The notes beneath the pieces were generated by a model. The model was not told the DNA's origin. It searched no databases and saw nothing but the letters and a program-made list of their open reading frames with translations. From the NCBI RefSeq assembly GCF_900105985.1, contig NZ_FNUB01000004.1, positions 533,501 to 597,500 on the forward strand: DNA of 64,000 nucleotides. The letters run 5' to 3'. Of this stretch, positions 1 to 64,000 are shown piece by piece. Numbering within the stretch: the first letter of the stretch is position 1; each line of letters starts with the position of its first letter. The translations under genes were made by a program, and so were the position numbers. The stretch comes from Tenacibaculum sp. MAR_2010_89 (GTDB lineage: Bacteria; Bacteroidota; Bacteroidia; Flavobacteriales; Flavobacteriaceae).

Positions 1-439
1 AAAGAATAAAAAGAAAATGGATTTACACATAAAAGAGTTAACCATTATTAATGAAATGGCTATAACTGTTGGTCTTATATTATTTACTGTTGGAAATTTC
101 CTAGGCGGTATGTGGGCAAATGAAAGTTGGGGACGTTATTGGGGCTGGGACCCAAAAGAAACTTGGGCTTTAATATCTATTATGGTATATGCTTTTGTAT
201 TACATATGCGTTTAATACCTGGTTTACGTGGAAGATTTACCTTTAATTTATGGTCTGTTATTGCATTTTACTCAGTTATGATGACCTATATGGGTGTGAA
301 TTTCTATCTTTCTGGACTACACTCATATGCTAGTGGAGATAAGGTAATTACACCAACATCAGTATATTTATCTATAGCTTTTGTTTCTTTATTAGGAGTT
401 ATTGCATGGTTTAAAAATCAAAAATTTTACAAGAAGTAA
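1..439 (+). CDS. ccsA: Cytochrome c assembly protein, CcsA/CcmF family (3' end only)
   Basis: This is the C-terminal part of a membrane protein that handles haem for covalent attachment to c-type cytochromes on the outer face of the inner membrane. The haem-handling signature WGRYWGWDPKETW is present, with hydrophobic segments before and after it, which is the CcsA/ResC pattern. The reading frame is open to the first base of the window, so the ATG at 17 is probably internal and the gene starts upstream. Bacteroidota often carry a long fused CcsB-CcsA protein, and this would be its last part. It ends with TAA at 437-439, and a small membrane-protein gene follows after 58 bases on the same strand. 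Confidence 0.9.
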   Translation, partial: KNKKKMDLHIKELTIINEMAITVGLILFTVGNFLGGMWANESWGRYWGWDPKETWALISIMVYAFVLHMRLIPGLRGRFTFNLWSVIAFYSVMMTYMGVNFYLSGLHSYASGDKVITPTSVYLSIAFVSLLGVIAWFKNQKFYKK

Positions 440-497
440 AAACATTTTCATAAAAAATGTACTTTTGCTCATCATTAAAAAAGAATTATATTCAATT

Positions 498-1013
498 ATG
501 TTTAATAAAAATATCAAATTAGTTTTAGCTGCTTTAATAACAATATGGTCTGTATATGAGTTTACTCAAGGACATATTATGAATGGAATTTCTATACTAC
601 TATTAGCGGGTATTTTTATTTTATTCTATTTTAAAAACGAATTTATTTTATTAGCTTTTTTACAATTACGTAAACAAAATTTTGAAGGCGCTAAAAAGTG
701 GTTAACTTATATTAAAAACCCTTCATCTGCATTAATTCAAAAGCAGGAAGGATATTATAACTATCTTCACGGTATTATGCTTTCTCAAACTAATATTACA
801 CAAGCTGAGAAATTCTTAAAAAAAGCCGTTAAATTAGGTTTAGCTATGGATCATGACTTAGCTATGGCTAAATTGCAATTAGCAGGAATAGCAATGACTA
901 AAAGACGCAAACGTGAAGCTACGAATTTGATGGCTGAAGCGAAAAAATTAGACAAACATGGAATGTTAAAAGAACAAATGCAAATGATGAAACAGCAGAT
1001 GAAAAAAATCTAG
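498..1013 (+). CDS. Small membrane protein with TPR-like helices, function unknown
   Basis: A 171-residue protein. Two hydrophobic segments near the N terminus (about residues 7-24 and 28-46) precede a soluble helical part in which alternating small and large hydrophobic residues look like one or two tetratricopeptide-type helix pairs (about 60-155). The C terminus is methionine- and lysine-rich (MLKEQMQMMKQQMKKI). I chose the ATG at 498 because the longer frame from 402 would overlap the end of ccsA and its extra residues look like untranslated sequence. The position directly after ccsA suggests co-transcription. I do not recognise a named family, so membrane anchoring plus protein interaction is only an inference. 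Confidence 0.75.
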   Translation: MFNKNIKLVLAALITIWSVYEFTQGHIMNGISILLLAGIFILFYFKNEFILLAFLQLRKQNFEGAKKWLTYIKNPSSALIQKQEGYYNYLHGIMLSQTNITQAEKFLKKAVKLGLAMDHDLAMAKLQLAGIAMTKRRKREATNLMAEAKKLDKHGMLKEQMQMMKQQMKKI

Positions 1014-1074
1014 TGATTGATCATTCCCTTTATTAAGTCTAAATTCCCCTCAAAAAGTATTAAATATTAATTTG

Positions 1075-1095
1075 TAATTTCGTAGATATCTCTAC
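1075..1095 (+). promoter_or_regulatory. Possible promoter -7 box followed by a short hairpin
   Basis: TAATTTCG at 1075-1082 is one base away from the Bacteroidota -7 consensus TAnnTTTG. It runs into a perfect 5-bp inverted repeat, GTAGA TATC TCTAC (1082-1095), 9 bases before the dehydratase start codon. I found no matching -33 TTTG at the right distance, so this is a weak call. Confidence 0.3.
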
Positions 1096-1104
1096 AATAT
1101 ATAA

Positions 1105-3012
1105 ATGATTAAAAATTTATTTCTTAAAATTATAGATAAATACGCTTCTAAGTGGATTGTTTTAACTATTGACATTATATTAATATGTATCTCATTCATA
1201 TTAGCGTATAGTGTTCGTTTTAACGCAAGTTTAAATTTTAATTTAGAAAGTTTATATATTCAAATTCCTTTTATCGCTATAGTAGCTCTAATAAGTTTCC
1301 TAGTAGTTGGATCCTACAGAGGTATTATTAGACATACTGGAACAAGGGATGCATTCAATGTTTTTGTCGGTGTTACATTGCTTTCAATGATCTCAATAAG
1401 TATTGTTTTATTAAATAATACCTTTAAAGTTATTCCAAACTTTACAATTCCAAAATCTATTATTATTATTCATTATTTAATTTCTATTTTAATTTTAATA
1501 GTTAGTAGATATGTTTTTAAGGCTTTTTTTGAAATAATCTCTTCAGAATTGGATGATATTACTAATGTTTTAATATATGGTGCTGGTGACTCAGGGTTAA
1601 TAACTTACGGGGCATTAAATAGGGATACTAAAAACAAATACCAAGTTGTTGGATTTATTGATGATGATCGAAAAAAGCTTGGAAAAAAAATAAATAGAAT
1701 AAAAATTTATGAGAAGAAAAAAATTGATAGTCAATTCATCAAGAAACAAGAAATTGATGAGATTATTATATCTATTCAAAATATAAAATCAGAAAAGCTA
1801 CTTTATTTAACTGATAAGTTACTTCAATTAGGTGTTAAAGTAAAGATAGTTCCTCCTTTATCAAAATGGATCGATGGGGATTTAGAGGCTAATCAAATTA
1901 AACAAGTAAAGATTGAAGATCTTCTAGACAGAAAACCTATTTCAATAGACAATCCTATTGTTAAAAGAGATGTAAACAATAAAGTAATATTGGTAACTGG
2001 TGCCGCTGGTTCAATTGGATCAGAAATATCAAGACAACTTAGCACCTATAATAATTATAAACATCTTATTTTAGTTGATCAAGCAGAATCAGCTCTTTAT
2101 GATCTTCAGCAAGAACTAATACAAAAAAACAAAGGTAACTTTACCGCAATTGTTGCAGATGTAAAAGATAAAATACGAATATCTGATATATTTGAAACTT
2201 ACAAACCCAATAAAGTATTCCATGCTGCTGCCTATAAACATGTCCCTTTGATGGAAATGAGTCCATATGAAGCTGTAAAAATTAATATTGGAGGAACAAA
2301 AAATATAGCTGATTTATCTATAAAACATAAAGTGGAACGTTTCGTTATGGTTTCAACAGATAAAGCAGTTAACCCTACAAACGTAATGGGAGCAACAAAG
2401 CGTGTTGCTGAAATGTATATTAGTTGCTTAAGTAATTTAACTAACCACACAACAAAATTCACAACTACTCGTTTTGGTAATGTTCTCGGTTCAAATGGTT
2501 CAGTTATCCCATTATTTAAAAAGCAAATTGAAAACGGTGGACCTCTAACTGTTACACATAAAGATATTACTCGTTATTTCATGACTATACCAGAAGCTTG
2601 CTGCTTAGTCCTTGAAGCAGGAACTATGGGTAACGGTGGTGAAATTTATATTTTTGACATGGGTAAATCTGTAAAAATATATGACATTGCAAAACGAATG
2701 ATTCATTTATCAGGATTGCGTTTCCCTGATGATATAGATATAAAAATAGCTGGTTTACGTCCAGGAGAAAAACTTTATGAAGAATTACTTGCAAATGGGG
2801 AAAACACGTCTCCTACTTATCATGAAAAAATCATGATTGCAAAAAACCAAGAGATTGACTACAAACATATAAGGCAAAAAATCATAGAATTATGTATCTC
2901 AAATGGTGATCATAATAATCAAAAGACTGTACAATTTATAAAAGATATTGTTCCTGAATACATCTCAAAAAATTCGATTTACGAGAAATTAGATTCTACA
3001 ATCAAAAATTAA
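1105..3012 (+). CDS. Membrane-bound UDP-sugar 4,6-dehydratase (CapD/WbpM/PglF type)
   Basis: A 635-residue nucleotide-sugar dehydratase of the polysaccharide biosynthesis family. Four N-terminal membrane helices (about 15-140) are followed by a first Rossmann domain (GAGDSG, 159-164) and then the catalytic SDR domain (GAAGSIGSE from about 299). STDK (417-420) and the lysine of MGATK (432) mark the active-site region. Length and architecture match WbpM/PglF enzymes, which convert UDP-GlcNAc to the 4-keto-6-deoxy sugar used for bacillosamine, QuiNAc or FucNAc. The following wza- and wzc-like genes run in the same direction. A PglE-like aminotransferase that could use the product lies at 23030-24169. 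The exact product is inferred from family membership. Confidence 0.9.
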   Translation: MIKNLFLKIIDKYASKWIVLTIDIILICISFILAYSVRFNASLNFNLESLYIQIPFIAIVALISFLVVGSYRGIIRHTGTRDAFNVFVGVTLLSMISISIVLLNNTFKVIPNFTIPKSIIIIHYLISILILIVSRYVFKAFFEIISSELDDITNVLIYGAGDSGLITYGALNRDTKNKYQVVGFIDDDRKKLGKKINRIKIYEKKKIDSQFIKKQEIDEIIISIQNIKSEKLLYLTDKLLQLGVKVKIVPPLSKWIDGDLEANQIKQVKIEDLLDRKPISIDNPIVKRDVNNKVILVTGAAGSIGSEISRQLSTYNNYKHLILVDQAESALYDLQQELIQKNKGNFTAIVADVKDKIRISDIFETYKPNKVFHAAAYKHVPLMEMSPYEAVKINIGGTKNIADLSIKHKVERFVMVSTDKAVNPTNVMGATKRVAEMYISCLSNLTNHTTKFTTTRFGNVLGSNGSVIPLFKKQIENGGPLTVTHKDITRYFMTIPEACCLVLEAGTMGNGGEIYIFDMGKSVKIYDIAKRMIHLSGLRFPDDIDIKIAGLRPGEKLYEELLANGENTSPTYHEKIMIAKNQEIDYKHIRQKIIELCISNGDHNNQKTVQFIKDIVPEYISKNSIYEKLDSTIKN

Positions 3013-3042
3013 ATTAGTACTTTCGCAAAAAATTTTCAACAA

Positions 3043-3810
3043 ATGCAAAAAGTAAAAAAAATTGTTTTAACTTTATTTATTACAATTCTTTCATCGTGTG
3101 TCTCTAAAAAAGCCATTGTGTATTTTCAAAATGATCAAGTAGAGCAAGCAAAAGTTTCGAATAGTTATAAAACAGTATTCAAACCAGATGATTTACTCCA
3201 AATAACTGTATCAGCCTTAGACATTGAAGCTGTAAAGCCTTTTAATCTTCCAGCTGTAACCTACTCAACTACTACAAATAGTGTTATTGGTACCCCTCAA
3301 CAACAAGCTTATTTAATTGACAATAAAGGATATATTGATTTTCCTTTATTAGGACGTTTAAAAATTGCGGGGTTAACAAGGTCTGAAACTATAAAACTAT
3401 TGAAAAATAAATTAGATCCTGATTACATAAAGAACCCTACTATTAATATTATAATTTCTAACTTTAAAATAACTGTTTTAGGAGATGTAAAAACACCTGG
3501 TTCTTACAAGATACCTAATGAAAGGATAACTGTTTTAGATGCTATAGGATTAGCTGGTGATTTAAATATTTCTGGGATAAGAAATATTGAAGTTAAAAGA
3601 GAAGAAGGCAAGAAGATAACCACTTATAAATTAGATTTAAGGTCTAATAAACTTTTCACATCACCTGTTTATTATTTACAACAGAATGATATCGTATACG
3701 TCCAACCTAATAAAGCTAAATCACAATCTGCTTCTTATAATCAAAATACTGGTTTATTTATTTCAATAGGATCAATACTTATTTCTTTAATTACTATCCT
3801 AACTAGATAA
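3043..3810 (+). CDS. Polysaccharide export outer-membrane lipoprotein, Wza-like
   Basis: A 255-residue export protein. The N terminus is a lipoprotein signal ending at a lipobox (ILSSC, lipidated Cys19). The polysaccharide export domain follows (FKPDDLLQITV from about residue 47) and then an SLBB-type beta-grasp region around GDVKTPGSYKIP (about 145-157). A hydrophobic C-terminal segment (about 234-253) agrees with Wza-type proteins, whose last helix crosses the outer membrane. It would form the outer-membrane exit channel for the polysaccharide, partnered by the kinase encoded 6 bases downstream. A near-consensus -7 box (TACTTTCG) lies at 3018-3025. Confidence 0.9.
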   Translation: MQKVKKIVLTLFITILSSCVSKKAIVYFQNDQVEQAKVSNSYKTVFKPDDLLQITVSALDIEAVKPFNLPAVTYSTTTNSVIGTPQQQAYLIDNKGYIDFPLLGRLKIAGLTRSETIKLLKNKLDPDYIKNPTINIIISNFKITVLGDVKTPGSYKIPNERITVLDAIGLAGDLNISGIRNIEVKREEGKKITTYKLDLRSNKLFTSPVYYLQQNDIVYVQPNKAKSQSASYNQNTGLFISIGSILISLITILTR

Positions 3811-3816
3811 TATACT

Positions 3817-6177
3817 ATGGAAAAAGAACAATATACTCATAAAATACAAGATAACGATACAATAAATATTAGAGCTGAATTAGAAAAATATCTTATACAT
3901 TGGAAATGGTTTGTTTTAGGTTTATTTTTAGCTTTTATTGGAGCTTTTATCTATCTAAGATATTCTACTCCTAAATATAATGCCTCTACAACAATTTTAA
4001 TTAAGAATGATAAAAAAGGTGGTATTTCTGATGAGCTTGCTGCTTTTGGTGACCTAGGCATTGTTGGTGGTTCTAGTAAAAACATAGATAATGAAATACA
4101 AATTTTAAATTCAAGAAAACTTATTTCTGATGTCATAAAAAAAATAAACTTAAATATTACTTATTCTTATGAAGGTCGTATTAAAGAATCAGAATTATAC
4201 ATAAAAAAACCACTTTTAATAACTTTAGACAATACTGAGAAATTAGATACAATATTTTCAATAAAAATTTTATCGAAAGAAAAGTTTGAGTTATTAGATA
4301 ATAATGAAAATATAATAACTAAAGGAACTTTTGGATTAAAAGTAGAAAAAACAAATTTTGAAAACCTTGTAATTAAAAAAACAAAACATTTTAATCAAGA
4401 TTATATAAATAACATAATAAAAGTTTCTTTAACGTCTATAGATAAAGTTATAGACTCGTACAAAGGAGCAATATCTATTAGTCCTATCAATAAAAGATCT
4501 AGTGTATTAAAACTTTCTTTACAATCTACTATAAAAGAAAAAGCTGAAGATATATTAAATGAATTAGTAAAACAATACAATGTAGATGCTATACATGATA
4601 AACAATTAGTATCAGAAAGAACAAGTACATTTATAACTGAAAGACTAAAAAATGTTTCAAAAGAGTTAGCCGCGCTTGATGATAATATTAAAAACTTTAA
4701 GAACACTAACAATATTACAGACATACAATCCGAAGCTGAAATAATTCTTCAGACTAGTACAATCAATAGACAAAAGTTAATTGAAGCAAGTACTCAACTT
4801 AGCTTAGTTAAAGCTTTGAATGATGAAATTTCTAAAGATGATTTATTACCTTCTAACCTAGGCTTGGAAGATCCTAATTTAGCTATATCTGTTAACGAAT
4901 ACAACAAATTACTTACACAAAAGAAAAGATTATTAAAAAGTGCTGGTAAAAAAAACACAGTTGTGATTGAATTAGAAGATAATATCGAAAATTTAAAATC
5001 TTCTCTAAAAAGAAGTTTTTTCAATAGAGAGAAACTATTAAGTATCAATCTTGATAACTTGAAAAGAGAATCTGGTAGAAATAATTCAAAAATATCATCT
5101 ATACCAACAAAAGAAAGAGAATTTTTAGACATCGCTAGACAACAAGAAATTATAGCAGGTTTATATTCTTATTTATTGAAGAAAAAAGAAGAAACGGCTA
5201 TATCATTAACAGCAACAGCAGTACCTAATGCTAAGATAATAGATAAAGCTTATGGCTCAAATATACCTGTAAGCCCTAAAAGAAAAATTATTTATCTTGC
5301 TGCTTTACTTTTAGGTTTAATTGTTCCTTTTATCTTTATTTATTTAAGAAATTTATTAGACACTAAAGTCCATACCAAAAGAGATATTGAAGAGCTTACT
5401 TCTATACCTTTTTTAGGTGATGTACCACATTCAACTACCAAAGAAAAAATTGTTATTAATTCAAGTGCAAGATCTAGTACAGCCGAAGCATTTAGATTAA
5501 TAAGAACAAATCTTGACTTTATGTTACCTGAGCCAAAAGACAATGTAGGCAAAACAATTTTTGTAACATCTACTACAAGTGGTGAAGGAAAATCATTTAC
5601 ATCGATAAACTTAGCTGCTTCACTTTCTCTTTCAGGTAAGAGGGTTGTTTTGGTTGGTATGGATTTAAGAGCTCCAAAAATTACAGAGTATTTAGAAATC
5701 CCTGATCGTAAAGGAATTACTAATTTCATTACTAATGATAGTGTAACATTAGATTCTTTAAAGTTTTCTATTCCTGAAATTCCAAAACTTGATATAATAG
5801 CATCAGGAGCTATACCTCCTAATCCTGCTGAATTATTGATGACAGACAGAATCAATAAATTATTTGTAGAATTAAGAAAACAATATGATTATCTTATTAT
5901 AGATACAGCTCCAGTTAATCTAGTAACTGACACTTTACTTATTTCTAAAAATGCTGATATGGTACTATATGTAACAAGAGCCAACTACCTAGATAAAAGA
6001 ATGCTTGTAGTTCCACAAACATTATATACAGATAAAAAACTTCCTAACTTAGCTATTGTATTAAATGATACAGATTTAAAAAGAGGTTACGGATATGGAT
6101 ATGGATATGGCTACGGTTACGGTTACGGTATCGCAGATGATGATGATTTACCTTGGTATAAAAAAATATTTAGTTAA
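3817..6177 (+). CDS. Polysaccharide co-polymerase / autophosphorylating tyrosine kinase, Wzc-like
   Basis: A 786-residue inner-membrane protein that controls chain length and export through cycles of tyrosine phosphorylation. The N-terminal Wzz domain begins with a membrane helix (about 31-48). A long coiled-coil periplasmic region and a second membrane helix (about 490-508) follow. The cytoplasmic BY-kinase domain has Walker A GEGKS (589-593), Walker A' with Asp616 (VLVGMDLR) and Walker B LIIDTAP (693-699). The tail is tyrosine-rich: residues 757-771 are (GY)7G, then an acidic DDDD stretch. The gene ends at a hairpin terminator shared with a convergent PHP-type phosphatase, its probable antagonist. 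Confidence 0.95.
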   Translation: MEKEQYTHKIQDNDTINIRAELEKYLIHWKWFVLGLFLAFIGAFIYLRYSTPKYNASTTILIKNDKKGGISDELAAFGDLGIVGGSSKNIDNEIQILNSRKLISDVIKKINLNITYSYEGRIKESELYIKKPLLITLDNTEKLDTIFSIKILSKEKFELLDNNENIITKGTFGLKVEKTNFENLVIKKTKHFNQDYINNIIKVSLTSIDKVIDSYKGAISISPINKRSSVLKLSLQSTIKEKAEDILNELVKQYNVDAIHDKQLVSERTSTFITERLKNVSKELAALDDNIKNFKNTNNITDIQSEAEIILQTSTINRQKLIEASTQLSLVKALNDEISKDDLLPSNLGLEDPNLAISVNEYNKLLTQKKRLLKSAGKKNTVVIELEDNIENLKSSLKRSFFNREKLLSINLDNLKRESGRNNSKISSIPTKEREFLDIARQQEIIAGLYSYLLKKKEETAISLTATAVPNAKIIDKAYGSNIPVSPKRKIIYLAALLLGLIVPFIFIYLRNLLDTKVHTKRDIEELTSIPFLGDVPHSTTKEKIVINSSARSSTAEAFRLIRTNLDFMLPEPKDNVGKTIFVTSTTSGEGKSFTSINLAASLSLSGKRVVLVGMDLRAPKITEYLEIPDRKGITNFITNDSVTLDSLKFSIPEIPKLDIIASGAIPPNPAELLMTDRINKLFVELRKQYDYLIIDTAPVNLVTDTLLISKNADMVLYVTRANYLDKRMLVVPQTLYTDKKLPNLAIVLNDTDLKRGYGYGYGYGYGYGYGIADDDDLPWYKKIFS
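6085..6129 (+). repeat. In-frame 6-bp tandem repeat encoding (Gly-Tyr)7-Gly
   Basis: Seven Gly-Tyr codon pairs sit in a row inside the kinase tail. The DNA is an imperfect hexamer repeat: GGATAT occurs three times in succession, flanked by GGTTAC and GGCTAC variants. Every six-base gain or loss keeps the frame and changes the number of phosphorylatable tyrosines by one. Confidence 0.9.
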
Positions 6178-6181
6178 AACT

Positions 6182-6212
6182 AAAAAGGAAGTCTTAAAAA
6201 GACTTCCTTTTT
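6182..6212. terminator. Bidirectional intrinsic terminator between the kinase and phosphatase genes
   Basis: A perfect 14-bp inverted repeat (arms 6182-6195 and 6199-6212, loop AAA) is A-rich on the left and T-rich on the right. It can therefore work in both directions. The right arm reaches the first base of the stop codon of the minus-strand gene. Confidence 0.85.
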
Positions 6213-6949
6213 TAATTAAAAACCGAGTTGTTTTTAATTAAGTTCTCAACTTGTTTTATTGTTTTTTTATCTCCTATTTTTCTTAACAATTTTAAATGAT
6301 TATAATGGTGTGTATCTGTACCTACATAATCGTATAAGTTTTCTTTTAATAATTTTTGAGTTATTTTTTGAACACCTTTTCCATATTGCTCCGTTAAAGA
6401 AAGTAAATTTAATTGAAATACACATCCAGATTTTTTAAGCTGATAATACTTTTGAAAATCGTTATGATAAAAATTATAACGTTCAGGATGCGCTAAAACA
6501 GGTTTGTAACCTTGTAATTGAATCTCAAACAATATATCAAACAAATTATAAGGGGCATTAAAATATGACATTTCAACCAATATAAAATTATCCTTAAGAG
6601 TTAGAATATCTTTCTTCTTTAATCGTTCTACAAATTGCTCATCCATCATATATTCAGCAGCAGATCTAAAACTAATATCATTAAAACCTCTAGCTAATAA
6701 TTCTTTTTTTACAATTTCTGTTTTTTCTAAAATTAACGCTGAAGAATTTGGATAAACATCACCTAAAACATGAGGTGTTGTAACAAAGTTTTTTATTCCA
6801 TACGAATACATTGTTTTTATTAGCTCTAAAGAATTATCTAAATTTTTAGCACCATCATCAATTCCTGGAAGTAAATGAGAATGTATATCAACAAAATCAT
6901 CATTAAAAACTTCATTCAAGGGAATTTCTTTTTTTTTTAGGAAAAACAT
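6212..6949 (-). CDS. PHP-type tyrosine-protein phosphatase (CpsB/YwqE family)
   Basis: A 245-residue metal-dependent phosphatase. The PHP signature HSHLLPGIDDG occupies residues 23-33. Later metal-site motifs are TTPH, the HPER segment and the C-terminal GTDTHH. CpsB/YwqE enzymes dephosphorylate the tyrosine-rich tail of Wzc/CpsD kinases, and the convergent neighbour encodes exactly such a kinase with a tyrosine tail, so a kinase-phosphatase pair is a strong inference. Translation starts at the ATG at 6949, with no better start nearby. Confidence 0.93.
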   Translation of the reverse strand: MFFLKKKEIPLNEVFNDDFVDIHSHLLPGIDDGAKNLDNSLELIKTMYSYGIKNFVTTPHVLGDVYPNSSALILEKTEIVKKELLARGFNDISFRSAAEYMMDEQFVERLKKKDILTLKDNFILVEMSYFNAPYNLFDILFEIQLQGYKPVLAHPERYNFYHNDFQKYYQLKKSGCVFQLNLLSLTEQYGKGVQKITQKLLKENLYDYVGTDTHHYNHLKLLRKIGDKKTIKQVENLIKNNSVFN

Positions 6950-7070
6950 AAAACAACAAAATTTGAAGTGCTAATTTACTACATTATTTTATCTAATTAA
7001 TAAAACCAAACAGTATAACAAATTTTTGTTCAAAATATATCGTTCATTTATATTTGAAAAAACATTAAAT

Positions 7071-7919
7071 ATGATTTTAATTGCTGATGGTGGTTCAACA
7101 AAAGTTGATTGGGCATGTATAGATGAAAATAAAAATGAAATTTTTAGAACTCAAACTCAAGGATTAAACCCAAATGTTGTTTCAGCAAACGAATTACATT
7201 CCAGAATAATCAATTCTGAAAAGTTAAATATTCATGCAAACTATATTGAGTATATCTATTTTTATGGAGCTGGTTGTGGAACTGAAACTCCAAAAAAACA
7301 TTTAAATGAAGTTTTAAACTCAATTTTTCGCAAAGCGAATATAACAGTAGATGAAGATATACTAGGAGCAGTATATGCTTCTGCTGGAAAACAAGAAGCT
7401 ATTGTTTCTATTTTAGGAACTGGTTCTAACAGTTGTTATTTTAATGGATTAAAAACTGAATACTCCTCTCCTTCTCTTGGATATTCTATTATGGATGAAG
7501 CTAGTGGTAATTATTTTGGGAAAAAATTACTTAAAGATTTCTTTTATAAAAAAATGCCTAAAAAAATAACTTTTCAATTTAATAGCGATTTTAATTTAAA
7601 TCCTGACGACATAAAACTTAACTTATACAAGAAAGAAAACCCAAACATGTATTTAGCAACTTTTGCTAAGTTTTTAATAGAAAATAAAAATGAAAAATAT
7701 GTGAGAAAACTTGTTAGGAAGGGATTTAAGAAGTTCTTTCATTTACATATAAAACAATATAACAAACCTGTTTCAGTTCCTTTGTTTTTTATTGGGTCAA
7801 TTGCTTATTTTTTCCAAGATATATTACAAGAAATAGCTTTAAAAAACAGCATGCTAATTAAAAACGTTATTCAAAGACCAATAGATGGGTTAATTGACTA
7901 TCATAAAGAAAATTATTAG
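7071..7919 (+). CDS. BadF/BadG-type ATPase, probable amino-sugar kinase (GlcNAc/MurNAc kinase-like)
   Basis: A 282-residue member of the ASKHA kinase superfamily. The N-terminal phosphate-1 loop is ADGGSTKVDW and the phosphate-2 region is ILGTGSNSC. A DEASGNYFGK segment is typical of the GlcNAc kinase branch. The ATG at 7071 starts exactly at the beta strand before the first loop, and the longer TTG-initiated frame from 7026 has no conserved residues. Relatives phosphorylate GlcNAc or MurNAc during cell-wall recycling. The adjacent murF and the anmK at 58256 make that role plausible, but the substrate cannot be read from sequence. Its last four bases overlap the end of convergent murF. Confidence 0.82.
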   Translation: MILIADGGSTKVDWACIDENKNEIFRTQTQGLNPNVVSANELHSRIINSEKLNIHANYIEYIYFYGAGCGTETPKKHLNEVLNSIFRKANITVDEDILGAVYASAGKQEAIVSILGTGSNSCYFNGLKTEYSSPSLGYSIMDEASGNYFGKKLLKDFFYKKMPKKITFQFNSDFNLNPDDIKLNLYKKENPNMYLATFAKFLIENKNEKYVRKLVRKGFKKFFHLHIKQYNKPVSVPLFFIGSIAYFFQDILQEIALKNSMLIKNVIQRPIDGLIDYHKENY

Positions 7920-9175
7920 AGAAAATCAACTATTCTTTCTAATGCCATCCCTCTAGATCCTTTTATAAAAATAATGGTACCCTCGCTTATTGTTTCACTT
8001 TTAATGAACTCTTTTAACTCTAAAAAAGTTTTAAACCTATCTAAATTTGTAGTTACATCAAAGAAGTTTTCTCCTACTAAAATTGTTTTTGCAAAACTAA
8101 ACCCCTCAGCTTTATTGGCAATTAACTGATGCTCCTTTAAAGCACCGTCTCCAAGTTCAAACATATCTCCTAGAATAACTAATTTTTCACTTCCTACTAA
8201 TTCATTAAAACTATCCAAAGCATATTCCATACTAGTAGGGTTTGCATTATATGCATCTAATATAATTTTAAACCCTTTTTTATTAATGATTTGAGATCTG
8301 TTATTTGAAGGTATATAATTTTCTAGCGCCTTTTTTATATTTAAACTAGAAACCCCTAAAAGTTCACCAATAGTAATTGCTGCTGAAATATTTGAGAAAT
8401 TATACTTTCCAATTAAATTACTTTTAATAAATATATCATTAAACTCTAACTCAACAAAAGGGGATGCTTTCAAAAAATTAATTGAACTATTAAATAAGAC
8501 TCTTTTTATATTAGTTGTTTTATCTAGTTGTTTTTCATCATTTGGGTTAACGATAGCTATCTTATTATTTACTTTTAAAAAGTCATACAACTCTGATTTA
8601 GCTTTAACAACACCATCAATAGAACCAAAACCTTCTAAATGAGCTTTTCCAAAATTTGTAATATAACCATAATCTGGTCTTGAAATTTCAGATAAAGAAG
8701 CAATCTCATTATGATTGTTTGCTCCCATTTCAACAACACCTATCTCAGTATTTAAATTCATTGAGAGTAATGTTAAGGGAACACCAATATGATTGTTTAA
8801 ATTACCTTTAGTTGCTGTAACATTGTATTTCTGATTAAGTACAGCAGTAATTAATTCTTTAGTTGTTGTTTTACCGTTACTTCCTGTTAACCCTACTATT
8901 GGTATCTTTAACTGTTCTCTATGATATCTTCCTAATTCTTGTAAAGTTTCTAAAACATTAGTAACTAAAATTATAGAATCATCAGTTAGGTATTCCTTTT
9001 CATCTACTATTGCATAATCAGCCCCTTTACTTAAAGCTTCTTCAGCAAATTTATTCCCATTGAAATTATCTCCTTTTAAAGCAAAAAAAATGGTTCCCTT
9101 TCTAATTGATCTTGTATCTGTATCTACTAAAAAATTTTTAGTATATAATTTATATAAGTCCTTAACTGTATTCAT
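7916..9175 (-). CDS. murF: UDP-N-acetylmuramoyl-tripeptide--D-alanyl-D-alanine ligase
   Basis: A 419-residue Mur ligase that adds D-Ala-D-Ala to the UDP-MurNAc-tripeptide, the last cytoplasmic step of the peptidoglycan precursor. The ATP-binding loop GLTGSNGKTTTKE begins at residue 95, with Lys102 in the P-loop. NNHIGVPLTLL and VVEMGANNHNEI are the next conserved blocks, and ILDAYNANPTSM marks the C-terminal domain. These blocks are specific to MurF among Mur ligases. The length is slightly short but normal for Bacteroidota. It lies downstream of gldJ, from which it is separated by a terminator. Confidence 0.96.
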   Translation of the reverse strand: MNTVKDLYKLYTKNFLVDTDTRSIRKGTIFFALKGDNFNGNKFAEEALSKGADYAIVDEKEYLTDDSIILVTNVLETLQELGRYHREQLKIPIVGLTGSNGKTTTKELITAVLNQKYNVTATKGNLNNHIGVPLTLLSMNLNTEIGVVEMGANNHNEIASLSEISRPDYGYITNFGKAHLEGFGSIDGVVKAKSELYDFLKVNNKIAIVNPNDEKQLDKTTNIKRVLFNSSINFLKASPFVELEFNDIFIKSNLIGKYNFSNISAAITIGELLGVSSLNIKKALENYIPSNNRSQIINKKGFKIILDAYNANPTSMEYALDSFNELVGSEKLVILGDMFELGDGALKEHQLIANKAEGFSFAKTILVGENFFDVTTNLDRFKTFLELKEFIKSETISEGTIIFIKGSRGMALERIVDFL

Positions 9176-9189
9176 AGATTAAAAATAAT

Positions 9190-9215
9190 AAACCTCATTG
9201 AAATCAATGAGGTTT
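9190..9215 (-). terminator. Intrinsic terminator after gldJ
   Basis: A perfect 11-bp inverted repeat (9190-9200 and 9205-9215, loop AAAT) lies 26 bases past the gldJ stop codon. On the minus strand it is followed by a T-rich run (9181-9189). It sits just upstream of the murF start, so murF probably has its own promoter or depends on read-through. Confidence 0.75.
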
Positions 9216-9240
9216 ACTTACTTTAAATTTAAAAATTTGT

Positions 9241-10953
9241 TTATTTATTTTTATATCTTGGTGTTGCAGTCTTCTTTCTGTTCATCATCATTGGCCCCAT
9301 TTTATCAGTAGCACACCTAAATCCTATATAATTTGTAGCCATATACTCTGGGAAGTATCTTCTTTGAGCTGGATCTAACCAATACTCTCTATCAGCCCAT
9401 GAACCACCTTTAAATACTCTTGATTTATCACTAATTAAAGTTGTTCTTCTTTTAGCATCATACTTAAAGTTATTTACAACTCTACCTAAAGAATCCTTTT
9501 CTTCTTCTGGTTTAGTAGGCGAATTATACATTCTAGGAGTACCTGTTAATTGATCTTTGTCTAAGTTGAAAAATTTTGAAGAAGCTTGATCTCCATCTCC
9601 TAGATTAGAATTATCAGCTAAATTATAATTTCTTCTCATGTAAGTATCTTCTTTAGTAATTGGAATATACTTAACACTACCAGGTAAATCTTTTGGTATT
9701 ATTCTTCCACTCTCTAAAGTATCATATTCAACCTCACCTAATTCATCTCCAACAATAACTACTTTACCATCTTCATTTATTAGTTTCTTAGTAAAAATAT
9801 TACCTCTAAAATAATTAAAATCATTTGCTTCTGCATCAATTATTGGTCTATAAACATCAGAAACCCATTCAGCAACGTTACCAGACATATCGTATAATCC
9901 AAAAGCATTTGGAGGGTAACTTCTTACAGCATTAGGAATATCAGATCCATCACTACTCCATCCAGCAATACCACTATAGTTTCCTTTACCTTGTTTAAAG
10001 TTGGCTAATTGGTCACCTCTTTGTCTTTTATTTCTATCTCTAGTGTACTTACCGTTCCAAGCATACTTTTTTCTACCTCTTACATTGTTGTATTCTCTAT
10101 TTTCAAAAATAGCTTTTGCTGCATATTCCCATTCAACTTCAGTTGGTAATCTAAATTTTTGAGCTAAAATACCGTCAGTTGAAGTTACTTGTCTACCAGA
10201 AAAAGCACCTTTTGCAGGTTTTGGGTCACCTTTTTTTCTTGGAACAGGTAAACCTTTTTTATAAATTGTTGAATCTCCTTCGAACAATGCATAAGGGTTT
10301 GTTAAATAAGTATCTGTATCAAAATTATTTTTTCCTTTAAAAGATAAAGAATCTTCTTTAAAAATATTTTTAATAATTCCTTTATCCATTAAGATCTTTA
10401 AGTTAACAGCGTTTGTACGCCATTTACAATATTTATTTGCTTGAATCCAGCTAACACCAACAACTGGGTATTCAGCATAAGATGGGTGTCTTAAATAACT
10501 TTCAGATAATAAATTTGTATTCCCTAATCCTTTTCTCCATACTAGAGTATCAGGTAAAATAGAAGTATAAATATGTTTATATTGATTTTCTTCTGGAGGA
10601 AATATATCTTTTGTATACTGCATAAACAATCCATATTCTGAATTTGTTACTTCAGTTTCATCCATATAAAATGAACGCACATGCATTTGTCTTGGTGTAG
10701 TATTCCAATCAAACATTACATCATCTTGCACCAATCCCATAGTAAAGGTACCACCTTCTATATGAACCATTCCTGGAGGAGCATTGTTTCCTTCTTTATA
10801 CTTTCCTTTAAGGTAACCACCGTAATTAGGATCGTTAAAGTTCCATCCAGTTAGGGAAGACTGACCTGAACCACCACCTCTTCTACTACTACAAGAGGTA
10901 ATAAACAATCCAATGATTAGTAATAAACTAAATAATTTTAACGTACTTTTCAT
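9241..10953 (-). CDS. gldJ: Gliding motility lipoprotein GldJ
   Basis: A 570-residue lipoprotein: the signal peptide ends in a lipobox with Cys21 (FITSC). The rest is a formylglycine-generating-enzyme/sulfatase-modifying-factor fold, with blocks such as HIEGGTFTMG, MDETEVTNSEYG, FRLPTEVEWEYAAK, YDMSGNVAEWVSDVY and the C-terminal YIGFRCA. GldJ is required for gliding and for stability of the GldK-N part of the type IX machinery in studied flavobacteria. Only one cysteine is visible near the fold's C-terminal block, so it is unlikely to be a working FGE. It is divergent from porU, a gene order I know from other Flavobacteriaceae. Confidence 0.93.
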   Translation of the reverse strand: MKSTLKLFSLLLIIGLFITSCSSRRGGGSGQSSLTGWNFNDPNYGGYLKGKYKEGNNAPPGMVHIEGGTFTMGLVQDDVMFDWNTTPRQMHVRSFYMDETEVTNSEYGLFMQYTKDIFPPEENQYKHIYTSILPDTLVWRKGLGNTNLLSESYLRHPSYAEYPVVGVSWIQANKYCKWRTNAVNLKILMDKGIIKNIFKEDSLSFKGKNNFDTDTYLTNPYALFEGDSTIYKKGLPVPRKKGDPKPAKGAFSGRQVTSTDGILAQKFRLPTEVEWEYAAKAIFENREYNNVRGRKKYAWNGKYTRDRNKRQRGDQLANFKQGKGNYSGIAGWSSDGSDIPNAVRSYPPNAFGLYDMSGNVAEWVSDVYRPIIDAEANDFNYFRGNIFTKKLINEDGKVVIVGDELGEVEYDTLESGRIIPKDLPGSVKYIPITKEDTYMRRNYNLADNSNLGDGDQASSKFFNLDKDQLTGTPRMYNSPTKPEEEKDSLGRVVNNFKYDAKRRTTLISDKSRVFKGGSWADREYWLDPAQRRYFPEYMATNYIGFRCATDKMGPMMMNRKKTATPRYKNK

Positions 10954-11133
10954 GTATTTTTAACTATTTTTAAGGGTGTGGCAATTTACAATATTTATAA
11001 CTTCTAACAAGAAAATTTACTTATCTTTTAAAAATAAATTGGTTAGAAACATTGTCATTGCTAGTCTTCAAACGACACTTTTTAAACTTTATTATTACGA
11101 AACTAAGAAAAAGATTAAAATAAGTAACATTAA

Positions 11134-11156
11134 AATTCGTTATTTTGTAACGAATT
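11134..11156 (+). promoter_or_regulatory. Perfect 9-bp inverted repeat abutting the porU start codon
   Basis: The arms AATTCGTTA (11134-11142) and TAACGAATT (11148-11156) are separated by TTTTG. The right arm ends at the base immediately before the ATG at 11157. In RNA it would form a hairpin across the ribosome-binding region; in DNA it could be an operator for a dimeric regulator. No T-run follows, so it is not a terminator. Confidence 0.55.
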
Positions 11157-14100
11157 ATGAAAAAAAATATATTTCTTTTTTGTTTACTTTTCTCTGTTTG
11201 GGGATTTAGTCAGTCAAAATCAGTATTATCTGAAGGAACTTGGTATAAATTTTCAATAGATACCACAGGGGTTTTTAAAATTGACGCTAACTTTTTAAAT
11301 CAACTCGGAATTAATCCTAATTCTGTTAATCCTAAATATATAAAAATTTTTGGAAACGGTGGCAATATGCTTCCTCAAAAAAATAATGCTACACGTTATA
11401 ATGATTTACAAGAAAACAGTATTTATGTTCATGGTGAAAATGACGGTATCTTTAACAATGATGATTATATCTTATTTTATGGTAAAGGTCCTGATGGATG
11501 GCTAACTGACCCTATAACTTCTTCCGCTTCTCATCAAAAAAACATATATACCGATAAGTCTTATTATTTTCTAACCATAGGAAATGCAAATGGTAAAAGA
11601 ATAAATAATAAAGCGCAACCAACATCTGCCAGTATTAAAACAATTACGGCTTTTGATGATTATACTTTTTACGAAAAAGAAGAGAAAAACCTTTTTGCAG
11701 TAGGTAGAAAATGGTTTGGTGAAGATTTTAGTTTTGAAAACACACAGAACTTTAAAATTCCTTTCCAAAATCAACTTCCAAATAGCGATATAACAATAAA
11801 TGTTAGTGCAGTAACTATTTCTTCGTTAAACTCTTCAATGACAATAACTGCTAATAGCAGTAACTTAACAACATTAAACTTCCCTCCTGTTTCTAGTTCA
11901 AGTATTAGCTCACTTGCCATGCAAAGAACAGGTCAAGGCATTATAAAAAGTAACTCTAACAATATAATAGACATCTCTATAAACTACAATAACAATGGTT
12001 TACCATCAGCTAAAGCATATTTAGATTATATTGAAATCATTGGAAAAAAAGAATTAAAAGCTGACAATAAACAATTTTCTTTCAGAAGTTTTGAGGCTAG
12101 TAATACAACTGGTATTATAGAATATCAAATTCAAAACTCAAGTAATATAAACTTTCTTTGGAACGTTACAAATCATACTTCTCCTGAGAATATTGAAAAT
12201 ATAGCCACTGGGAATTCGTTTATTTTTAAGGCTAACGGAGGCACTTTAGAAGAATTTGTTTTAGTAAATACTTCTAATGCATATGAACCAAAAATAGAAG
12301 AAAACTTCAATATTGAAAATCAAAATTTGCATGCTTTAAAAGACATTCAATATCTAATTATAACAAATAATAATTTATTGAATGAAGCACAAAGACTTGC
12401 TGATTATCACACTAATAATTCAAATTTATCAAGTAAAGTTGTTCCCCTTAACAAAATATATAATGAATTTTCTTCAGGCTCACCAGATATAACAGGAATT
12501 AGAGATTTTATTAAATACCTATACGACAATTCATCAATAAATAAGAAATTAACATATGTATGTTTTTTTGGAGATTCTTCATATGATTATAAAAATAGAA
12601 TTAACAACAATAATAATATAGTTCCTACTTTTCATGCTACTCAAAGTTTCGACTTAGTATCTTCTTTTGTTACTGACGATTATTATGTAATGCTAGAGCC
12701 TAACGATGGTGAAATGTTAATTTCCGATACTGTTGAAATAGCAACTGGAAGAATACCAGTAACAACTATTCAAGAAGCAAAAAATGTTATTGATAAAATT
12801 TTAAGTTATTACAATACTGACTCTTTTGGTGATTGGCGAAATACAATTACATTACTTGCAGATGACATTGATCAAGATGCAGATAAAACCTTACAATCAG
12901 GCTTGGAAGAGGTCGCTGACTCCATAAAGAAGTATAAACCTTTTTTCAATATTAATAAATTATATGCCGATGCTTTTAAACAAGAAAACTCATCAGGTGG
13001 TGAACGTTATCCTCAAGTAAAAAATGCAGTTAGTAACACTATTGAAAATGGAACACTTGTATTTGATTATTTTGGACATGGAGGTGAAGATGGTTTAGCT
13101 GATGAACGTCTTTTAGAAATCCCACAAATTGAAGCTTTAAATAATCTAAAAAAATTACCTCTATTTATTACTGTTACTTGTGAATTTTCAAGATTTGACA
13201 ATCCTTTAAGAGATACTGCTGGAGAAAAACTATTTTTAAATAAAAATGGTGGTGCTGTAAGTATGATTACTACTACTCGAGATGTTTTTATTTCTTTAGG
13301 GGAACAATTTAACAAAGAACTTACTAAACATGTACTAAGTTTTGATAATTCTAACAGCTCTATTGCTCAAAACTTAATAAAAGCTAAAAATACTACATCC
13401 AGTAACCAAAAGTTTTTCATATACTTTTTTGGTGATCCTGCTATGAAATTAGCGATTCCAAAGCCTAATGTGAGAATAACAAAAATGAACGATAAAGACA
13501 TTACTAGTTCTATAGACACTTTAAAAGCCTTATCTAAAGTTTCGTTTGAAGGTGTTGTTACTAATAATTCAAATACTATTTTATCTAATTTCAATGGAGT
13601 ATTATCAACTGTTATATTTGATAAATCGATAAACAAACAAACTTTAGATAATGATGGATTTGGTGTCATTAACACTTTTGACTCACAAGAAAGTAAACTA
13701 TTTAGAGGGAAATCATCAGTAAAAAACGGTCGTTTTAAATTTGAATTTATCGTTCCTAAGGATATTAAAATAGCCTATGGAAAAGGAAAAATAAGCATGT
13801 ATGCTAATGATAATAGTACCGATAAAGGAGGTGCTAACTTTGATGTAACTGTTGGTGGAATAAATCAAAATGCCCCTGAAGACACTACTGGACCTGAACT
13901 ACAATCATTTATGAATGATGAATCTTTTATTGATGGAGGAAACACAAATGCTTCTCCTAATTTAATTATAAAACTTTCAGATATAAGTGGGATAAATACA
14001 TCTATCACTGCTGTAGATCATGATATTGTTGCCATTTTAGACGGAAATGAGTCTGAACCATTTGTTTTAAACGACTACTACCAAACCGAATTAGATGACT

Positions 14101-14543
14101 TTACAAAAGGTAAAGTTTCTTACAAACTTAGAAATCTATCTACAGGACCACATACTTTAAAAATAAAAGCGTGGGACACTTACAATAATTCATCTGAGAC
14201 TACGTTAAACTTTGTGGTTGTAAATGATGCTGGACTTACCTTAACTAATGTTTTAAACTATCCTAATCCATTTGTTAATTATACGGAGTTTTGGTTTAAC
14301 CACAACAAACCCAATGAGCCACTAGAGGTTCAAGTTCAAATATTTACAGTTTCAGGAAAACTAGTTAAATCAATTAACAAGCTTTCTCAAACAACAGGTA
14401 ATTTATCAAGAAATATAACATGGAATGGGTTAGATGATTTTGGTAACAAATTAGGTAAAGGTGTTTATGTTTATAAACTAAAAGTTAAATCAACCGTAAC
14501 AAATATAGTATCAGAAAAATACGAAAAATTAGTAATACTTTAA
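11157..14543 (+). CDS. porU: Type IX secretion system sortase PorU (C25 cysteine peptidase)
   Basis: A 1128-residue secreted peptidase that removes the C-terminal signal of type IX cargo at the cell surface and helps attach the cargo to lipopolysaccharide. The N-terminal signal peptide is about 18 residues (ending GFSQ). The gingipain-like catalytic domain has His641 in YFGHGGEDG and Cys675 in TVTCEFSRF, the expected His/Cys pair. The end of the protein is an Ig-like FlgD-type region (NYPNPFVNYTEF ... GVYVYKLKV). Size and layout match PorU. It is followed by porV after 46 bases. An open frame at 10976-11209 overlapping its start is not a gene. Confidence 0.95.
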   Translation: MKKNIFLFCLLFSVWGFSQSKSVLSEGTWYKFSIDTTGVFKIDANFLNQLGINPNSVNPKYIKIFGNGGNMLPQKNNATRYNDLQENSIYVHGENDGIFNNDDYILFYGKGPDGWLTDPITSSASHQKNIYTDKSYYFLTIGNANGKRINNKAQPTSASIKTITAFDDYTFYEKEEKNLFAVGRKWFGEDFSFENTQNFKIPFQNQLPNSDITINVSAVTISSLNSSMTITANSSNLTTLNFPPVSSSSISSLAMQRTGQGIIKSNSNNIIDISINYNNNGLPSAKAYLDYIEIIGKKELKADNKQFSFRSFEASNTTGIIEYQIQNSSNINFLWNVTNHTSPENIENIATGNSFIFKANGGTLEEFVLVNTSNAYEPKIEENFNIENQNLHALKDIQYLIITNNNLLNEAQRLADYHTNNSNLSSKVVPLNKIYNEFSSGSPDITGIRDFIKYLYDNSSINKKLTYVCFFGDSSYDYKNRINNNNNIVPTFHATQSFDLVSSFVTDDYYVMLEPNDGEMLISDTVEIATGRIPVTTIQEAKNVIDKILSYYNTDSFGDWRNTITLLADDIDQDADKTLQSGLEEVADSIKKYKPFFNINKLYADAFKQENSSGGERYPQVKNAVSNTIENGTLVFDYFGHGGEDGLADERLLEIPQIEALNNLKKLPLFITVTCEFSRFDNPLRDTAGEKLFLNKNGGAVSMITTTRDVFISLGEQFNKELTKHVLSFDNSNSSIAQNLIKAKNTTSSNQKFFIYFFGDPAMKLAIPKPNVRITKMNDKDITSSIDTLKALSKVSFEGVVTNNSNTILSNFNGVLSTVIFDKSINKQTLDNDGFGVINTFDSQESKLFRGKSSVKNGRFKFEFIVPKDIKIAYGKGKISMYANDNSTDKGGANFDVTVGGINQNAPEDTTGPELQSFMNDESFIDGGNTNASPNLIIKLSDISGINTSITAVDHDIVAILDGNESEPFVLNDYYQTELDDFTKGKVSYKLRNLSTGPHTLKIKAWDTYNNSSETTLNFVVVNDAGLTLTNVLNYPNPFVNYTEFWFNHNKPNEPLEVQVQIFTVSGKLVKSINKLSQTTGNLSRNITWNGLDDFGNKLGKGVYVYKLKVKSTVTNIVSEKYEKLVIL

Positions 14544-14558
14544 TAAATACTAAAATTA

Positions 14559-14566
14559 TATATTTG
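14559..14566 (+). promoter_or_regulatory. Candidate -7 promoter box for porV
   Basis: TATATTTG matches the Bacteroidota -7 consensus TAnnTTTG exactly and lies 24 bases before the porV ATG. No TTTG was found about 19 bases upstream, so the promoter is only half supported. Confidence 0.4.
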
Positions 14567-14589
14567 CAATATCAACAATTAAACTATAA

Positions 14590-15663
14590 ATGAAAAAATT
14601 AACTATCCTTCTATTATTTTTAGCCGTTGCTTTCAAAGCACAAGCTCAAGGTATAACTACAGCAACTCCATTTTTATTAATAACCTCAGATGCACGTGCA
14701 GGTGGTATGGGAGATATTGGTGTAGCTACATCATCCGATGCATTTTCTATTTTTCATAATGCAGCAAAAACAGCATTTAATGAAAATCAAATAAGTATTG
14801 GTTTAAACTATACTCCTTGGCTTAGAAATTTAACTGATGATATTTTTGCTGGTAATCTTTCTTATGTTAACAGATTTAAAGAAAATGCCGCTTGGGGTGT
14901 AGATGTAAAATACTTTTCTTTAGGTAAAATTGAATTAACTGATTTATCAGGTGGTTCATTAGGTTCAATAAACCCTAGTGAATTTGCAATTACAGGTATC
15001 TATTCTCTTAAACTTAGTGAAACATTTTCTATGGGAGTTGGTTTAAAGTACATAAACTCAAACCTAGATGTTTCTAGCAATTTAAAAGTTGTAAACTCTT
15101 TTGCTGTAGATGTATCTGCATACTATCGTTCAGAAGAAGAAAATTATGGTAGTTTTAACGGGCGTTATCGTTTAGGAGTTAATGTTGCTAATATTGGTCC
15201 AAAAGTAGAGTATACAGATGGTGTTCAAAGTTTTATCCCTACCAATTTCAAGTTAGGTGGTGGTTTTGACTTCATCTTTGATGACTACAATTTATTAGGA
15301 TTAAATTTTGAGGTAACAAAGTTATTAGTTCCAACAAGTCCTAACTCGACTAGAGGTTGGTTTGAAGGAATGTTCACCTCATTAGGTGATAGAAGTTTTA
15401 GTGAAGAATTAAAAGAGGTGACTTGGGCTTTAGGAGCTGAGTATTTGTATAATAAAGCTTTTGCTTTAAGAGCTGGTTATTTTCATGAAAGTGAAGAAAA
15501 AGGGCAACGTCAATACTTTACAATGGGAGCTGGTTTTAAAGCCAAAGCTTTTTCATTAGATCTTTCATATTTGATGAATGCTTCTGATGTTAATAACCCT
15601 TTAGAAAACACATTACGTTTCTCTTTATCATTTGATTTAGGTGAAATATATGACGACTATTAA
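14590..15663 (+). CDS. porV: Type IX secretion system outer-membrane protein PorV (LptO)
   Basis: A 357-residue outer-membrane beta-barrel. The signal peptide ends near FKAQAQG (about residue 20), followed by the family opening FLLITSDARAGGMGDIGVA and then the NAAKTAF block. Alternating strand patterns continue to the aromatic-containing C terminus. PorV shuttles cargo from the SprA translocon to the PorU sortase, and the gene directly follows porU, as is common in Bacteroidota. A terminator lies 38 bases downstream. Confidence 0.94.
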   Translation: MKKLTILLLFLAVAFKAQAQGITTATPFLLITSDARAGGMGDIGVATSSDAFSIFHNAAKTAFNENQISIGLNYTPWLRNLTDDIFAGNLSYVNRFKENAAWGVDVKYFSLGKIELTDLSGGSLGSINPSEFAITGIYSLKLSETFSMGVGLKYINSNLDVSSNLKVVNSFAVDVSAYYRSEEENYGSFNGRYRLGVNVANIGPKVEYTDGVQSFIPTNFKLGGGFDFIFDDYNLLGLNFEVTKLLVPTSPNSTRGWFEGMFTSLGDRSFSEELKEVTWALGAEYLYNKAFALRAGYFHESEEKGQRQYFTMGAGFKAKAFSLDLSYLMNASDVNNPLENTLRFSLSFDLGEIYDDY

Positions 15664-15701
15664 AACTCAGTTTTTTTTTAGTAATTTCGTATAAAATATA
15701 T

Positions 15702-15729
15702 AAGCTGTCTTCATAAGACAGCTTTTTTT
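15702..15729 (+). terminator. Intrinsic terminator after porV
   Basis: A perfect 10-bp stem (15702-15711 and 15715-15724, loop CAT) is followed by a run of T. It separates the secretion genes from cdd. Confidence 0.85.
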
Positions 15730-15743
15730 GACTCAAATAAAAT

Positions 15744-16226
15744 ATGAAAAAAATAGATATTTCTTCTACTGCTACTATTTTTGATACTATTTCTCAATTA
15801 TCAGAAGAAGATGCTTCGTTACTACAAAAAGCAATAGAAGCACGTAAAAAAGCTTATGCTCCTTATTCAAAATTTAATGTTGGAGCTGCTATATTACTCG
15901 ATAACGATAAAATAATAACAGGTAACAATCAAGAAAGTGCCGCTTACCCGTCAGGGATGTGTGCTGAAAGAGTTGCTATATGGAAAGCTGGTTCTGAATA
16001 TCCAAATATGATAGTTAAAAAAATAGCTATTACTGCAGCCTCAAGTATTACCAAAGTTAATAAACCAGTTGGCCCTTGTGGAGCGTGTAGACAAACGTTG
16101 TCAGAATATGAAATTAATCAAAAACAACCTATAGAAATTTTATTTACTGGAGAAACAGGCGCTATTGTAAAAACAGAATCGTTATTATCTCTATTACCAT
16201 TTTCTTTTGATAGCTCATATCTATAA
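15744..16226 (+). CDS. cdd: Cytidine deaminase
   Basis: A 160-residue zinc enzyme that deaminates cytidine and deoxycytidine in pyrimidine salvage. The zinc-site motifs are CAER (Cys73, catalytic Glu75) and PCGAC (Cys112, Cys115), the all-cysteine arrangement of the homotetrameric class. YAPYSKFNVGAA (38-49) is the substrate-binding block. It starts 14 bases after the porV terminator. The neighbours do not share a pathway with it. Confidence 0.96.
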   Translation: MKKIDISSTATIFDTISQLSEEDASLLQKAIEARKKAYAPYSKFNVGAAILLDNDKIITGNNQESAAYPSGMCAERVAIWKAGSEYPNMIVKKIAITAASSITKVNKPVGPCGACRQTLSEYEINQKQPIEILFTGETGAIVKTESLLSLLPFSFDSSYL

Positions 16227-16309
16227 TTTTCAATATCTATTTTTATTAAAATCGTAAAAAACTTAAAATATCTTTCAATAACAACCGTAAAGTAAGATAA
16301 AATGTTTTC

Positions 16310-16340
16310 TTTGTAGTAATTTCTATAAAACATATCTTTC
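16310..16340 (+). promoter_or_regulatory. Promoter directly upstream of the KASIII-like gene
   Basis: TTTG at 16310-16313, a 19-base spacer and TATCTTTC at 16333-16340 match the Bacteroidota promoter (TTTG, N19, TAnnTTTG) at all but the last base. Only three bases separate the -7 box from the ATG at 16344, which implies a leaderless or nearly leaderless transcript. Confidence 0.55.
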
Positions 16341-16343
16341 AAT

Positions 16344-17408
16344 ATGACCAATGTAATAATTACTGGTACAGGAGCATACATACCTAGCATTACCAAAAAA
16401 AATGTTCAATTTACTGATACTAATTTTTTAAATGTTGATGGTACTCCTATTAAAGATACCAATGAAGTAATTATTGAAAAATTTAAGGCTATTACTGGAA
16501 TAGAAGAAAGGCGATATGCAAAAAAAGAACTAAACACATCTGACTTAGGTTTTTTAGCTGCTCAAAAAGCAATTGAAGACGCTAAAATTAACCCTGAAGA
16601 AATAGACTATATTATTTTCGCTCATAATTTTGGAAATGTTAAACCAAATAGTAGTCAAAGTGACCTTTTACCTAGTTTAGCAACTCGTGTAAAACATTTA
16701 TTAAAAATAGAAAATCCAAACTGTGTAGCTTATGATATATTATTTGGATGTCCTGGCTGGATACAAGGGGTAATTCAAGCTCAATCTTTTATACAGTCTA
16801 AAATAGCAAAAAAAGTTTTAGTTATTGGTGCTGAAACTTTATCAAGAGTAATAGATGAACATGATAGAGATAGTATGATTTATAGTGACGGAGCCGGTGC
16901 ATGTATTATTGAAGGTTCAGAAAATAACAGCTCTGGTATTTTAAGTCATGCCTCTCAAACTTTCACTAAAGATGAGGCCTATTATTTATTTTTTGATCGT
17001 TCTTATAATAAAGATACTAATAGCGATATAAATTATATGAAAATGCATGGGCGTAAAATTTATGAATTTGCGCTTAACAATGTACCTAATGCAATGAAAG
17101 CCGCTTTAGACAAAAGTGATATTAAAATAAATCAGCTTAAAAAAGTTTTTATCCACCAAGCTAATGAAAAAATGGATGAAGCAATTATAAAACGTTTTTA
17201 TAGACTCTATAACAAACCAGTACCTGAAGGAATTATGCCTATGAGTATTCATAAATTAGGTAATAGCTCGGTTGCAACCGTTCCAACCTTATTAAATTTA
17301 GTTTTAAAAGGTGAAATAGAAAATCAATATATTGAAAAAGGAGACGTTATTATGCTAGCATCTGTAGGTTCTGGAATGAATATAAATGCTATCGTTTATA
17401 AGTACTAA
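16344..17408 (+). CDS. 3-oxoacyl-ACP synthase III family protein (FabH-like)
   Basis: A 354-residue KASIII-fold condensing enzyme. The Cys-His-Asn triad is visible as Cys136 (LFGCPGW), His271 (FIHQANEKM) and Asn307 (GNSSVATVP). Relatives start fatty acid synthesis by joining acetyl-CoA to malonyl-ACP, though diverged paralogues make other acyl products. It is somewhat longer than typical FabH (about 320), with extra residues near 25-45. It lies alone between cdd and guaA, not in a fatty-acid operon, so a housekeeping FabH role is uncertain. A second, different KASIII is in the glycan cluster at 38274. Confidence 0.88.
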   Translation: MTNVIITGTGAYIPSITKKNVQFTDTNFLNVDGTPIKDTNEVIIEKFKAITGIEERRYAKKELNTSDLGFLAAQKAIEDAKINPEEIDYIIFAHNFGNVKPNSSQSDLLPSLATRVKHLLKIENPNCVAYDILFGCPGWIQGVIQAQSFIQSKIAKKVLVIGAETLSRVIDEHDRDSMIYSDGAGACIIEGSENNSSGILSHASQTFTKDEAYYLFFDRSYNKDTNSDINYMKMHGRKIYEFALNNVPNAMKAALDKSDIKINQLKKVFIHQANEKMDEAIIKRFYRLYNKPVPEGIMPMSIHKLGNSSVATVPTLLNLVLKGEIENQYIEKGDVIMLASVGSGMNINAIVYKY

Positions 17409-17471
17409 ACAAAATTAAAAATAGAGGTAAAAAATACATCACTAAATATCGCAAATCTAAAATCTAAATAT

Positions 17472-17479
17472 TATTTTTG
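17472..17479 (+). promoter_or_regulatory. Candidate -7 box just before the guaA start
   Basis: TATTTTTG fits TAnnTTTG and ends three bases before the guaA ATG at 17483. There is no clear TTTG about 19 bases upstream. If used, it would give a leaderless mRNA. Confidence 0.35.
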
Positions 17480-17482
17480 CGG

Positions 17483-19018
17483 ATGCAACAACACAATGTA
17501 CTTATTTTAGATTTCGGTTCGCAATATACTCAGTTAATTGCCCGCCGTGTAAGAGAATTAAACATTTACTGTGAAATTCATCCCTATAACAAAATACCTC
17601 AAAATTTAAACGACTTTAAGGCTGTAATCCTTTCTGGAAGCCCTTCTTCTGTTCGTTCAGATGAAGCACCACATCCAGATTTATCAGAAATTAGAGGTAA
17701 AAAACCTTTATTATCGGTTTGTTATGGAGCTCAATACTTAGCTCATTTCTCTGGAGGTTTAGTAGCTCCTTCTAATACTCGAGAATACGGTAGAGCCAAC
17801 CTTTCGTTTATTAAAGAAGGAGAGGAATTCTTTTCTAATATTTCTGAAGGAAGTCAAGTTTGGATGAGTCATTCAGACACTATTAAAGTATTACCAACAA
17901 ACGGAATATTATTAGCTAGTACTCATGATGTAGAAAATGCAGCTTATAAAATAGAAGGTGAAACTACATATGCTATTCAATTTCATCCTGAAGTTTACCA
18001 TTCAACCGATGGAAAACAATTATTACAAAATTTTTTAGTTTCAATTGCTGGCGTAGCACAAACATGGACACCAGCTTCTTTTGTTGATGAAACTGTATCT
18101 GGTCTAAAAGAAAAAATTGGTAATGATAAAGTTGTATTAGGTTTATCTGGTGGTGTAGATTCTACAGTAGCTGCTGTATTATTACATAAAGCAATTGGAA
18201 GTAACTTACATTGTATATTCGTAAACAATGGATTACTACGTAAAAATGAATTTACCGATGTATTGAAACAATACGAAGGAATGGGGTTAAATGTAAAAGG
18301 AGTTGATGCTTCGGCACGTTTTTTGGGTGCTTTAGCTGGATTATCTGACCCTGAAGCAAAAAGAAAAGCTATCGGTAAAGTTTTTATTGATGTTTTTGAT
18401 GATGAAGCAAATCAAATTGAAAATGCTAAATGGTTAGCACAAGGAACTATTTATCCAGATGTAATAGAATCTGTATCAGTAAATGGTGGTCCTTCTGCAA
18501 CTATTAAAAGTCATCATAATGTTGGAGGTCTACCTGACTTTATGAAACTTAAAGTAGTAGAGCCTTTACGTATGATTTTTAAAGATGAAGTTCGTCGTGT
18601 TGGTGCTTCTATGGGAATAGATAAAGATTTATTAGGTAGACACCCTTTTCCTGGACCTGGTTTAGCTATTCGTATTTTAGGTGATATTACTGCTGAAAAA
18701 GTACGTATATTACAAGAAGTTGACGCTGTGTTTATTAACGGTTTAAAAGAACATGGATTGTATGATAAGGTTTGGCAAGCTGGAGCTATATTATTACCTG
18801 TTAATTCAGTAGGTGTTATGGGAGATGAGCGTACTTATGAGAAGGTTGTAGCGCTTAGAGCAGTAGAAAGCACAGACGGTATGACTGCTGACTGGGTTAA
18901 TTTACCTTATGAATTTTTGCAAAAAATATCAAATAAAATAATAAATAATGTAAAAGGTGTTAATAGAGTTGTTTACGATATTAGCTCTAAACCACCTGCA
19001 ACAATTGAGTGGGAATAA
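17483..19018 (+). CDS. guaA: GMP synthase (glutamine-hydrolysing)
   Basis: A 511-residue two-domain enzyme converting XMP to GMP. The N-terminal class I glutaminase has its nucleophile at Cys80 (SVCYGAQ), and the HPE triad end is in FHPEVYHS. The ATP pyrophosphatase domain has the P-loop LSGGVDST at about 221-228. The C-terminal dimerisation region ends with KPPATIEWE, the standard GuaA terminus. I use the ATG at 17483 because the frame's earlier TTG adds only two residues. The LysM lipoprotein gene downstream is a neighbour often seen in Flavobacteriaceae. Confidence 0.97.
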
Positions 19019-19068
19019 CGTTTATTTATAAAAACACTCGAAAAACACACATTAGAATATAGAAGCAG

Positions 19069-20925
19069 ATGAAGAAATTACAATTTTTAATTTTAATCGG
19101 TATATTGTCATTTACCATTTCATGCGGGCAACAAAAACGTTATGTATCTTATAAAATCCAAGAGGGAGAAACTATGAGAGATGTAGCCAATCGTTTAGAC
19201 ATGAAGACTAAAGATTTACTTAGATTAAATCCTGATGTTGGTAGAAAACCTAATGCTAATACCATTATTGTTATACCTAATCCTAAAATTAAAACTAATA
19301 ATTCTTCATCTGATTCAAAAAAAGACTATGCTGTAGTTGAAGACGTTAAACCTGACGAAACTGAAACTACTACAAATAATGAACAAGAAAATCAGAACAG
19401 TGAGAACAACGATACAGATGTATTCCAAACTACAGTTGTTAAAAGCTACAAAACACACGAAGTAAAACCTGGAGAAACGATATATAGGTTGACTAAACTT
19501 TATAACATTTCTAAAGATGAATTGTGTAAACTTAATCCTGAGTTTCCTGAAATAATAAATAACACTCTTAGCATTGGTCAAATACTTAAAGTAGAAGCTA
19601 TAGAGGAAACCGTAACAATTAATAAAGAAGAAGTTTTAAAACAATATTTAACTCATACAGTAAAAAGTAAAGAAACTATTTTTAGTTTAACTCGTTTTTA
19701 CAACATAACAAAAAAACAGTTAATTGAACTAAATCCTGAATATCCGGATATAATAGATAACAATTTATCTATAGGTCAATTATTAAAAATTAAACCTATC
19801 AACGAAGTAAAAGAGAACGAAGAGTTTCTTTTTTATCAAGATAGTATACAAGAAAATGCCACTATAAACCTTTCGTTTTTACTTCCTTTTAAAACTAAAG
19901 AGTATGATTCTTTAAATAATAAAAAGATTTTTAAAGACAATAGATTAGCAAATATGGTAACAGATTTTTATATGGGAGCTGAAATTGCTATTGACTCTTT
20001 AAAACAACAAGGTATTATAATTAACAGTTCAGTCTTTGACACAGGAAATAGAGGTGAAAATATTTCACAAATATTAGAAAATGATGAATTAGATACAGCT
20101 GATGTAGTTATAGGTCCTTTTTATTATGATAAAGCAGATAAAGTAGCTCAAAAATTAAGCGTTCCTGTTATTTTCCCTCATTACTCAAGCAATCAAAAAA
20201 ACATAACATCTTCTAAAATAGTTAAAGTAGCACCAGATAAATTATCTTATGCTAATTATTTGACTTCTTATTTAAAAGACAATTATAATGGAGAAAATAT
20301 TTTCATTGTTGGTGATGGTAAAAGTAATTCTAATGTAACTATAAGTAGTATTCTTTCTTCGCTAAAAAAGCATGATTCAATAAATGCCATTCACATTTTA
20401 AAACCTAAAGATGGTTATATTAAAAGAGAGCGTTTTACAAATAAAATGAACGACCAAAAACATAATTGGGTAATTATTACTTCAGAAGATAAAGTAGCTG
20501 TAGCTGATGCTTTAAATAGCATGATTGGGTTACCTGATGAAGTTTCTGTTCAAGTTTTCACTACAAATAAAAATAGCTCTTATAATAACATAGATAATAA
20601 TAAATTAGCGAACATTAATTTCACTTATGTATCTAACTCATTTTCTGATGAAAACTCAGATGATATAAAACTATTCTACACAAAATTTAGAAGAAAAAAT
20701 AATGCTTTACCTTCTGAATACGCTATTAAAGGATTTGATATAACATATGATATATTAATTCGATTAGCTTCTGGTAATGACTTAACAAAAACTTTTAAAC
20801 AGGGAACCTCTTTACGAATTGAAAATAAATTTGACTATAACAAAAAGCTATTTGGTTCAACAAGTAATAAAGGCCTCTTTATTATAAAATACAATAAAGA
20901 CCTGAGTTTAAGTAGACTTAAATAA
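19069..20925 (+). CDS. LysM-repeat lipoprotein with a periplasmic-binding-protein-like domain
   Basis: A 618-residue lipoprotein with Cys19 in the lipobox FTISC. Three LysM peptidoglycan-binding repeats follow: VSYKIQEGETMRDV (about 24-65), HEVKPGETIYRLTKLYNIS (about 128-172) and HTVKSKETIFSLTRFYNIT (about 196-240). A Thr/Asn/Glu-rich linker separates the first two. The remaining 370 residues resemble type I periplasmic-binding folds (ADVVIGPFYYDKADKVAQKL; VPVIFPHYSS). It would sit in the periplasm tethered to peptidoglycan. The ligand is unknown, and this fold may serve as an interaction module rather than in transport. Confidence 0.85.
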   Translation: MKKLQFLILIGILSFTISCGQQKRYVSYKIQEGETMRDVANRLDMKTKDLLRLNPDVGRKPNANTIIVIPNPKIKTNNSSSDSKKDYAVVEDVKPDETETTTNNEQENQNSENNDTDVFQTTVVKSYKTHEVKPGETIYRLTKLYNISKDELCKLNPEFPEIINNTLSIGQILKVEAIEETVTINKEEVLKQYLTHTVKSKETIFSLTRFYNITKKQLIELNPEYPDIIDNNLSIGQLLKIKPINEVKENEEFLFYQDSIQENATINLSFLLPFKTKEYDSLNNKKIFKDNRLANMVTDFYMGAEIAIDSLKQQGIIINSSVFDTGNRGENISQILENDELDTADVVIGPFYYDKADKVAQKLSVPVIFPHYSSNQKNITSSKIVKVAPDKLSYANYLTSYLKDNYNGENIFIVGDGKSNSNVTISSILSSLKKHDSINAIHILKPKDGYIKRERFTNKMNDQKHNWVIITSEDKVAVADALNSMIGLPDEVSVQVFTTNKNSSYNNIDNNKLANINFTYVSNSFSDENSDDIKLFYTKFRRKNNALPSEYAIKGFDITYDILIRLASGNDLTKTFKQGTSLRIENKFDYNKKLFGSTSNKGLFIIKYNKDLSLSRLK

Positions 20926-20926
20926 T

Positions 20927-20958
20927 AAAAAAGGATGATTTTAAAATCATCCTTTTTT
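20927..20958. terminator. Bidirectional terminator between the LysM gene and rfbB
   Basis: A perfect 32-base palindrome with 16-bp arms (20927-20942 and 20943-20958), flanked by A and T runs so that both directions terminate. It covers the first bases of the minus-strand rfbB stop codon, the same arrangement as at 6182-6212. Confidence 0.85.
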
Positions 20959-22003
20959 ATTTATACATTTCTTTATAATACTTCTGATATTCTCCGCTAG
21001 TTACATTATTTATCCAATCTTGATTCTCTAAATACCATTTAACCGTATGTTCTATACCTTCTTCAAATTGTAATGAGGGTTCCCAGCCTAGTTCGTTTTT
21101 AAGTTTTGTAGAATCTATAGCATATCTATAATCATGTCCAGCTCTATCAGTAACAAATGTTATCAATTTTTCAGATTCACCTTCTTTTCGACCTAAAAAT
21201 TTATCCACTGTTTTAATTAACACTTTAATTAAATCAATATTTTTCCATTCGTTAAATCCTCCAATGTTATAAGTATCCCCTTTACTTCCATTATGAAAAA
21301 TTAGATCTATAGCTCTCGCATGATCATTAACAAATAACCAATCTCTTATATTTTCTCCTTTACCATATACTGGTAAAGGTTTTGACTTACAAATATTATT
21401 AATAAACAAAGGGATTAATTTTTCTGGAAATTGAAATGAACCATAATTATTAGAACAATTAGAAACAACTACTGGTAATCCGTAAGTGTCAGAGAACGAT
21501 CTAACAAAATGATCTGAAGATGCTTTAGATGCTGAATATGGTGAGTGTGGATCATACGCAGTTTTTTCAGTAAAATAACCTTTTTCACATAAACTTCCAT
21601 AAACTTCATCAGTAGAGATATGATAAAAGAGTTTATTATCAAAATCATAGTTCCATATATTTTTTGCAGCTTCTAATAAACTTAACGTTCCCATTATATT
21701 AGTTTTTGCAAATAAAAATGGATCTTTAATCGATCTGTCAACATGAGATTCGGCTGCCAAATGTATAACGCTATCTATATTGTATTCAGAAAAAACAGCA
21801 CACATCTTATCATAATCACATATATCTGCTTTAACAAAAGAATAATTTGGTTTATTCTCTATATCTCTTAAACTTTCTAAGTTACCAGCGTAGGTTAAAT
21901 TATCTAAATTAATAATATTGTAATTAGGATATTTATTAACTAATAATCGAACTACATGAGAACCTATAAAACCAGCTCCTCCTGTTACCAAAATATTTTT
22001 CAT
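20957..22003 (-). CDS. rfbB: dTDP-glucose 4,6-dehydratase
   Basis: A 348-residue extended SDR that converts dTDP-glucose to dTDP-4-keto-6-deoxyglucose. It shows the N-terminal GGAGFIGSH loop, the family triad region STDEVYGSL, and YSASKASSDH (the YxxxK pair). The segment FPEKLIPLFINN is typical of RfbB/RmlB rather than of other sugar dehydratases. It lies 22 bases after rfbA. No rmlC or rmlD homologue of standard type is seen in the window, so either those are elsewhere or the keto sugar goes to another dTDP-sugar. Confidence 0.95.
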   Translation of the reverse strand: MKNILVTGGAGFIGSHVVRLLVNKYPNYNIINLDNLTYAGNLESLRDIENKPNYSFVKADICDYDKMCAVFSEYNIDSVIHLAAESHVDRSIKDPFLFAKTNIMGTLSLLEAAKNIWNYDFDNKLFYHISTDEVYGSLCEKGYFTEKTAYDPHSPYSASKASSDHFVRSFSDTYGLPVVVSNCSNNYGSFQFPEKLIPLFINNICKSKPLPVYGKGENIRDWLFVNDHARAIDLIFHNGSKGDTYNIGGFNEWKNIDLIKVLIKTVDKFLGRKEGESEKLITFVTDRAGHDYRYAIDSTKLKNELGWEPSLQFEEGIEHTVKWYLENQDWINNVTSGEYQKYYKEMYK

Positions 22004-22025
22004 TAAAATAAAATATTTACGCTAT

Positions 22026-22901
22026 TTATTTTTTTAGCAAATTTAATAAATATTGACCATATTCATTTTTCTTTAAAGGCTGTGCTAACTTTTCAACTTG
22101 ATTTTCATCAATATACTTCATATAATATGCTATTTCCTCTAAGCAGGCCACCTTAAGACCTTGGCGCTTCTCAATAGTTTCTATAAATCTTCCTGCTTCC
22201 ATTAAAGAATCATGAGTTCCAGTATCTAACCAAGCGAAACCACGTCCCATTAATTCTACCCTCAAAGATTTCTCTTCTAAATATTTCTGATTTACCGAGG
22301 TTATTTCTAGCTCGCCTCTTTTTGAAGGTTTAACTTCTTCCGCAATTTTTACCACATTATTTGGGTAAAAATACAATCCAACAACAGCGTAATTAGATTT
22401 AGCTTTTTCAGGTTTTTCTTCAATAGAAGTTACATTTCCAACTTTATCAAACTCGGCAACTCCATAACGTTCAGGATCCTTAACATAATATCCAAAAACT
22501 GTAGCTTTATTTTTATTTTCTACGTTATTAATAGCACTTTTTAACATCTCAGGTAATCCATGACCATAAAAAATATTATCTCCTAATATTAGACATACAT
22601 TATCGTTTCCTATAAAATTTTTACCTAAAATAAAGGCTTGAGCTAATCCATCAGGTGATGGTTGTTCCTTATATGTTAATTGAATCCCTAACTCTTCTCC
22701 TGTTCCTAATAATTTTTCGAAATTAGGTAAATCTTCAGGTGTAGAAATTATTAAGATTTCTTTTATCCCTGCAAGCATTAATACTGATAATGGATAATAT
22801 ATCATTGGTTTATCATAAACAGGTAATAATTGTTTTGATACTCCTTTTGTTATAGGATATAACCTTGTTCCAGATCCTCCTGCTAGTATTATGCCTTTCA
22901 T
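22026..22901 (-). CDS. rfbA: Glucose-1-phosphate thymidylyltransferase
   Basis: A 291-residue nucleotidyltransferase that makes dTDP-glucose. The signature [11 protein letters not shown] and the lysine-bearing [19 protein letters not shown] occur at the N terminus. [19 protein letters not shown] and [16 protein letters not shown] are later RmlA blocks. It is the first gene of an rfbA-rfbB pair and is preceded by a strong terminator at 22991-23030, so the pair is probably transcribed separately from the large cluster upstream. Confidence 0.96.
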
Positions 22902-22990
22902 ATCTTACAATAATTTTTATAAAAAAGTACAAAAATGATACTTTTCAATTTTGCTAAGTTATAAATTAAATACTATTGAATATCTACTTA

Positions 22991-23030
22991 AAAGTAAAGA
23001 ACCCAGAAAATTTTCTGGGTTCTTTACTTT
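22991..23030 (-). terminator. Strong palindromic terminator ending the main glycan operon
   Basis: A perfect 40-base palindrome (20-bp arms 22991-23010 and 23011-23030, with no unpaired loop other than the turn itself) touches the stop codon of the PglE-like aminotransferase. The minus-strand side runs into a T-containing tract. It is the longest stem in the window. Confidence 0.8.
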
Positions 23031-24169
23031 TATTTTTTTATTAATTTATTAATTGCTTTTTCTATTCTTTCCTTATCCATTTCTGTTAAGTTAGATCCTG
23101 ATGGCAAACATAATCCATCATTAAACAACTTTTCAGCTACATGGCTACCATAATAATCATATTTATTAAAAATTGGCTGTAGATGCATTGGTTTCCATAG
23201 TGGACGAGATTCAATATTTTCTTCTAGCAAACTAAGTCTTAGATCTTCTCTAGAAAAACCAACTATATTTTCATCTATAATAATGGAACTCAACCAATGA
23301 TTCGAAAAATAATCTTTAGATGGTTCTTTAAGTACAGTGATTCCTTCAATGTTTTCAAAAATATCTTGATAAAATTGGTTATTACTTCTTCTAAAACCAA
23401 CATGTTTATCTAATACTTCCATTTGTCCTCTTCCAATCCCAGCAACTATATTACTCATTCGGTAATTATAACCTACATGCGAGTGTTGATAATGTGGTGC
23501 ATTATCACGCGCTTGAGTAGAAAGAAAAATAGCTTTCTTCTTATCATTTAAAGTATTACAAACTAACGCCCCTCCTCCCGAAGTCGTTATTATTTTATTT
23601 CCATTAAAAGATAAAATTCCAAAATCACCAAAAGTTCCACATTTTTGACCTTTATATGTAGACCCCAATGCTTCAGCGGCATCTTCAATTAGAGATATTT
23701 CATATCTTTTTGAAATATTAACTATTTGATCCATCTTCGCAGGCATTCCATATAAATGTACTACAATAATTGCTTTAGGTTTCTTCCCTTTAGCTATTTT
23801 ATCTTTAATAGCTTCTTCTAATGTAATAGGGCACATATTCCAAGTGTCTTTCTCACTATCTATAAAAATAGGATTGGCACCTTGATATTTTATAGGATTC
23901 GCGGAAGCTGAGAATGTCATACTCTGACAAATAACCTCATCATTTAATCCAACTTCAGATAAAATTAGTGCTAAATGAATGGCCGAAGTACCAGAAACTA
24001 AGCAGGTCACATGAGATTGTTCTTTTATATATTTTTCTAAATCATCTTCAAAACCATTTACATTAGGACCTAATGGAGCGACCCAATTTGTATCAAACGC
24101 TTCTTGAACATATTTTTGTTCTCCTCCACCCATATGTGGTTTAGAAAGCCATATCTTTTCTTTTTTCAT
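23030..24169 (-). CDS. PLP-dependent sugar aminotransferase (DegT family, PglE-like)
   Basis: A 379-residue aminotransferase acting on a nucleotide-linked keto sugar. The PLP lysine is Lys192 in FNGNKIITTSGGG, and IEDAAEALGS (161-170) is the cofactor-binding Asp segment. The opening KPHMGGGEQKYVQEAFDTNWVAP resembles PglE, which aminates the 4-keto product of PglF-type dehydratases. The product would be UDP-4-amino-4,6-dideoxy-GlcNAc if it works with the dehydratase at 1105. No PglD-type hexapeptide N-acetyltransferase adjoins it. It is the last gene before a strong terminator. Confidence 0.88.
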   Translation of the reverse strand: MKKEKIWLSKPHMGGGEQKYVQEAFDTNWVAPLGPNVNGFEDDLEKYIKEQSHVTCLVSGTSAIHLALILSEVGLNDEVICQSMTFSASANPIKYQGANPIFIDSEKDTWNMCPITLEEAIKDKIAKGKKPKAIIVVHLYGMPAKMDQIVNISKRYEISLIEDAAEALGSTYKGQKCGTFGDFGILSFNGNKIITTSGGGALVCNTLNDKKKAIFLSTQARDNAPHYQHSHVGYNYRMSNIVAGIGRGQMEVLDKHVGFRRSNNQFYQDIFENIEGITVLKEPSKDYFSNHWLSSIIIDENIVGFSREDLRLSLLEENIESRPLWKPMHLQPIFNKYDYYGSHVAEKLFNDGLCLPSGSNLTEMDKERIEKAINKLIKK

Positions 24170-24214
24170 TTTACTAGATAAATTAAATATTAATATATAA
24201 AACGTCCTTACTTC

Positions 24215-25294
24215 TTATTCTTCTATTGACATTCTATATAATGGAAAAAAAGACTCATCTTCTTCCTTCAATTCTTTTAATGATTTAGACTCTCTAAATT
24301 TATTCAGCTTTAACAATAAACTCTCGTAGGCTTCTTTATTTATAATTTTTCTCCCTGTATAATAATTAACAACATTTTTAGGAAAAAAAGACTTCTTATA
24401 TTTAAAAATTCCATCCTCGAATCCATATCCTCCTCCTAAAGTGTAAAAAGCTTTACCTTTACCTCTAGACCAATCAATAATTTTTACTTTTAAGAAATCA
24501 TTTGGTCTTTTATCAAAGTAAGCTTCATTTGTCCCTCCTAAAAAAGAATAAACAGAATCTTGAGATATTAAAATAAGTTCAGAAGAAATAGGTTTTTCTT
24601 GAAAATACACAGTACAAATTGCACAAAATTTAGGGTTATTATTTATAAATTCTTTAAACCCTTTTAAGCTATAAAAAAAACTATTCTTTGCATTCGTACG
24701 AATCATAGTTTCTTCATAAATTTTATAAAATTCTTCAACGTGATTATCAGAAATAGTATCATAATAAATATTACTATAAACTTCTTCTCTTATAGCTTTA
24801 TTTATATTTTTTCGAACTTTTCTATCAAATGCTTTCCACTGATCTTCTTCAGTAAGAATTTCTCCTTTAACATTCAACATTGTTTTAACAGTATATCCAG
24901 AATAATATAAATGATTATTAGCTAAATTAAATCTTATAAATTCACTTACAACGTTATTGTTGTTGTACCAATTCTCAACATTTTCCCAAAATAATAATAT
25001 TTCATTTTTTCCAATTTTATTAGAAAAAAATGGACCTGTGTATCCATAAGGAGTTATAAAATCAAAATATGGTGTTACTTGATCTGCAATCGATATTGAC
25101 CTTATATACCCTGGCATGAAGATAATATCTCCATAATTATTTTCACTATAAAAACATATTAAATTCTTAGTACCTTCTCCAAAAACATTAATATAATCAA
25201 GTAAAAAATATGGTTCTGTATTTTTACTTTTCTCTAGTAATTTCTTATAATCTTTCTCTCCTTCTCCCGAATCTATATATATAACATCAAACAT
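24215..25294 (-). CDS. FemAB-like / GNAT-fold acyltransferase
   Basis: A 359-residue protein of the FemAB-like acetyltransferase superfamily. The central region (about 165-290) contains FDRKVRKNINKAIRE, a run of EEFYKIYEETMIRTNAK, then ISSELILISQDSVYSFLGG and NDFLKVKIIDWSRGKG, the usual order of conserved blocks in this group. FemX-type relatives move amino acids from tRNA to peptidoglycan precursors, and others acylate sugars or proteins. It overlaps the DegT-like gene by 8 bases and is followed by the PglE-like gene after 45 bases. A role in decorating an amino sugar of the glycan repeat is inferred from context only. Confidence 0.75.
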   Translation of the reverse strand: MFDVIYIDSGEGEKDYKKLLEKSKNTEPYFLLDYINVFGEGTKNLICFYSENNYGDIIFMPGYIRSISIADQVTPYFDFITPYGYTGPFFSNKIGKNEILLFWENVENWYNNNNVVSEFIRFNLANNHLYYSGYTVKTMLNVKGEILTEEDQWKAFDRKVRKNINKAIREEVYSNIYYDTISDNHVEEFYKIYEETMIRTNAKNSFFYSLKGFKEFINNNPKFCAICTVYFQEKPISSELILISQDSVYSFLGGTNEAYFDKRPNDFLKVKIIDWSRGKGKAFYTLGGGYGFEDGIFKYKKSFFPKNVVNYYTGRKIINKEAYESLLLKLNKFRESKSLKELKEEDESFFPLYRMSIEE

Positions 25295-26201
25295 TTAATA
25301 TATTTTTTAATTTTAATGCCATCTTTTTCAATTCCACTTTAGAAACATCCTGATGTATAGGTAAATTCATTATTTTTTTTGAGGCTACACTAGAAGCAAG
25401 AGATTTATTTGATTCTAAATCATTAATCATTGTATGATATAAACTTACTACTCCAAAACCAGCTTCATTCATCTCTTCATAAAGATTATCTCTATTATAA
25501 TTTTTAATTATAATTGGTAATGTTTGGGGGCAAATACCGTCTTCTAACTTTTCATAAACTATCTCTATCCCAGATAGATCTTTTAATAAACTGCACAAAT
25601 ATTTATAATTTGCTCTTCTAATATTAAAAATAGATAAGAGATCATAATTTAATTCTACAAAAGGATTAATTTTAGAAATTTCTTTATTGTTTTTAGGCAT
25701 ATTACTTACCATCATACCTCCTTTTGACAAAGGAAGTAATTTATGTAAAGAGTAAAAAGAAAAATTTCCTTTCCTTCCAGATTTCCCTCCAATTAAATCT
25801 GTTAGCCAAGCATGAGCAGCATCTTCAACAAAAAAAACATTGTTATCTGTTAACCAACTCGTTATTTCGTCATATTTCACATCAATAAAACCAAAGTAAT
25901 GAACTAATAAAACTAAAGGTTCATCGTTTTCATTTATTTTTATCTTTAAATCTTCAAAATTTATTTCTAATTTTACCCCTAGATCATAAAAATCATAGTC
26001 TAAACCTGAATTAGATACTGAATCAAAGATACCACTTCCTTCATTAGATGACCATCCTATATATGATGGTAATAGTACTTTTCCTTTAGGGTTAAAAATT
26101 TTATATTCTTGTATAATTTTACTCCAGGCTTCCCTGGCTGAATTCGTTAAAATCCATTCTCTTTTATAAAGCTCTTTATTTAATGCTTTTTTTGTGATCA
26201 T
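25287..26201 (-). CDS. Short, divergent DegT/DnrJ-type PLP aminotransferase-like protein
   Basis: A 304-residue protein with the DegT fold but shorter than the usual 370-400. The Asp segment is VEDAAHAW (Asp127) and the PLP lysine is probably Lys154 in YSLHKLLPLSKGGMM. LLVHYFGF corresponds to the family's VVHLYG block. The C-terminal domain is reduced. It overlaps the FemAB-like gene by 8 bases and the GNAT gene by 4, so the three are translationally coupled. The substrate is not recognisable. Confidence 0.75.
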   Translation of the reverse strand: MITKKALNKELYKREWILTNSAREAWSKIIQEYKIFNPKGKVLLPSYIGWSSNEGSGIFDSVSNSGLDYDFYDLGVKLEINFEDLKIKINENDEPLVLLVHYFGFIDVKYDEITSWLTDNNVFFVEDAAHAWLTDLIGGKSGRKGNFSFYSLHKLLPLSKGGMMVSNMPKNNKEISKINPFVELNYDLLSIFNIRRANYKYLCSLLKDLSGIEIVYEKLEDGICPQTLPIIIKNYNRDNLYEEMNEAGFGVVSLYHTMINDLESNKSLASSVASKKIMNLPIHQDVSKVELKKMALKLKNILNV

Positions 26202-26959
26202 AATTCTATATTTAATCCCATTCTCTCTATTTGATCAATAAATTTCAATTCAGAAAATTGATATTCATTCCCTATATAATATATCTTTCTTATTTCAAGA
26301 GCTTTACTAATATAAATTAGATGACTATTTACAGATTCATCATAATTCCCTCTAATAAAAAGATCATTCTCTATAACTCCAATTTTAATATCTTTATCTT
26401 GAATACTAATATCTATAAAGTAAAATCCAAATATTTTTTTCATTTCTTTATATTGGGGGAAATTTTTAATATAAATACTATTTTTATTTTCGCTACTTCT
26501 ATTTAGTTCTAATTCATAAAATATTTTAAAATTTAATTTCTTAAACCCATACTTACTATACCAATCAACTGCCAATAAGTTAGTTGAATAGACATCCAAT
26601 TCTATAGATTGAAATCTTTTTTTCTGAAAATATTTCTTAGAATATTCAAATATTCTACTTCCTATCCTTTGATTTTTGTATTCATTACTTACCGATATTA
26701 TATTTAAAAAAGCCATATTCTGTTTTTTAAACATTTTATATTCTGTATAAGCGACTACTTTATTATTAATATAGAGAACAAAATATTTATATGGAGAAAA
26801 TTCATTTTCAAGCTCATTTAAAATAAATTTATTTATTCCTTCTCCTCTATATATTGATGGTATTATATAGCTCTTTTTAAAAGAGGTTCTAACAAGATTC
26901 ACAACAGTATCAACATCCTTAGCTAATAACTCACTTACTTCAAATTCTTCGTTCATCAT
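26198..26959 (-). CDS. GNAT-family acyltransferase
   Basis: A 253-residue protein. The N-terminal 150 residues form a GNAT domain: FLNIISVSNEYKNQRIGSRIFEY contains the acetyl-CoA pyrophosphate loop (normally Q/RxxGxG/A, here NQRIGS), and LAVDWYSKYGFKKL is the typical beta-7 region. The last 100 residues have no recognised domain. Two ATG codons occur at 26959 and 26956, and the frame's earlier TTG is less likely. It overlaps the PglC-like gene by 20 bases. It may supply the acetyl or acyl group that PglD gives in bacillosamine synthesis, but that is a guess. Confidence 0.75.
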   Translation of the reverse strand: MMNEEFEVSELLAKDVDTVVNLVRTSFKKSYIIPSIYRGEGINKFILNELENEFSPYKYFVLYINNKVVAYTEYKMFKKQNMAFLNIISVSNEYKNQRIGSRIFEYSKKYFQKKRFQSIELDVYSTNLLAVDWYSKYGFKKLNFKIFYELELNRSSENKNSIYIKNFPQYKEMKKIFGFYFIDISIQDKDIKIGVIENDLFIRGNYDESVNSHLIYISKALEIRKIYYIGNEYQFSELKFIDQIERMGLNIEL

Positions 26960-27551
26960 CAAAATTTTTCATGATAGATTCAGGATCTATAACAATATCT
27001 TCTGAAACAATAATTTTTAATACTGTCTTATATAAAATTTTTACATCAAACATAAAACTTAATTTTTTGACATATTCAACATCATAAGCCAATCTTTCAT
27101 CCCAACTTACAGTATTCCTTCCGTTAATTTGTGCCCAACCTGTTATACCAGGTTTTATAGTATGTCTTATTCTTTCTTTATCTGTGTAAAAAGGTAAATA
27201 TCTTAACAACAAAGGTCTTGGTCCAATTAAACTCATATCCCCTTTAATAACATTCAATAATTGTGGTAACTCATCTAATGATGTTTTCCGTATTATAGAG
27301 CCAACTTTGGTTAATCTTTCTGAATCAGGTAATAACTCTCCATCATTCCCTTTTTTATCGTTCATTGTCTTGAATTTAATTATTCTAAATATTTTTTCAT
27401 TCATACCTGGTCTCTCTTGAAAAAAGAACGGTTTTCCTTCATTAAATATATACAATAATACTAAAACAATTAAAAATATAGGACTAATTAATAGTAAGCC
27501 TAAAAAAGAAAAAAGAAAATCAATTACTCTTTTAAAAAATGATCTATACAT
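26940..27551 (-). CDS. Initiating phosphoglycosyl transferase (PglC/bacterial sugar transferase)
   Basis: A 203-residue monotopic membrane enzyme that moves a sugar phosphate from a UDP-sugar to undecaprenyl phosphate, the first membrane step of repeat-unit assembly. The re-entrant N-terminal hydrophobic segment (about 9-36) includes SPIF. The catalytic dyad Asp93-Glu94 is in SLDELPQLLNVIKGDMSLIGPRP, and PGITGWAQINGRN follows. Its minimal length is that of PglC, without the extra membrane domain of WcaJ/WbaP. A UDP-diNAcBac-like donor fits the neighbouring dehydratase and aminotransferase genes. Confidence 0.93.
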   Translation of the reverse strand: MYRSFFKRVIDFLFSFLGLLLISPIFLIVLVLLYIFNEGKPFFFQERPGMNEKIFRIIKFKTMNDKKGNDGELLPDSERLTKVGSIIRKTSLDELPQLLNVIKGDMSLIGPRPLLLRYLPFYTDKERIRHTIKPGITGWAQINGRNTVSWDERLAYDVEYVKKLSFMFDVKILYKTVLKIIVSEDIVIDPESIMKNFDDERRI

Positions 27552-27560
27552 TTTCTTATA

Positions 27561-28694
27561 TTATATTTTTTTATATTCATTTAATATCTCATTCCAAACA
27601 AACTTGCGTTCATATGATTCGATGATTTTTTTTCTACTTTTTTCCCCCATAGTTTTAGAAAATTGGATATTATCCAAACACCATATCATCTTTTCCTTTA
27701 ACTTTTCTGTGTTTTTAACAGGTACTATCCATCCATTAACACCGTTCTCTATAATCTCATTACATCCATTTATATCAGAAACAATACAGTTTAGATTCAT
27801 TGAACAAGCTTGCATAACTACGTTTGGAAAACCTTCTCTATAACTTGGAAAAGTTAACGCATCAGAAATAGCATAATAAGGTCTTACATCATTTTTAAAT
27901 CCAACCGCCATAATGTTAGGATGTTGTTTTATTTGATCTAAAACATCTTGATTTAATGGATCTAACTCTTCTTCCATATAACCTAATAATAATAATTTTG
28001 CTTTATCTTTATTTAAATTATAGAAAGCATTTACTATTTCATTTACACCTTTATCTCCTACTAGTCTACCTACAAAAGTAAATACAAAATCATCCGTCCT
28101 TATATTCAACTCTTTACGTAACTTTTCATTATCTTCATTACTATAAAGTGATGGATTGAAATATGACGTATCAATTCCGTTACTACTTCCATTACCTATT
28201 ACTTTAACTTTTGACTCTGGAGCATACTTATTCTTAATTACTATATCTTTCAGACCATTTGAATTAGGATATATTTTTGTAGCACATTTATAAGTTATCT
28301 TTTCAACAAAGTCAAGAAGTTTTCTTTTATTCCCCTTAGCTACCAATAAAGGCATACCTGCTATAGTATGAAATCTATGAGGTACATTAGCAAATTTCGA
28401 TGCAATCATTGCCAAAGTTCCCGCCTTAGGAGTATGAGAATGTACTATAAAAGGTTTTTCTTTTTTAAAAACGAAATAAAGTTGTACCAGAGCTGTAAAA
28501 TCCTTTATAGGTGTAATTGTTCTCGTCATATTAACAGGTATTACTCTAATACCTTCACTCTTCTCTACTTCTTTTAATATTTTACCTTCGGAAGAAACTC
28601 CTATAACTTCGAAGTGACTTTTCATAAAATTTAACTGCCCCTTAAGTAGCCCCAAAGATTCAGGTACTGTCGTTATCCTTATTATTTTCTTCAA
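27561..28694 (-). CDS. Glycosyltransferase family 4 (GT-B)
   Basis: A 377-residue GT-B enzyme. FVGRLVGDKGVNEIVNAF and FPSYREGFPNVVMQACSMN (the EX7E-type nucleotide-binding block) identify GT4, and VHSHTPKAGTLA is the N-terminal motif of the PglA/WbaZ-like group. The gene appears to start with TTG, one base after the stop codon of the preceding gene, which indicates tight coupling. The protein's normal KKIIRITTVPE opening begins right there. Directly preceding a PglC-like gene, it is a good candidate for adding the second sugar. Confidence 0.87.
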   Translation of the reverse strand: MKKIIRITTVPESLGLLKGQLNFMKSHFEVIGVSSEGKILKEVEKSEGIRVIPVNMTRTITPIKDFTALVQLYFVFKKEKPFIVHSHTPKAGTLAMIASKFANVPHRFHTIAGMPLLVAKGNKRKLLDFVEKITYKCATKIYPNSNGLKDIVIKNKYAPESKVKVIGNGSSNGIDTSYFNPSLYSNEDNEKLRKELNIRTDDFVFTFVGRLVGDKGVNEIVNAFYNLNKDKAKLLLLGYMEEELDPLNQDVLDQIKQHPNIMAVGFKNDVRPYYAISDALTFPSYREGFPNVVMQACSMNLNCIVSDINGCNEIIENGVNGWIVPVKNTEKLKEKMIWCLDNIQFSKTMGEKSRKKIIESYERKFVWNEILNEYKKI

Positions 28695-28695
28695 T

Positions 28696-29865
28696 TTAAT
28701 TTAGTATTGATTCAAATTCCGATATATAATTTCGAAAATCAAAAAGTTTTTTATTCATTTTTTTTTCTCTCATTTGAAGAAACTCATACTTGTCTTTAAA
28801 TAAAGTTTTACGCAAACTATCTTCTAAAGTAATAATGCTTGTATTATCTAACCAAAATCCATTTTCTCCTTCTATTAAAAAATCTGATAAGTTACTACTC
28901 CTATTAGTTAAAACTGGTACTCCAGATGTTATAGCTTCAACAAATTTTGTAGGGAATCCAGCCTTATTAGTTAATGTATTTTCTCTAAGAAAAATTGAAA
29001 AATCACTGTTCTTCAATTTTTCTATAGCTTCTTCATGAGACACTCTTCCATAAAAAACAATTGAATCATCTTTTAATTCTCCATTAAAATTTTTATAAAA
29101 ATCAATAAACGTTTTTTTATCAACTCCAATTATATTTAATTTTATACTTATTTCTTTACTAAACTCTATAAACAACTTAACAATTTGATCCAATCTATCT
29201 TTTTGTCCTTTTGTTTCTAATGAAAAAGGAGAGCCTGCATATACAACTTGAATTATATTATCTTTACTTTTATTAAGTTTATGTTTCCATTTTTCATCAT
29301 TAGAATCTATTAAAGGAGGTATTTTTATTGTTTTTACACCTTTTTCTATATAAAACTCTTCTAAATACTTACTTATTGCTATAACAGAATCTAACTTTGG
29401 TTGAATTATTTTCATTCTCATGAAAATATCAAATGACTTAATCACGCTTTTAATAAAAGATTCTCCTTTAGCTACTTCATACCACTCTGTACAATCAGCA
29501 ATTATTAGTATATCCCTCTTTTTGGCCCATCTTTTTAACCTAAGAAGTGATATTGAAGATAGATTATAACAAACAAAAGCTTTTACATTATCATAAGATT
29601 TAATTATGTCTATATAATATTTAAAAGAAATAAAATGTTTAAACCACTCTAAAGAATTAATTGGATATTTTTTAGAATAAACATCTGAATTGAAATATTT
29701 TTCTTTAGTACTATCTTTTTTTATTGATTTTGACAACCCTATAAAAACAACTTCATGTCCCAAACTCTTTATTGCCTTCCCATTAGATACAACTCTTTGA
29801 GCTGCTGCATTTTTATCAGGCATTTCAAACCCTCCAATGTATATAACCGTTCCTTTTTTACTCAT
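28696..29865 (-). CDS. Glycosyltransferase, GT4/GT-B type
   Basis: A 389-residue glycosyltransferase. The C-terminal half carries the GT-B pattern IQVVYAGSPF, IVFYGRVSHEEAIEKL and the nucleotide-sugar block AGFPTKFVEAITSGVPVLT. The N-terminal half has IADCTEWYEV and SVIAISKYLEEFY. It lies 3 bases after capG, the last UDP-L-FucNAc gene, where E. coli O26-type clusters carry the L-FucNAc transferase WbuB, so L-FucNAc transfer is a reasonable but unproven guess. Its stop codon lies one base before the TTG start of the next gene. Confidence 0.83.
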   Translation of the reverse strand: MSKKGTVIYIGGFEMPDKNAAAQRVVSNGKAIKSLGHEVVFIGLSKSIKKDSTKEKYFNSDVYSKKYPINSLEWFKHFISFKYYIDIIKSYDNVKAFVCYNLSSISLLRLKRWAKKRDILIIADCTEWYEVAKGESFIKSVIKSFDIFMRMKIIQPKLDSVIAISKYLEEFYIEKGVKTIKIPPLIDSNDEKWKHKLNKSKDNIIQVVYAGSPFSLETKGQKDRLDQIVKLFIEFSKEISIKLNIIGVDKKTFIDFYKNFNGELKDDSIVFYGRVSHEEAIEKLKNSDFSIFLRENTLTNKAGFPTKFVEAITSGVPVLTNRSSNLSDFLIEGENGFWLDNTSIITLEDSLRKTLFKDKYEFLQMREKKMNKKLFDFRNYISEFESILN

Positions 29866-29868
29866 TCT

Positions 29869-31005
29869 TTAATCTTTACTCCATACTACTCTGTTAATAT
29901 AATCTGTATAAGAAATAATAATTCTTACCATTTTTTCACTAACATTTGGCATTGAATAATCATACACAGGTCTAAAATTTCTATTTGACTCTCTTTCTTG
30001 AACTTCTAATGCAGCTAAACCTTGCATTATGCGTTCAGGCCTTAAACCAACCATCATTACGGATGTTTCTTCCATTGCTTCTGGTCTTTCATGTGCTTCA
30101 CGAATATTTAATGCATGAAAATTTAATATTGATGATTCTTCTGAAATTGTTCCTGAATCTGATAATACAGCAAACGAATCTTTTTGTAAAGCATTATAAT
30201 CGTAAAATCCTAATGGTTTTAAAAACTGAATATTTTTATGTGTTCTAATAGCTTCAGCCTTTAACATATTTCTTGTACGCGGATGTGTTGATACAATTAC
30301 AGGGTAATTATATTTTTCTGCTATTAAATTCAATGATTCTATTAAACCATTAAAATTTTTTGGATTACTAATATTTTCTTCTCGGTGTGAAGAAACGACG
30401 AAAAACTTATGTCTCTCTATATTTAGTTTTTTTAATACATCTGAAGCTTGGATATTTGGTAAAAACTTATGTAGCACTTCAAACATAGGACTTCCCGTTT
30501 TTATAACTCTATCCGGAGGTAATCCTTCACGTAATAGATATTCCCTAGCAATTGAGCTATAAGTCAAATTTATATCTGAAACATGATCAACAATTTTTCT
30601 ATTTGTTTCTTCAGGTACACGCTGATCAAAACAACGATTTCCTGCTTCCATATGAAATACAGGAATCTTACGTTTTTTTGCAGGGATCGCACATAAACAA
30701 GAATTTGTATCACCTAATACTAAAAATGCATCAGGGTCTTCTTTTTCTAAAATCGGATCAATTTTTATTAAGATATTCCCAACAGTTTCACTTGCATTTT
30801 TACCTGCTGCCATTAAAAAATAATCAGGTTTTCGTAAACCTAAATCATCAAAAAATATTTCGTTTAATTCATAATCATAATTTTGTCCAGTATGAACTAA
30901 AACATGTTCTATAGCCTCATTCCTATCTAATGCAATTAACGTGCAAGACAATCTAATAATTTCTGGTCGTGTTCCTACAACTGTTATTACTTTAAGTTTT
31001 TTCAT
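29869..31005 (-). CDS. capG: UDP-HexNAc 2-epimerase of L-FucNAc synthesis (CapG/FnlC)
   Basis: A 378-residue non-hydrolysing 2-epimerase. It shows GTRPEIIRLS (10-20), HTGQNYDYELNEIFFDDLGL, FHMEAGNRCFDQRVPEE and LSDSGTISEESSIL, the WecB-fold active-site blocks. CapG/FnlC converts UDP-2-acetamido-2,6-dideoxy-L-talose to UDP-L-FucNAc, the last step after CapE and CapF. Both of those genes lie directly upstream in pathway order, which favours this assignment over a WecB role. Confidence 0.92.
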   Translation of the reverse strand: MKKLKVITVVGTRPEIIRLSCTLIALDRNEAIEHVLVHTGQNYDYELNEIFFDDLGLRKPDYFLMAAGKNASETVGNILIKIDPILEKEDPDAFLVLGDTNSCLCAIPAKKRKIPVFHMEAGNRCFDQRVPEETNRKIVDHVSDINLTYSSIAREYLLREGLPPDRVIKTGSPMFEVLHKFLPNIQASDVLKKLNIERHKFFVVSSHREENISNPKNFNGLIESLNLIAEKYNYPVIVSTHPRTRNMLKAEAIRTHKNIQFLKPLGFYDYNALQKDSFAVLSDSGTISEESSILNFHALNIREAHERPEAMEETSVMMVGLRPERIMQGLAALEVQERESNRNFRPVYDYSMPNVSEKMVRIIISYTDYINRVVWSKD

Positions 31006-31017
31006 TGTATTGTTATA

Positions 31018-32151
31018 TTATACTTTTGCAAAATATGTATCTGCATCATCTGAATTGTATGGTTCATTGATCCAAAATAAAGTTATTAATTCTGTGTCTC
31101 CAATATTTTTAATGTTGTGTGTATACCAAATTGGCATATCAACATAAGCTGGCTCTGCTCCCTCTAAAATGTATTCAAAAACTTCGTCAGAATCAATTTT
31201 TCGAAGTTTAATAGATGCCCTTCCACTAATAACTGCAAAACGCTCTACTTTTCGAGTATGGTAGTGATTTCCTCTTGTTATTCCTGGAACTGTTGTTGAA
31301 TACGACGATTGTCCTGCTGAATCTGCACGCATAATTTCCACAAAAGCCCCCCTGTTATCTGTATGCTTTATATATTTTCTTGGGAAATACTCTTTCGGGA
31401 TAAAACTCGTAAACGTATTAAATAAATCTAGTTCAAATGAATTTAAATCTACTTTTGGCACTTGTCCATTGTCTACATATTGTATTTTGAAATCTTTTAA
31501 TAATGCTAAGATTTCTGATACTTTACGTGATGATGTATGTGGAACTACATATGATTGAATATTTTCAGCACCTCGCTTCACAATTTCATTATAGAAAGCT
31601 TGGGATAGCTCGTTAATATATATTAAATTTACTTTACTATCATTGATTACTGTTGGTTCTTCACCTTGTACAATTTGATAGGAAAACGTTGCTATGAATG
31701 AATTGTAGAATGGTTTTCCAAAAGGTCCAAATACATTTGGAATTATAAGAGAAGCTACACTTGCATCACTTTTAATTGCCCAATTTTCTAGGTATTGTCT
31801 TCCGTCACGTTTTGATTTTCCGTATAAATTATCTTTTTCTTCCTGAGTAGAAGAAGAAAAAATGATTTTTGGTTTAGAATTCGTTACTGTACAGGCATTC
31901 ACTAATTTTTGAACTAAACCAACATTCGTATCATAAATTACTTGTTGATCTTCGTGACGATTCATTGCAGCAGTATGTACAATAACATCACATGATTTTA
32001 CAAATTTTTGAAGATCCACTTCATTTTCAAAGTAGTTTCTTTCAAAATTAACAAGTTCAATATCTTCTGTTTTTGTACCTAAAAAATTATATACATGACT
32101 TCCCATAAAACCACCTTGCCCTGTGATTCCTACTGTTAGTTTTTGTCCCAT
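31018..32151 (-). CDS. capF: UDP-sugar reductase/epimerase of L-FucNAc synthesis (CapF/FnlB)
   Basis: A 377-residue two-domain enzyme. The N-terminal SDR part starts GITGQGGFMGSH and keeps the SSTQEEKDNLYGKSKRDGR stretch. The C-terminal cupin part has HYHTRKVERFAVISGRA, a metal-binding histidine cluster. This bidomain layout is specific to CapF, which performs 3-epimerisation in the cupin domain and NADPH reduction in the SDR domain on the way to UDP-L-FucNAc. It overlaps the preceding cupin-like gene by 16 bases and is 12 bases ahead of capG. Confidence 0.93.
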   Translation of the reverse strand: MGQKLTVGITGQGGFMGSHVYNFLGTKTEDIELVNFERNYFENEVDLQKFVKSCDVIVHTAAMNRHEDQQVIYDTNVGLVQKLVNACTVTNSKPKIIFSSSTQEEKDNLYGKSKRDGRQYLENWAIKSDASVASLIIPNVFGPFGKPFYNSFIATFSYQIVQGEEPTVINDSKVNLIYINELSQAFYNEIVKRGAENIQSYVVPHTSSRKVSEILALLKDFKIQYVDNGQVPKVDLNSFELDLFNTFTSFIPKEYFPRKYIKHTDNRGAFVEIMRADSAGQSSYSTTVPGITRGNHYHTRKVERFAVISGRASIKLRKIDSDEVFEYILEGAEPAYVDMPIWYTHNIKNIGDTELITLFWINEPYNSDDADTYFAKV

Positions 32152-32576
32152 TTGGCCCAGTTGTTTTGATCAAATCGAATTTGATCGTTTTCTATTTCGT
32201 TGAATCCGTAGTTTGACATAATCATAAGTTTTGCATTATTCTCTAATGCTTTGAAACCATTTGCAAAACCATTTGGAATGTATAATATTTCTTGCTTATT
32301 CGCAGATAATTCGTATTCGTAAACTTTTAAATTATCTGAAGGGTTTTCCCAATCATCGATTTCTACCAATTTCACAATAAAACTTCCTTTGACACAGTTA
32401 AACCAACGACTTTCAATGCTATGTCCTTGCCAAGCTCTGGTAACATTTGTATCAAAATGTGTTGTAAAGTATACACGTTTTATTGGTGACATATTAAATT
32501 CGTTGTAGAATTCGAGTTGTCCACGTTTGTCTGTGTAATTTCCTCCAGAAATGATTTTTGGTACTAGTTTACTCAT
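32136..32576 (-). CDS. RmlC/WxcM-like cupin protein between capE and capF
   Basis: A 146-residue single cupin. The blocks TRAWQGHSIESRWFNCVKGSFIVKL and ILYIPNGFANGFKALENNAKLM match the dTDP-4-dehydrorhamnose 3,5-epimerase/WxcM-type fold, and His in QGH corresponds to the active-site His of RmlC. It is shorter than RmlC (about 180). Standard capE-capF-capG sets lack this gene, although I recall it as a common insertion in Bacteroidota. A 3-epimerase helper for the FucNAc pathway, or an accessory isomerase, is possible. The dTDP-rhamnose role is doubtful because no rmlD accompanies it. Confidence 0.72.
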   Translation of the reverse strand: MSKLVPKIISGGNYTDKRGQLEFYNEFNMSPIKRVYFTTHFDTNVTRAWQGHSIESRWFNCVKGSFIVKLVEIDDWENPSDNLKVYEYELSANKQEILYIPNGFANGFKALENNAKLMIMSNYGFNEIENDQIRFDQNNWAKWDKN

Positions 32577-32584
32577 ATAGATAG

Positions 32585-33589
32585 TTACTTTACGTCTTTT
32601 CGGATGAAATCTAGTTTAAGCAAAAGTTTTTTCATCCCTTCAACATCTAAACGCTCTGTATTGTGCGAATGATAATCTTCTATGGTACTCATATCTATCT
32701 CTCCTTCTGAGAAGTAGTTGGCATAGTTTAAGTCTCTATTATCAGCTGGAATTCGGTAATAATCACCCATATCTTCCGCTTTTATTTTTTCTTCTCGAGT
32801 TAACAAAGATTCGTATAGTTTTTCTCCGTGACGCGTTCCAATCACTTTTATTTGACTGTCACTTTTGTACATATCTAATAATGCTTTTGCTAATACTTCA
32901 ACAGTTGCTGCTGGCGCTTTTTGCACAAACATATCGCCAGGATTAGCATTTTCAAACGCAAATAACACCAAGTCAACTGCATCCTCTAAGGTCATCATAA
33001 AGCGTGTCATACTAGGATCAGTTAACGTTAAGTTTTGTTCTGACTTAATTTGATCAACAAATAAAGGAATTACCGAACCTCTTGACGCCATTACATTTCC
33101 ATAACGTGTTCCTGAAATCACTGTACTTCCTGCATTTCTTGATTTGGCAACTAATACTTTTTCCATCATTGCTTTGGAGATCCCCATTGCATTAATTGGA
33201 TATACTGCTTTATCAGTACTCAGAACCACTACATTTTTAACATTATTTCTAATAGCAGCTTCTAAAACATTTTCAGTTCCTAATACATTTGTTTTTACTG
33301 CTTCTACAGGAAAAAACTCACATGATGGTACTTGTTTTAATGCTGCAGCATGAAATATGTAGTCAACACCTCTTACAGCTGTCTCTAAAGATTGTGGGTC
33401 TCTTACATCACCTATGTAAAACTTTACTTTTGGATGTGATAATCTTCTTCTTTGATCTTCTTGTTTTTTCTCATCTCTTGAGAATACACGAATCTCACTA
33501 AAATGATCTGTATCTAAAAATCTATTAAGTACAGCATTTCCGAAAGACCCAGTACCACCTGTTATTAATAATATTTTATTTTTTAGCAT
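32585..33589 (-). CDS. capE: UDP-GlcNAc 4,6-dehydratase/5-epimerase of L-FucNAc synthesis (CapE/FnlA)
   Basis: A 334-residue SDR that starts the UDP-L-FucNAc pathway. It begins with GGTGSFGNAVL (loop 11-21), followed by FHAAALKQVPSCEFFPVEAV, LSTDKAVYPINAMGISKAMMEK (the SMK-type triad with Met in place of Tyr) and PGDMFVQKAPAATVEVLA. These fit CapE/FnlA closely. The soluble single-domain form differs from the membrane dehydratase at 1105. It is the first of capE, cupin, capF and capG, which overlap or sit within 12 bases of each other. Visibly higher GC than the flanking glycosyltransferase genes suggests the set moved as a block. Confidence 0.94.
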   Translation of the reverse strand: MLKNKILLITGGTGSFGNAVLNRFLDTDHFSEIRVFSRDEKKQEDQRRRLSHPKVKFYIGDVRDPQSLETAVRGVDYIFHAAALKQVPSCEFFPVEAVKTNVLGTENVLEAAIRNNVKNVVVLSTDKAVYPINAMGISKAMMEKVLVAKSRNAGSTVISGTRYGNVMASRGSVIPLFVDQIKSEQNLTLTDPSMTRFMMTLEDAVDLVLFAFENANPGDMFVQKAPAATVEVLAKALLDMYKSDSQIKVIGTRHGEKLYESLLTREEKIKAEDMGDYYRIPADNRDLNYANYFSEGEIDMSTIEDYHSHNTERLDVEGMKKLLLKLDFIRKDVK

Positions 33590-33595
33590 TTTTAT

Positions 33596-34705
33596 TTATT
33601 TATAATATTGTATTTGTTCTTTATCTTCCCAAAAAAATTTATACTCATCTATTGATCGCATTGAAAAAAGAGTCAGTGACACAAAACTAATTATAGTGAA
33701 AAAATATATAATTTTTTGTGTTTTAACTGATTTCATACTAGTAGCATCTAATAAAAAAGGAATCCAAACAACCATAATTATAGAAAAATATTGGGCAACT
33801 CGTCCTGCACTAGGGTTTACCCATTGAAGTGGAAGTAATAATAATGCTATCGCATAAACATTGTATTTTCTATGAACATTATTATCTAAACTACTCATTC
33901 TTTTAATTTGTATTACACCCCAAATTGCCAATATTATTTGAAATAAAGTTAAAATAAAAGACCCTCCTGTTTTATATTGTTCCGTATAAGTTCCAAATCG
34001 ATCTTCTAAACCAGATGAAGACACTAAAACAATGGCTAATATGTTCTTAAAATAAAAAACTATAGGGAAACTAATTAATGCAAATATAAAAATTCTCCTA
34101 TAATTCTTATACTCCAAAACAAATAACAATGCAATAAATACTATTGCCGATATATGAAATAAGGCTCCTATTAATACAAATAAAATAAACATAAAATACC
34201 TTTTCCCTTTTAGATATTCATAACTCCATAATAGAAAAGCAGTTGCCAAAGTTTGTCTAATGCCAGTGATAGAATAAAACCCATAAAAGTACCCCATGTA
34301 AATAATAAAAGAAACCATTGCATGATTTATGGTTAATGTATTTTTATAAATAAATCGACCAAAAGCAGTCATGAATATAAAAGCTACAAAGAGTAAATAT
34401 AGCTGATAGCTTTCGGAAAAAAACTGAAATCCTTTTTGAAAAATAGAATAAAAAGGATCTTTAATTCCAAAATCAATTAATGATGTTAATAGATGATTCC
34501 AAGAATCACTTTTAATGTATTCAAATCTAAAATAATATTGATATGTATCTGAACCTACAGCCCAACTTCTTAAACCTGATTGTAATATCAAAATAATAGA
34601 TATGAATATTATATAACTTTTTCTTCTTTTATTAATATTTCCTGTTTTATTTTGAAATAAAACAGTGCTGAATATTATTATTATTAATATAAAAAGTCTA
34701 ATCAT
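33596..34705 (-). CDS. O-unit polymerase, EpsG/Wzy-like membrane protein
   Basis: A 369-residue polytopic membrane protein with about ten hydrophobic segments. The early motif RSWAVGSDTYQYY is the EpsG-family hallmark, and GFYSITGIRQTLATAFLLWSYEYL is the second conserved block. EpsG-family proteins act as Wzy-type polymerases, joining lipid-linked repeats on the periplasmic side. A flippase at 43124 and the Wzc-like protein at 3817 complete a Wzx/Wzy system. No other polymerase candidate is present. Confidence 0.85.
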   Translation of the reverse strand: MIRLFILIIIIFSTVLFQNKTGNINKRRKSYIIFISIILILQSGLRSWAVGSDTYQYYFRFEYIKSDSWNHLLTSLIDFGIKDPFYSIFQKGFQFFSESYQLYLLFVAFIFMTAFGRFIYKNTLTINHAMVSFIIYMGYFYGFYSITGIRQTLATAFLLWSYEYLKGKRYFMFILFVLIGALFHISAIVFIALLFVLEYKNYRRIFIFALISFPIVFYFKNILAIVLVSSSGLEDRFGTYTEQYKTGGSFILTLFQIILAIWGVIQIKRMSSLDNNVHRKYNVYAIALLLLPLQWVNPSAGRVAQYFSIIMVVWIPFLLDATSMKSVKTQKIIYFFTIISFVSLTLFSMRSIDEYKFFWEDKEQIQYYK

Positions 34706-34707
34706 TC

Positions 34708-35256
34708 TTACTTTTTTGAATTCACATTGAGGGTTTCAAAATACTTTTTTAAAGCTTTATCTTTTTCTTTTCCTTTTAAGTGCCCTAAATGAAGTGATCT
34801 CTTTTTTATTCCCTCAAAATAATCGTCGATTGATTTAATAAATTTTGCAGGTACACCACCAACAACTGAATTATCAGGGACATCTTTTGCAATTACAGAA
34901 CCAGCTGCTACTATACAATTGTTTCCTATAGTTACACCAGGAAGAATTACACTCCTTACTCCAATATAAACATTATTTCCTATCTCAATAGGGGCAGTAA
35001 TCTCCAAGTCAGGGACTTTATCCCTAAATAATAAAGTTCCTCCATCGTGAGTTACGAATAAAACTTCTCTAGTTATATGAACATTATTCCCCAATTTTAT
35101 ACACCAAGGTTCGGTACTAAACATTTCTAATGGACTTCCATAAATATAGACTCTCTCTCCCATATTTACTCCAATATATTTGGCATATCCAACATGGTTT
35201 ATAGTAGCAAAACAATAGTGATAAATTTTTCTAAAAATTTTTAAAACAATTTTCAT
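34708..35256 (-). CDS. Hexapeptide-repeat acyltransferase (CatB/maltose acetyltransferase type)
   Basis: A 182-residue left-handed beta-helix protein. Hexapeptide repeats appear as [56 protein letters not shown], and the end motif [11 protein letters not shown] is characteristic. The histidine in VTHDGG is the usual catalytic base. Such enzymes O-acetylate sugars or N-acetylate amino sugars from acetyl-CoA. The layout is closer to O-acetyltransferases than to the N-acetyltransferases PglD or WbpD. It overlaps the CBS-nucleotidyltransferase gene by 4 bases. Confidence 0.85.
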
Positions 35257-36323
35257 TTTATCTTTTCTAATATTTTGTCATAATCACTCCAGTTTCCGAT
35301 ATCTTGCCAGCTATTCTCCGCTATAGGAAAAACTCCTACTTTACCAGAAGCCTTTTTTATAATCTCTATTAATTCAGTTATATGAAAAAACTCATTCTCA
35401 GGAATATATTTTAATACACTTGGTTCTAAAACGTACACCCCCGTATTAATTTGAAATATTAAATCTGGTTTTTCATCTAACCTTTCTAAAACTCCATCTT
35501 TTTTAGTCTCAATCGTCCCATATGGAATTTTATATCGTTTAATTGCAGAAATCATAGTTATTTCATTTCCATTCTCTTTGTGATAATTATAAACTTCTTC
35601 TAAATCTTGATCTATCAAAATATCGCAATTAGAAACAAAAAAAGTTGAATTTATTTTATCTTTTATTAGAAACATAGACCCTGCTGTTCCCAAAGGTTTA
35701 TCTTCTTGGAAATAGTTAATTGAATAATCTGGGTTATTTAAATTTTTAAAGTAGTCCTTAATTGTTTTTGCTTTATAATTTACTGATAAATGAAAATCAC
35801 TGCATCCAACCTCAACAAAACGATTCATTATATCTTCAATAATCGTTCTCTCGTTAATGGGTAATAAAGGTTTCGGTAATATATTTGTAAGAGGTTTTAA
35901 TCTAGTTCCTTTACCTCCTGCCATTATTACAACTGGAATATTTAATGAAACTTCTTTTCGTTTTTGCCCAACTCCAAATACATCTTCCCAGAAAATAACA
36001 TTAACCAGTTTATTCTTTCCATCAATAATAGGCATACATTCAGCCTTCAACCTGATCATTTTTTCTTTTACTTTTTCAAAATCATCCGTATCATAACATA
36101 TAGTAATCTCTTTTCTCAGAATAGATTCTATTTTACTTTCTAAAGGAATCTTATTAAGAATTGCTCTTTGAATATCTCCAATACTTAAAACACCATAAAA
36201 AAGGCCTTCCTTCAGAATGATTAATAATTTACGTTTCAAAGAATCCATTCTTTCAAGAGCTGCTAGTACCGAAACATCCAAATCAATATAGATGGAATCA
36301 TTTAAATCAATTTGTTTTTTCAT
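35253..36323 (-). CDS. Sugar-1-phosphate nucleotidyltransferase with N-terminal CBS pair
   Basis: A 356-residue fusion. Residues about 1-120 form a CBS-domain pair ([32 protein letters not shown]). The rest is a nucleotidyltransferase with [53 protein letters not shown] and [13 protein letters not shown]. The layout is that of PtmE/LegF-neighbour and HddC-like enzymes, some of which make GDP-amino sugars. No sialic-acid-type synthase is present in the window, so it is not evidence for legionaminic acid. The sugar and nucleotide cannot be read. It overlaps the upstream GT4 gene by 17 bases. Confidence 0.85.
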
Positions 36324-37530
36324 TATTTTTATTTAAATTTTCTTTTAATATATCTTGATATATATTCAATATATTTGAATATATCTTTTTATTATCGTAT
36401 TTACCTGTAATTAAAGTATAAGCATTTTCAACCAACCTATTAGTTCGCTCTGTATCATCTAATACTAATTTAATTTTTTCTACAAGTTCAGAAACATTTT
36501 TATTTTCCACCAAAGTAACACATTCTTTTTTATCATTCAATTCTGGAATACCTCCTACAGCATTTGCTATAACCGGAATTTTCATAAACATTGCTTCACG
36601 AAGTGAACCAGGCAATCCATCAAAATGAGTTGGTAATACATAAACCTTAGCCTTAATAGCCAATTTAAAAACATCTTGTTGTGTGGGTTGATGACCAGCA
36701 AACTCAATATTATTACTTAAATTTAATTTCTCAATTAAAGATTTAATATAGCTTACATACACCTTATTTCCTCCCCCAATTATGATCGCCTTGATTTTTG
36801 GTCTTGATTTTTTTAAGATTTTTAAAGCTTCCAGTAAATCTTCAACTCCTTTATCCTTCGAAATTTTTGCATAATAAACAATATCAAATTCTTTATTAGG
36901 GCAATCAATAGAAGAAACATTTGGTGTTGTTGTTGGATAATGATCTCCATATACTTTTGCAGTAGTTGTAAATTCATTAAGTCTTTTTATACCTTCTTCG
37001 TTCGCGCTTGTAAAATAATTCGCTTTTGTATTAATTATTCTTTCAAACCGAATCCTATTCCAACGAATATATCTACTTATAAAGTTTTTGGGAACAGAAG
37101 ACAAACTAACAAAACCTTGTAATGTAACTAAAACAGGGTATTTACTCATTAGAGGAATTACACTTGCCGAATAAAGAGGATTTTCTGAACCGTGTAAATG
37201 AATGATATCTGGCTTTAAGTCCTTAACAATTTTTAAAACCGAATTTGTAGCAATTCTATAATTAAAAGTGAAATTGTATGCTTTCGCAGGCAGCATTGAC
37301 GATCTATACTTATATAATTTCACCTGTATTTTCCCTAATTTAAAAGATTCATTTTTATTACCATAATAATTAGGTGAAATAATAACTAATTCAATGTCTT
37401 CTTTTTCCCTAAACAATTTAATTAATTCTGAAATCCAAGGAGAAACAAAAACATTATCCTTTCCGCCAACGATTTTTTTTATCTCATCATTCCCAAAACT
37501 ACAAATCCAAACTATCTTGCTTTTATTCAT
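36307..37530 (-). CDS. Glycosyltransferase family 4 (GT-B)
   Basis: A 407-residue GT4 enzyme. The donor-binding C-terminal half shows IVYYAKISKDKGVEDLLEAL, IEFAGHQPTQQDVFKLA and VLPTHFDGLPGSLREAMFMKIPVIANAVGGIPEL, where the Glu of LREAM belongs to the EX7E motif. The N-terminal half has IIHLHGSENPLYSA. It is one of four glycosyltransferases in the cluster. Acceptor and donor cannot be assigned from sequence. Confidence 0.9.
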   Translation of the reverse strand: MNKSKIVWICSFGNDEIKKIVGGKDNVFVSPWISELIKLFREKEDIELVIISPNYYGNKNESFKLGKIQVKLYKYRSSMLPAKAYNFTFNYRIATNSVLKIVKDLKPDIIHLHGSENPLYSASVIPLMSKYPVLVTLQGFVSLSSVPKNFISRYIRWNRIRFERIINTKANYFTSANEEGIKRLNEFTTTAKVYGDHYPTTTPNVSSIDCPNKEFDIVYYAKISKDKGVEDLLEALKILKKSRPKIKAIIIGGGNKVYVSYIKSLIEKLNLSNNIEFAGHQPTQQDVFKLAIKAKVYVLPTHFDGLPGSLREAMFMKIPVIANAVGGIPELNDKKECVTLVENKNVSELVEKIKLVLDDTERTNRLVENAYTLITGKYDNKKIYSNILNIYQDILKENLNKNNEKTN

Positions 37531-37565
37531 ATTCAGAATACAATTTTAAATAATACAATAATTGT

Positions 37566-38240
37566 TTATATTAGACCTCCGTTAATATCAATAGAAGAAC
37601 CATTGGTATAATTACATTCTCTAAGGTATTCTACAGTTCTAAAGATATCAGTAGAATCACATAATTTCTTTGCTGGGATTTGTTGAATTAATGTGTTTAA
37701 AAAAGCTTCAGGTACTTGCTCTATCATTCCTAACTCACTATAGCCAAGGTTAATATTATTGATAGTAATATTTTTAGAAGCGTTCTCTTGAGCTAAGGAT
37801 TTAGCCATACCCCATAATGCTGATTTTGATGCTGAATAAGCACTAGTACCAGCAGTTCCTTTTGATGCAACAACAGATGAAAAATTAATGATTCTTCCAA
37901 AATTTTGTTCCCTCATAATTGGTAATACTACTCTAATAGTATTAAAGCTACCTATTAAATTAACTTCAATAACTTTCTTCCATTTTTCAGGATCACTTTT
38001 ATGCGCAAAAGAGTTATAACTAATTCCTGCACAATTAATCAATGTAATGTTATTAAGTGACGTTTTATTCGTTTCAATCCAATTAAACACTTGATCAAAG
38101 TTTGTTACGTCAACTTTTGATAATTCAACAACATTTGAAGAACTTGAATTATACGTTCCTATTACTTGAGAATCTATTGATTTGTACTTTTCAAAAAGAA
38201 ATTTACCAATACCACCAGAAGCACCAATTATTAATATCAT
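37566..38240 (-). CDS. SDR oxidoreductase, FabG-like
   Basis: A 224-residue classical short-chain dehydrogenase/reductase. It shows GASGGIGKFL (6-15), LINCAGIS, the catalytic Ser in NFSSVVAS and YSASKSALWGMAKSLAQENA (YxxxK), plus the Asn of the tetrad region. The closest general type is FabG, which reduces 3-oxoacyl-ACP. The preceding gene is a KASIII, so the two could make a short 3-hydroxyacyl group for the glycan. The ordinary C-terminal SSIDINGGLI ends the protein. Confidence 0.86.
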   Translation of the reverse strand: MILIIGASGGIGKFLFEKYKSIDSQVIGTYNSSSSNVVELSKVDVTNFDQVFNWIETNKTSLNNITLINCAGISYNSFAHKSDPEKWKKVIEVNLIGSFNTIRVVLPIMREQNFGRIINFSSVVASKGTAGTSAYSASKSALWGMAKSLAQENASKNITINNINLGYSELGMIEQVPEAFLNTLIQQIPAKKLCDSTDIFRTVEYLRECNYTNGSSIDINGGLI

Positions 38241-38273
38241 ATTATTACTATTCTTTATTTAGTTTATTAAGCA

Positions 38274-39263
38274 TTAAGCCCATTTAATTATTGAAGCCCC
38301 ATACGTCCATCCACTACCAACAGCAGCAAATAAGATAATGTCACCATGTTTAAGTTTTCCTGACTTATTAAGTTCATCTAACAATATAGGGATTGTTGCT
38401 CCAGAAGTATTTGCATACTTTTCCATGTTTGTCATAACTTTTTCAAAAGGCAAACCAATTATCTCTGCTGTTTTCTTTAAAATCCGAATACTTGGTTGAT
38501 GAGGAATCATTAAATCAATATCATTAATTGATAACCCTGTATCTTCAAGAACCTGGTTAATAGCCTTTGGAAGTGCTCTTGTAGCTGAAGCAAAAACAGC
38601 CTTTCCGTCCATTTGAAAATATTGTTCTTCCATATTGTCGGCGTGTAAAGGTATTTCTGACCCTCCGCCTGGGATTGTAAAACCAAGCATGTTTTTTGAA
38701 GTATCTGTGTATAATCTATAGGCCAAAAATCCTTCAGTGACATTTGCAGAAGTAACAACAGCTGCTCCGGCACCATCACCGAAAAAAATAGCGTCCCTTC
38801 TTTTCCAATCTGTAATCTTGGTAAAAGTATCTGCTCCTATAACCAATACATTATTATAAACTCCAGAAGCAATATATTGACTAGCAACTGACATACCAAA
38901 TAAAAAACCGCTACATACCGCTGTTAAATCGAATGCTGCGGCGTTAAAACAATTTAATTTGTGTTGTACAAATGCTGCAGTAGATGGTGCTTTTCTATCG
39001 GGAGTTGAAGTAGCAACAATAATTAAATCAATATCTTCATTTTTCAACCCAGCACTATCTATTGCTCTTTGTCCCGCTATCTTAGATAAATCACTGGTTG
39101 CCTGATCTTCTGAAGCTACGCGCCTCTCTTTTATTCCAACATTCTCATAAACCCATTTTGAATTTGTCGGAACTATTGTTTCAAGATATTCATTTGTAAA
39201 AATAGTCTCAGGCACATATGAACCTGTACCTAAAATTTTTACATTCCTAATTAATTGCTTCAT
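38274..39263 (-). CDS. 3-oxoacyl-ACP synthase III (KASIII) inside the glycan cluster
   Basis: A 329-residue KASIII with the intact triad Cys117 (DLTAVCSGF), His255 (MIPHQPSIR) and Asn285 (YANTSGATIP). The acyl-CoA primed condensation and GAGAAVV block agree with FabH. The location among glycosyltransferases and a FabG-like SDR, away from accABCD, fabD or an ACP gene, argues for making a dedicated short acyl substituent rather than membrane lipid. It differs clearly from the KASIII-like protein at 16344, where the catalytic segment is LFGCPGW. Confidence 0.92.
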   Translation of the reverse strand: MKQLIRNVKILGTGSYVPETIFTNEYLETIVPTNSKWVYENVGIKERRVASEDQATSDLSKIAGQRAIDSAGLKNEDIDLIIVATSTPDRKAPSTAAFVQHKLNCFNAAAFDLTAVCSGFLFGMSVASQYIASGVYNNVLVIGADTFTKITDWKRRDAIFFGDGAGAAVVTSANVTEGFLAYRLYTDTSKNMLGFTIPGGGSEIPLHADNMEEQYFQMDGKAVFASATRALPKAINQVLEDTGLSINDIDLMIPHQPSIRILKKTAEIIGLPFEKVMTNMEKYANTSGATIPILLDELNKSGKLKHGDIILFAAVGSGWTYGASIIKWA

Positions 39264-39300
39264 TTCTATTTTCTATTTTAATAAAAATCTATTAAACTGA

Positions 39301-39858
39301 TTAAATAACATATGCATTTAAATCATTAATTTCTAAAAAATCCTTTTTCAACAACCCCAATACTAAAGCATCTTGATAAGCTCCTCCTTGATATACATGC
39401 TCTTTCATAGTTCCTTCTACCTTAAACCCAATCTTTTTATCCGAAATAATAGCAATGTCATTATAGGTTAATGCATAAGAATGAACCTTATGAAGATTTA
39501 ATTCATTAAATAAATATCCATAAAATAAAATTGAAGCTTCTTTAAAGTAACCTTTACCTCTACCTTGTTTATGAAAAAACAATCCCACATGTGCATTTGA
39601 ATTTATGTAATTAATATTACTTGCCGTACAATAACCTACAAATAAATTAGTATCGTTTTCTTCAATAGCAAATGTAATATTTGATAACAACCCGTTAGGA
39701 TACATTTTTGAAATCCATTCTTTTTCACTATTTTCGTTTGTCGGAAATGGACGTCCTCCTGCTGCTTTTACCCCCTCAAAATCCGACCTCATTTCTGCAA
39801 TCAACTTAGCATCATTCTCTGTAAATGCTCTTAAGCGAATTCTTTTACTTTTATACAT
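39301..39858 (-). CDS. GNAT acyltransferase (RimJ/RimL/PseH-like)
   Basis: A 185-residue GNAT protein. The opening SKRIRLRAFTENDAKLIAEMR is that of the RimJ/RimL group. The CoA loop is in HKQGRGKGYFKEASILFYGYLFNEL (QGRGKG), and LHKVHSYALTYNDIAIISDKKIGFKVEGTMKEHVYQGGAYQDALVLGLL is the shared C-terminal half. Members of this branch include PseH, which N-acetylates a 4-amino sugar. Between the ATP-grasp and KASIII genes it is the best candidate to put an acyl chain onto an amino sugar. Confidence 0.85.
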   Translation of the reverse strand: MYKSKRIRLRAFTENDAKLIAEMRSDFEGVKAAGGRPFPTNENSEKEWISKMYPNGLLSNITFAIEENDTNLFVGYCTASNINYINSNAHVGLFFHKQGRGKGYFKEASILFYGYLFNELNLHKVHSYALTYNDIAIISDKKIGFKVEGTMKEHVYQGGAYQDALVLGLLKKDFLEINDLNAYVI

Positions 39859-39897
39859 ACTCTTTATATTAACTTAATATTAAAATATTTTCTCTCT

Positions 39898-41064
39898 CTA
39901 AATTTTAATTCTATTTTTCAAATCTATCAAAAAAATATTATAATTTTTAATTGCATTTGATATTATGTCACTACTTAAAATAACCTCACCATATCGATCT
40001 AAACTATTTTTAATTTCCGGTATTTTATCTCCAACTTTTAGATGAAAAGAAAAATGCTCTAACTTCCATTTCTTTTTAGGCTCATCTGGAAAATTAAGCT
40101 GGTTTACTACCCCATCTCCAAAGTTCAAAAAACGCACGATGGCACTTTTATTTAATGATTCTTTCAATACTGGTGCTTCTCCTATAGCTATTTTTATTAA
40201 CTCTTGCTCAATATTTATACCTGTTGATAACTTTACTAAATGAGATGTAATAAAATCGCCTCCTAGTCTCGGGCTACTTTCAATTACAAAGATACCTTTT
40301 TTTCCTATTTTCAATTCTGTATGAGAGGCACAATTATTAAAACCTAAAGATTTTGCAATTTTTAATATAATTAATTCAATTTGCTCTTTATATTCTTCGC
40401 TAATATTTGCAGGTTGATTATGTCCTAGTTCAACATTATAAGGTATAGAAGTTGTGATTTTTTCAGTGTATTGAATTACAAATGATTTCCCTCCAAAATG
40501 AAGGCTTTCGATACTATATTCATTTCCTTCAATATATTCCTCTACCAAAATACTTTCTTGCTTAGTAAAAGACTTAGTCTCTTTTAAACCTTTTTCAGCA
40601 GCAACCTTATTCTCACAATAAATTACTCCTCTGCTACCTGAGTTATCTACTGGTTTTAATATAATTGGATAATTAAATTTTTCTATTTCTTTAACTAATT
40701 TACCTTTTGCAAAAGGGATTCCTTTTTCTCTGAAAGCATTTTTCATTAAATATTTATCAGTAGAAATTGCAGCACTTTTTACTGATATAAATGGAAGATT
40801 TAATGCTTCAGCTATTCTAGCCATCATAACTAAAGGCTTATCTGTTGCTGAAGTAATTACACCTGAAATATTATATTTTTTTGCGATTTCTAATGTTCCC
40901 GTATAATCGTCACCGCTTATTACTTTAAAAACATCAACTAACCCATTACATTCAGCATTAGAATCTGGGTCTATACCAATTGTGAACAATCCTAATTTCT
41001 TTGCTTGTTCAATTAATGAGCGCTGTAATTTAGCTACACCAAATATTAAAATAGATTTATTCAT
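39898..41064 (-). CDS. ATP-grasp carboxylate-amine ligase-like protein
   Basis: A 388-residue ATP-grasp enzyme. The N-terminal pre-ATP-grasp domain starts LIFGVAKLQRSLIEQAKKLG. The central lid and ATP site include FNYPIILKPVDNSGSRGVIYC and ILVEEYIEGNEYSIES, and the metal site lies near FVIESSPRLGGDF. Such enzymes form amide or ester bonds through an acyl phosphate. In a glycan cluster it may link an amino acid or hydroxy acid to an amino sugar. Its substrate is not recognisable. It overlaps the frameshifted aminotransferase by 8 bases. Confidence 0.82.
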   Translation of the reverse strand: MNKSILIFGVAKLQRSLIEQAKKLGLFTIGIDPDSNAECNGLVDVFKVISGDDYTGTLEIAKKYNISGVITSATDKPLVMMARIAEALNLPFISVKSAAISTDKYLMKNAFREKGIPFAKGKLVKEIEKFNYPIILKPVDNSGSRGVIYCENKVAAEKGLKETKSFTKQESILVEEYIEGNEYSIESLHFGGKSFVIQYTEKITTSIPYNVELGHNQPANISEEYKEQIELIILKIAKSLGFNNCASHTELKIGKKGIFVIESSPRLGGDFITSHLVKLSTGINIEQELIKIAIGEAPVLKESLNKSAIVRFLNFGDGVVNQLNFPDEPKKKWKLEHFSFHLKVGDKIPEIKNSLDRYGEVILSSDIISNAIKNYNIFLIDLKNRIKI

Positions 41065-42191
41065 TTAATGCATTTTCTAACGTCAAAACTATATATTTAA
41101 CTTCTTCTTTTGTTAAAGAAGCATACATTGGCAAAGTTATTTCATTATCACAAACATACTCTGTAATAGGTAAAACTTTACTATATTCTTTATACACAGA
41201 AAATTTATGTATAGGAGGATAATGATTACTTGTTTGAACTCCTTTACTATGTAAATAATCCCGAACAGCGTCACGTTTTTTCAACCGTAGAATCTTTTAA
41301 TACAATTGGCATTATATAATTCGAAACAAACTCTTTGTTTTTTTCAAAAGGAATAATAACTTGTTCTATATCTTTAAGTGCATCTAGATAAAACTCTCTA
41401 ACCACTTCACGTTTAATTAAATCAGATTTAAGTTTTTTCATTTGAACAACTCCTATCGATGCTCTAATGTCATCCATCCTAAAATTATACCCTAAATCAA
41501 CAATATCATACGTCGTCGCGTGTCCTTTTGCTCTCTGATATGACATTGTAGTCATTCCATGAGATCTTAATAATCTACATCGTTTGGCTATTTCTTCGTT
41601 ATTTGTGATAATCATACCTCCTTCTCCAGTACTTATATTTTTGTTAGAGAAAAAACTAAACGTTCCTATATCCCCAATTGTACCTAACTTATTTCCTTTA
41701 TACTCTGATAGAGGAGCGTGACATGAATCTTCTATTACTCTTAAATTATGCTTCTTTGCTATTCGCATAATATCATCCATATCAACAGGAAAACCTGCCA
41801 TATGAACTACAACTATTGCTTTAGTTTTAGGTGTTATAAGCTTTTCTACTTCTACTGGGTTGATATTCATATTATCCAAACCAGTAATATCACAAAAAAC
41901 AGGAGTTGCTCCAACATAGCGAATACAATTTACTGAAGCTGCAAAAGTTAAAGACGGGCATATAACTTCATCTCCAACACCAATATGATTAGTAATCATA
42001 GCTAAATGTAATCCATCAGTACAATTAGAAATACTAATAGCATACTTAACATCAAACATTTCTTTAAAGAGGTTTTCAAGTTCTTCACATTTAGGCCCTG
42101 TAGAAATCCATTTAGAACGAATAGTATTTGTTACTGCTTCAATTTCTTCTTCTCCAAAATTTAACTTAAATAGTGGTATATTATATTCCAT
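41057..42191 (-). pseudogene. DegT-family sugar aminotransferase interrupted by a +1 frameshift
   Basis: Two frames together make one normal aminotransferase of about 378 residues. The 5' part (42191 down to 41271, 306 codons) has the PLP segment IEDSCHAPLSEYKG and Lys184 in FFSNKNISTGEGG. It stops at TGA just after VEKT. The 3' part (from about 41281 to 41057) continues as KRDAVRDYLHSKGVQTSNHYPP, the usual C-terminal block. The switch lies at an A6 run (41276-41281, T6 on the plus strand); five A would restore the frame. This may be a real mutation, programmed slippage or a sequencing error. If intact it would aminate a keto sugar, for example for the WlbA product or the second dehydratase's product. 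Confidence 0.85.
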
Positions 42192-42195
42192 TTTT

Positions 42196-43122
42196 TTAAT
42201 TTTTTAATTTTTTATTAATTTTATATAATATTTTTTCAAAAAATGTTTTTCCATTGATATGTTTTTTGAAGTGGTACTTATCATATTCCAAATTACGTGT
42301 CACCTCATTTGGATGTTTTTTCAAAACAAAACTATTATCCGATGGGTAATAAAAATCATTTGAAGAAGCTATAGTATTTGTCCTTGAACTACTTTCTCCT
42401 ATATTTGAGCATAAGTTGAATTTTGGCACAATAGATAATAAGTTATTTTGAAATCTAAAAAAGACAAATTGATGATCCCACGTATTCTCTGTTTTAGTAG
42501 CAATCTTTAAAGACAGTTTTTTAAAAGCTTTTTTAGTATTTTTTTTTTCTTTTTTATCTACAAAGTCCATGCTCGACAAATTAGAATCTATAGCTTTCTG
42601 AAGATTTGGTACTTCAACATCGAATTGATCCCAAACTCTTTTCCACGTTGCCCAGCCCCATATGTGTCCATATTTTGAAAAAGTGTAGTCAACATCCATA
42701 CTTTCAATAGGAGTATAGTTGTTTCCACTTATCATTGCTATTGTATCATCATTTTTATATTTTTCTAATAGCTCTTCTGCAAAAGCAAAAAAAGATGGTA
42801 CTGGTATTATATCGTCTTCAATCACAATAACTCTATCTTCACTTTCTAGCGCCCATGAAATAGCTTTTGACACACCATATTTACAGCCTACATTTTTTTC
42901 TCTTATTAAATATTTTGTTTCACATTCCCAATCAACTTTTTTAGTAATTTCAATTACTTCTTTACACAAATCATCTTCGCCTTCTTTGTCACTTCTTGGA
43001 CCATCTATTGCTACGTACAATTTTTTTGGCTTTACTTTTCTAATACTTTCAAAGGCTTCTCTTGTCGTATCTGGACGATTAAATGCTATTAATAATACCG
43101 GTGATGCTATATTTAAACTCAT
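42196..43122 (-). CDS. Glycosyltransferase, GT-A (family 2-like)
   Basis: A 308-residue glycosyltransferase. The GT-A start is PVLLIAFNRPDTTREAFESI, followed by LYVAIDGPR, NVGCKYGVSKAISWALE and the metal-binding VIVIEDDIIPVPSFFAFA (EDD in the DxD position). HIWGWATWKRVWDQFD is a block seen in a Bacteroidota-type GT2-like group often annotated as sugar or nucleotide-diphospho-sugar transferases. It lies directly after the flippase gene with a one-base gap. Confidence 0.87.
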   Translation of the reverse strand: MSLNIASPVLLIAFNRPDTTREAFESIRKVKPKKLYVAIDGPRSDKEGEDDLCKEVIEITKKVDWECETKYLIREKNVGCKYGVSKAISWALESEDRVIVIEDDIIPVPSFFAFAEELLEKYKNDDTIAMISGNNYTPIESMDVDYTFSKYGHIWGWATWKRVWDQFDVEVPNLQKAIDSNLSSMDFVDKKEKKNTKKAFKKLSLKIATKTENTWDHQFVFFRFQNNLLSIVPKFNLCSNIGESSSRTNTIASSNDFYYPSDNSFVLKKHPNEVTRNLEYDKYHFKKHINGKTFFEKILYKINKKLKN

Positions 43123-43123
43123 C

Positions 43124-44656
43124 TTATTTAACTGTTATTTTGTTTCTAAAAAAAAACAAATATTTTTTAATTTTTTCTTTCTCTTTTGTTTGCATTCCTA
43201 TTCTCCAAAAAAGAATCACTAGACTGGTCATATAAACCACAGCAATTATAATTAACTTCCATAAGCCGGTTGTAACAATATATAAAAATGGAATTAGCGT
43301 TATAATTGATGCAATTAAAATAGGTATTAATATTGGTAATATGGACTCTTTGATAAAAGATAAGGGGCTTAATTCAAATATTTTATATCCAAAATAAAGT
43401 CTATTTATAAATATAAATAATGAAATCAAAACTCCAATAATATAAATAGCTACTGGAGAATAATCTAATTTAAAAGCGACATAAGCAAATGGTATATTTA
43501 ACAGAAATAATATTGTTTCAATAATTTGAAATTCTCTTATATCACCAATAGCTCTTATAGCATCTGTTATTGGAAACGTGAATTTTTCTAACAGCAAAGT
43601 AACTATAGATATTTGAAAAAACACGACTGCAAAGTCGGGAACATCTATCAACCAAACTTTCAACAAATAAGAAGCTTCTAAAAAAACAGGTATTGCAAAT
43701 AGTCCAAATAAAAAAATAGAATATCTAGTGCTAATTCCTGTCATGTATAACATGCCTTTTCGGTCTCCTTCTCCCTCACTTTTTACTAGTCTCGGATTTA
43801 TTGCTCTTGTCATATTTGTTGAAACCATATTTACAGCTGTGCTCGCTGATCTAGATATTGCTTCTGCTGCATTCAATTTTACTCCAAAGAACATATTTAA
43901 TAATACCCCCCTCATTTGAGTTACCGCCATAGCTCCTAATGAACCTAATAAATTCCATCCAGTAAATGACGTTATTGATTTCATAATTGTTTTATCAAAA
44001 TAACGTAATTTTATCTTACATTCTTGATATTTAACTATACTGTACCATTGTTTTATAATTCTTAAAATCACTTGAACAAGTAACATTAAAAAACCATACT
44101 TTATCAATAAGTTATTTGTTGAGTATGTTAAATATATAGCTATTCCAAATTTTAGAATATCTCCCAATATATCAACTGCAGACAAAACTAAGAAGTTTTC
44201 ATGAGCATTCATTACTGCATCGTATGGTACAGATATAATTGTAACTAAAGTAGTAACTACCATAAAACCAAAAACAACCTTTGCTTCAAAAACTTTATGA
44301 ATTGGAATATTAAACAAATATTTAAAACCTAATAAACCAATTACTATCATAAAAACAACAACAATAAATCCTATCATAAAATGCAGGTACAATGTTGTAT
44401 TAAAGGTTTTTAATATTCGTTTTTTATCATTTGAGCCAAGACTATGCGCCATATAGCGCATAGAAGTGTTAGACATGCTAGAACTTAGGATACCCAATAT
44501 GGCTACGACTCCTGCGACAAGCATATAAATACCATAATCAGTTTCGCCAAGTGCTTTTAACACTAATCGTGTTGTCAATAAACCAATAACCAATCCAGTT
44601 ATCAACCTAAAATATAAAACTCCAGTATTAAATATTACTTTTTTTGCGTTTTTCAT
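43124..44656 (-). CDS. Polysaccharide flippase, Wzx-like
   Basis: A 510-residue integral membrane protein with roughly 12-14 hydrophobic segments and few charged residues inside them. It opens with KVIFNTGVLYFRLITGLVIGLLTTRLVLKALGETDYGIYML, the start typical of the MOP-superfamily O-unit flippases. Wzx moves undecaprenyl-linked repeats to the periplasmic face, where the EpsG-like polymerase would join them. I use the ATG at 44656, because the frame's preceding TTG adds one residue. It is the only flippase in the cluster. Confidence 0.9.
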   Translation of the reverse strand: MKNAKKVIFNTGVLYFRLITGLVIGLLTTRLVLKALGETDYGIYMLVAGVVAILGILSSSMSNTSMRYMAHSLGSNDKKRILKTFNTTLYLHFMIGFIVVVFMIVIGLLGFKYLFNIPIHKVFEAKVVFGFMVVTTLVTIISVPYDAVMNAHENFLVLSAVDILGDILKFGIAIYLTYSTNNLLIKYGFLMLLVQVILRIIKQWYSIVKYQECKIKLRYFDKTIMKSITSFTGWNLLGSLGAMAVTQMRGVLLNMFFGVKLNAAEAISRSASTAVNMVSTNMTRAINPRLVKSEGEGDRKGMLYMTGISTRYSIFLFGLFAIPVFLEASYLLKVWLIDVPDFAVVFFQISIVTLLLEKFTFPITDAIRAIGDIREFQIIETILFLLNIPFAYVAFKLDYSPVAIYIIGVLISLFIFINRLYFGYKIFELSPLSFIKESILPILIPILIASIITLIPFLYIVTTGLWKLIIIAVVYMTSLVILFWRIGMQTKEKEKIKKYLFFFRNKITVK

Positions 44657-44675
44657 CAATATTTTGTACCAAAAA

Positions 44676-45863
44676 TTACATTTTAGAATCTAAATACTTA
44701 CCAGTTTCTTTATGTTCAAAATTTGGAATCATTTCATTAAATAAGTCTATAATTTGTTCTTTATTCCATTTTTTCACTTTCCTCAACTCATTAATTTTAT
44801 TCTCAAAAAAGTCTAACTTCTTATTTTCAACTTTAAATACATTCTTAATGATTCCTAAGTTAACAAAACGCTCCATATCTAGGATTTCATTTTCTGTATA
44901 AAATTCTTCAAAATCTTTTTCTCCGGTAGTATCACTCGCTGTAAACAAGCAAGGCCATTTACCTTCATTAGGTAATTTATTAATTAGATCTCTCGCTTCT
45001 TTTTCATTTTTACATAAAAAAGATTCGTACCCTATACTTTTAAGATATTTAACAGCAATCTCCGAAAAAGAAATTAAATGTAGTGCTTCGTTTAATTTCG
45101 GAAAAAAAACATCCCTATTTCCCCCAAGTAAACATGACATTAGACACAATTCTCCTGCTTCTTCCGAAACTACAAAATATCGTTTTATATCATTAGGTGC
45201 TACAATTGGTTGTTTTTTTTGAATTCTTTGATTAAACCCATGTAAAAGTGAGCCGTCAGAAAATGCTACATTTGCAAAACGAGCTGTAGAAATGTTAATT
45301 TGTTCACTTCTCTTCATCAAAAACATTTCCATAATTCGTTTAGATGCACCCATCATATTTACAGGATTAGCTGCTTTATCTGTAGAAACACAAAAATATT
45401 TCTTTACACCTTTTTTAATGGATTGCTGTATTGTTTTATCGGTATTAAATATATTAACATCAATCATTCTCATTAATGTATATGGATCCTTTTCACTTCT
45501 TACATGTTTCAATGCTGATAAATTTAAAACATAATCATATACTCCATCTTGCTCAATAAATGCATCATATTCTAATGAACTAATATCTAAAGCAAATGTT
45601 TGAAAATCACCTTGGATATACCCTAAAGAACTTCTAATATCTCGAACTAATTCAACCATGTTATTTTCAGAAATATCGACTACATGTAGTTTTTTGGGAT
45701 CTCTTTTAAATATTTCTTTTGTGACAGCTTGTCCTATTGATCCTGCTCCTCCAATAACTAGAAAACGAGAGTTCCTTACAATATCACTAAGTTCATTTTT
45801 GTGTTTAACTATGTCCTCCGAAAAAAGTTTATTTTGGCGTCCTATTATATTTAAAACATTCAT
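44676..45863 (-). CDS. UDP/GDP-sugar 4,6-dehydratase, soluble single-domain (LegB-like)
   Basis: A 395-residue SDR of the polysaccharide biosynthesis family without membrane helices. The cofactor loop is VIGGAGSIGQAV (about 34-45), then LSALKHVRSEKDPYTLMRMIDVN, STDKAANPVNMMGASKRIMEMF (SDK and Lys pair), and YFVVSEEAGELCLM. Its long C-terminal extension (about 270-395) is typical of the LegB-like group rather than of CapE. It is therefore the third 4,6-dehydratase type in the window. With the CBS-nucleotidyltransferase and the broken aminotransferase it could make a second 4-amino-6-deoxy sugar. Confidence 0.83.
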   Translation of the reverse strand: MNVLNIIGRQNKLFSEDIVKHKNELSDIVRNSRFLVIGGAGSIGQAVTKEIFKRDPKKLHVVDISENNMVELVRDIRSSLGYIQGDFQTFALDISSLEYDAFIEQDGVYDYVLNLSALKHVRSEKDPYTLMRMIDVNIFNTDKTIQQSIKKGVKKYFCVSTDKAANPVNMMGASKRIMEMFLMKRSEQINISTARFANVAFSDGSLLHGFNQRIQKKQPIVAPNDIKRYFVVSEEAGELCLMSCLLGGNRDVFFPKLNEALHLISFSEIAVKYLKSIGYESFLCKNEKEARDLINKLPNEGKWPCLFTASDTTGEKDFEEFYTENEILDMERFVNLGIIKNVFKVENKKLDFFENKINELRKVKKWNKEQIIDLFNEMIPNFEHKETGKYLDSKM

Positions 45864-45908
45864 AATTTAATTCATTCTTAAGTTTACAATAAATTATTTA
45901 TCTAAAGA

Positions 45909-46847
45909 TTATAATACTATTTGTTCAAAATATTTAATTGTCTTCTCTAACCCATCTTTAAGATCTACTTCTGGCTTCCATCCATTTAATTTTTCGTAAG
46001 CTAAAGAAATGTTTGGTTGCCTTTGCATTGGATCATCTTGAGGTAAAGGTTGATAAACAATTTTAGATTTCGATTTAGTTAATTTCAATATGTTTTCAGC
46101 TAATTCAAGCATTGTAAACTCATTTGGATTTCCAAGATTAACTGGGCCGGAAAATGAATCATCTGAATTCATCATTCTTATCATTCCTTCAACTAAATCA
46201 TCAACATACTGAAAGCTCCTAGTTTGTTTTCCATTACCGTAAATAGTAATGTTTTCTCCTTTTAATGCTTGCACTATAAAATTTGAAACAACTCTACCAT
46301 CATAAGGGTTCATCCTTGTACCATACGTGTTAAATATTCTAATAATTTTTATTTTTACGTCATTTTGATCTTTATAATTGACAAATAAAGATTCTGCACA
46401 TCTCTTACCCTCATCATAACAAGACCTTAGTCCTATAGGATTTACATTACCCCAGTAATCTTCAGTTTGTGGATGAACTTCAGGATCACCATAAACTTCA
46501 CTTGTAGAAGCTTGTAATATTTTAGCATTTACTCTCTTTGCTAATCCAAGCATATTTAAAGCTCCTAAAACTGATGTTTTTATTGTTTTTATAGGGTTAT
46601 ATTGATAATGAGGTGGTGAAGCTGGGCAAGCTAAATTGTATATCTGATCTACTTCCGCATAAAAGGGTTCTGTAACATCATGTCGGATTAATTCAAAAAG
46701 TGGATTATCCAATAGATGGATTACATTTTTTTTATTCCCTGTAAAATAATTATCTAAACAAATAACTTCATTTCCTTCTTTTAATAACCTTTCACATAAA
46801 TGAGAACCTAAAAATCCTGCTCCTCCTGTAACTAAAATTTTTTTCAT
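45909..46847 (-). CDS. uxs: UDP-glucuronate decarboxylase (UDP-xylose synthase)
   Basis: A 312-residue extended [22 protein letters not shown] is the cofactor site. RHDVTEPF, the [20 protein letters not shown] block, [20 protein letters not shown] and [14 protein letters not shown] are the recognised UXS signatures. It converts UDP-glucuronate to UDP-xylose. The matching UDP-glucose dehydrogenase lies immediately upstream, but its reading frame is broken, so supply of UDP-glucuronate is in question unless another enzyme makes it. Confidence 0.94.
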
Positions 46848-46856
46848 GTATATAAT

Positions 46857-48235
46857 TTATTTACCTATTGTATATAATTTAAAACCTATCTCTTCTAACT
46901 CTTCTTTGACTAAAACATCTCTTCCGTCAAAAATAAAAGCAGGTTTTTCCATCTCATCATAAATTTTTTTCCAATCGTAATCTTTAAATTCATCCCATTC
47001 AGTTAATACAGCTATAGCATGCGCTCCTTTTAAAGCTAAATAGGGTGTTTTAGAACTTGATATTAATTCTTTATTTTCTTTATTTGTTCTTGTTCCTAGG
47101 TAATCTAAATCAGATAAAATTTGTTGATAATTAACTTTAGGATCAAAAACTTGAATTTTGGCTTGTTCTTCTAAAAGTTTATCGGCTACATAGATTGCTG
47201 CAGACTCTCTAGTATCATTAGTATCTTTCTTAAAAGCCCATCCTAAAAAAGCAATTTTCTTTCCAGAAACAGTATTAAATAGTGTTTTTACAATTTTTTT
47301 TACAAAGCGCTCTTTTTGATGATTATTCATTTCAATAACTTGACTCCAATAAGCTCCCACTTTTTCCAAACCAAATGATTTAGCCAAGTATACTAAATTT
47401 AGTATATCTTTCTGAAAACAAGACCCCCCAAAACCCACTGATGCTTTTAAAAACTTACCTCCAATTCTACTATCCGTTCCAATTGCATTAGCAACTTCAT
47501 CAACATCTGCTCCAGTTGCTTCACATAATTCTGAAATTGAATTAATTGATGAAATTCGTTGCGCTAAAAAAGCATTTGCAGTTAATTTAGACAATTCTGA
47601 AGACCATAAATTTGTTTTCAAAATTTTCTCAGATGAAACCCAATTTTCATAAATTTTTACCAAACAATTAATTGCATATTCATTCTCTCCACCTATTAAA
47701 ATTCGATCAGGCTTCAATAAATCATTAACTGCTGTACCTTCAGCTAAAAACTCAGGGTTTGATAATACATCAAATCTAACACTAGCTCCATTACTTTGAA
47801 ATATACTTTTAATGGCTTCTGCTGTTCTTACTGGTAATGTAGATTTTTCTACTACTATTTTATCATTCTTAGCTACTTGGGCTATTTGGCGGGCACATAA
47901 TTCAACATACTTCAAATCGGAAGCCATTCCTTTCCCTTCTCCATATGTTTTTGTTGGTGTATTAACTGAAATAAAAATCATTTCAGCTTCATCAATAGCT
48001 TTATCAACCTCAGTTGAAAAAAACAAATTTCGCCCCTAGTTTCTTTAATTACTTCCTTTAAGCCTGGCTCATAAATTGGTAAATTATTTAAATCAGAATC
48101 ATTCCAAGCTGAAATACGTTCCTTATTTAAATCTACAACAGTAACTTTTATTTCTGGATTTTTTAATGCAATAACTGACATAGTAGGTCCCCCTACGTAC
48201 CCAGCTCCAATACAACAAATATTTTTTATCTTCAT
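46857..48235 (-). pseudogene. ugd: UDP-glucose 6-dehydrogenase interrupted by a -1 frameshift
   Basis: Two frames make one Ugd of about 460 residues, the length of the animal-like bacterial type. The 5' part (48235 down to about 48036) has [17 protein letters not shown] and ends in sense up to KETRG. The 3' part resumes as [27 protein letters not shown], followed by the catalytic [14 protein letters not shown]. Restoring the expected RGRNLFFS requires one more G in the G4 run on the minus strand (C4 at 48033-48036). As written, the frame ends after 85 residues. This is either a sequencing error or a real loss. The enzyme would convert UDP-glucose to UDP-glucuronate for the xylose synthase. 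Confidence 0.88.
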
Positions 48236-48487
48236 ACTCTCTCTTATTACAAAATAAATTTATAACATATAATTTTTAAAACTATAAACCAACTTGTACT
48301 ACAAAGTTAATTCACTAATATTCAAACATCATAAAGAAAAAAAACTGATTAAAATTTACTTACTCTTCAAATAATCAGTGATAACTTCATTCCTTTTAAC
48401 CTTAAATCTTAATTGTTAACTAAAATAGAATTCTTAACTATTAAAAATGATATAACTAAACCTACAATAGCTGCTCTCATTTTTTTG

Positions 48488-49429
48488 TTACACAAAGGGA
48501 TGTTTTAATCCTTTTGTTGTTAAATCAATATTTCTAATATTATATACAATTTCTACAGAAGGCCTAGCATCTGATAAACCAAACCCATTTCCTATTAAAA
48601 TTTCTTGATAACTTTTAGTATGTAATTCTGTAAAACCTCCACTAAATTCAACTTCATCTCCATCAACAGTTATTGATCTATAAGTTCTCTGTCCTTTCTC
48701 TTTAACTTCTTTTGGTAATGAATCTTCATTAATTGACAAAAACCATCGCACCCTAGCTTTTTTAAATTCTAAATATCCTGCCGATTTATCTTTTTCTCTA
48801 AGATGTACAATACTTTCTTGTACATCACCAAAAACCCAAGATAACATATCATAAAAATGAATTCCTATGTTTGTAGCAACACCACCCGACTTACTTTTAT
48901 CTCCTTTCCATGAAACATCATACCAATTTCCTCGAGAAGTTATATATGTTAAATCGATATCATACTTCCCTTTCTTATTCTCGTCTTCCTTATTTACTTT
49001 TTCTTTTAAAGCTACAATACTTGGGTGTAGTCGTAACTGAAGAATTGTATTTATTTTTTTCCCTGATTCTTTTTCGATCGCTTCAAGCGCATCTACATTC
49101 CATGGGTTTAACACTAAAGGCTTTTCACAAATAGCATCTGCTCCTCTTCGAAGCGCCATTCGTATGTGTGAATCATGCAAATAATTTGGCGTACAAATAC
49201 TTACATAATCTAATGAAATATTTTGTTGACGTTTTATCTTTTCTATATGGCGATCAAAACGTTCAAATTCCACGAAAAAATCTACATTAGGAAAATAACT
49301 ATCCATCACACCTACACTATCAAATTTGTCTAAGGCAGCAATTAAATTATTGTCCGTTTCCTTAATCGCTTTTAAATGACGTGGAGCTATATAACCTGCT
49401 GCTCCTATAAGTGCAAAATTCTTCTTCAC
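48488..49429 (-). CDS. wlbA: UDP-GlcNAc-uronate 3-dehydrogenase (WlbA/WbpB type Gfo/Idh oxidoreductase)
   Basis: A 313-residue oxidoreductase. It opens FALIGAAGYIAPRHLKAI and has VSICTPNYLHDSHIRMALRRGADAICEKPLV and ILQLRLHPSIVALK, which I recognise as the WlbA/WbpB pattern. These enzymes oxidise C3 of UDP-GlcNAc uronate before amination by WlbC/WbpE. The start is GTG at 49429 and shares one base with the preceding gene's TAG. The pathway also needs an aminotransferase and an N-acetyltransferase. The only unassigned aminotransferase nearby is the frameshifted one at 41057. A 250-base gap without a gene separates this gene from ugd's start. Confidence 0.9.
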   Translation of the reverse strand: MKKNFALIGAAGYIAPRHLKAIKETDNNLIAALDKFDSVGVMDSYFPNVDFFVEFERFDRHIEKIKRQQNISLDYVSICTPNYLHDSHIRMALRRGADAICEKPLVLNPWNVDALEAIEKESGKKINTILQLRLHPSIVALKEKVNKEDENKKGKYDIDLTYITSRGNWYDVSWKGDKSKSGGVATNIGIHFYDMLSWVFGDVQESIVHLREKDKSAGYLEFKKARVRWFLSINEDSLPKEVKEKGQRTYRSITVDGDEVEFSGGFTELHTKSYQEILIGNGFGLSDARPSVEIVYNIRNIDLTTKGLKHPFV

Positions 49430-50712
49430 TATAAATTTTTATCTCTTATTGTATCAGAAAGTATATTCTTAACATCGTATACAACAGATTTCTCTTTCTT
49501 TATCAACGAAAAATCTAGTTCTTTAAATTCATTATGAGCAACAGTTAATACTATTGCATCAAATTTATCTGACGGCAATTCTTTCAAAGAAACCAATCCA
49601 TATTCATAAACTACTTCTTCTTCATTTGCCCATGGATCATATATTACGACATTAGTACCGTATGCTTTTAAAGCTGATACTACATCTACAACTTTCGTAT
49701 TACGCACATCAGGGCAATTTTCTTTAAAAGTTATCCCTAACACTAATACTTTAGCGTCTTTTATTCTTACATCTTTATTTATCATTAGTTTAACAACCTC
49801 AGATGCCACATAATCCCCCATACTATCATTCAAGCGTCTTCCCGCTAAAATTATTTCTGGGTGATATCCATATTCTTGGGCTTTCTGAGCTAAATAATAA
49901 GGGTCAACACCAATACAATGCCCCCCTACTAAACCAGGTTTAAATGGTAAAAAGTTCCATTTCGTCCCTGCTGCTGCTAAAACATCATGCGTGTTAATAT
50001 CCATTAAACCAAAAATCTTAGCTAATTCGTTCACAAAAGCAATATTAATATCTCTTTGTGAATTCTCTATTACCTTTGCTGCTTCCGCTACTTTTATTGT
50101 AGGAGCTAAATGAGTTCCAGCTGTTATAACTGATTTATATAATTCATCTACTTTCTGCCCTATTTCTGGAGTTGATCCAGAAGTAACTTTCAATATCTTC
50201 TCAACAGTATGCTCTTTATCTCCTGGATTAATTCTTTCGGGTGAATATCCTCCATAAAAATCCTTATTAAAAACTAATCCTGAAACCTTTTCTAACACTG
50301 GAATACATTCCTCTTCAGTAGCACCAGGATACACCGTTGATTCATAAACAACTATATCTCCCTCCTTTAATACCTCTCCTACCGTTTCACTTGCCTTTAC
50401 TAAAGGAGTTAAAACTGGTCTGTTATTTTTATCAACAGGTGTTGGAACTGTAATTATATAATAATTACAATCCTTTATATCATCCAAAGAAGTTGTACAA
50501 AATAATCCTTTTTCGATTGATAACTCACTAATTAATACAGACTGTAATACTTTATCAGAAACTTCTAATGTGGCATCAGTCCCTGACATTAATTCATCTA
50601 CTCGTTCTTTATTTATATCAAAACCTACAACTGAGTATTTTGTTGCAAACAGTCTTGCTAATGGCAAGCCAACATACCCTAATCCAATTATTGCTATTTT
50701 TGGTTCTTTCAT
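49429..50712 (-). CDS. UDP-HexNAc 6-dehydrogenase (WbpA/TviB type)
   Basis: A 427-residue nucleotide-sugar dehydrogenase. It begins KIAIIGLGYVGLPLARLFA (6-24). The catalytic Cys266 is in FKPGLVGGHCIGVDPYYL, and VLVLGITFKENCPDVRNTK is the C-terminal domain motif. The sequence pattern fits UDP-GlcNAc/GalNAc dehydrogenases of the WbpA/VipA group more than UDP-glucose dehydrogenases, which agrees with the UDP-GlcNAc 4-epimerase gene just upstream (3-base gap) and the WlbA gene downstream. Confidence 0.9.
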   Translation of the reverse strand: MKEPKIAIIGLGYVGLPLARLFATKYSVVGFDINKERVDELMSGTDATLEVSDKVLQSVLISELSIEKGLFCTTSLDDIKDCNYYIITVPTPVDKNNRPVLTPLVKASETVGEVLKEGDIVVYESTVYPGATEEECIPVLEKVSGLVFNKDFYGGYSPERINPGDKEHTVEKILKVTSGSTPEIGQKVDELYKSVITAGTHLAPTIKVAEAAKVIENSQRDINIAFVNELAKIFGLMDINTHDVLAAAGTKWNFLPFKPGLVGGHCIGVDPYYLAQKAQEYGYHPEIILAGRRLNDSMGDYVASEVVKLMINKDVRIKDAKVLVLGITFKENCPDVRNTKVVDVVSALKAYGTNVVIYDPWANEEEVVYEYGLVSLKELPSDKFDAIVLTVAHNEFKELDFSLIKKEKSVVYDVKNILSDTIRDKNL

Positions 50713-50715
50713 TTT

Positions 50716-51699
50716 TTATAAATTTTCCCAATACCACTTTACAGCTTCTTTAAGTCCTTCTTGCAAAGAAAACTGAGGGCTATAATTTAATAAATCTTTT
50801 GCTTTCTTTACACTTGCATGTGAATGAGGTATATCTCCTGCTCTATTTGGACCGTGTTTTATTTCTATTTTTGATATCGATTCATTAAACTCAGAAAGAT
50901 ATTCTTTTAAATATCCAACTAAATCATTTAACGTATTTCGGTCACCAAAAGCAACATTATAAACTGTATTCACAGCTTCTTTCTTACTAGCTACTAAACT
51001 TAACAAATTTGCTTGAATTACATTATCTATATATGTAAAGTCTCTAGAGTATGTTCCATCTCCATTTATCACTGGAGATTCACCAGTCATTAACTGACTA
51101 ACAAACTTAGGTATTACAGCGGCATAAGCTCCATTAGGATCTTGTTTTCTTCCAAAAACATTAAAGTAACGCAACCCTATTGTTTCTAACCCATAAGTTG
51201 ATGAAAAAATATTTGCATATAATTCATTTACGTATTTAGTAATTGCGTAAGGAGACAAAGGTTTACCTATAACATCTTCTACTTTAGGCATTGATTCAGA
51301 ATCACCATAAGTAGATGAACTTGCTGCATACACAAAACGCTTCACTCCTGCATCTCTTGATGCCACCAACATATTCAAAAACCCTCCAACATTTACATCA
51401 TTTGAGGTAATTGGATCTTTTATAGAACGAGGAACCGAACCTAATGCAGCTTGATGTAAAACATAATCAACTTTATCTACAGCTTTTTTACAATTATCTA
51501 AATTACGAATATCTCCTTCAATCAACTTAAAATTAGAATCAGGTATTAAAGCTTCAATATTCACTAATTTACCAGTAGCAAAATTATCCAGACAAACTAC
51601 TTGGTTGTTTTTTTTCAACAATTCATTACAAAGGTTAGAACCAATAAATCCTGCTCCACCTGTAACTAATATTTTCTTTCCAGAAAGGTTTATATCCAT
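50716..51699 (-). CDS. UDP-GlcNAc 4-epimerase (WbpP/TviC type)
   Basis: A 327-residue extended SDR. The N terminus is [51 protein letters not shown] is diagnostic for the WbpP/TviC group, followed by AASSSTYGDSESMPKVE and PYAITKYVNELYA. It interconverts UDP-GlcNAc and UDP-GalNAc (or the uronates). It is the first gene of the minus-strand glycan cluster, beginning 118 bases downstream of the tRNA-Val pair, with its promoter presumably in the 76-base interval to the tRNA terminator. Confidence 0.9.
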   Translation of the reverse strand: MDINLSGKKILVTGGAGFIGSNLCNELLKKNNQVVCLDNFATGKLVNIEALIPDSNFKLIEGDIRNLDNCKKAVDKVDYVLHQAALGSVPRSIKDPITSNDVNVGGFLNMLVASRDAGVKRFVYAASSSTYGDSESMPKVEDVIGKPLSPYAITKYVNELYANIFSSTYGLETIGLRYFNVFGRKQDPNGAYAAVIPKFVSQLMTGESPVINGDGTYSRDFTYIDNVIQANLLSLVASKKEAVNTVYNVAFGDRNTLNDLVGYLKEYLSEFNESISKIEIKHGPNRAGDIPHSHASVKKAKDLLNYSPQFSLQEGLKEAVKWYWENL

Positions 51700-51775
51700 A
51701 ATTTTTAAAGAAAAATTAACACTCTTTTTCAGCCAACGAATATACTAAAATCTACATTAACTAAATATTATTAAA

Positions 51776-51812
51776 AAAAAATCCTCTTCAAAAAAAATGA
51801 AGAGGATTTTTT
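51776..51812 (-). terminator. Intrinsic terminator after the tRNA-Val pair
   Basis: Perfect 15-bp arms (51776-51790 and 51798-51812) surround an A7 loop. On the minus strand the stem ends in a T run. It lies 5 bases past the 3' end of the second-transcribed tRNA and insulates the glycan operon from the folC/tRNA unit. Confidence 0.85.
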
Positions 51813-51816
51813 ACTG

Positions 51817-51891
51817 TGGGCGCGAAGGGATTCGAACCCCTGACCCCTTGGGTGTAAACCAAGTGCTCTGAACCAACTGAGCTACGCGCCC
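51817..51891 (-). tRNA. tRNA-Val (anticodon TAC), second of two
   Basis: A 75-base cloverleaf on the minus strand. The acceptor stem GGGCGCG pairs with CGCGCCC, the anticodon arm is CTTGG-TTTACAC-CCAAG with anticodon TAC (valine), the T loop is TTCGAAT and the discriminator base is A. It is identical base for base to the copy at 51918-51992. CCA is not encoded. Confidence 0.95.
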
Positions 51892-51917
51892 GTATTGCAA
51901 TTAACTATTCAAGGTTG

Positions 51918-51992
51918 TGGGCGCGAAGGGATTCGAACCCCTGACCCCTTGGGTGTAAACCAAGTGCTCTGAACCAACTGAGCTACGCGCCC
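51918..51992 (-). tRNA. tRNA-Val (anticodon TAC), first of two
   Basis: Identical 75-base copy of the gene at 51817-51891, separated from it by 26 bases and so part of the same transcript. It begins 70 bases after the folC stop codon on the same strand and may be co-transcribed with it. A protein frame running through it (51909-52100) is spurious. Confidence 0.95.
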
Positions 51993-52062
51993 TTGCTTGT
52001 TAATTGCGGGTGCAAATATATAACTGTTTTTTAAAACTACCAACAGTTTTTTTAGTTTTTTT

Positions 52063-53271
52063 TCATAAAATTTCTGCAACAACAAATGTACTCCCTCCAA
52101 TATACCCTACATCACTTTTCCCCATCCTTAGCATCATCTCCTTAACCGCTTCTTTTACAGACAAAAAAGATTCACCATTCAAATTATAACCTTTAGCTTT
52201 TTCTTTTAATTCAATTTCCGACAATCCTCTTGGAATATTTGGTTTACAAAAATAATATTTTGCGTTTTTTGGAAACATCGGCAATATCTCTTCTAAATTT
52301 TTATCAGATACAACTCCTAAAACAATATGTATTTTTTCAAATTTTTCTTTTTTAAGTTGATTTAATACATAAAATAATCCTTCTTTATTATGAGCAGTAT
52401 CACAAATTACCCTAGGAGACTCCTGTAATATTTGCCATCTCCCTTTTAAATTTGTGTTTTTTACTACACTCAACAGACCATTTATTATATTTTCTTCTGT
52501 CACAGAAAAATTCTTCAACTGTTTTATCACCTCAACAGCTGTTTTTGTATTCTTTGCTTGATAATCTCCTAATAGATCTGTTTTATACTTACTTTTTATA
52601 TCGGATGCAAATATTATTTCTGAGTTACATTCTTTAGCTTTGTCAATAAAAGTAGTAGTTGTTTCTTTTTGACGTTCTCCAATTACAACTGGAACATTTC
52701 TTTTTATTATCCCTGCTTTTTCAAAAGCTATTTCTGACATAGTTTCTCCCAAAAACTGCGTATGATCCAAACCTATATTGGTAATCACTGACACTTCAGG
52801 GGTTATTACATTTGTTGAATCTAATCTTCCTCCTAAACCTACTTCTATTACTGCAACATCAACTTTTTCTTTTTTAAAAATATCAAAAGCCAACCCAACT
52901 GTCATTTCAAAAAACGATAACCTTTGGCTTTCCAAAAATGTTTTATTTTCTGAAATAAAATTTACAACTGTATCTTTAGAAATTTCTTCACCATTAACTC
53001 TAATTCGTTCTGTGAAATTTTTTAAATGAGGAGAAGTATATAATCCTACCTTATATCCGGCTTCCTGTAATATTGATGCCAACATATGACTTGTTGACCC
53101 TTTCCCATTCGTACCTCCTACATGTATCGTTTTAAACTCCCTATAAGGATAATTCAAATGATTTGAGAATGCTTTTATATTCGTTAAATCTTTTTTAAAC
53201 GCTGTTTTACCTTCCTTTTGATACATAGGTAACTGCGCAAACATCCAACTTAAAGTTTCTTGGTAGTTCAT
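52063..53271 (-). CDS. folC: Bifunctional folylpolyglutamate synthase / dihydrofolate synthase
   Basis: A 402-residue Mur-ligase-fold enzyme that adds glutamate to dihydropteroate and folates. The ATP loop is VGGTNGKGSTSHML (51-64). GLYTSPHLKNFTERIRVNGE is the folate-binding block, and VAVIEVGLGGRLDSTNVITPEVSVITNIGLDHT is diagnostic for FolC. CDTAHNKEG marks the C-terminal domain. It follows the tonB-like gene by 72 bases and is probably the last protein gene of the exbB-exbD-tonB transcription unit. Confidence 0.96.
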   Translation of the reverse strand: MNYQETLSWMFAQLPMYQKEGKTAFKKDLTNIKAFSNHLNYPYREFKTIHVGGTNGKGSTSHMLASILQEAGYKVGLYTSPHLKNFTERIRVNGEEISKDTVVNFISENKTFLESQRLSFFEMTVGLAFDIFKKEKVDVAVIEVGLGGRLDSTNVITPEVSVITNIGLDHTQFLGETMSEIAFEKAGIIKRNVPVVIGERQKETTTTFIDKAKECNSEIIFASDIKSKYKTDLLGDYQAKNTKTAVEVIKQLKNFSVTEENIINGLLSVVKNTNLKGRWQILQESPRVICDTAHNKEGLFYVLNQLKKEKFEKIHIVLGVVSDKNLEEILPMFPKNAKYYFCKPNIPRGLSEIELKEKAKGYNLNGESFLSVKEAVKEMMLRMGKSDVGYIGGSTFVVAEIL

Positions 53272-53343
53272 TAGCTATAATTGAATCATCTAAATGAAAT
53301 ATTTAGACTAAAATATTAAGTTACTTCGATTATATTTATAAAA

Positions 53344-54165
53344 TTATTGAGATAAGGAAAACTTATATACAATAGTTCCTTTTTGTTTAGTTGGTGCATT
53401 ACTATCAGGGTTCCACTTTGTTCTTAAAGCTGCCTCTTTTGCAGGTTTCAATAAACAAGGAGCTGTATTTGTTGATCCCTTTACCCCGGCTATAGCTTTT
53501 ATCACTTTACCGTTTTTATCTACTTCTATACTTACAACTACCACTCCCTCTTCCTGGCAGTCGGGCTTTTTAATTGGTTTAGAAACGGCTTTTCTTCCAG
53601 CTAAATTATAGTTCCCTCCAGAACCACTTCCTGAATTACCATAATATTTAGAGGAATTCGGATCTCCATCTTTATTCCCTTTAACACCTTGCTTTGAATC
53701 ATCTCCCTCACCTGTATTTGCTCCATCTTTTGATGTACCATTTAGCAAACTATTCAATGCATCCTTTGTAGCTTTTGAAGGCTTAGGTTTTGGTTTTTCT
53801 TTAGGCTTAACTTCTTTAGGTACTTCTTTTACTTTTTCTTTTTTTTCTTTACTTTTTTCTACTACTGGAACATCTTTAGCAGTATCATCTGTAATTACTT
53901 CCTCTTTAATTGTTTCTGAAGGAGTTTCTTCAACCTTCTCTTCAACAACTTCTTCAACTTTTTCAGATACTGACTGTTTTTTAGTTTTTTCAACAGGTTC
54001 TCCACTTCCTACATTAGAATTACCAAAATTAATAGCTAATCCGTACTCTATTGGTGGATCAAGATATTTCATTCCATAATTAAAAATCCCAAACAACAAT
54101 AATAACAGTATAACTGCTGTTATTACTGCTGACTTTTTCTTATGTTTTGTATCTAATATCGACAT
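53344..54165 (-). CDS. TonB-like energy transducer
   Basis: A 273-residue protein. A single membrane helix (about 14-32) follows a basic N terminus. Next is a Lys/Glu/Pro-rich periplasmic linker (about 55-140, repeats of KEKPKPKP type), then a Gly/Asn/Ser-rich spacer, and a C-terminal TonB-type domain (about 195-273: GVVVVSIEVDKNGKVIKAIAG ... TKQKGTIVYKFSL). It would carry proton-motive energy from ExbB/ExbD to outer-membrane receptors. It lies 2 bases after exbD. Confidence 0.85.
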   Translation of the reverse strand: MSILDTKHKKKSAVITAVILLLLLFGIFNYGMKYLDPPIEYGLAINFGNSNVGSGEPVEKTKKQSVSEKVEEVVEEKVEETPSETIKEEVITDDTAKDVPVVEKSKEKKEKVKEVPKEVKPKEKPKPKPSKATKDALNSLLNGTSKDGANTGEGDDSKQGVKGNKDGDPNSSKYYGNSGSGSGGNYNLAGRKAVSKPIKKPDCQEEGVVVVSIEVDKNGKVIKAIAGVKGSTNTAPCLLKPAKEAALRTKWNPDSNAPTKQKGTIVYKFSLSQ

Positions 54166-54167
54166 AT

Positions 54168-54560
54168 TTATTTGCCTTTTACAGCTAAAATCATTTTTAA
54201 TTTATTCTTATTCGCTATATCAATAACCTTCATTACATTTTTGTAAGGAACATTCTTATCTCCTCTAATAACTACTGTTTTCTTTTTATCCCCTCCTACT
54301 TTAGACAAAATCTCTCTTTCTAAGTTAGCAACATTCACTTTAGATTTATCAATATAGAAAGCCGAGTTCTTAGTTATGGTTACTGCAATAGAAGTATTGT
54401 TTTCAGTTTTACCACCTGCCTTAGGCAATAAAACATCAATTGCACTTACTGTAACCAACGTTGAAGTAAGCATAAAAAATATTAACAACAAAAAAACAAT
54501 ATCAGTCATTGACGACATGTTAAAACTTGGATCTACTTTATTTCTTCCTCTTAAGTTCAT
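54168..54560 (-). CDS. exbD: Biopolymer transport protein ExbD/TolR
   Basis: A 130-residue protein with one membrane helix (about 18-38). It contains PSFNMSSMTDIVFLLLIFFML, in which Asp20 is the proton-carrying aspartate of the ExbD/TolR family. The C-terminal periplasmic domain holds VVIRGDKNVPYKNVMKVIDIANK. Its ATG overlaps the exbB stop codon (TAATG), so the two are translationally coupled. Confidence 0.94.
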   Translation of the reverse strand: MNLRGRNKVDPSFNMSSMTDIVFLLLIFFMLTSTLVTVSAIDVLLPKAGGKTENNTSIAVTITKNSAFYIDKSKVNVANLEREILSKVGGDKKKTVVIRGDKNVPYKNVMKVIDIANKNKLKMILAVKGK

Positions 54561-55246
54561 TATACAGGCTCATTTAAAAGATCTAAAAACTCTACCGATT
54601 TAGCTTCCATTTGATAAACTACCTTATCTGTTCTAACTACCAAATGATTGTATGAAATATAAGCTATAATCCCCACAATTAAACCTGCTACAGTTGTTGT
54701 CATGGCTGTATATAACCCATCAGACAACATTTTTATATCTATTTGACCTCCTGCATTCGCTATTTCATGAATTGCAACTATCATTCCAATTACTGTTCCT
54801 AAAAAACCTATCATTGGTGCGGCTCCTGCAATTGTAGCCAACACACTAACATTTTTCTCTAATTGATACACTTCTAATTTCCCGGCATTTTCAATAGCTT
54901 TATTTATATCTTCTAATGGTTTACCAATTCTTGATATCCCTTTACCAATCAATCTAGCGGTAGGTGTATTTGTATTTGTACATAATGCCTTTGCACTTTC
55001 CAATTTCCCTCCAGTAATATGATCTTTAATTTGATTCATAAAGTTTTTATCCACATTAGAAGCAGCTTTTATAGCAAAAAAACGTTCAAAATAAATATAT
55101 AATGCTACAGCTAAAAGCACAAATAATAAAGCTATAATAATTTGACCACCTGGTCCTCCATCCATAATCAACTTATAGATAGATAATGTTTTTTCTTGTG
55201 TTGCTTCTTCTAGCAATTCTGTTTTTTCTTGAAAATATGCTAACAT
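54560..55246 (-). CDS. exbB: MotA/TolQ/ExbB proton channel protein
   Basis: A 228-residue inner-membrane protein with three helices (about 34-52, 135-155 and 175-195). The conserved channel block is LATIAGAAPMIGFLGTVIGMI followed by the GLYTAMTTTVAGLIVGI helix with its polar threonines. It is the first gene of exbB, exbD, tonB-like and folC on the minus strand. With ExbD and the TonB-like protein it powers outer-membrane uptake. Confidence 0.94.
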   Translation of the reverse strand: MLAYFQEKTELLEEATQEKTLSIYKLIMDGGPGGQIIIALLFVLLAVALYIYFERFFAIKAASNVDKNFMNQIKDHITGGKLESAKALCTNTNTPTARLIGKGISRIGKPLEDINKAIENAGKLEVYQLEKNVSVLATIAGAAPMIGFLGTVIGMIVAIHEIANAGGQIDIKMLSDGLYTAMTTTVAGLIVGIIAYISYNHLVVRTDKVVYQMEAKSVEFLDLLNEPV

Positions 55247-55297
55247 TAAAATAATTTTAAGTTTTAATTACTAACGATTGAGTTCTTTTTAAATTGT

Positions 55298-55331
55298 TTA
55301 AAAAAATCCTGAATTGTTCAATTCAGGATTT
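55298..55331 (-). terminator. Intrinsic terminator after nhaB
   Basis: 12-bp arms (55304-55315 and 55320-55331, loop GTTC) are followed on the minus strand by T residues to about 55300. It lies 30 bases past the nhaB stop codon and before exbB. Confidence 0.8.
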
Positions 55332-55361
55332 ATAAATATAAAATAAATATCTTTTAAAAGT

Positions 55362-56834
55362 TTAAGACAATAGTAATTTTACCATTAAATATCCTAAACC
55401 TCCTAAAACTATTGTGTATGGTAATGCCATTTTTACCATTTTTCCATAAGAAAGGTTAATTAAAGGCGCTAATGACGATGTTAACAAAAATAAGAATGCA
55501 GCTTGCCCATTTGGTGTTGCTACACTAGGTAAATTAGTACCCGTATTAATTGCTATTGCTAGCTTCTCAAAATGTTCTCTATCAATTATCCCACTTTTAA
55601 ATGCACTTTCAACTTCTCCAATATAAACAGTTGCAACAAACACATTATCACTAATTGCAGATAAAAAACCATTGGCTACATAAAACAAACCTGGTTGTGA
55701 TGCCGGATCCTGATCTAAAGCCCATTGTATAATAGGACTAAATAGATGTTGATCGTGAATCATTGCTACTATTACAAAAAATACAACTAATAATCCTGTA
55801 AAAGGTAAAGCTTCTTCAAAAGCATGTCCTAATTGATGCTCGTCAATTATCCCCATGAAAGCTGTTTGAACGATTATTAAAGCTAATCCAATAAAACCAA
55901 CTGGAGCAACATGTAACGCTAATCCTGCAATTAATAATATCGCAGATACCCCTTGAATTATTAATCCATATTTTTGTTTATCAGTTCGTTTTTTATCTTC
56001 TTCAATCGTATAACTCTCAATAATTTCAGCGGCTACTGTTGGTAATTTTTCACCAAAGCCAAACCAACCTGTTGTTTCTAAAACTACAGTAGTAAGTAAA
56101 CCCGCAAATAAAACCGGTATAGTTATCGGAGCCATCTTTAAAAAGAATTCAATAAAATCCCACCCAACTCTTTCTCCTATTAAAAGATTTTGTGGTTCAC
56201 CAACCAAAGTACATACACCTCCTAAAGCTGTACCTACAACTCCATGCATTATTAAACTTCTTAAAAAACTACGGAATTGCTCTAATGTTTCTCCACTCAA
56301 TTCTTTTCTATCTAAAATACCATCATGGTCATAATCAGATGAACTAGAATGAATTTTATGATAAACTCCATAAAAACCTACCGCTACACTAATTAAAACA
56401 GCGGTTACTGTAAGTGCATCTAAAAATGCTGAAAGTACTGCTGATAAAAAAACAAAAAGTAATGACAATACTACTTTAGATTTTATTTTGGTAAAAACCT
56501 TACTAAAAATATACATTAATAAAGGCTTCATAAAATAAATACCTGCTACCATAAACACTAAAAGCAAAACAACCTCTAGATTTTGATCTACTTCGTGATA
56601 TGCATTTTTAGGTGTGGTTAATCCTAAGGCTATTGCCTCTATTGCTAACAACCCTCCTGATTGGAGAGGATAACATTTTAAAGCCATTGCAAGAGTAAAT
56701 ATAAATTCCCCTATAAAAAGCCAAGCTGTTATTGTTTTTCCTAAAACGAAAAAAGAAATTATATTAAAGATTAAAAAACCAATCATGGTCATTTTAAACC
56801 ACCTAGGACTGTTCCCTAAAAAATATTTAAACAT
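55362..56834 (-). CDS. nhaB: Na+/H+ antiporter NhaB
   Basis: A 490-residue antiporter with about twelve hydrophobic segments. [45 protein letters not shown] and [14 protein letters not shown] match E. coli NhaB, as does the near-C-terminal [23 protein letters not shown], so NhaB is preferred over NhaD. It exports sodium using the proton gradient, which fits a marine habitat. The loop after helix 5 has a complete EF-hand-like calcium loop, [12 protein letters not shown] (167-178). It lies 23 bases after the dehydrogenase gene and is probably co-transcribed with it. Confidence 0.93.
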
Positions 56835-56857
56835 AGTATCTATTTAATTTGTAGCCT

Positions 56858-58084
56858 TTACACTAACTCTTTTAAAGCTATTTCAAAAGCCGTTTCACTT
56901 ATTTTTGTTTTTGATGCACTTTTTGCAAAAGTTCTTTGCAATGCTTTTCTTATTGTATTAGATGTGTCTTCAAAAATTGCTTCATCACTCATTTCAACTC
57001 TACGCTCCATGAAATAAGCAAACACTCTTGCCATTCCACAATTAGAAATAAAATCTGGAATTAAACTTACTTTTTTATCAGTATCTTCCATTATAGATCC
57101 GAAGAAAATTTCTTTATCGGCGAAAGGAACATTTGCTCCACAAGAAATAACCTCTAAACCAGTTTCTATCATCTGATTTATTTGTTCTTGTTTAACTAAT
57201 CTAGATGCAGCACATGGTGCAAATATTTCACATGGTAAATTCCAGATACGAGCGTTCATTTCTTCAAAAGGAATCATGTTTTCAGCTACCAATGTATTTC
57301 CGTCTTTATTTAAAAACAGATCTCTTATTTCTTCAGAAGAAAAACCTTCTTCATTAATAACTCCTCCAACTCTATCAATAATACCTACAACTTTAGCTCC
57401 CATTTGAGCTAAATAGTATGCAGCAGCAGAACCTACATTCCCAAAACCTTGAACAATAGCTCTTTTACCTTCAACATTACCTCCATATATATCATAGTAA
57501 TGACGTACAGCTTCAGCAACCCCATATCCTGTAATCATATCTGCCACAGTATATTTTCTAGTTACACTTGGTGATAAACTCTCGTCTTCTAATACTTTTA
57601 TCACTCCATGTCTTAACTGCCCAATTCTATTTATTTTATCAGCCTCAGTTGGTTTAAAATGCCCATTAAAAACTCCTTCTTGTGGGTGCCAAACACCACT
57701 GTCTTCAGTAATAGGAATTACTTCATGAATTTCATCTACATTCAAATCACCTCCGGTTCCATAATAATTTTTCAACAATGGAGCTACAGCTTTATACCAA
57801 CGCTCTAAAACACCTTTTTTACGAGGATCATGCGGATCAAAATTAATTCCAGATTTAGCACCTCCAATTGCAGGTCCAGATACTGTAAACTTTACTTCCA
57901 TTGTTTTAGCAAGTGACATTACCTCGTACTTGTCTAATCCTTTACGCATTCTAGTACCACCACCAGCAGCACCTCCTCTTAATGAGTTTATAACTGTCCA
58001 ACCTTCTGCTTCAGTTTCTGAATCTTTCCAATTAAAAACTATCTCTGGTTGCTTTTCTTCGTATTTTTTTAATAATTCTTTCAT
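56858..58084 (-). CDS. Glu/Leu/Phe/Val-type amino acid dehydrogenase
   Basis: A 408-residue NAD(P)-dependent dehydrogenase. The substrate-binding domain has GGAAGGGTRMRKG, the catalytic-lysine segment VSGPAIGGAKSGINFDP and GTGGDLNVDE. The Rossmann domain has VQGFGNVGSAAAYYLAQMGAKVVGIIDR. I use the ATG at 58084, since the frame's earlier TTG adds seven unconserved residues. Whether glutamate, leucine or another amino acid is the substrate cannot be read reliably. The gene pairs with nhaB downstream. Confidence 0.88.
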   Translation of the reverse strand: MKELLKKYEEKQPEIVFNWKDSETEAEGWTVINSLRGGAAGGGTRMRKGLDKYEVMSLAKTMEVKFTVSGPAIGGAKSGINFDPHDPRKKGVLERWYKAVAPLLKNYYGTGGDLNVDEIHEVIPITEDSGVWHPQEGVFNGHFKPTEADKINRIGQLRHGVIKVLEDESLSPSVTRKYTVADMITGYGVAEAVRHYYDIYGGNVEGKRAIVQGFGNVGSAAAYYLAQMGAKVVGIIDRVGGVINEEGFSSEEIRDLFLNKDGNTLVAENMIPFEEMNARIWNLPCEIFAPCAASRLVKQEQINQMIETGLEVISCGANVPFADKEIFFGSIMEDTDKKVSLIPDFISNCGMARVFAYFMERRVEMSDEAIFEDTSNTIRKALQRTFAKSASKTKISETAFEIALKELV

Positions 58085-58156
58085 CTTATATAAATTTATG
58101 TTCAACTATATGTTCTTTCTCTTAATTCGTTAAAACTTGTTATTCTAAAAAATTTA

Positions 58157-58167
58157 CCCCAATGGGG
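58157..58167. promoter_or_regulatory. Short GC palindrome upstream of the dehydrogenase gene
   Basis: CCCC-AAT-GGGG stands out in an otherwise AT-rich gap, 73 bases before the dehydrogenase start. No T-run follows, so it is not a terminator for anmK. It could be an operator half-site pair. Confidence 0.25.
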
Positions 58168-58255
58168 AGTTAAAGTTGATCCATTTTTATATACTATTAA
58201 TTATTACTAACGTACAAACTTACTGTAAAAATATGATTGCTCAAACTGTTAAAAG

Positions 58256-59320
58256 TTAATTATTTGGATAAAAAATTTCACCAGAAGAATGGTCTTTTGC
58301 TGCCCCAGTTACTGATGCTAAACAATTAACCTGATTTTCAACACGTAACAATCCTAAAAAAGCAAAAATTAAAGCTTCCTTATAATCTACAAGTTCTTTT
58401 TTAGGTAAAACTACTCTTTGATTTGTGTAGAATTTTATTTGTTCTATTAAAAATGCATTAAAAACACCTCCTCCAGTAAATAAAGTTCTGGAAGATTCTT
58501 TTATTATTGAACCAATTTGTATAGCTACATGCTCAATAAAAGTTCTTAATATAGATGGAATATCTTTTTCATTTTTATCAATTAGAGGATAAATAAACTC
58601 TTTAACCCATTCCAATCCTAATGATTTTGGAGATACTGCCTTATAAAACGACAAATTATTTAACGCTTCTAATAATTCTTTATTTATTAATCCTTTAGAT
58701 GCTAAATGACCACCATCATCATATTCTAAACCAATTTTTCTTGTATAATAATTAAGTACAATATTAACTGGACAAATATCAAAAGCTAATCGTTCATTAC
58801 CTTTCTCAAATGAAACATTTGCAAAACCACCTAGATTTACACAATACTCATAATTTGAAAATAATAACTTGTCACCTATTGGAACCAAAGGAGCTCCTTG
58901 CCCTCCATATTCTACATCTTGACTTCTAAAATCGCATATAACTTTTTGTTGAGTAACATTAGCTATTATTTGTCCATTGCCTATTTGTAAAGTAAATCCT
59001 TTATCAGGTTGATGTAAAATAGTATGTCCATGCGATGCAATAAAATCAATTTTCTCAATGCCTTTTTCTTGTATAAATTTTTTAATAACCTTTCCTAAAA
59101 AATTACCATATAACACATCTAGTTCAATTAATTTTTCTTTTGAAAAAGAAATAGCTTCTTCTAACCGTTTTCTCCAAATTTTAGAATAAGAAATGGTTTC
59201 AGAAAACAAAATTTCAAACTCCTGAAAATTAGACTTCTTAAACTCAACATAAACCAAATCTATTCCATCTAAAGAAGTTCCTGACATCAAACCAATAATC
59301 CTATAAGAGTCTTCTAACAT
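58256..59320 (-). CDS. anmK: Anhydro-N-acetylmuramic acid kinase
   Basis: A 354-residue kinase of cell-wall recycling: it hydrolyses the anhydro ring and phosphorylates MurNAc. It opens GLMSGTSLDGIDLVYVEF. ASHGHTILHQPDKGFTLQIGNG and VICDFRSQDVEYGGQGAPLVP are the substrate blocks, NLGGFANVSF follows, and LFTGGGVFNAFL is the second ATP-side loop. These are AnmK signatures. It is divergent from the acyl-CoA dehydrogenase gene. Together with the kinase at 7071 it suggests active recovery of muropeptide sugars. Confidence 0.96.
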   Translation of the reverse strand: MLEDSYRIIGLMSGTSLDGIDLVYVEFKKSNFQEFEILFSETISYSKIWRKRLEEAISFSKEKLIELDVLYGNFLGKVIKKFIQEKGIEKIDFIASHGHTILHQPDKGFTLQIGNGQIIANVTQQKVICDFRSQDVEYGGQGAPLVPIGDKLLFSNYEYCVNLGGFANVSFEKGNERLAFDICPVNIVLNYYTRKIGLEYDDGGHLASKGLINKELLEALNNLSFYKAVSPKSLGLEWVKEFIYPLIDKNEKDIPSILRTFIEHVAIQIGSIIKESSRTLFTGGGVFNAFLIEQIKFYTNQRVVLPKKELVDYKEALIFAFLGLLRVENQVNCLASVTGAAKDHSSGEIFYPNN

Positions 59321-59344
59321 ATTCAGTAAAAATATAAAAATTCA

Positions 59345-59375
59345 TTGAATATTTCACATTAAAAAAGTATCTTTG
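59345..59375 (+). promoter_or_regulatory. Promoter of the acyl-CoA dehydrogenase gene
   Basis: TTG at 59345-59347, a 20-base spacer and TATCTTTG at 59368-59375 match the Bacteroidota promoter pattern (TTTG/TTG and TAnnTTTG), 38 bases before the start codon. Confidence 0.6.
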
Positions 59376-59413
59376 GAAACATTTTTTACGAATTTAATAA
59401 ACATTAATAGGTA

Positions 59414-60556
59414 ATGGATTTTAATCTTACAGAAGAGCATTTAATGATTCGTGATGCTGCACGCGATTTTGCACAGAACGAATTATTACCAGGAGTAATT
59501 GAAAGAGACGAGAAACAAGAATTTCCAAACGAACTAGTTCGTAAAATGGGAGAACTAGGTTTTATGGGGATTATGGTAGATCCTAAATATGGAGGAAGTG
59601 GAATGGATAGCGTTTCTTACGTATTGATTATGGAAGAGTTATCTAAAATTGATGCTTCTGCATCTGTAATGGTATCGGTAAATAACTCATTAGTTTGTTA
59701 CGGTTTGGAGGCTTACGGTAATGAAGAGCAAAAACAAAAATACTTAACAAAATTAGCTACTGGTGAACAAATTGGTGCTTTTTGTTTAAGTGAACCTGAA
59801 GCTGGTAGTGATGCTACTTCACAAGCAACTACTGCCGAAGATAAAGGTGATCACTATTTATTAAATGGTACAAAAAACTGGATAACTAACGGTGGTCGTG
59901 CTGACGTTTTTTTAGTGATAGCGCAAACAGATCGTAGTAAAAAACATAGAGGTATTAACGCTTTTATTGTTGAAAAAGGTATGGAAGGTTTTCATATTGG
60001 TCCAAAAGAAGATAAATTAGGAATTCGTGGTTCTGATACTCATACACTACAGTTTAATGACGTAAAAGTTCCAAAAGAAAACAGAATAGGAGAAGATGGT
60101 TTTGGTTTTAAATTTGCCATGAAAACTTTATCTGGTGGTCGTATTGGTATTGCTGCTCAAGCATTAGGAATAGCATCTGGAGGTTATGAATTAGCTTTAA
60201 AATACTCTAAAGAGCGTAAAGCTTTTGGCACTGAAATATGTAATCATCAAGCTATCGCTTTTAAATTAGCTGATATGTATACAGAAATCTCAGCTGCACG
60301 TCATCTTGTAATGAAAGCTGCTTGTGATAAAGATGCTGGTATAAACTATGATCAATCTGGTGCAATGGCTAAGTTATATGCTTCTAAAGTTGCAATGGAA
60401 CAAACTGTTGAGGCTGTTCAAATACACGGAGGTAATGGTTTTGTAAAAGAATATCATGTTGAGCGTTTAATGCGTGATGCGAAAATTACTCAAATTTATG
60501 AAGGTACTTCTGAAATTCAAAAAATTGTAATTTCTAGAAGCTTAATTAAAGGGTAA
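59414..60556 (+). CDS. Acyl-CoA dehydrogenase (short-chain type)
   Basis: A 380-residue flavoenzyme that introduces the alpha-beta double bond in acyl-CoA. It shows the FAD-binding block AFCLSEPEAGSDATS, KNWITNGGRADVFLVIAQT, and the catalytic base Glu363 in YEGTSEIQK. QIHGGNGFVKEYHVERLMRDAKI is the usual C-terminal FAD-site segment. Glu at the YEGT position is that of butyryl/short-chain and medium-chain dehydrogenases. It is followed by a terminator. Confidence 0.94.
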   Translation: MDFNLTEEHLMIRDAARDFAQNELLPGVIERDEKQEFPNELVRKMGELGFMGIMVDPKYGGSGMDSVSYVLIMEELSKIDASASVMVSVNNSLVCYGLEAYGNEEQKQKYLTKLATGEQIGAFCLSEPEAGSDATSQATTAEDKGDHYLLNGTKNWITNGGRADVFLVIAQTDRSKKHRGINAFIVEKGMEGFHIGPKEDKLGIRGSDTHTLQFNDVKVPKENRIGEDGFGFKFAMKTLSGGRIGIAAQALGIASGGYELALKYSKERKAFGTEICNHQAIAFKLADMYTEISAARHLVMKAACDKDAGINYDQSGAMAKLYASKVAMEQTVEAVQIHGGNGFVKEYHVERLMRDAKITQIYEGTSEIQKIVISRSLIKG

Positions 60557-60578
60557 ATTAATTAAAAATATTATCATT

Positions 60579-60609
60579 AAAAAGTCCGTCGTTATCGATG
60601 GACTTTTTT
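60579..60609 (+). terminator. Intrinsic terminator after the acyl-CoA dehydrogenase gene
   Basis: A 13-bp stem with one G-T pair (60579-60591 and 60596-60608, loop TTAT) is followed by T residues. It lies 22 bases past the stop codon. Confidence 0.85.
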
Positions 60610-60620
60610 ATTTTTATACT

Positions 60621-61304
60621 ATGACTGAGGATATATTAAAAAAATTAGAAAACCCTGTATGGTATTCTTTATGTGAAGCACATAGTAAATTTACTGTTGA
60701 CTACAATGGTGTTAAATTTTACGACCCAGATGTTTGCCCGTTTGGAGCTTTTACTAATTTAAATGAAACTAAAAACGCAATAGAAAAATACGCTAACTTA
60801 ACTTCTAGTTTATTTGTTGTTGGTCAAGAACCGAATAATAGTTCTAACACTAAATTAAATAGAATTGTTCCTTGTGATCAAATGATCCTTAAAACACTTA
60901 AAGAGCCTAAATACGATTCTGAAATAATAAAACTAACTGAGAAACATATTAATGAACTGTATGATCTAGTTTGGTTGGTAATGCCTGGTTATTATAAAAA
61001 AAGAACTTTTGAAATGGGTGATTATTATGGAATAATTAAAGACAATAAGCTTATTGCTGCTACAGGAGAACGGTTACAATTAAATGATTTTATTGAAATT
61101 AGTGCAGTAGTAACACACCCTGATTATACTAGAAAAGGATTCGCTAAACAATTAGTAGCACATACAACGAAGAAAATTATAGAAAAAAACAAAACACCAA
61201 TATTACATGTTGCCGACATAAATACTGGTGCCATTAAATTATATGAAAGTTTAGGCTATAAGACTATTAGAAAGATAATATGGAGACATTATATTAATGT
61301 TTAA
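60621..61304 (+). CDS. GNAT-family N-acetyltransferase (FR47-like)
   Basis: A 227-residue protein. The C-terminal half is a GNAT domain: EISAVVTHPDYTRKGFAKQLVAHTTKKI holds the CoA loop (RKGFAK), and LHVADINTGAIKLYESLGYKTIRKIIWRHY is the typical end. The N-terminal half (about 1-95) is the extension found in FR47-like uncharacterised members. The substrate is unknown. Its last 11 bases overlap the 3' end of the convergent truA-like gene. Confidence 0.85.
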   Translation: MTEDILKKLENPVWYSLCEAHSKFTVDYNGVKFYDPDVCPFGAFTNLNETKNAIEKYANLTSSLFVVGQEPNNSSNTKLNRIVPCDQMILKTLKEPKYDSEIIKLTEKHINELYDLVWLVMPGYYKKRTFEMGDYYGIIKDNKLIAATGERLQLNDFIEISAVVTHPDYTRKGFAKQLVAHTTKKIIEKNKTPILHVADINTGAIKLYESLGYKTIRKIIWRHYINV

Positions 61305-62079
61305 ATTCAATTTTATGTAAATGTAAACCTGAAGATGGTGCTATCGTTTTTAAAAACTCTATATCACTTTTTGGATTCAATGATTTTTCTATAAATTCTA
61401 AATCATAATTTTCTTTACCTAATTCAAATAAAGCTCCCATGATTAATCGAATTTGATTTCTTAAAAAGCCTTCTCCTCTTACAATTAATACGTAACTTGT
61501 TTCTGGAAAAAAAGAAGCAGTTAATTCAGTATTTTCTTCAATATTACATTCAATAATCTCTCTTTCAACTTTTGTTTCTTCAGAAGGTTTAGTACAGTAT
61601 CTTTTATAGTTATGAAACCCTTTAAATAAGTTTGCTCCTTTTTTCATTAATTCAATGTTTAGGTCTACTAATATCCCTGTAAGAAATGGAGCACAATAAG
61701 GATGATTTTTCTCTCCAAAAGAAAAATAATATCGATATTCTTTAACTTTACTATGTTGAATAATATTAAACGACTCGTCTAATATTGGTTCAATTGATAG
61801 TGCTCTAATGTCCGATGGTGAATTTTTATTAAAACTTTTAATAAATTCATCTTCTTCAAGTTTTTTATCAATAAATAGCTGGAAATGGTAATCAGTAGCC
61901 GATACTTTTGCATCGGTTCTTCCTACTCCAACAGATTTATTTCTAACCCCTTTACAAACAAATTTTAATGTTTTGTCAATTGCCCAATGTACTGTTTTTA
62001 AATTTGGCTGCTTTTGCCAACCATGAAAACGAAAACCAAGGTATTGAACATTTATTAAATATGAGCACGTGTAATTCAT
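61294..62079 (-). CDS. TruA-family pseudouridine synthase-like protein
   Basis: A 261-residue member of the TruA family. The catalytic Asp56 is kept in GVGRTDAKVSA, though the family's usual GRTDxGVHA is altered at the end (KVSA in place of GVHA). YLGFRFHGWQKQPNLKTV is the opening block, and YRYYFSFGEKNHPYC and GEGFLRNQIRLIMGALFELG match later family segments. TruA modifies U38-40 in tRNA anticodon arms. The altered motif suggests a paralogue with a different site, and a canonical TruA would be expected elsewhere. Confidence 0.83.
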   Translation of the reverse strand: MNYTCSYLINVQYLGFRFHGWQKQPNLKTVHWAIDKTLKFVCKGVRNKSVGVGRTDAKVSATDYHFQLFIDKKLEEDEFIKSFNKNSPSDIRALSIEPILDESFNIIQHSKVKEYRYYFSFGEKNHPYCAPFLTGILVDLNIELMKKGANLFKGFHNYKRYCTKPSEETKVEREIIECNIEENTELTASFFPETSYVLIVRGEGFLRNQIRLIMGALFELGKENYDLEFIEKSLNPKSDIEFLKTIAPSSGLHLHKIEFKH

Positions 62080-62796
62080 AGTTTACAAATCTACATCAAA
62101 CACACCCAAATATAAAATTACATTTTTATCACAAAAAACATTAAAAAACAAATAATAACACATTAAAAAGATCAAAAACAAAAATAAAAATAAACAAAAA
62201 CTTACAAATTAGTGTTTTTATTGATAATAATTCATTTTTATGATATTCGTGATTTTTCTACTCTTTTTTGAGTAGTCTGAATTTTAAAACACTTCTAAAC
62301 ACCACTATTTAATATATTGTTATTTAAAAGGGTGTTTTTTTAATTCATCCCTTAATCATGAAAACGTTTTCGCTAAACACAACCCCACTAACCATTTGTT
62401 TTTTAAGTAGTTTTATTAGAGATTTGTAGAGTAACGAACTAATATTTTAATACTCTGAAAACATATTTAACACATATACCATACATCTATTTAAAAAATA
62501 TTAAGCATAATTTTTTTTATTTTTTATCACAAAAACCATTATTTAAAAACGTATGCTTTATTAAATATTTAGAAAGAAAGAGGACTTTCTTTTTTAGCCA
62601 TTATAACAATATTGATAAACAATCTAAGTTTATCCAAGCTTCTGTTAAATTTCGGAATAAATATACCATCGTAGAGTAATTAACTAACCTTGAGTTAGTG
62701 TCTAGTAAATTTTAAAATTACATCATTAATGTTTAGTCTTTTATACTAAGCAAGCAACAAGTATTGACTATTAACAACCTAAATAATCATTATTTA
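62080..62796 (+). other. AT-rich 717-base intergenic region upstream of the P-II/Amt genes
   Basis: I see no convincing gene here. The interval holds several inverted repeats: CTACTC-T6-GAGTAG (62258-62275), a terminator-like AAAGAAAG-AGGA-CTTTCTTT with T-run (62573-62595), ACTAAC-N5-GTTAGT (62683-62699) and TTAGT-N7-ACTAA (62733-62749). This is unusually long for the window, where most gaps are under 100 bases, and is a likely control region for nitrogen genes. I found no exact TTTG-N19-TAnnTTTG promoter. Confidence 0.5.
62573..62595 (+). terminator. Orphan terminator-like hairpin in the P-II leader
   Basis: An 8-bp stem (AAAGAAAG, loop AGGA, CTTTCTTT) is followed by TTT, with no protein gene upstream on this strand that it could end. 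It may end a small RNA or attenuate transcription of the P-II/Amt genes 200 bases downstream. Confidence 0.4.
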
Positions 62797-63135
62797 ATGA
62801 AAAAAATAGAAGCCATAATTCGAAAATCAAAATTCCATCAAGTTAAAGAAGCTTTACATAACATTGGTGTTAACTTTTTCTCTTATTGGGATGTAACTGG
62901 ACTAGGAAATGAAAAAGAAGGTCACGTTTATAGAGGTGTCTCTTTTAGCACTAGCGACATTCAAAGAAGATATTTATCAATTGTAGTTAATGATGAATTT
63001 AAAGAACCCGCAATACAAGCAATTTTATCAGCTGCTGCATCTGGTGAAGTTGGAGATGGTAAAATATTTGTTTCTAGCATTGAAGAAAGCTACCGCATAC
63101 GAACTGGTGAAAAAGGAAATAACACTTTAAATTAA
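62797..63135 (+). CDS. P-II family nitrogen regulator (GlnK-like)
   Basis: A 112-residue signal protein that reports nitrogen and energy status and typically plugs the Amt channel. I place the start at ATG 62797, which gives the normal P-II length; the longer TTG frame from 62764 adds 11 residues. The opening KKIEAIIRKSKFHQVKEAL and the C-terminal SGEVGDGKIFVSSIEESYRIRTGEKG (B and C loops) are standard. The T loop is one residue short, and the position of the uridylylated Tyr51 is Phe50 (VYRGVSF), although the preceding Tyr45 is kept. The amt gene follows after 10 bases. Confidence 0.93.
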   Translation: MKKIEAIIRKSKFHQVKEALHNIGVNFFSYWDVTGLGNEKEGHVYRGVSFSTSDIQRRYLSIVVNDEFKEPAIQAILSAAASGEVGDGKIFVSSIEESYRIRTGEKGNNTLN

Positions 63136-63145
63136 AAAATAAAAC

Positions 63146-64000
63146 ATGGATATACTTACTGTAAATAATTTATGGATGATGATTTGTACTGCCCTTGTTT
63201 TTATTATGCACTTAGGCTTTACTTTTTTAGAAATTGGACTTACCAGACAAAAAAACACTCTGAATATTTTATTTAAAAATATTTTTATAATTACCGTAGG
63301 CTTACTTTTATATTTTTTAATTGGATTCAATTTAATGTATCCAAATTTTGGGGAAGGTTCATTTGGTATCATTGGTTTTTCTGGAGTTGGTTTAACCCCT
63401 CCATTAACTAATAATGTGTTAGATTTAACCTACAACAATGGTTTTACTTTTTGGACAGACTTTTTATTTCAAGGGATGTTTGCGGCAACAGCAGCTACCA
63501 TAGTTTCTGGAGCAGTAGCAGAAAGAATGAAGCTTGGCCCTTTTATTCTTTTCACAGTAATTTATGTTGGATTTGTGTATCCAATAGCTGGATCATGGAA
63601 ATGGGGCAAAGGCTTTTTAGAAAACTTAGAAACTCCTTTTTATGATTTTGCGGGCTCTACTTTAGTTCACTCAGTTGGAGGATGGGCAGCTATAATTGCT
63701 ATTTGGTTGTTGGGACCAAGAATTGGAAAATTTAAAAACAATCAATCATTTGCCATTCCTGGTCATAATATTCCTTTAGCTACAGCTGGTGTGTTAATAC
63801 TTTGGTTTGGATGGTTTGGGTTTAATGGTGGCTCAGTTTTATCAGCAGACCCCACCAAAACATCTTTAACCCTAGTTACAACTTGCTTAGCTGCTGCAAG
63901 CGGAGGTGTATTTTCTTTTATTAGTTCTTCAATCATTTATAAAAACTATGATTTAACAATGTTTTTAAATGGAATATTAGGAGGACTTGTTGGAATAACT
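63146..64000 (+). CDS. amt: Ammonium transporter, Amt/AmtB family (3' end beyond the window)
   Basis: The open frame from ATG 63146 runs to the last base, 285 codons of an expected 400 or so. The protein is a multi-helix channel. FWTDFLFQGMFAATAATIVSGAVAERMKLGPF is a characteristic stretch. DFAGSTLVHSVGGWAAI contains His175, the first pore histidine, and LILWFGWFGFNGGSVLS is the next conserved helix. Co-transcription with the P-II gene 10 bases upstream is the classical glnK-amtB arrangement. Only the N-terminal two thirds can be judged. Confidence 0.95.
   Translation, partial: MDILTVNNLWMMICTALVFIMHLGFTFLEIGLTRQKNTLNILFKNIFIITVGLLLYFLIGFNLMYPNFGEGSFGIIGFSGVGLTPPLTNNVLDLTYNNGFTFWTDFLFQGMFAATAATIVSGAVAERMKLGPFILFTVIYVGFVYPIAGSWKWGKGFLENLETPFYDFAGSTLVHSVGGWAAIIAIWLLGPRIGKFKNNQSFAIPGHNIPLATAGVLILWFGWFGFNGGSVLSADPTKTSLTLVTTCLAAASGGVFSFISSSIIYKNYDLTMFLNGILGGLVGIT

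Follow-up and report, generated by a model that had tools for sequence, protein, structure and literature searches.

What would a KASIII, a reductase, an acyltransferase, an ATP-grasp ligase and a sugar aminotransferase make together within a surface-polysaccharide gene cluster? The question is raised by a block of genes in Tenacibaculum sp. MAR_2010_89 (Flavobacteriaceae), lying in a stretch of 64,000 nucleotides (contig NZ_FNUB01000004.1, C4 in our numbering, positions 533,501 to 597,500) that was analysed as a whole and is called the window here. The first-pass annotation had read five consecutive genes as a likely pathway for a custom acyl group on an amino sugar. All five families were found in place on the minus strand, and they are listed here with a nearby dehydratase gene:

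37566..38240, minus strand: FabG-like SDR, proposed 3-ketoacyl reductase, 224 aa (PF00106, 121 bits)
38274..39263, minus strand: KASIII, FabH-type condensing enzyme, 329 aa (PF08545; PF08541, 106 bits; NF006829, 368 bits)
39301..39858, minus strand: GNAT N-acyltransferase, 185 aa (PF13302, 68 bits)
39898..41064, minus strand: ATP-grasp ligase, 388 aa (PF13535, 80 bits)
41057..41284, minus strand: C4-type sugar aminotransferase, rear piece in another frame, 75 aa (PF01041 positions 288-359, 45 bits)
41271..42191, minus strand: C4-type sugar aminotransferase, front piece, 306 aa (PF01041, 324 bits)
44676..45863, minus strand: UDP-GlcNAc 4,6-dehydratase-like SDR, 395 aa (PF02719, 153 bits; nearest PDB chain 3pvz)

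Gaps of 33-39 bases separate the SDR, KASIII, GNAT and ATP-grasp genes. The aminotransferase, previously taken as one gene, is split into two overlapping pieces, one covering the front of PF01041 and the other its rear, and the frame changes at an A-run; the PDB chains nearest to the front piece are ArnB and perosamine synthetase. A UDP-sugar dehydrogenase gene of the window is likewise split, at a T-run (46857-48026 and 47978-48235). The dehydratase matches PDB chain 3pvz, 'UDP-N-acetylglucosamine 4,6-dehydratase', with 675 bits, and we infer that it catalyses the proposed first step towards a 4-amino sugar.

The core of our reading, that the KASIII and the SDR feed an acyltransferase, most likely the GNAT of the window, which N-acylates a glycan precursor, is in our judgement highly probable. 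The catalytic residues Cys117, His255 and Asn285, described earlier as intact, are indeed all present in the KASIII, invariant in 19 aligned rows (19 of the 120 listed KASIIIs) and kept in 119/119 listed relatives other than itself. The protein passes the cut-off of NF006829 (368 versus 249 bits) and that of TIGR00747, and it groups with metagenomic relatives and two copies from glycan clusters, apart from 14 flavobacterial-type KASIIIs (support 0.825, 0.738 and 0.611). The SDR keeps the motifs GASGGI and YSASK, and it scores below the curated cut-offs of TIGR01829 (acetoacetyl-CoA reductase, its best NCBIfam model; 163 versus 302 bits) and TIGR01830 (156 versus 298 bits). A neighbourhood search for KASIII, SDR and acyltransferase, as had been suggested, showed that the pair recurs: the nearest KASIII-SDR pairs are in two other Flavobacteriaceae, each beside another acyltransferase. 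The first locus (L082) has the same order, DegT-like gene, GNAT, KASIII (68% identity) and SDR (58%), followed by a flippase, and its GNAT differs from that of the window; the second (L086) reads FdtA, KASIII (70%), SDR (61%), WecD-like acyltransferase and DegT. Furthermore, in a sample of viral contigs with remote KASIIIs (55 loci, 35 non-redundant), an acyltransferase lies within 3.5 kb in 32 of the 35 and an SDR in 20. Near the KASIII these contigs gave 34 acyltransferase matches in 238 kb, and none in 410 kb at greater distance; for SDRs the counts are 20 and 0. This control reflects the clustering of such genes and does not single out KASIII from other sugar genes.

An experimental precedent is the viosamine island of P. 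syringae (vioA, vioB, vioS, vioR and acp), which, according to the available part of its description (PMC3927599), shares with the block a KASIII, a ketoacyl reductase, an acyltransferase and an aminotransferase, and yields a 3-hydroxybutyryl 4-amino sugar. The same gene set is present in one cluster in the window, with the frame of the aminotransferase broken. Compared by that description, the island differs in having its own ACP and a methyltransferase, in having no ATP-grasp among its seven ORFs, and in decorating flagellin. The qhb genes of Acinetobacter (UDP-QuiNAc4NHb) also serve a 4-amino sugar with acetyl or 3-hydroxybutyryl, and the accessible text names only a dehydratase, an aminotransferase and an acyltransferase (PMC3628348). 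The pairs in L082 and L086, the remote KASIIIs likewise beside acyltransferases on viral contigs, and the viosamine island support the original idea of a custom acyl group on an amino sugar.

The lack of an ACP gene, noted earlier, was confirmed for the window: the 23 PF00550 matches of the genome lie on contig C5, and none on C4. Since an ACP was found within 5 kb of the KASIII in just 1 of the 35 viral loci, its absence is common at related loci, and neither of the two bacterial KASIII-SDR loci has one nearby. The module would borrow the ACP of the cell. The cassettes known experimentally or chemically, the viosamine island and that of Flavobacterium psychrophilum, both carry an ACP of their own.

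As for the acyl chain, KASIIIs with a bulky gate residue are described as preferring acetyl-CoA, and those with a small one as preferring longer primers (PMC3734052, in the part available). The window enzyme has Ala92 where the acetyl-specific FabH of E. coli has a bulky Phe as its gate, a Phe printed in 5/5 PDB alignments, and therefore the chain expected in the first-pass annotation, acetoacetyl and then 3-hydroxybutyryl, is not assured. Judged from the alignment, the small residue allows primers larger than acetyl. A longer primer (hydroxybutyryl, branched or longer), giving a group of C6 or more such as dihydroxyhexanoyl, is a possibility that we hold tentatively: the gate column is Ala in all 119 listed close relatives (Ser in 50/55 viral-contig KASIIIs), and the F. 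psychrophilum glycan bears 3,5-dihydroxyhexanoyl (PMC6519341, from the accessible text). However, flavobacterial KASIIIs that do not lie in glycan loci also have a small residue (Ala in 12 of 14, Val in 2), specificity is not set by one residue, and the block has a single KAS gene versus two in F. psychrophilum. In all other steps this reading agrees with the one we prefer.

The acyltransferase had been called PseH/RimJ-like. Its place in the GNAT family stands, and its QGRGKG motif is kept, whereas it misses the PseH cut-off (TIGR03585, 34.7 versus 93.1 bits) and in model comparison it resembles SpeG, FdhC and PseH no less than RimJ. Of two GNATs from named E. coli serotypes, that of O123 is the nearer (33% identity over 174 aa, E 1e-27), and that of O103 gave no usable match to the window GNAT. 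The O123 protein scores 111.8 bits on the profile of the window GNAT family, the best among those compared outside the family, and 63 bits on the PseH model; a relative of the window GNAT at another locus (L019) weakly matches the O103 GNAT (E 4e-6). Such a sequence identity of 33% does not fix the acceptor of the window GNAT. The O103 cluster shares rfbAB, an aminotransferase and a GNAT with the window, but KASIII, reductase, ACP and ATP-grasp are not annotated in it, and its 3,4-ketoisomerase indicates a 3-amino sugar, reportedly 3-hydroxybutyramido-Fuc3N. The O123/O186 cluster (and that of Salmonella O58) shares the aminotransferase and the GNAT for a 4-amino sugar; it consists of aminotransferase, WbqC, a 324-aa protein, GNAT and MaoC, thus with MaoC instead of KASIII and SDR, and with WbqC and the 324-aa protein but no annotated ATP-grasp. 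Because the 324-aa protein is 33% identical to a 320-aa protein of L082, the latter locus reads as the O123 arrangement with KASIII and SDR replacing MaoC. The O123 sugar bears N-[(S)-3-hydroxybutyryl]-D-alanyl (PMC10609480, in the part consulted).

The nearest PDB matches of the ATP-grasp enzyme are 4dim (132 bits) and the L-amino acid ligase BL00235 (78 bits); LAL_C2 (PF18603) reaches 23 bits, below its cut-off of 29.4, and is precomputed for many of the listed homologues. It is a candidate for adding an amino acid to the 4-amino sugar as a spacer, a role to which we give slightly less than an even chance. No ATP-grasp was found next to any of the 35 viral-contig KASIIIs or in L082 and L086, so that it stands outside the KASIII-SDR module. 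Instead it is linked to the GNAT, through a single locus at a contig end (L019), where a piece of an ATP-grasp (34%) lies directly before a GNAT (50%), and through two contigs inferred from sizes. Judging by equal contig sizes, GNAT, KASIII and ATP-grasp relatives appear to lie together on a contig of 7,822 bases, and GNAT and ATP-grasp relatives on one of 239,682 bases, where Tara labels place both on the plus strand about 0.9 kb apart; the chance level of such sharing is 0.27 per offset, with 2 seen. In favour of our reading, a GNAT relative (54%) directly precedes WbqC at another locus (L018); counting against it, a GNAT (55%) and SDR (50%) pair stands among non-glycan genes without KASIII (L017). 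Against a spacer made by this ligase, no ATP-grasp gene is annotated for E. coli O123, which nevertheless adds D-Ala. Alternatively, acylation might be direct, after the pattern of the viosamine island, with the GNAT or the hexapeptide transferase given below putting the 3-hydroxyacyl group made by KASIII and SDR straight onto the 4-amino group; the ATP-grasp enzyme might then modify a different residue in the repeat, for instance by amidating a uronic acid:

34708..35256, minus strand: hexapeptide (left-handed-helix) transferase, alternative acyltransferase (PF00132, 43 bits)

Since the viral acyltransferases beside KASIII are mostly of the hexapeptide kind, found by likeness to this gene, it could be the acyltransferase of the block; its best NCBIfam models are maltose O-acetyltransferase (74 bits, cut-off 314) and NeuD/PglB/VioB (61 bits, cut-off 161). 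It sits four genes on from the block. Direct acylation nevertheless seems doubtful to us, as the ATP-grasp gene is placed between aminotransferase and GNAT and recurs beside the same GNAT family, and as the window GNAT is closer to that of O123 than to that of O103.

With the aminotransferase frame broken, this strain may not run the pathway. That the cassette has decayed and the sugar is no longer made, as the two frames at the A-run could indicate, is improbable, because assembly error or phase variation fits as well when a second gene is split alike at a T-run, and because the other four genes of the block have open frames. It is still less probable that KASIII and SDR serve fatty-acid or other small-molecule synthesis beside an ordinary acetyltransferase placed there by chance: 12 other Flavobacteriaceae have KASIIIs of 51-57% identity, adjoined by an open frame of 274-304 aa (11 contexts; a PF13561 SDR in 3/3 tested) and unaccompanied by the window's glycan genes except for weak epimerase-like matches in L067, and large multi-domain carrier-protein genes lie elsewhere in the genome, on another contig, but the window KASIII groups with glycan-cluster copies, away from those of flavobacterial type, and its acyltransferase neighbours recur across loci.

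The F. psychrophilum O-polysaccharide had been offered as a parallel. Its R1 genes (wfpC-wfpG) likewise build an acyl group in the manner of type II fatty-acid synthesis, within a flavobacterial locus for FucNAc, Qui2NAc4N and Rha; they encode two KAS and an ACP together with a reductase and a homologue of PglD, and serve the sugar that PglE/PglF produce (PMC6519341, in the part available). The rest of the window bears on this comparison:

1105..3012, plus strand: PglF/WbpM-like dehydratase, 635 aa (PF02719, 396 bits at G000:C4:535487-536344, window 1987-2844)
24215..26962, minus strand: set at the F. psychrophilum R-group position, outside the block (FemAB-like 24215-25294, small DegT-like 25287-26201, RimI-like GNAT 26198-26962)
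33596..34705, minus strand: Wzy-like membrane protein, so called by position and hydrophobic sequence only, with no NCBIfam match
43124..44659, minus strand: flippase-like membrane protein (PF01554, 20 bits, below cut-off), Wzx by size and position only

The parallel is weak, because the R1 set, known to us by description, differs from the block in its number of KAS (two versus one), in having an ACP of its own where the block has none, and in its transferase (PglD-type versus GNAT), and because other genes fill the R-group position, between a pglC-like (26940-27551) and a pglE-like gene (23030-24169). In addition, the dehydratase at 1105..3012 (204 bits on the PseB model, cut-off 408) likely pairs with the pglE-like gene, and the KASIII block seems to have its own dehydratase (44676) and aminotransferase, separate from this PglE/PglF-like set. 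The R1 description, in the text searched, mentions no ATP-grasp (PMC6519341).

We propose the following route. The dehydratase and the C4 aminotransferase, by their families, would make a nucleotide-linked 4-amino sugar, and the ATP-grasp ligase would put an amino acid, perhaps alanine, on its 4-amino group. The KASIII would condense an acyl-CoA primer with malonyl on a housekeeping ACP, reduction of the 3-keto product by the SDR would yield a 3-hydroxyacyl thioester, from which the GNAT would transfer the acyl onto the free amine of the aminoacyl sugar, as families, neighbourhoods and the comparison with E. coli O123 suggest. Taken whole, with a custom acyl group attached to a 4-amino-4,6-dideoxy sugar of the polysaccharide and the amino-acid spacer included, this route is in our view evenly balanced between right and wrong. 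Each step has known parallels, and the combination of enzymes appears new.

Serotype specificity is shaped by unusual N-acyl groups, and in F. psychrophilum variation in R-group genes is accompanied by variation in LPS antigenicity (PMC6519341, in the part seen). More speculatively, and with rather low confidence, the KASIII-SDR pair may be a mobile ACP-less acyl module shared by the glycan loci of bacteria from several phyla and, in distantly related form, by phage genomes, plugging into whichever acyltransferase and amino-sugar pathway is available; here, with an ATP-grasp amino-acid ligase, it would give an N-(3-hydroxyacyl)-aminoacyl sugar by an undescribed route, and the phage versions would remodel the host surface. 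Unusual N-acyl groups would become predictable from sequence by a rule in which KASIII and SDR (or MaoC) are the hydroxyacyl source, a GNAT or hexapeptide protein the transferase, and an ATP-grasp or WbqC protein the amino-acid adder. This would propose a job for the ATP-grasp and WbqC proteins that glycan clusters encode, and it points to phages as possible carriers of a similar kit.

The window covers bases 533501-597500 of contig C4 in a 4.17-Mb genome. Its polysaccharide cluster lies on the minus strand between 51.7 and 21.0 kb and is given here from the higher to the lower coordinate.

Minus strand, cluster start: an epimerase, a pair of UDP-sugar dehydrogenases, one of them split over two frames, a GFO/IDH oxidoreductase and a UXS-like epimerase
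44676-45863, minus strand: dehydratase, followed by a flippase-like protein and a weak glycosyltransferase match
41057-42191, minus strand: split aminotransferase
39898-41064, minus strand: ATP-grasp enzyme
39301-39858, minus strand: GNAT
38274-39263, minus strand: KASIII
37566-38240, minus strand: SDR
Minus strand, next: a GT4-like enzyme, a CBS-nucleotidyltransferase (35253), a hexapeptide transferase (34708) and a protein that is Wzy-like by position
Minus strand, next: FnlA-like, cupin-like, FnlB-like and WecB/FnlC-like proteins and two glycosyltransferase-like proteins
Minus strand, last: a PglC-like transferase, a GNAT/small DegT/FemAB-like trio, a pglE-like aminotransferase, and rmlA-like and rmlB-like genes

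The families and positions of the five-gene block (37566-42191) are those proposed in the first-pass annotation, except that the aminotransferase is not one frame but two, broken at an A-run (41270-41285). The UDP-sugar dehydrogenase gene at 46857-48235 is also in two frames, at a T-run near 48015, resembling the break in the aminotransferase; two homopolymer breaks within one cluster thus point to assembly error or phase variation. The front piece of the aminotransferase has ArnB and perosamine synthetase as its closest PDB chains, so the split gene probably encodes a C4 enzyme. A nonulosonic-acid pathway was considered on account of the CBS-nucleotidyltransferase at 35253; the genome's only NeuB (PF03102) match is on contig C5, outside the window.

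The intact catalytic triad claimed for the KASIII was confirmed in the sequence. The protein is 34–41% identical to the three other KASIIIs found in the genome, and it matches 1996 of the 8000 database proteins scored at E ≤ 1e-110, the best 119 non-self matches of which are 83–95% identical to it; the names listed among these relatives include Paludibacter, Desulfobacterales, Mangrovibacterium, Dysgonamonadaceae and Flavobacteriaceae. At E ≤ 1e-85 it occurs in 13 of 397 sampled genomes of the family, its own included, the best other copy being 57% identical, and at E ≤ 1e-130 the 58 genomes of the genus hold its own copy only. Its G+C content is 0.358, against 0.25–0.31 in nine neighbouring frames. 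Considering these many close database relatives, the rarity in the sampled family and genus and the higher G+C, we read the KASIII as a conserved gene probably gained by horizontal transfer. In a tree that took in 25 of the 119 relatives listed, it groups with these (support 0.825) and with two other glycan-cluster copies (0.738), and 14 flavobacterial-type copies, labelled non-glycan from 13 contexts by BLAST against the window genes only, stand apart (0.611). Searches of plasmids and of named phages gave 6 and 13 records, respectively, each below 60% identity, 12 of the 13 phage records being without annotation. The gate column, which holds Phe in all five printed PDB alignments, holds Ala in the window KASIII and in 119/119 of the relatives listed; it is Ser in 50, Ala in 4 and Asn in 1 of 55 viral relatives, Ala in 12 and Val in 2 of the 14 flavobacterial-type copies, and Val, Phe and Leu in the genome's other three. 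According to a paper on PqsD (PMC3734052), a bulky residue at the gate goes with a preference for acetyl-CoA and a small one with a preference for long primers, so the gate Ala makes a primer larger than acetyl possible. A second KASIII-like gene (window 16344-17408; 34% identical to the block KASIII) keeps the condensing Cys, has Leu at the gate column and lies after a cytidine-deaminase-like gene and before one that is GMP-synthase-like by eye.

Sampling of the phylum (395 genomes) and of one genus (299 genomes) placed the closest other KASIII copies in the Flavobacteriaceae glycan loci L082 (genome G627, 69%) and L086 (genome G1054, 70%). On its 6.2-kb contig, L082 reads 320-aa DegT-like protein, GNAT (27%), KASIII, SDR (58%), flippase (PF13440) and glycosyltransferase-like protein; L086 reads two FdtA, KASIII, SDR (61%), a 313-aa protein and a DegT aminotransferase, the 313-aa protein having a sub-threshold match to a WecD-type acyltransferase (41 bits against a cut-off of 219; E 2e-10). 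These gene orders therefore suggest that KASIII and SDR are kept together and that the acyltransferase and sugar genes vary around the pair. Co-occurrence was also inferred from equal 'longest contig' figures, taking in all 74 GNAT matches, the best 120 of 1996 KASIII matches and 56 of the 120 ATP-grasp matches listed: non-self coincidences were at least 5 against 0.58 by chance per offset for GNAT-KASIII (one, of 2208 bases, has unlike sources), 2 against 0.27 for GNAT-ATP-grasp and 2 against 0.36 for KASIII-ATP-grasp. A scan of genome contigs gave 4 loci. In L017, a locus with a relative of the window GNAT, a GNAT (55%) is directly beside an SDR (50%) without KASIII (9977-11270); the flanking genes, for an M49-type peptidase and HlyD/MacB, are on the opposite strand.

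Known polysaccharides include Qui4N bearing N-[(R)-3-hydroxybutyryl]-L-alanyl (PMC3210612; for Proteus vulgaris O4, by a title in the references of PMC8074265), and that of E. coli O123 carries N-[(S)-3-hydroxybutyryl]-D-alanyl (PMC10609480). The DNA of the block had no match in E. coli genomes. Clusters annotated O123/O186 (L157/L156), located by walking from fnlA and adjoining genes, have the order wzx, aminotransferase, WbqC, a 324-aa protein without Pfam match, GNAT and MaoC; the WbqC gene was present in 10 of 5,426 E. coli genomes by DNA search. Of the two E. coli GNATs compared, that of O123 is 33% identical to the window GNAT over 174 aa and that of O103 gave no usable match. On a profile of the family to which the window GNAT belongs, the O123 GNAT scored 111.8 bits, above L082 (101.9) and L074 (100.6), and no match to the O103 GNAT was reported at E ≤ 10; one family member, in L019, matched the latter weakly (E 4e-6). 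The O123 GNAT matched PseH at 63 bits. Because the 324-aa protein of O123 shares 33% identity with the 320-aa protein that adjoins GNAT-KASIII-SDR in L082, a flavobacterial locus, L082 looks like the O123 set with KASIII and SDR replacing MaoC; the two arrangements would then be alternative sources of a 3-hydroxyacyl thioester. Following this reasoning, the ATP-grasp of the window would stand in place of the WbqC of O123 and of L018, where WbqC directly follows the GNAT, as the predicted amino-acid-adding enzyme; this is the weakest step of the comparison. We infer this role, the choice of the GNAT over the hexapeptide transferase, and the substrate, acyl length, stereochemistry and step order of the pathway.

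PF02719 has 13 matches genome-wide; those in the window include a 635-aa PglF-like protein (1105-3012), the FnlA-like protein and, at 44676, a protein of 395 aa whose match to PDB chain 3pvz scores 675 bits. In addition to the 44676 dehydratase and the split aminotransferase there is a pglE-like gene at 23030, and the window thus holds two dehydratase-aminotransferase sets. In F. psychrophilum, PglF and PglE make the first sugar, transferred by PglC, as stated in PMC6519341. From gene order, the window PglF and PglE would serve that PglC-transferred first sugar, and 44676 with 41057-42191 would make another 4-amino sugar, the one on which the KASIII block acts. The block as a plain copy of the F. 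psychrophilum locus was rejected, its gene set and position being unlike, and it is distinct from the wfp set described in that paper. Between pglC and pglE, the F. psychrophilum R-group position, lies the trio GNAT/small DegT-like/FemAB-like (window 24215-26962), possibly a second N-acyl-aminoacyl system within the same cluster. A similar layout is found in L074 of genome G233 (6466-10896), whose GNAT shares 53% identity with the E. coli O123 GNAT.

The block would work in the manner of the viosamine island, in which, according to PMC3927599, vioS (KASIII), vioR (reductase), vioB and acp are placed in the N-(3-hydroxybutyryl)-viosamine pathway and vioR deletion abolishes the modified sugar. 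By the definition given in that paper the block falls outside the set, because it is without the ACP and has an ATP-grasp. Searches of open-licence PMC papers for ATP-grasp or KASIII in O-antigen or capsule loci found none whose title or abstract opening describes this combination, which is no proof of absence.

The genome's AcpP-like gene adjoins a KAS gene on contig C5, where large multi-modular carrier-protein genes, with open frames up to 5326 aa, also lie (907000-928500 and 1212700-1261400). The missing ACP, left unexplained in the first-pass annotation, was rejected as an objection to an acyl role, since an ACP lies within 5 kb of the KASIII in just 1 of 35 comparable viral loci. A single-sequence scan of viral contigs (viral by IMG/VR's own labels; terminase PF03237 in 5 of 26 records tested) gave no match, and a profile scan gave 55 loci with KASIII relatives 37–55% identical, 35 of them non-redundant at 90%. 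Of these 35 loci, 32 have an acyltransferase, of the GNAT or hexapeptide kind, at most 3.5 kb from the KASIII, counting those like window gene 34708 or the GNAT profile and missing other kinds; SDR is near in 20, both in 19 and an aminotransferase-like frame in 11, and ATP-grasp was near in none of the 35. In the same loci there were 34 acyltransferase and 20 SDR matches in 238 kb near the KASIII, against none of either in 410 kb farther away. These counts support an acyl role for the KASIII and make a missing ACP gene common; they do not set the KASIII apart from the sugar genes around it. In many of these loci (L087-L141, environmental virus contigs) the KASIII stands beside an acyltransferase, often with SDR and nucleotide-sugar genes too, and such gene neighbourhoods suggest that phages may carry kits for acyl-amino sugars.
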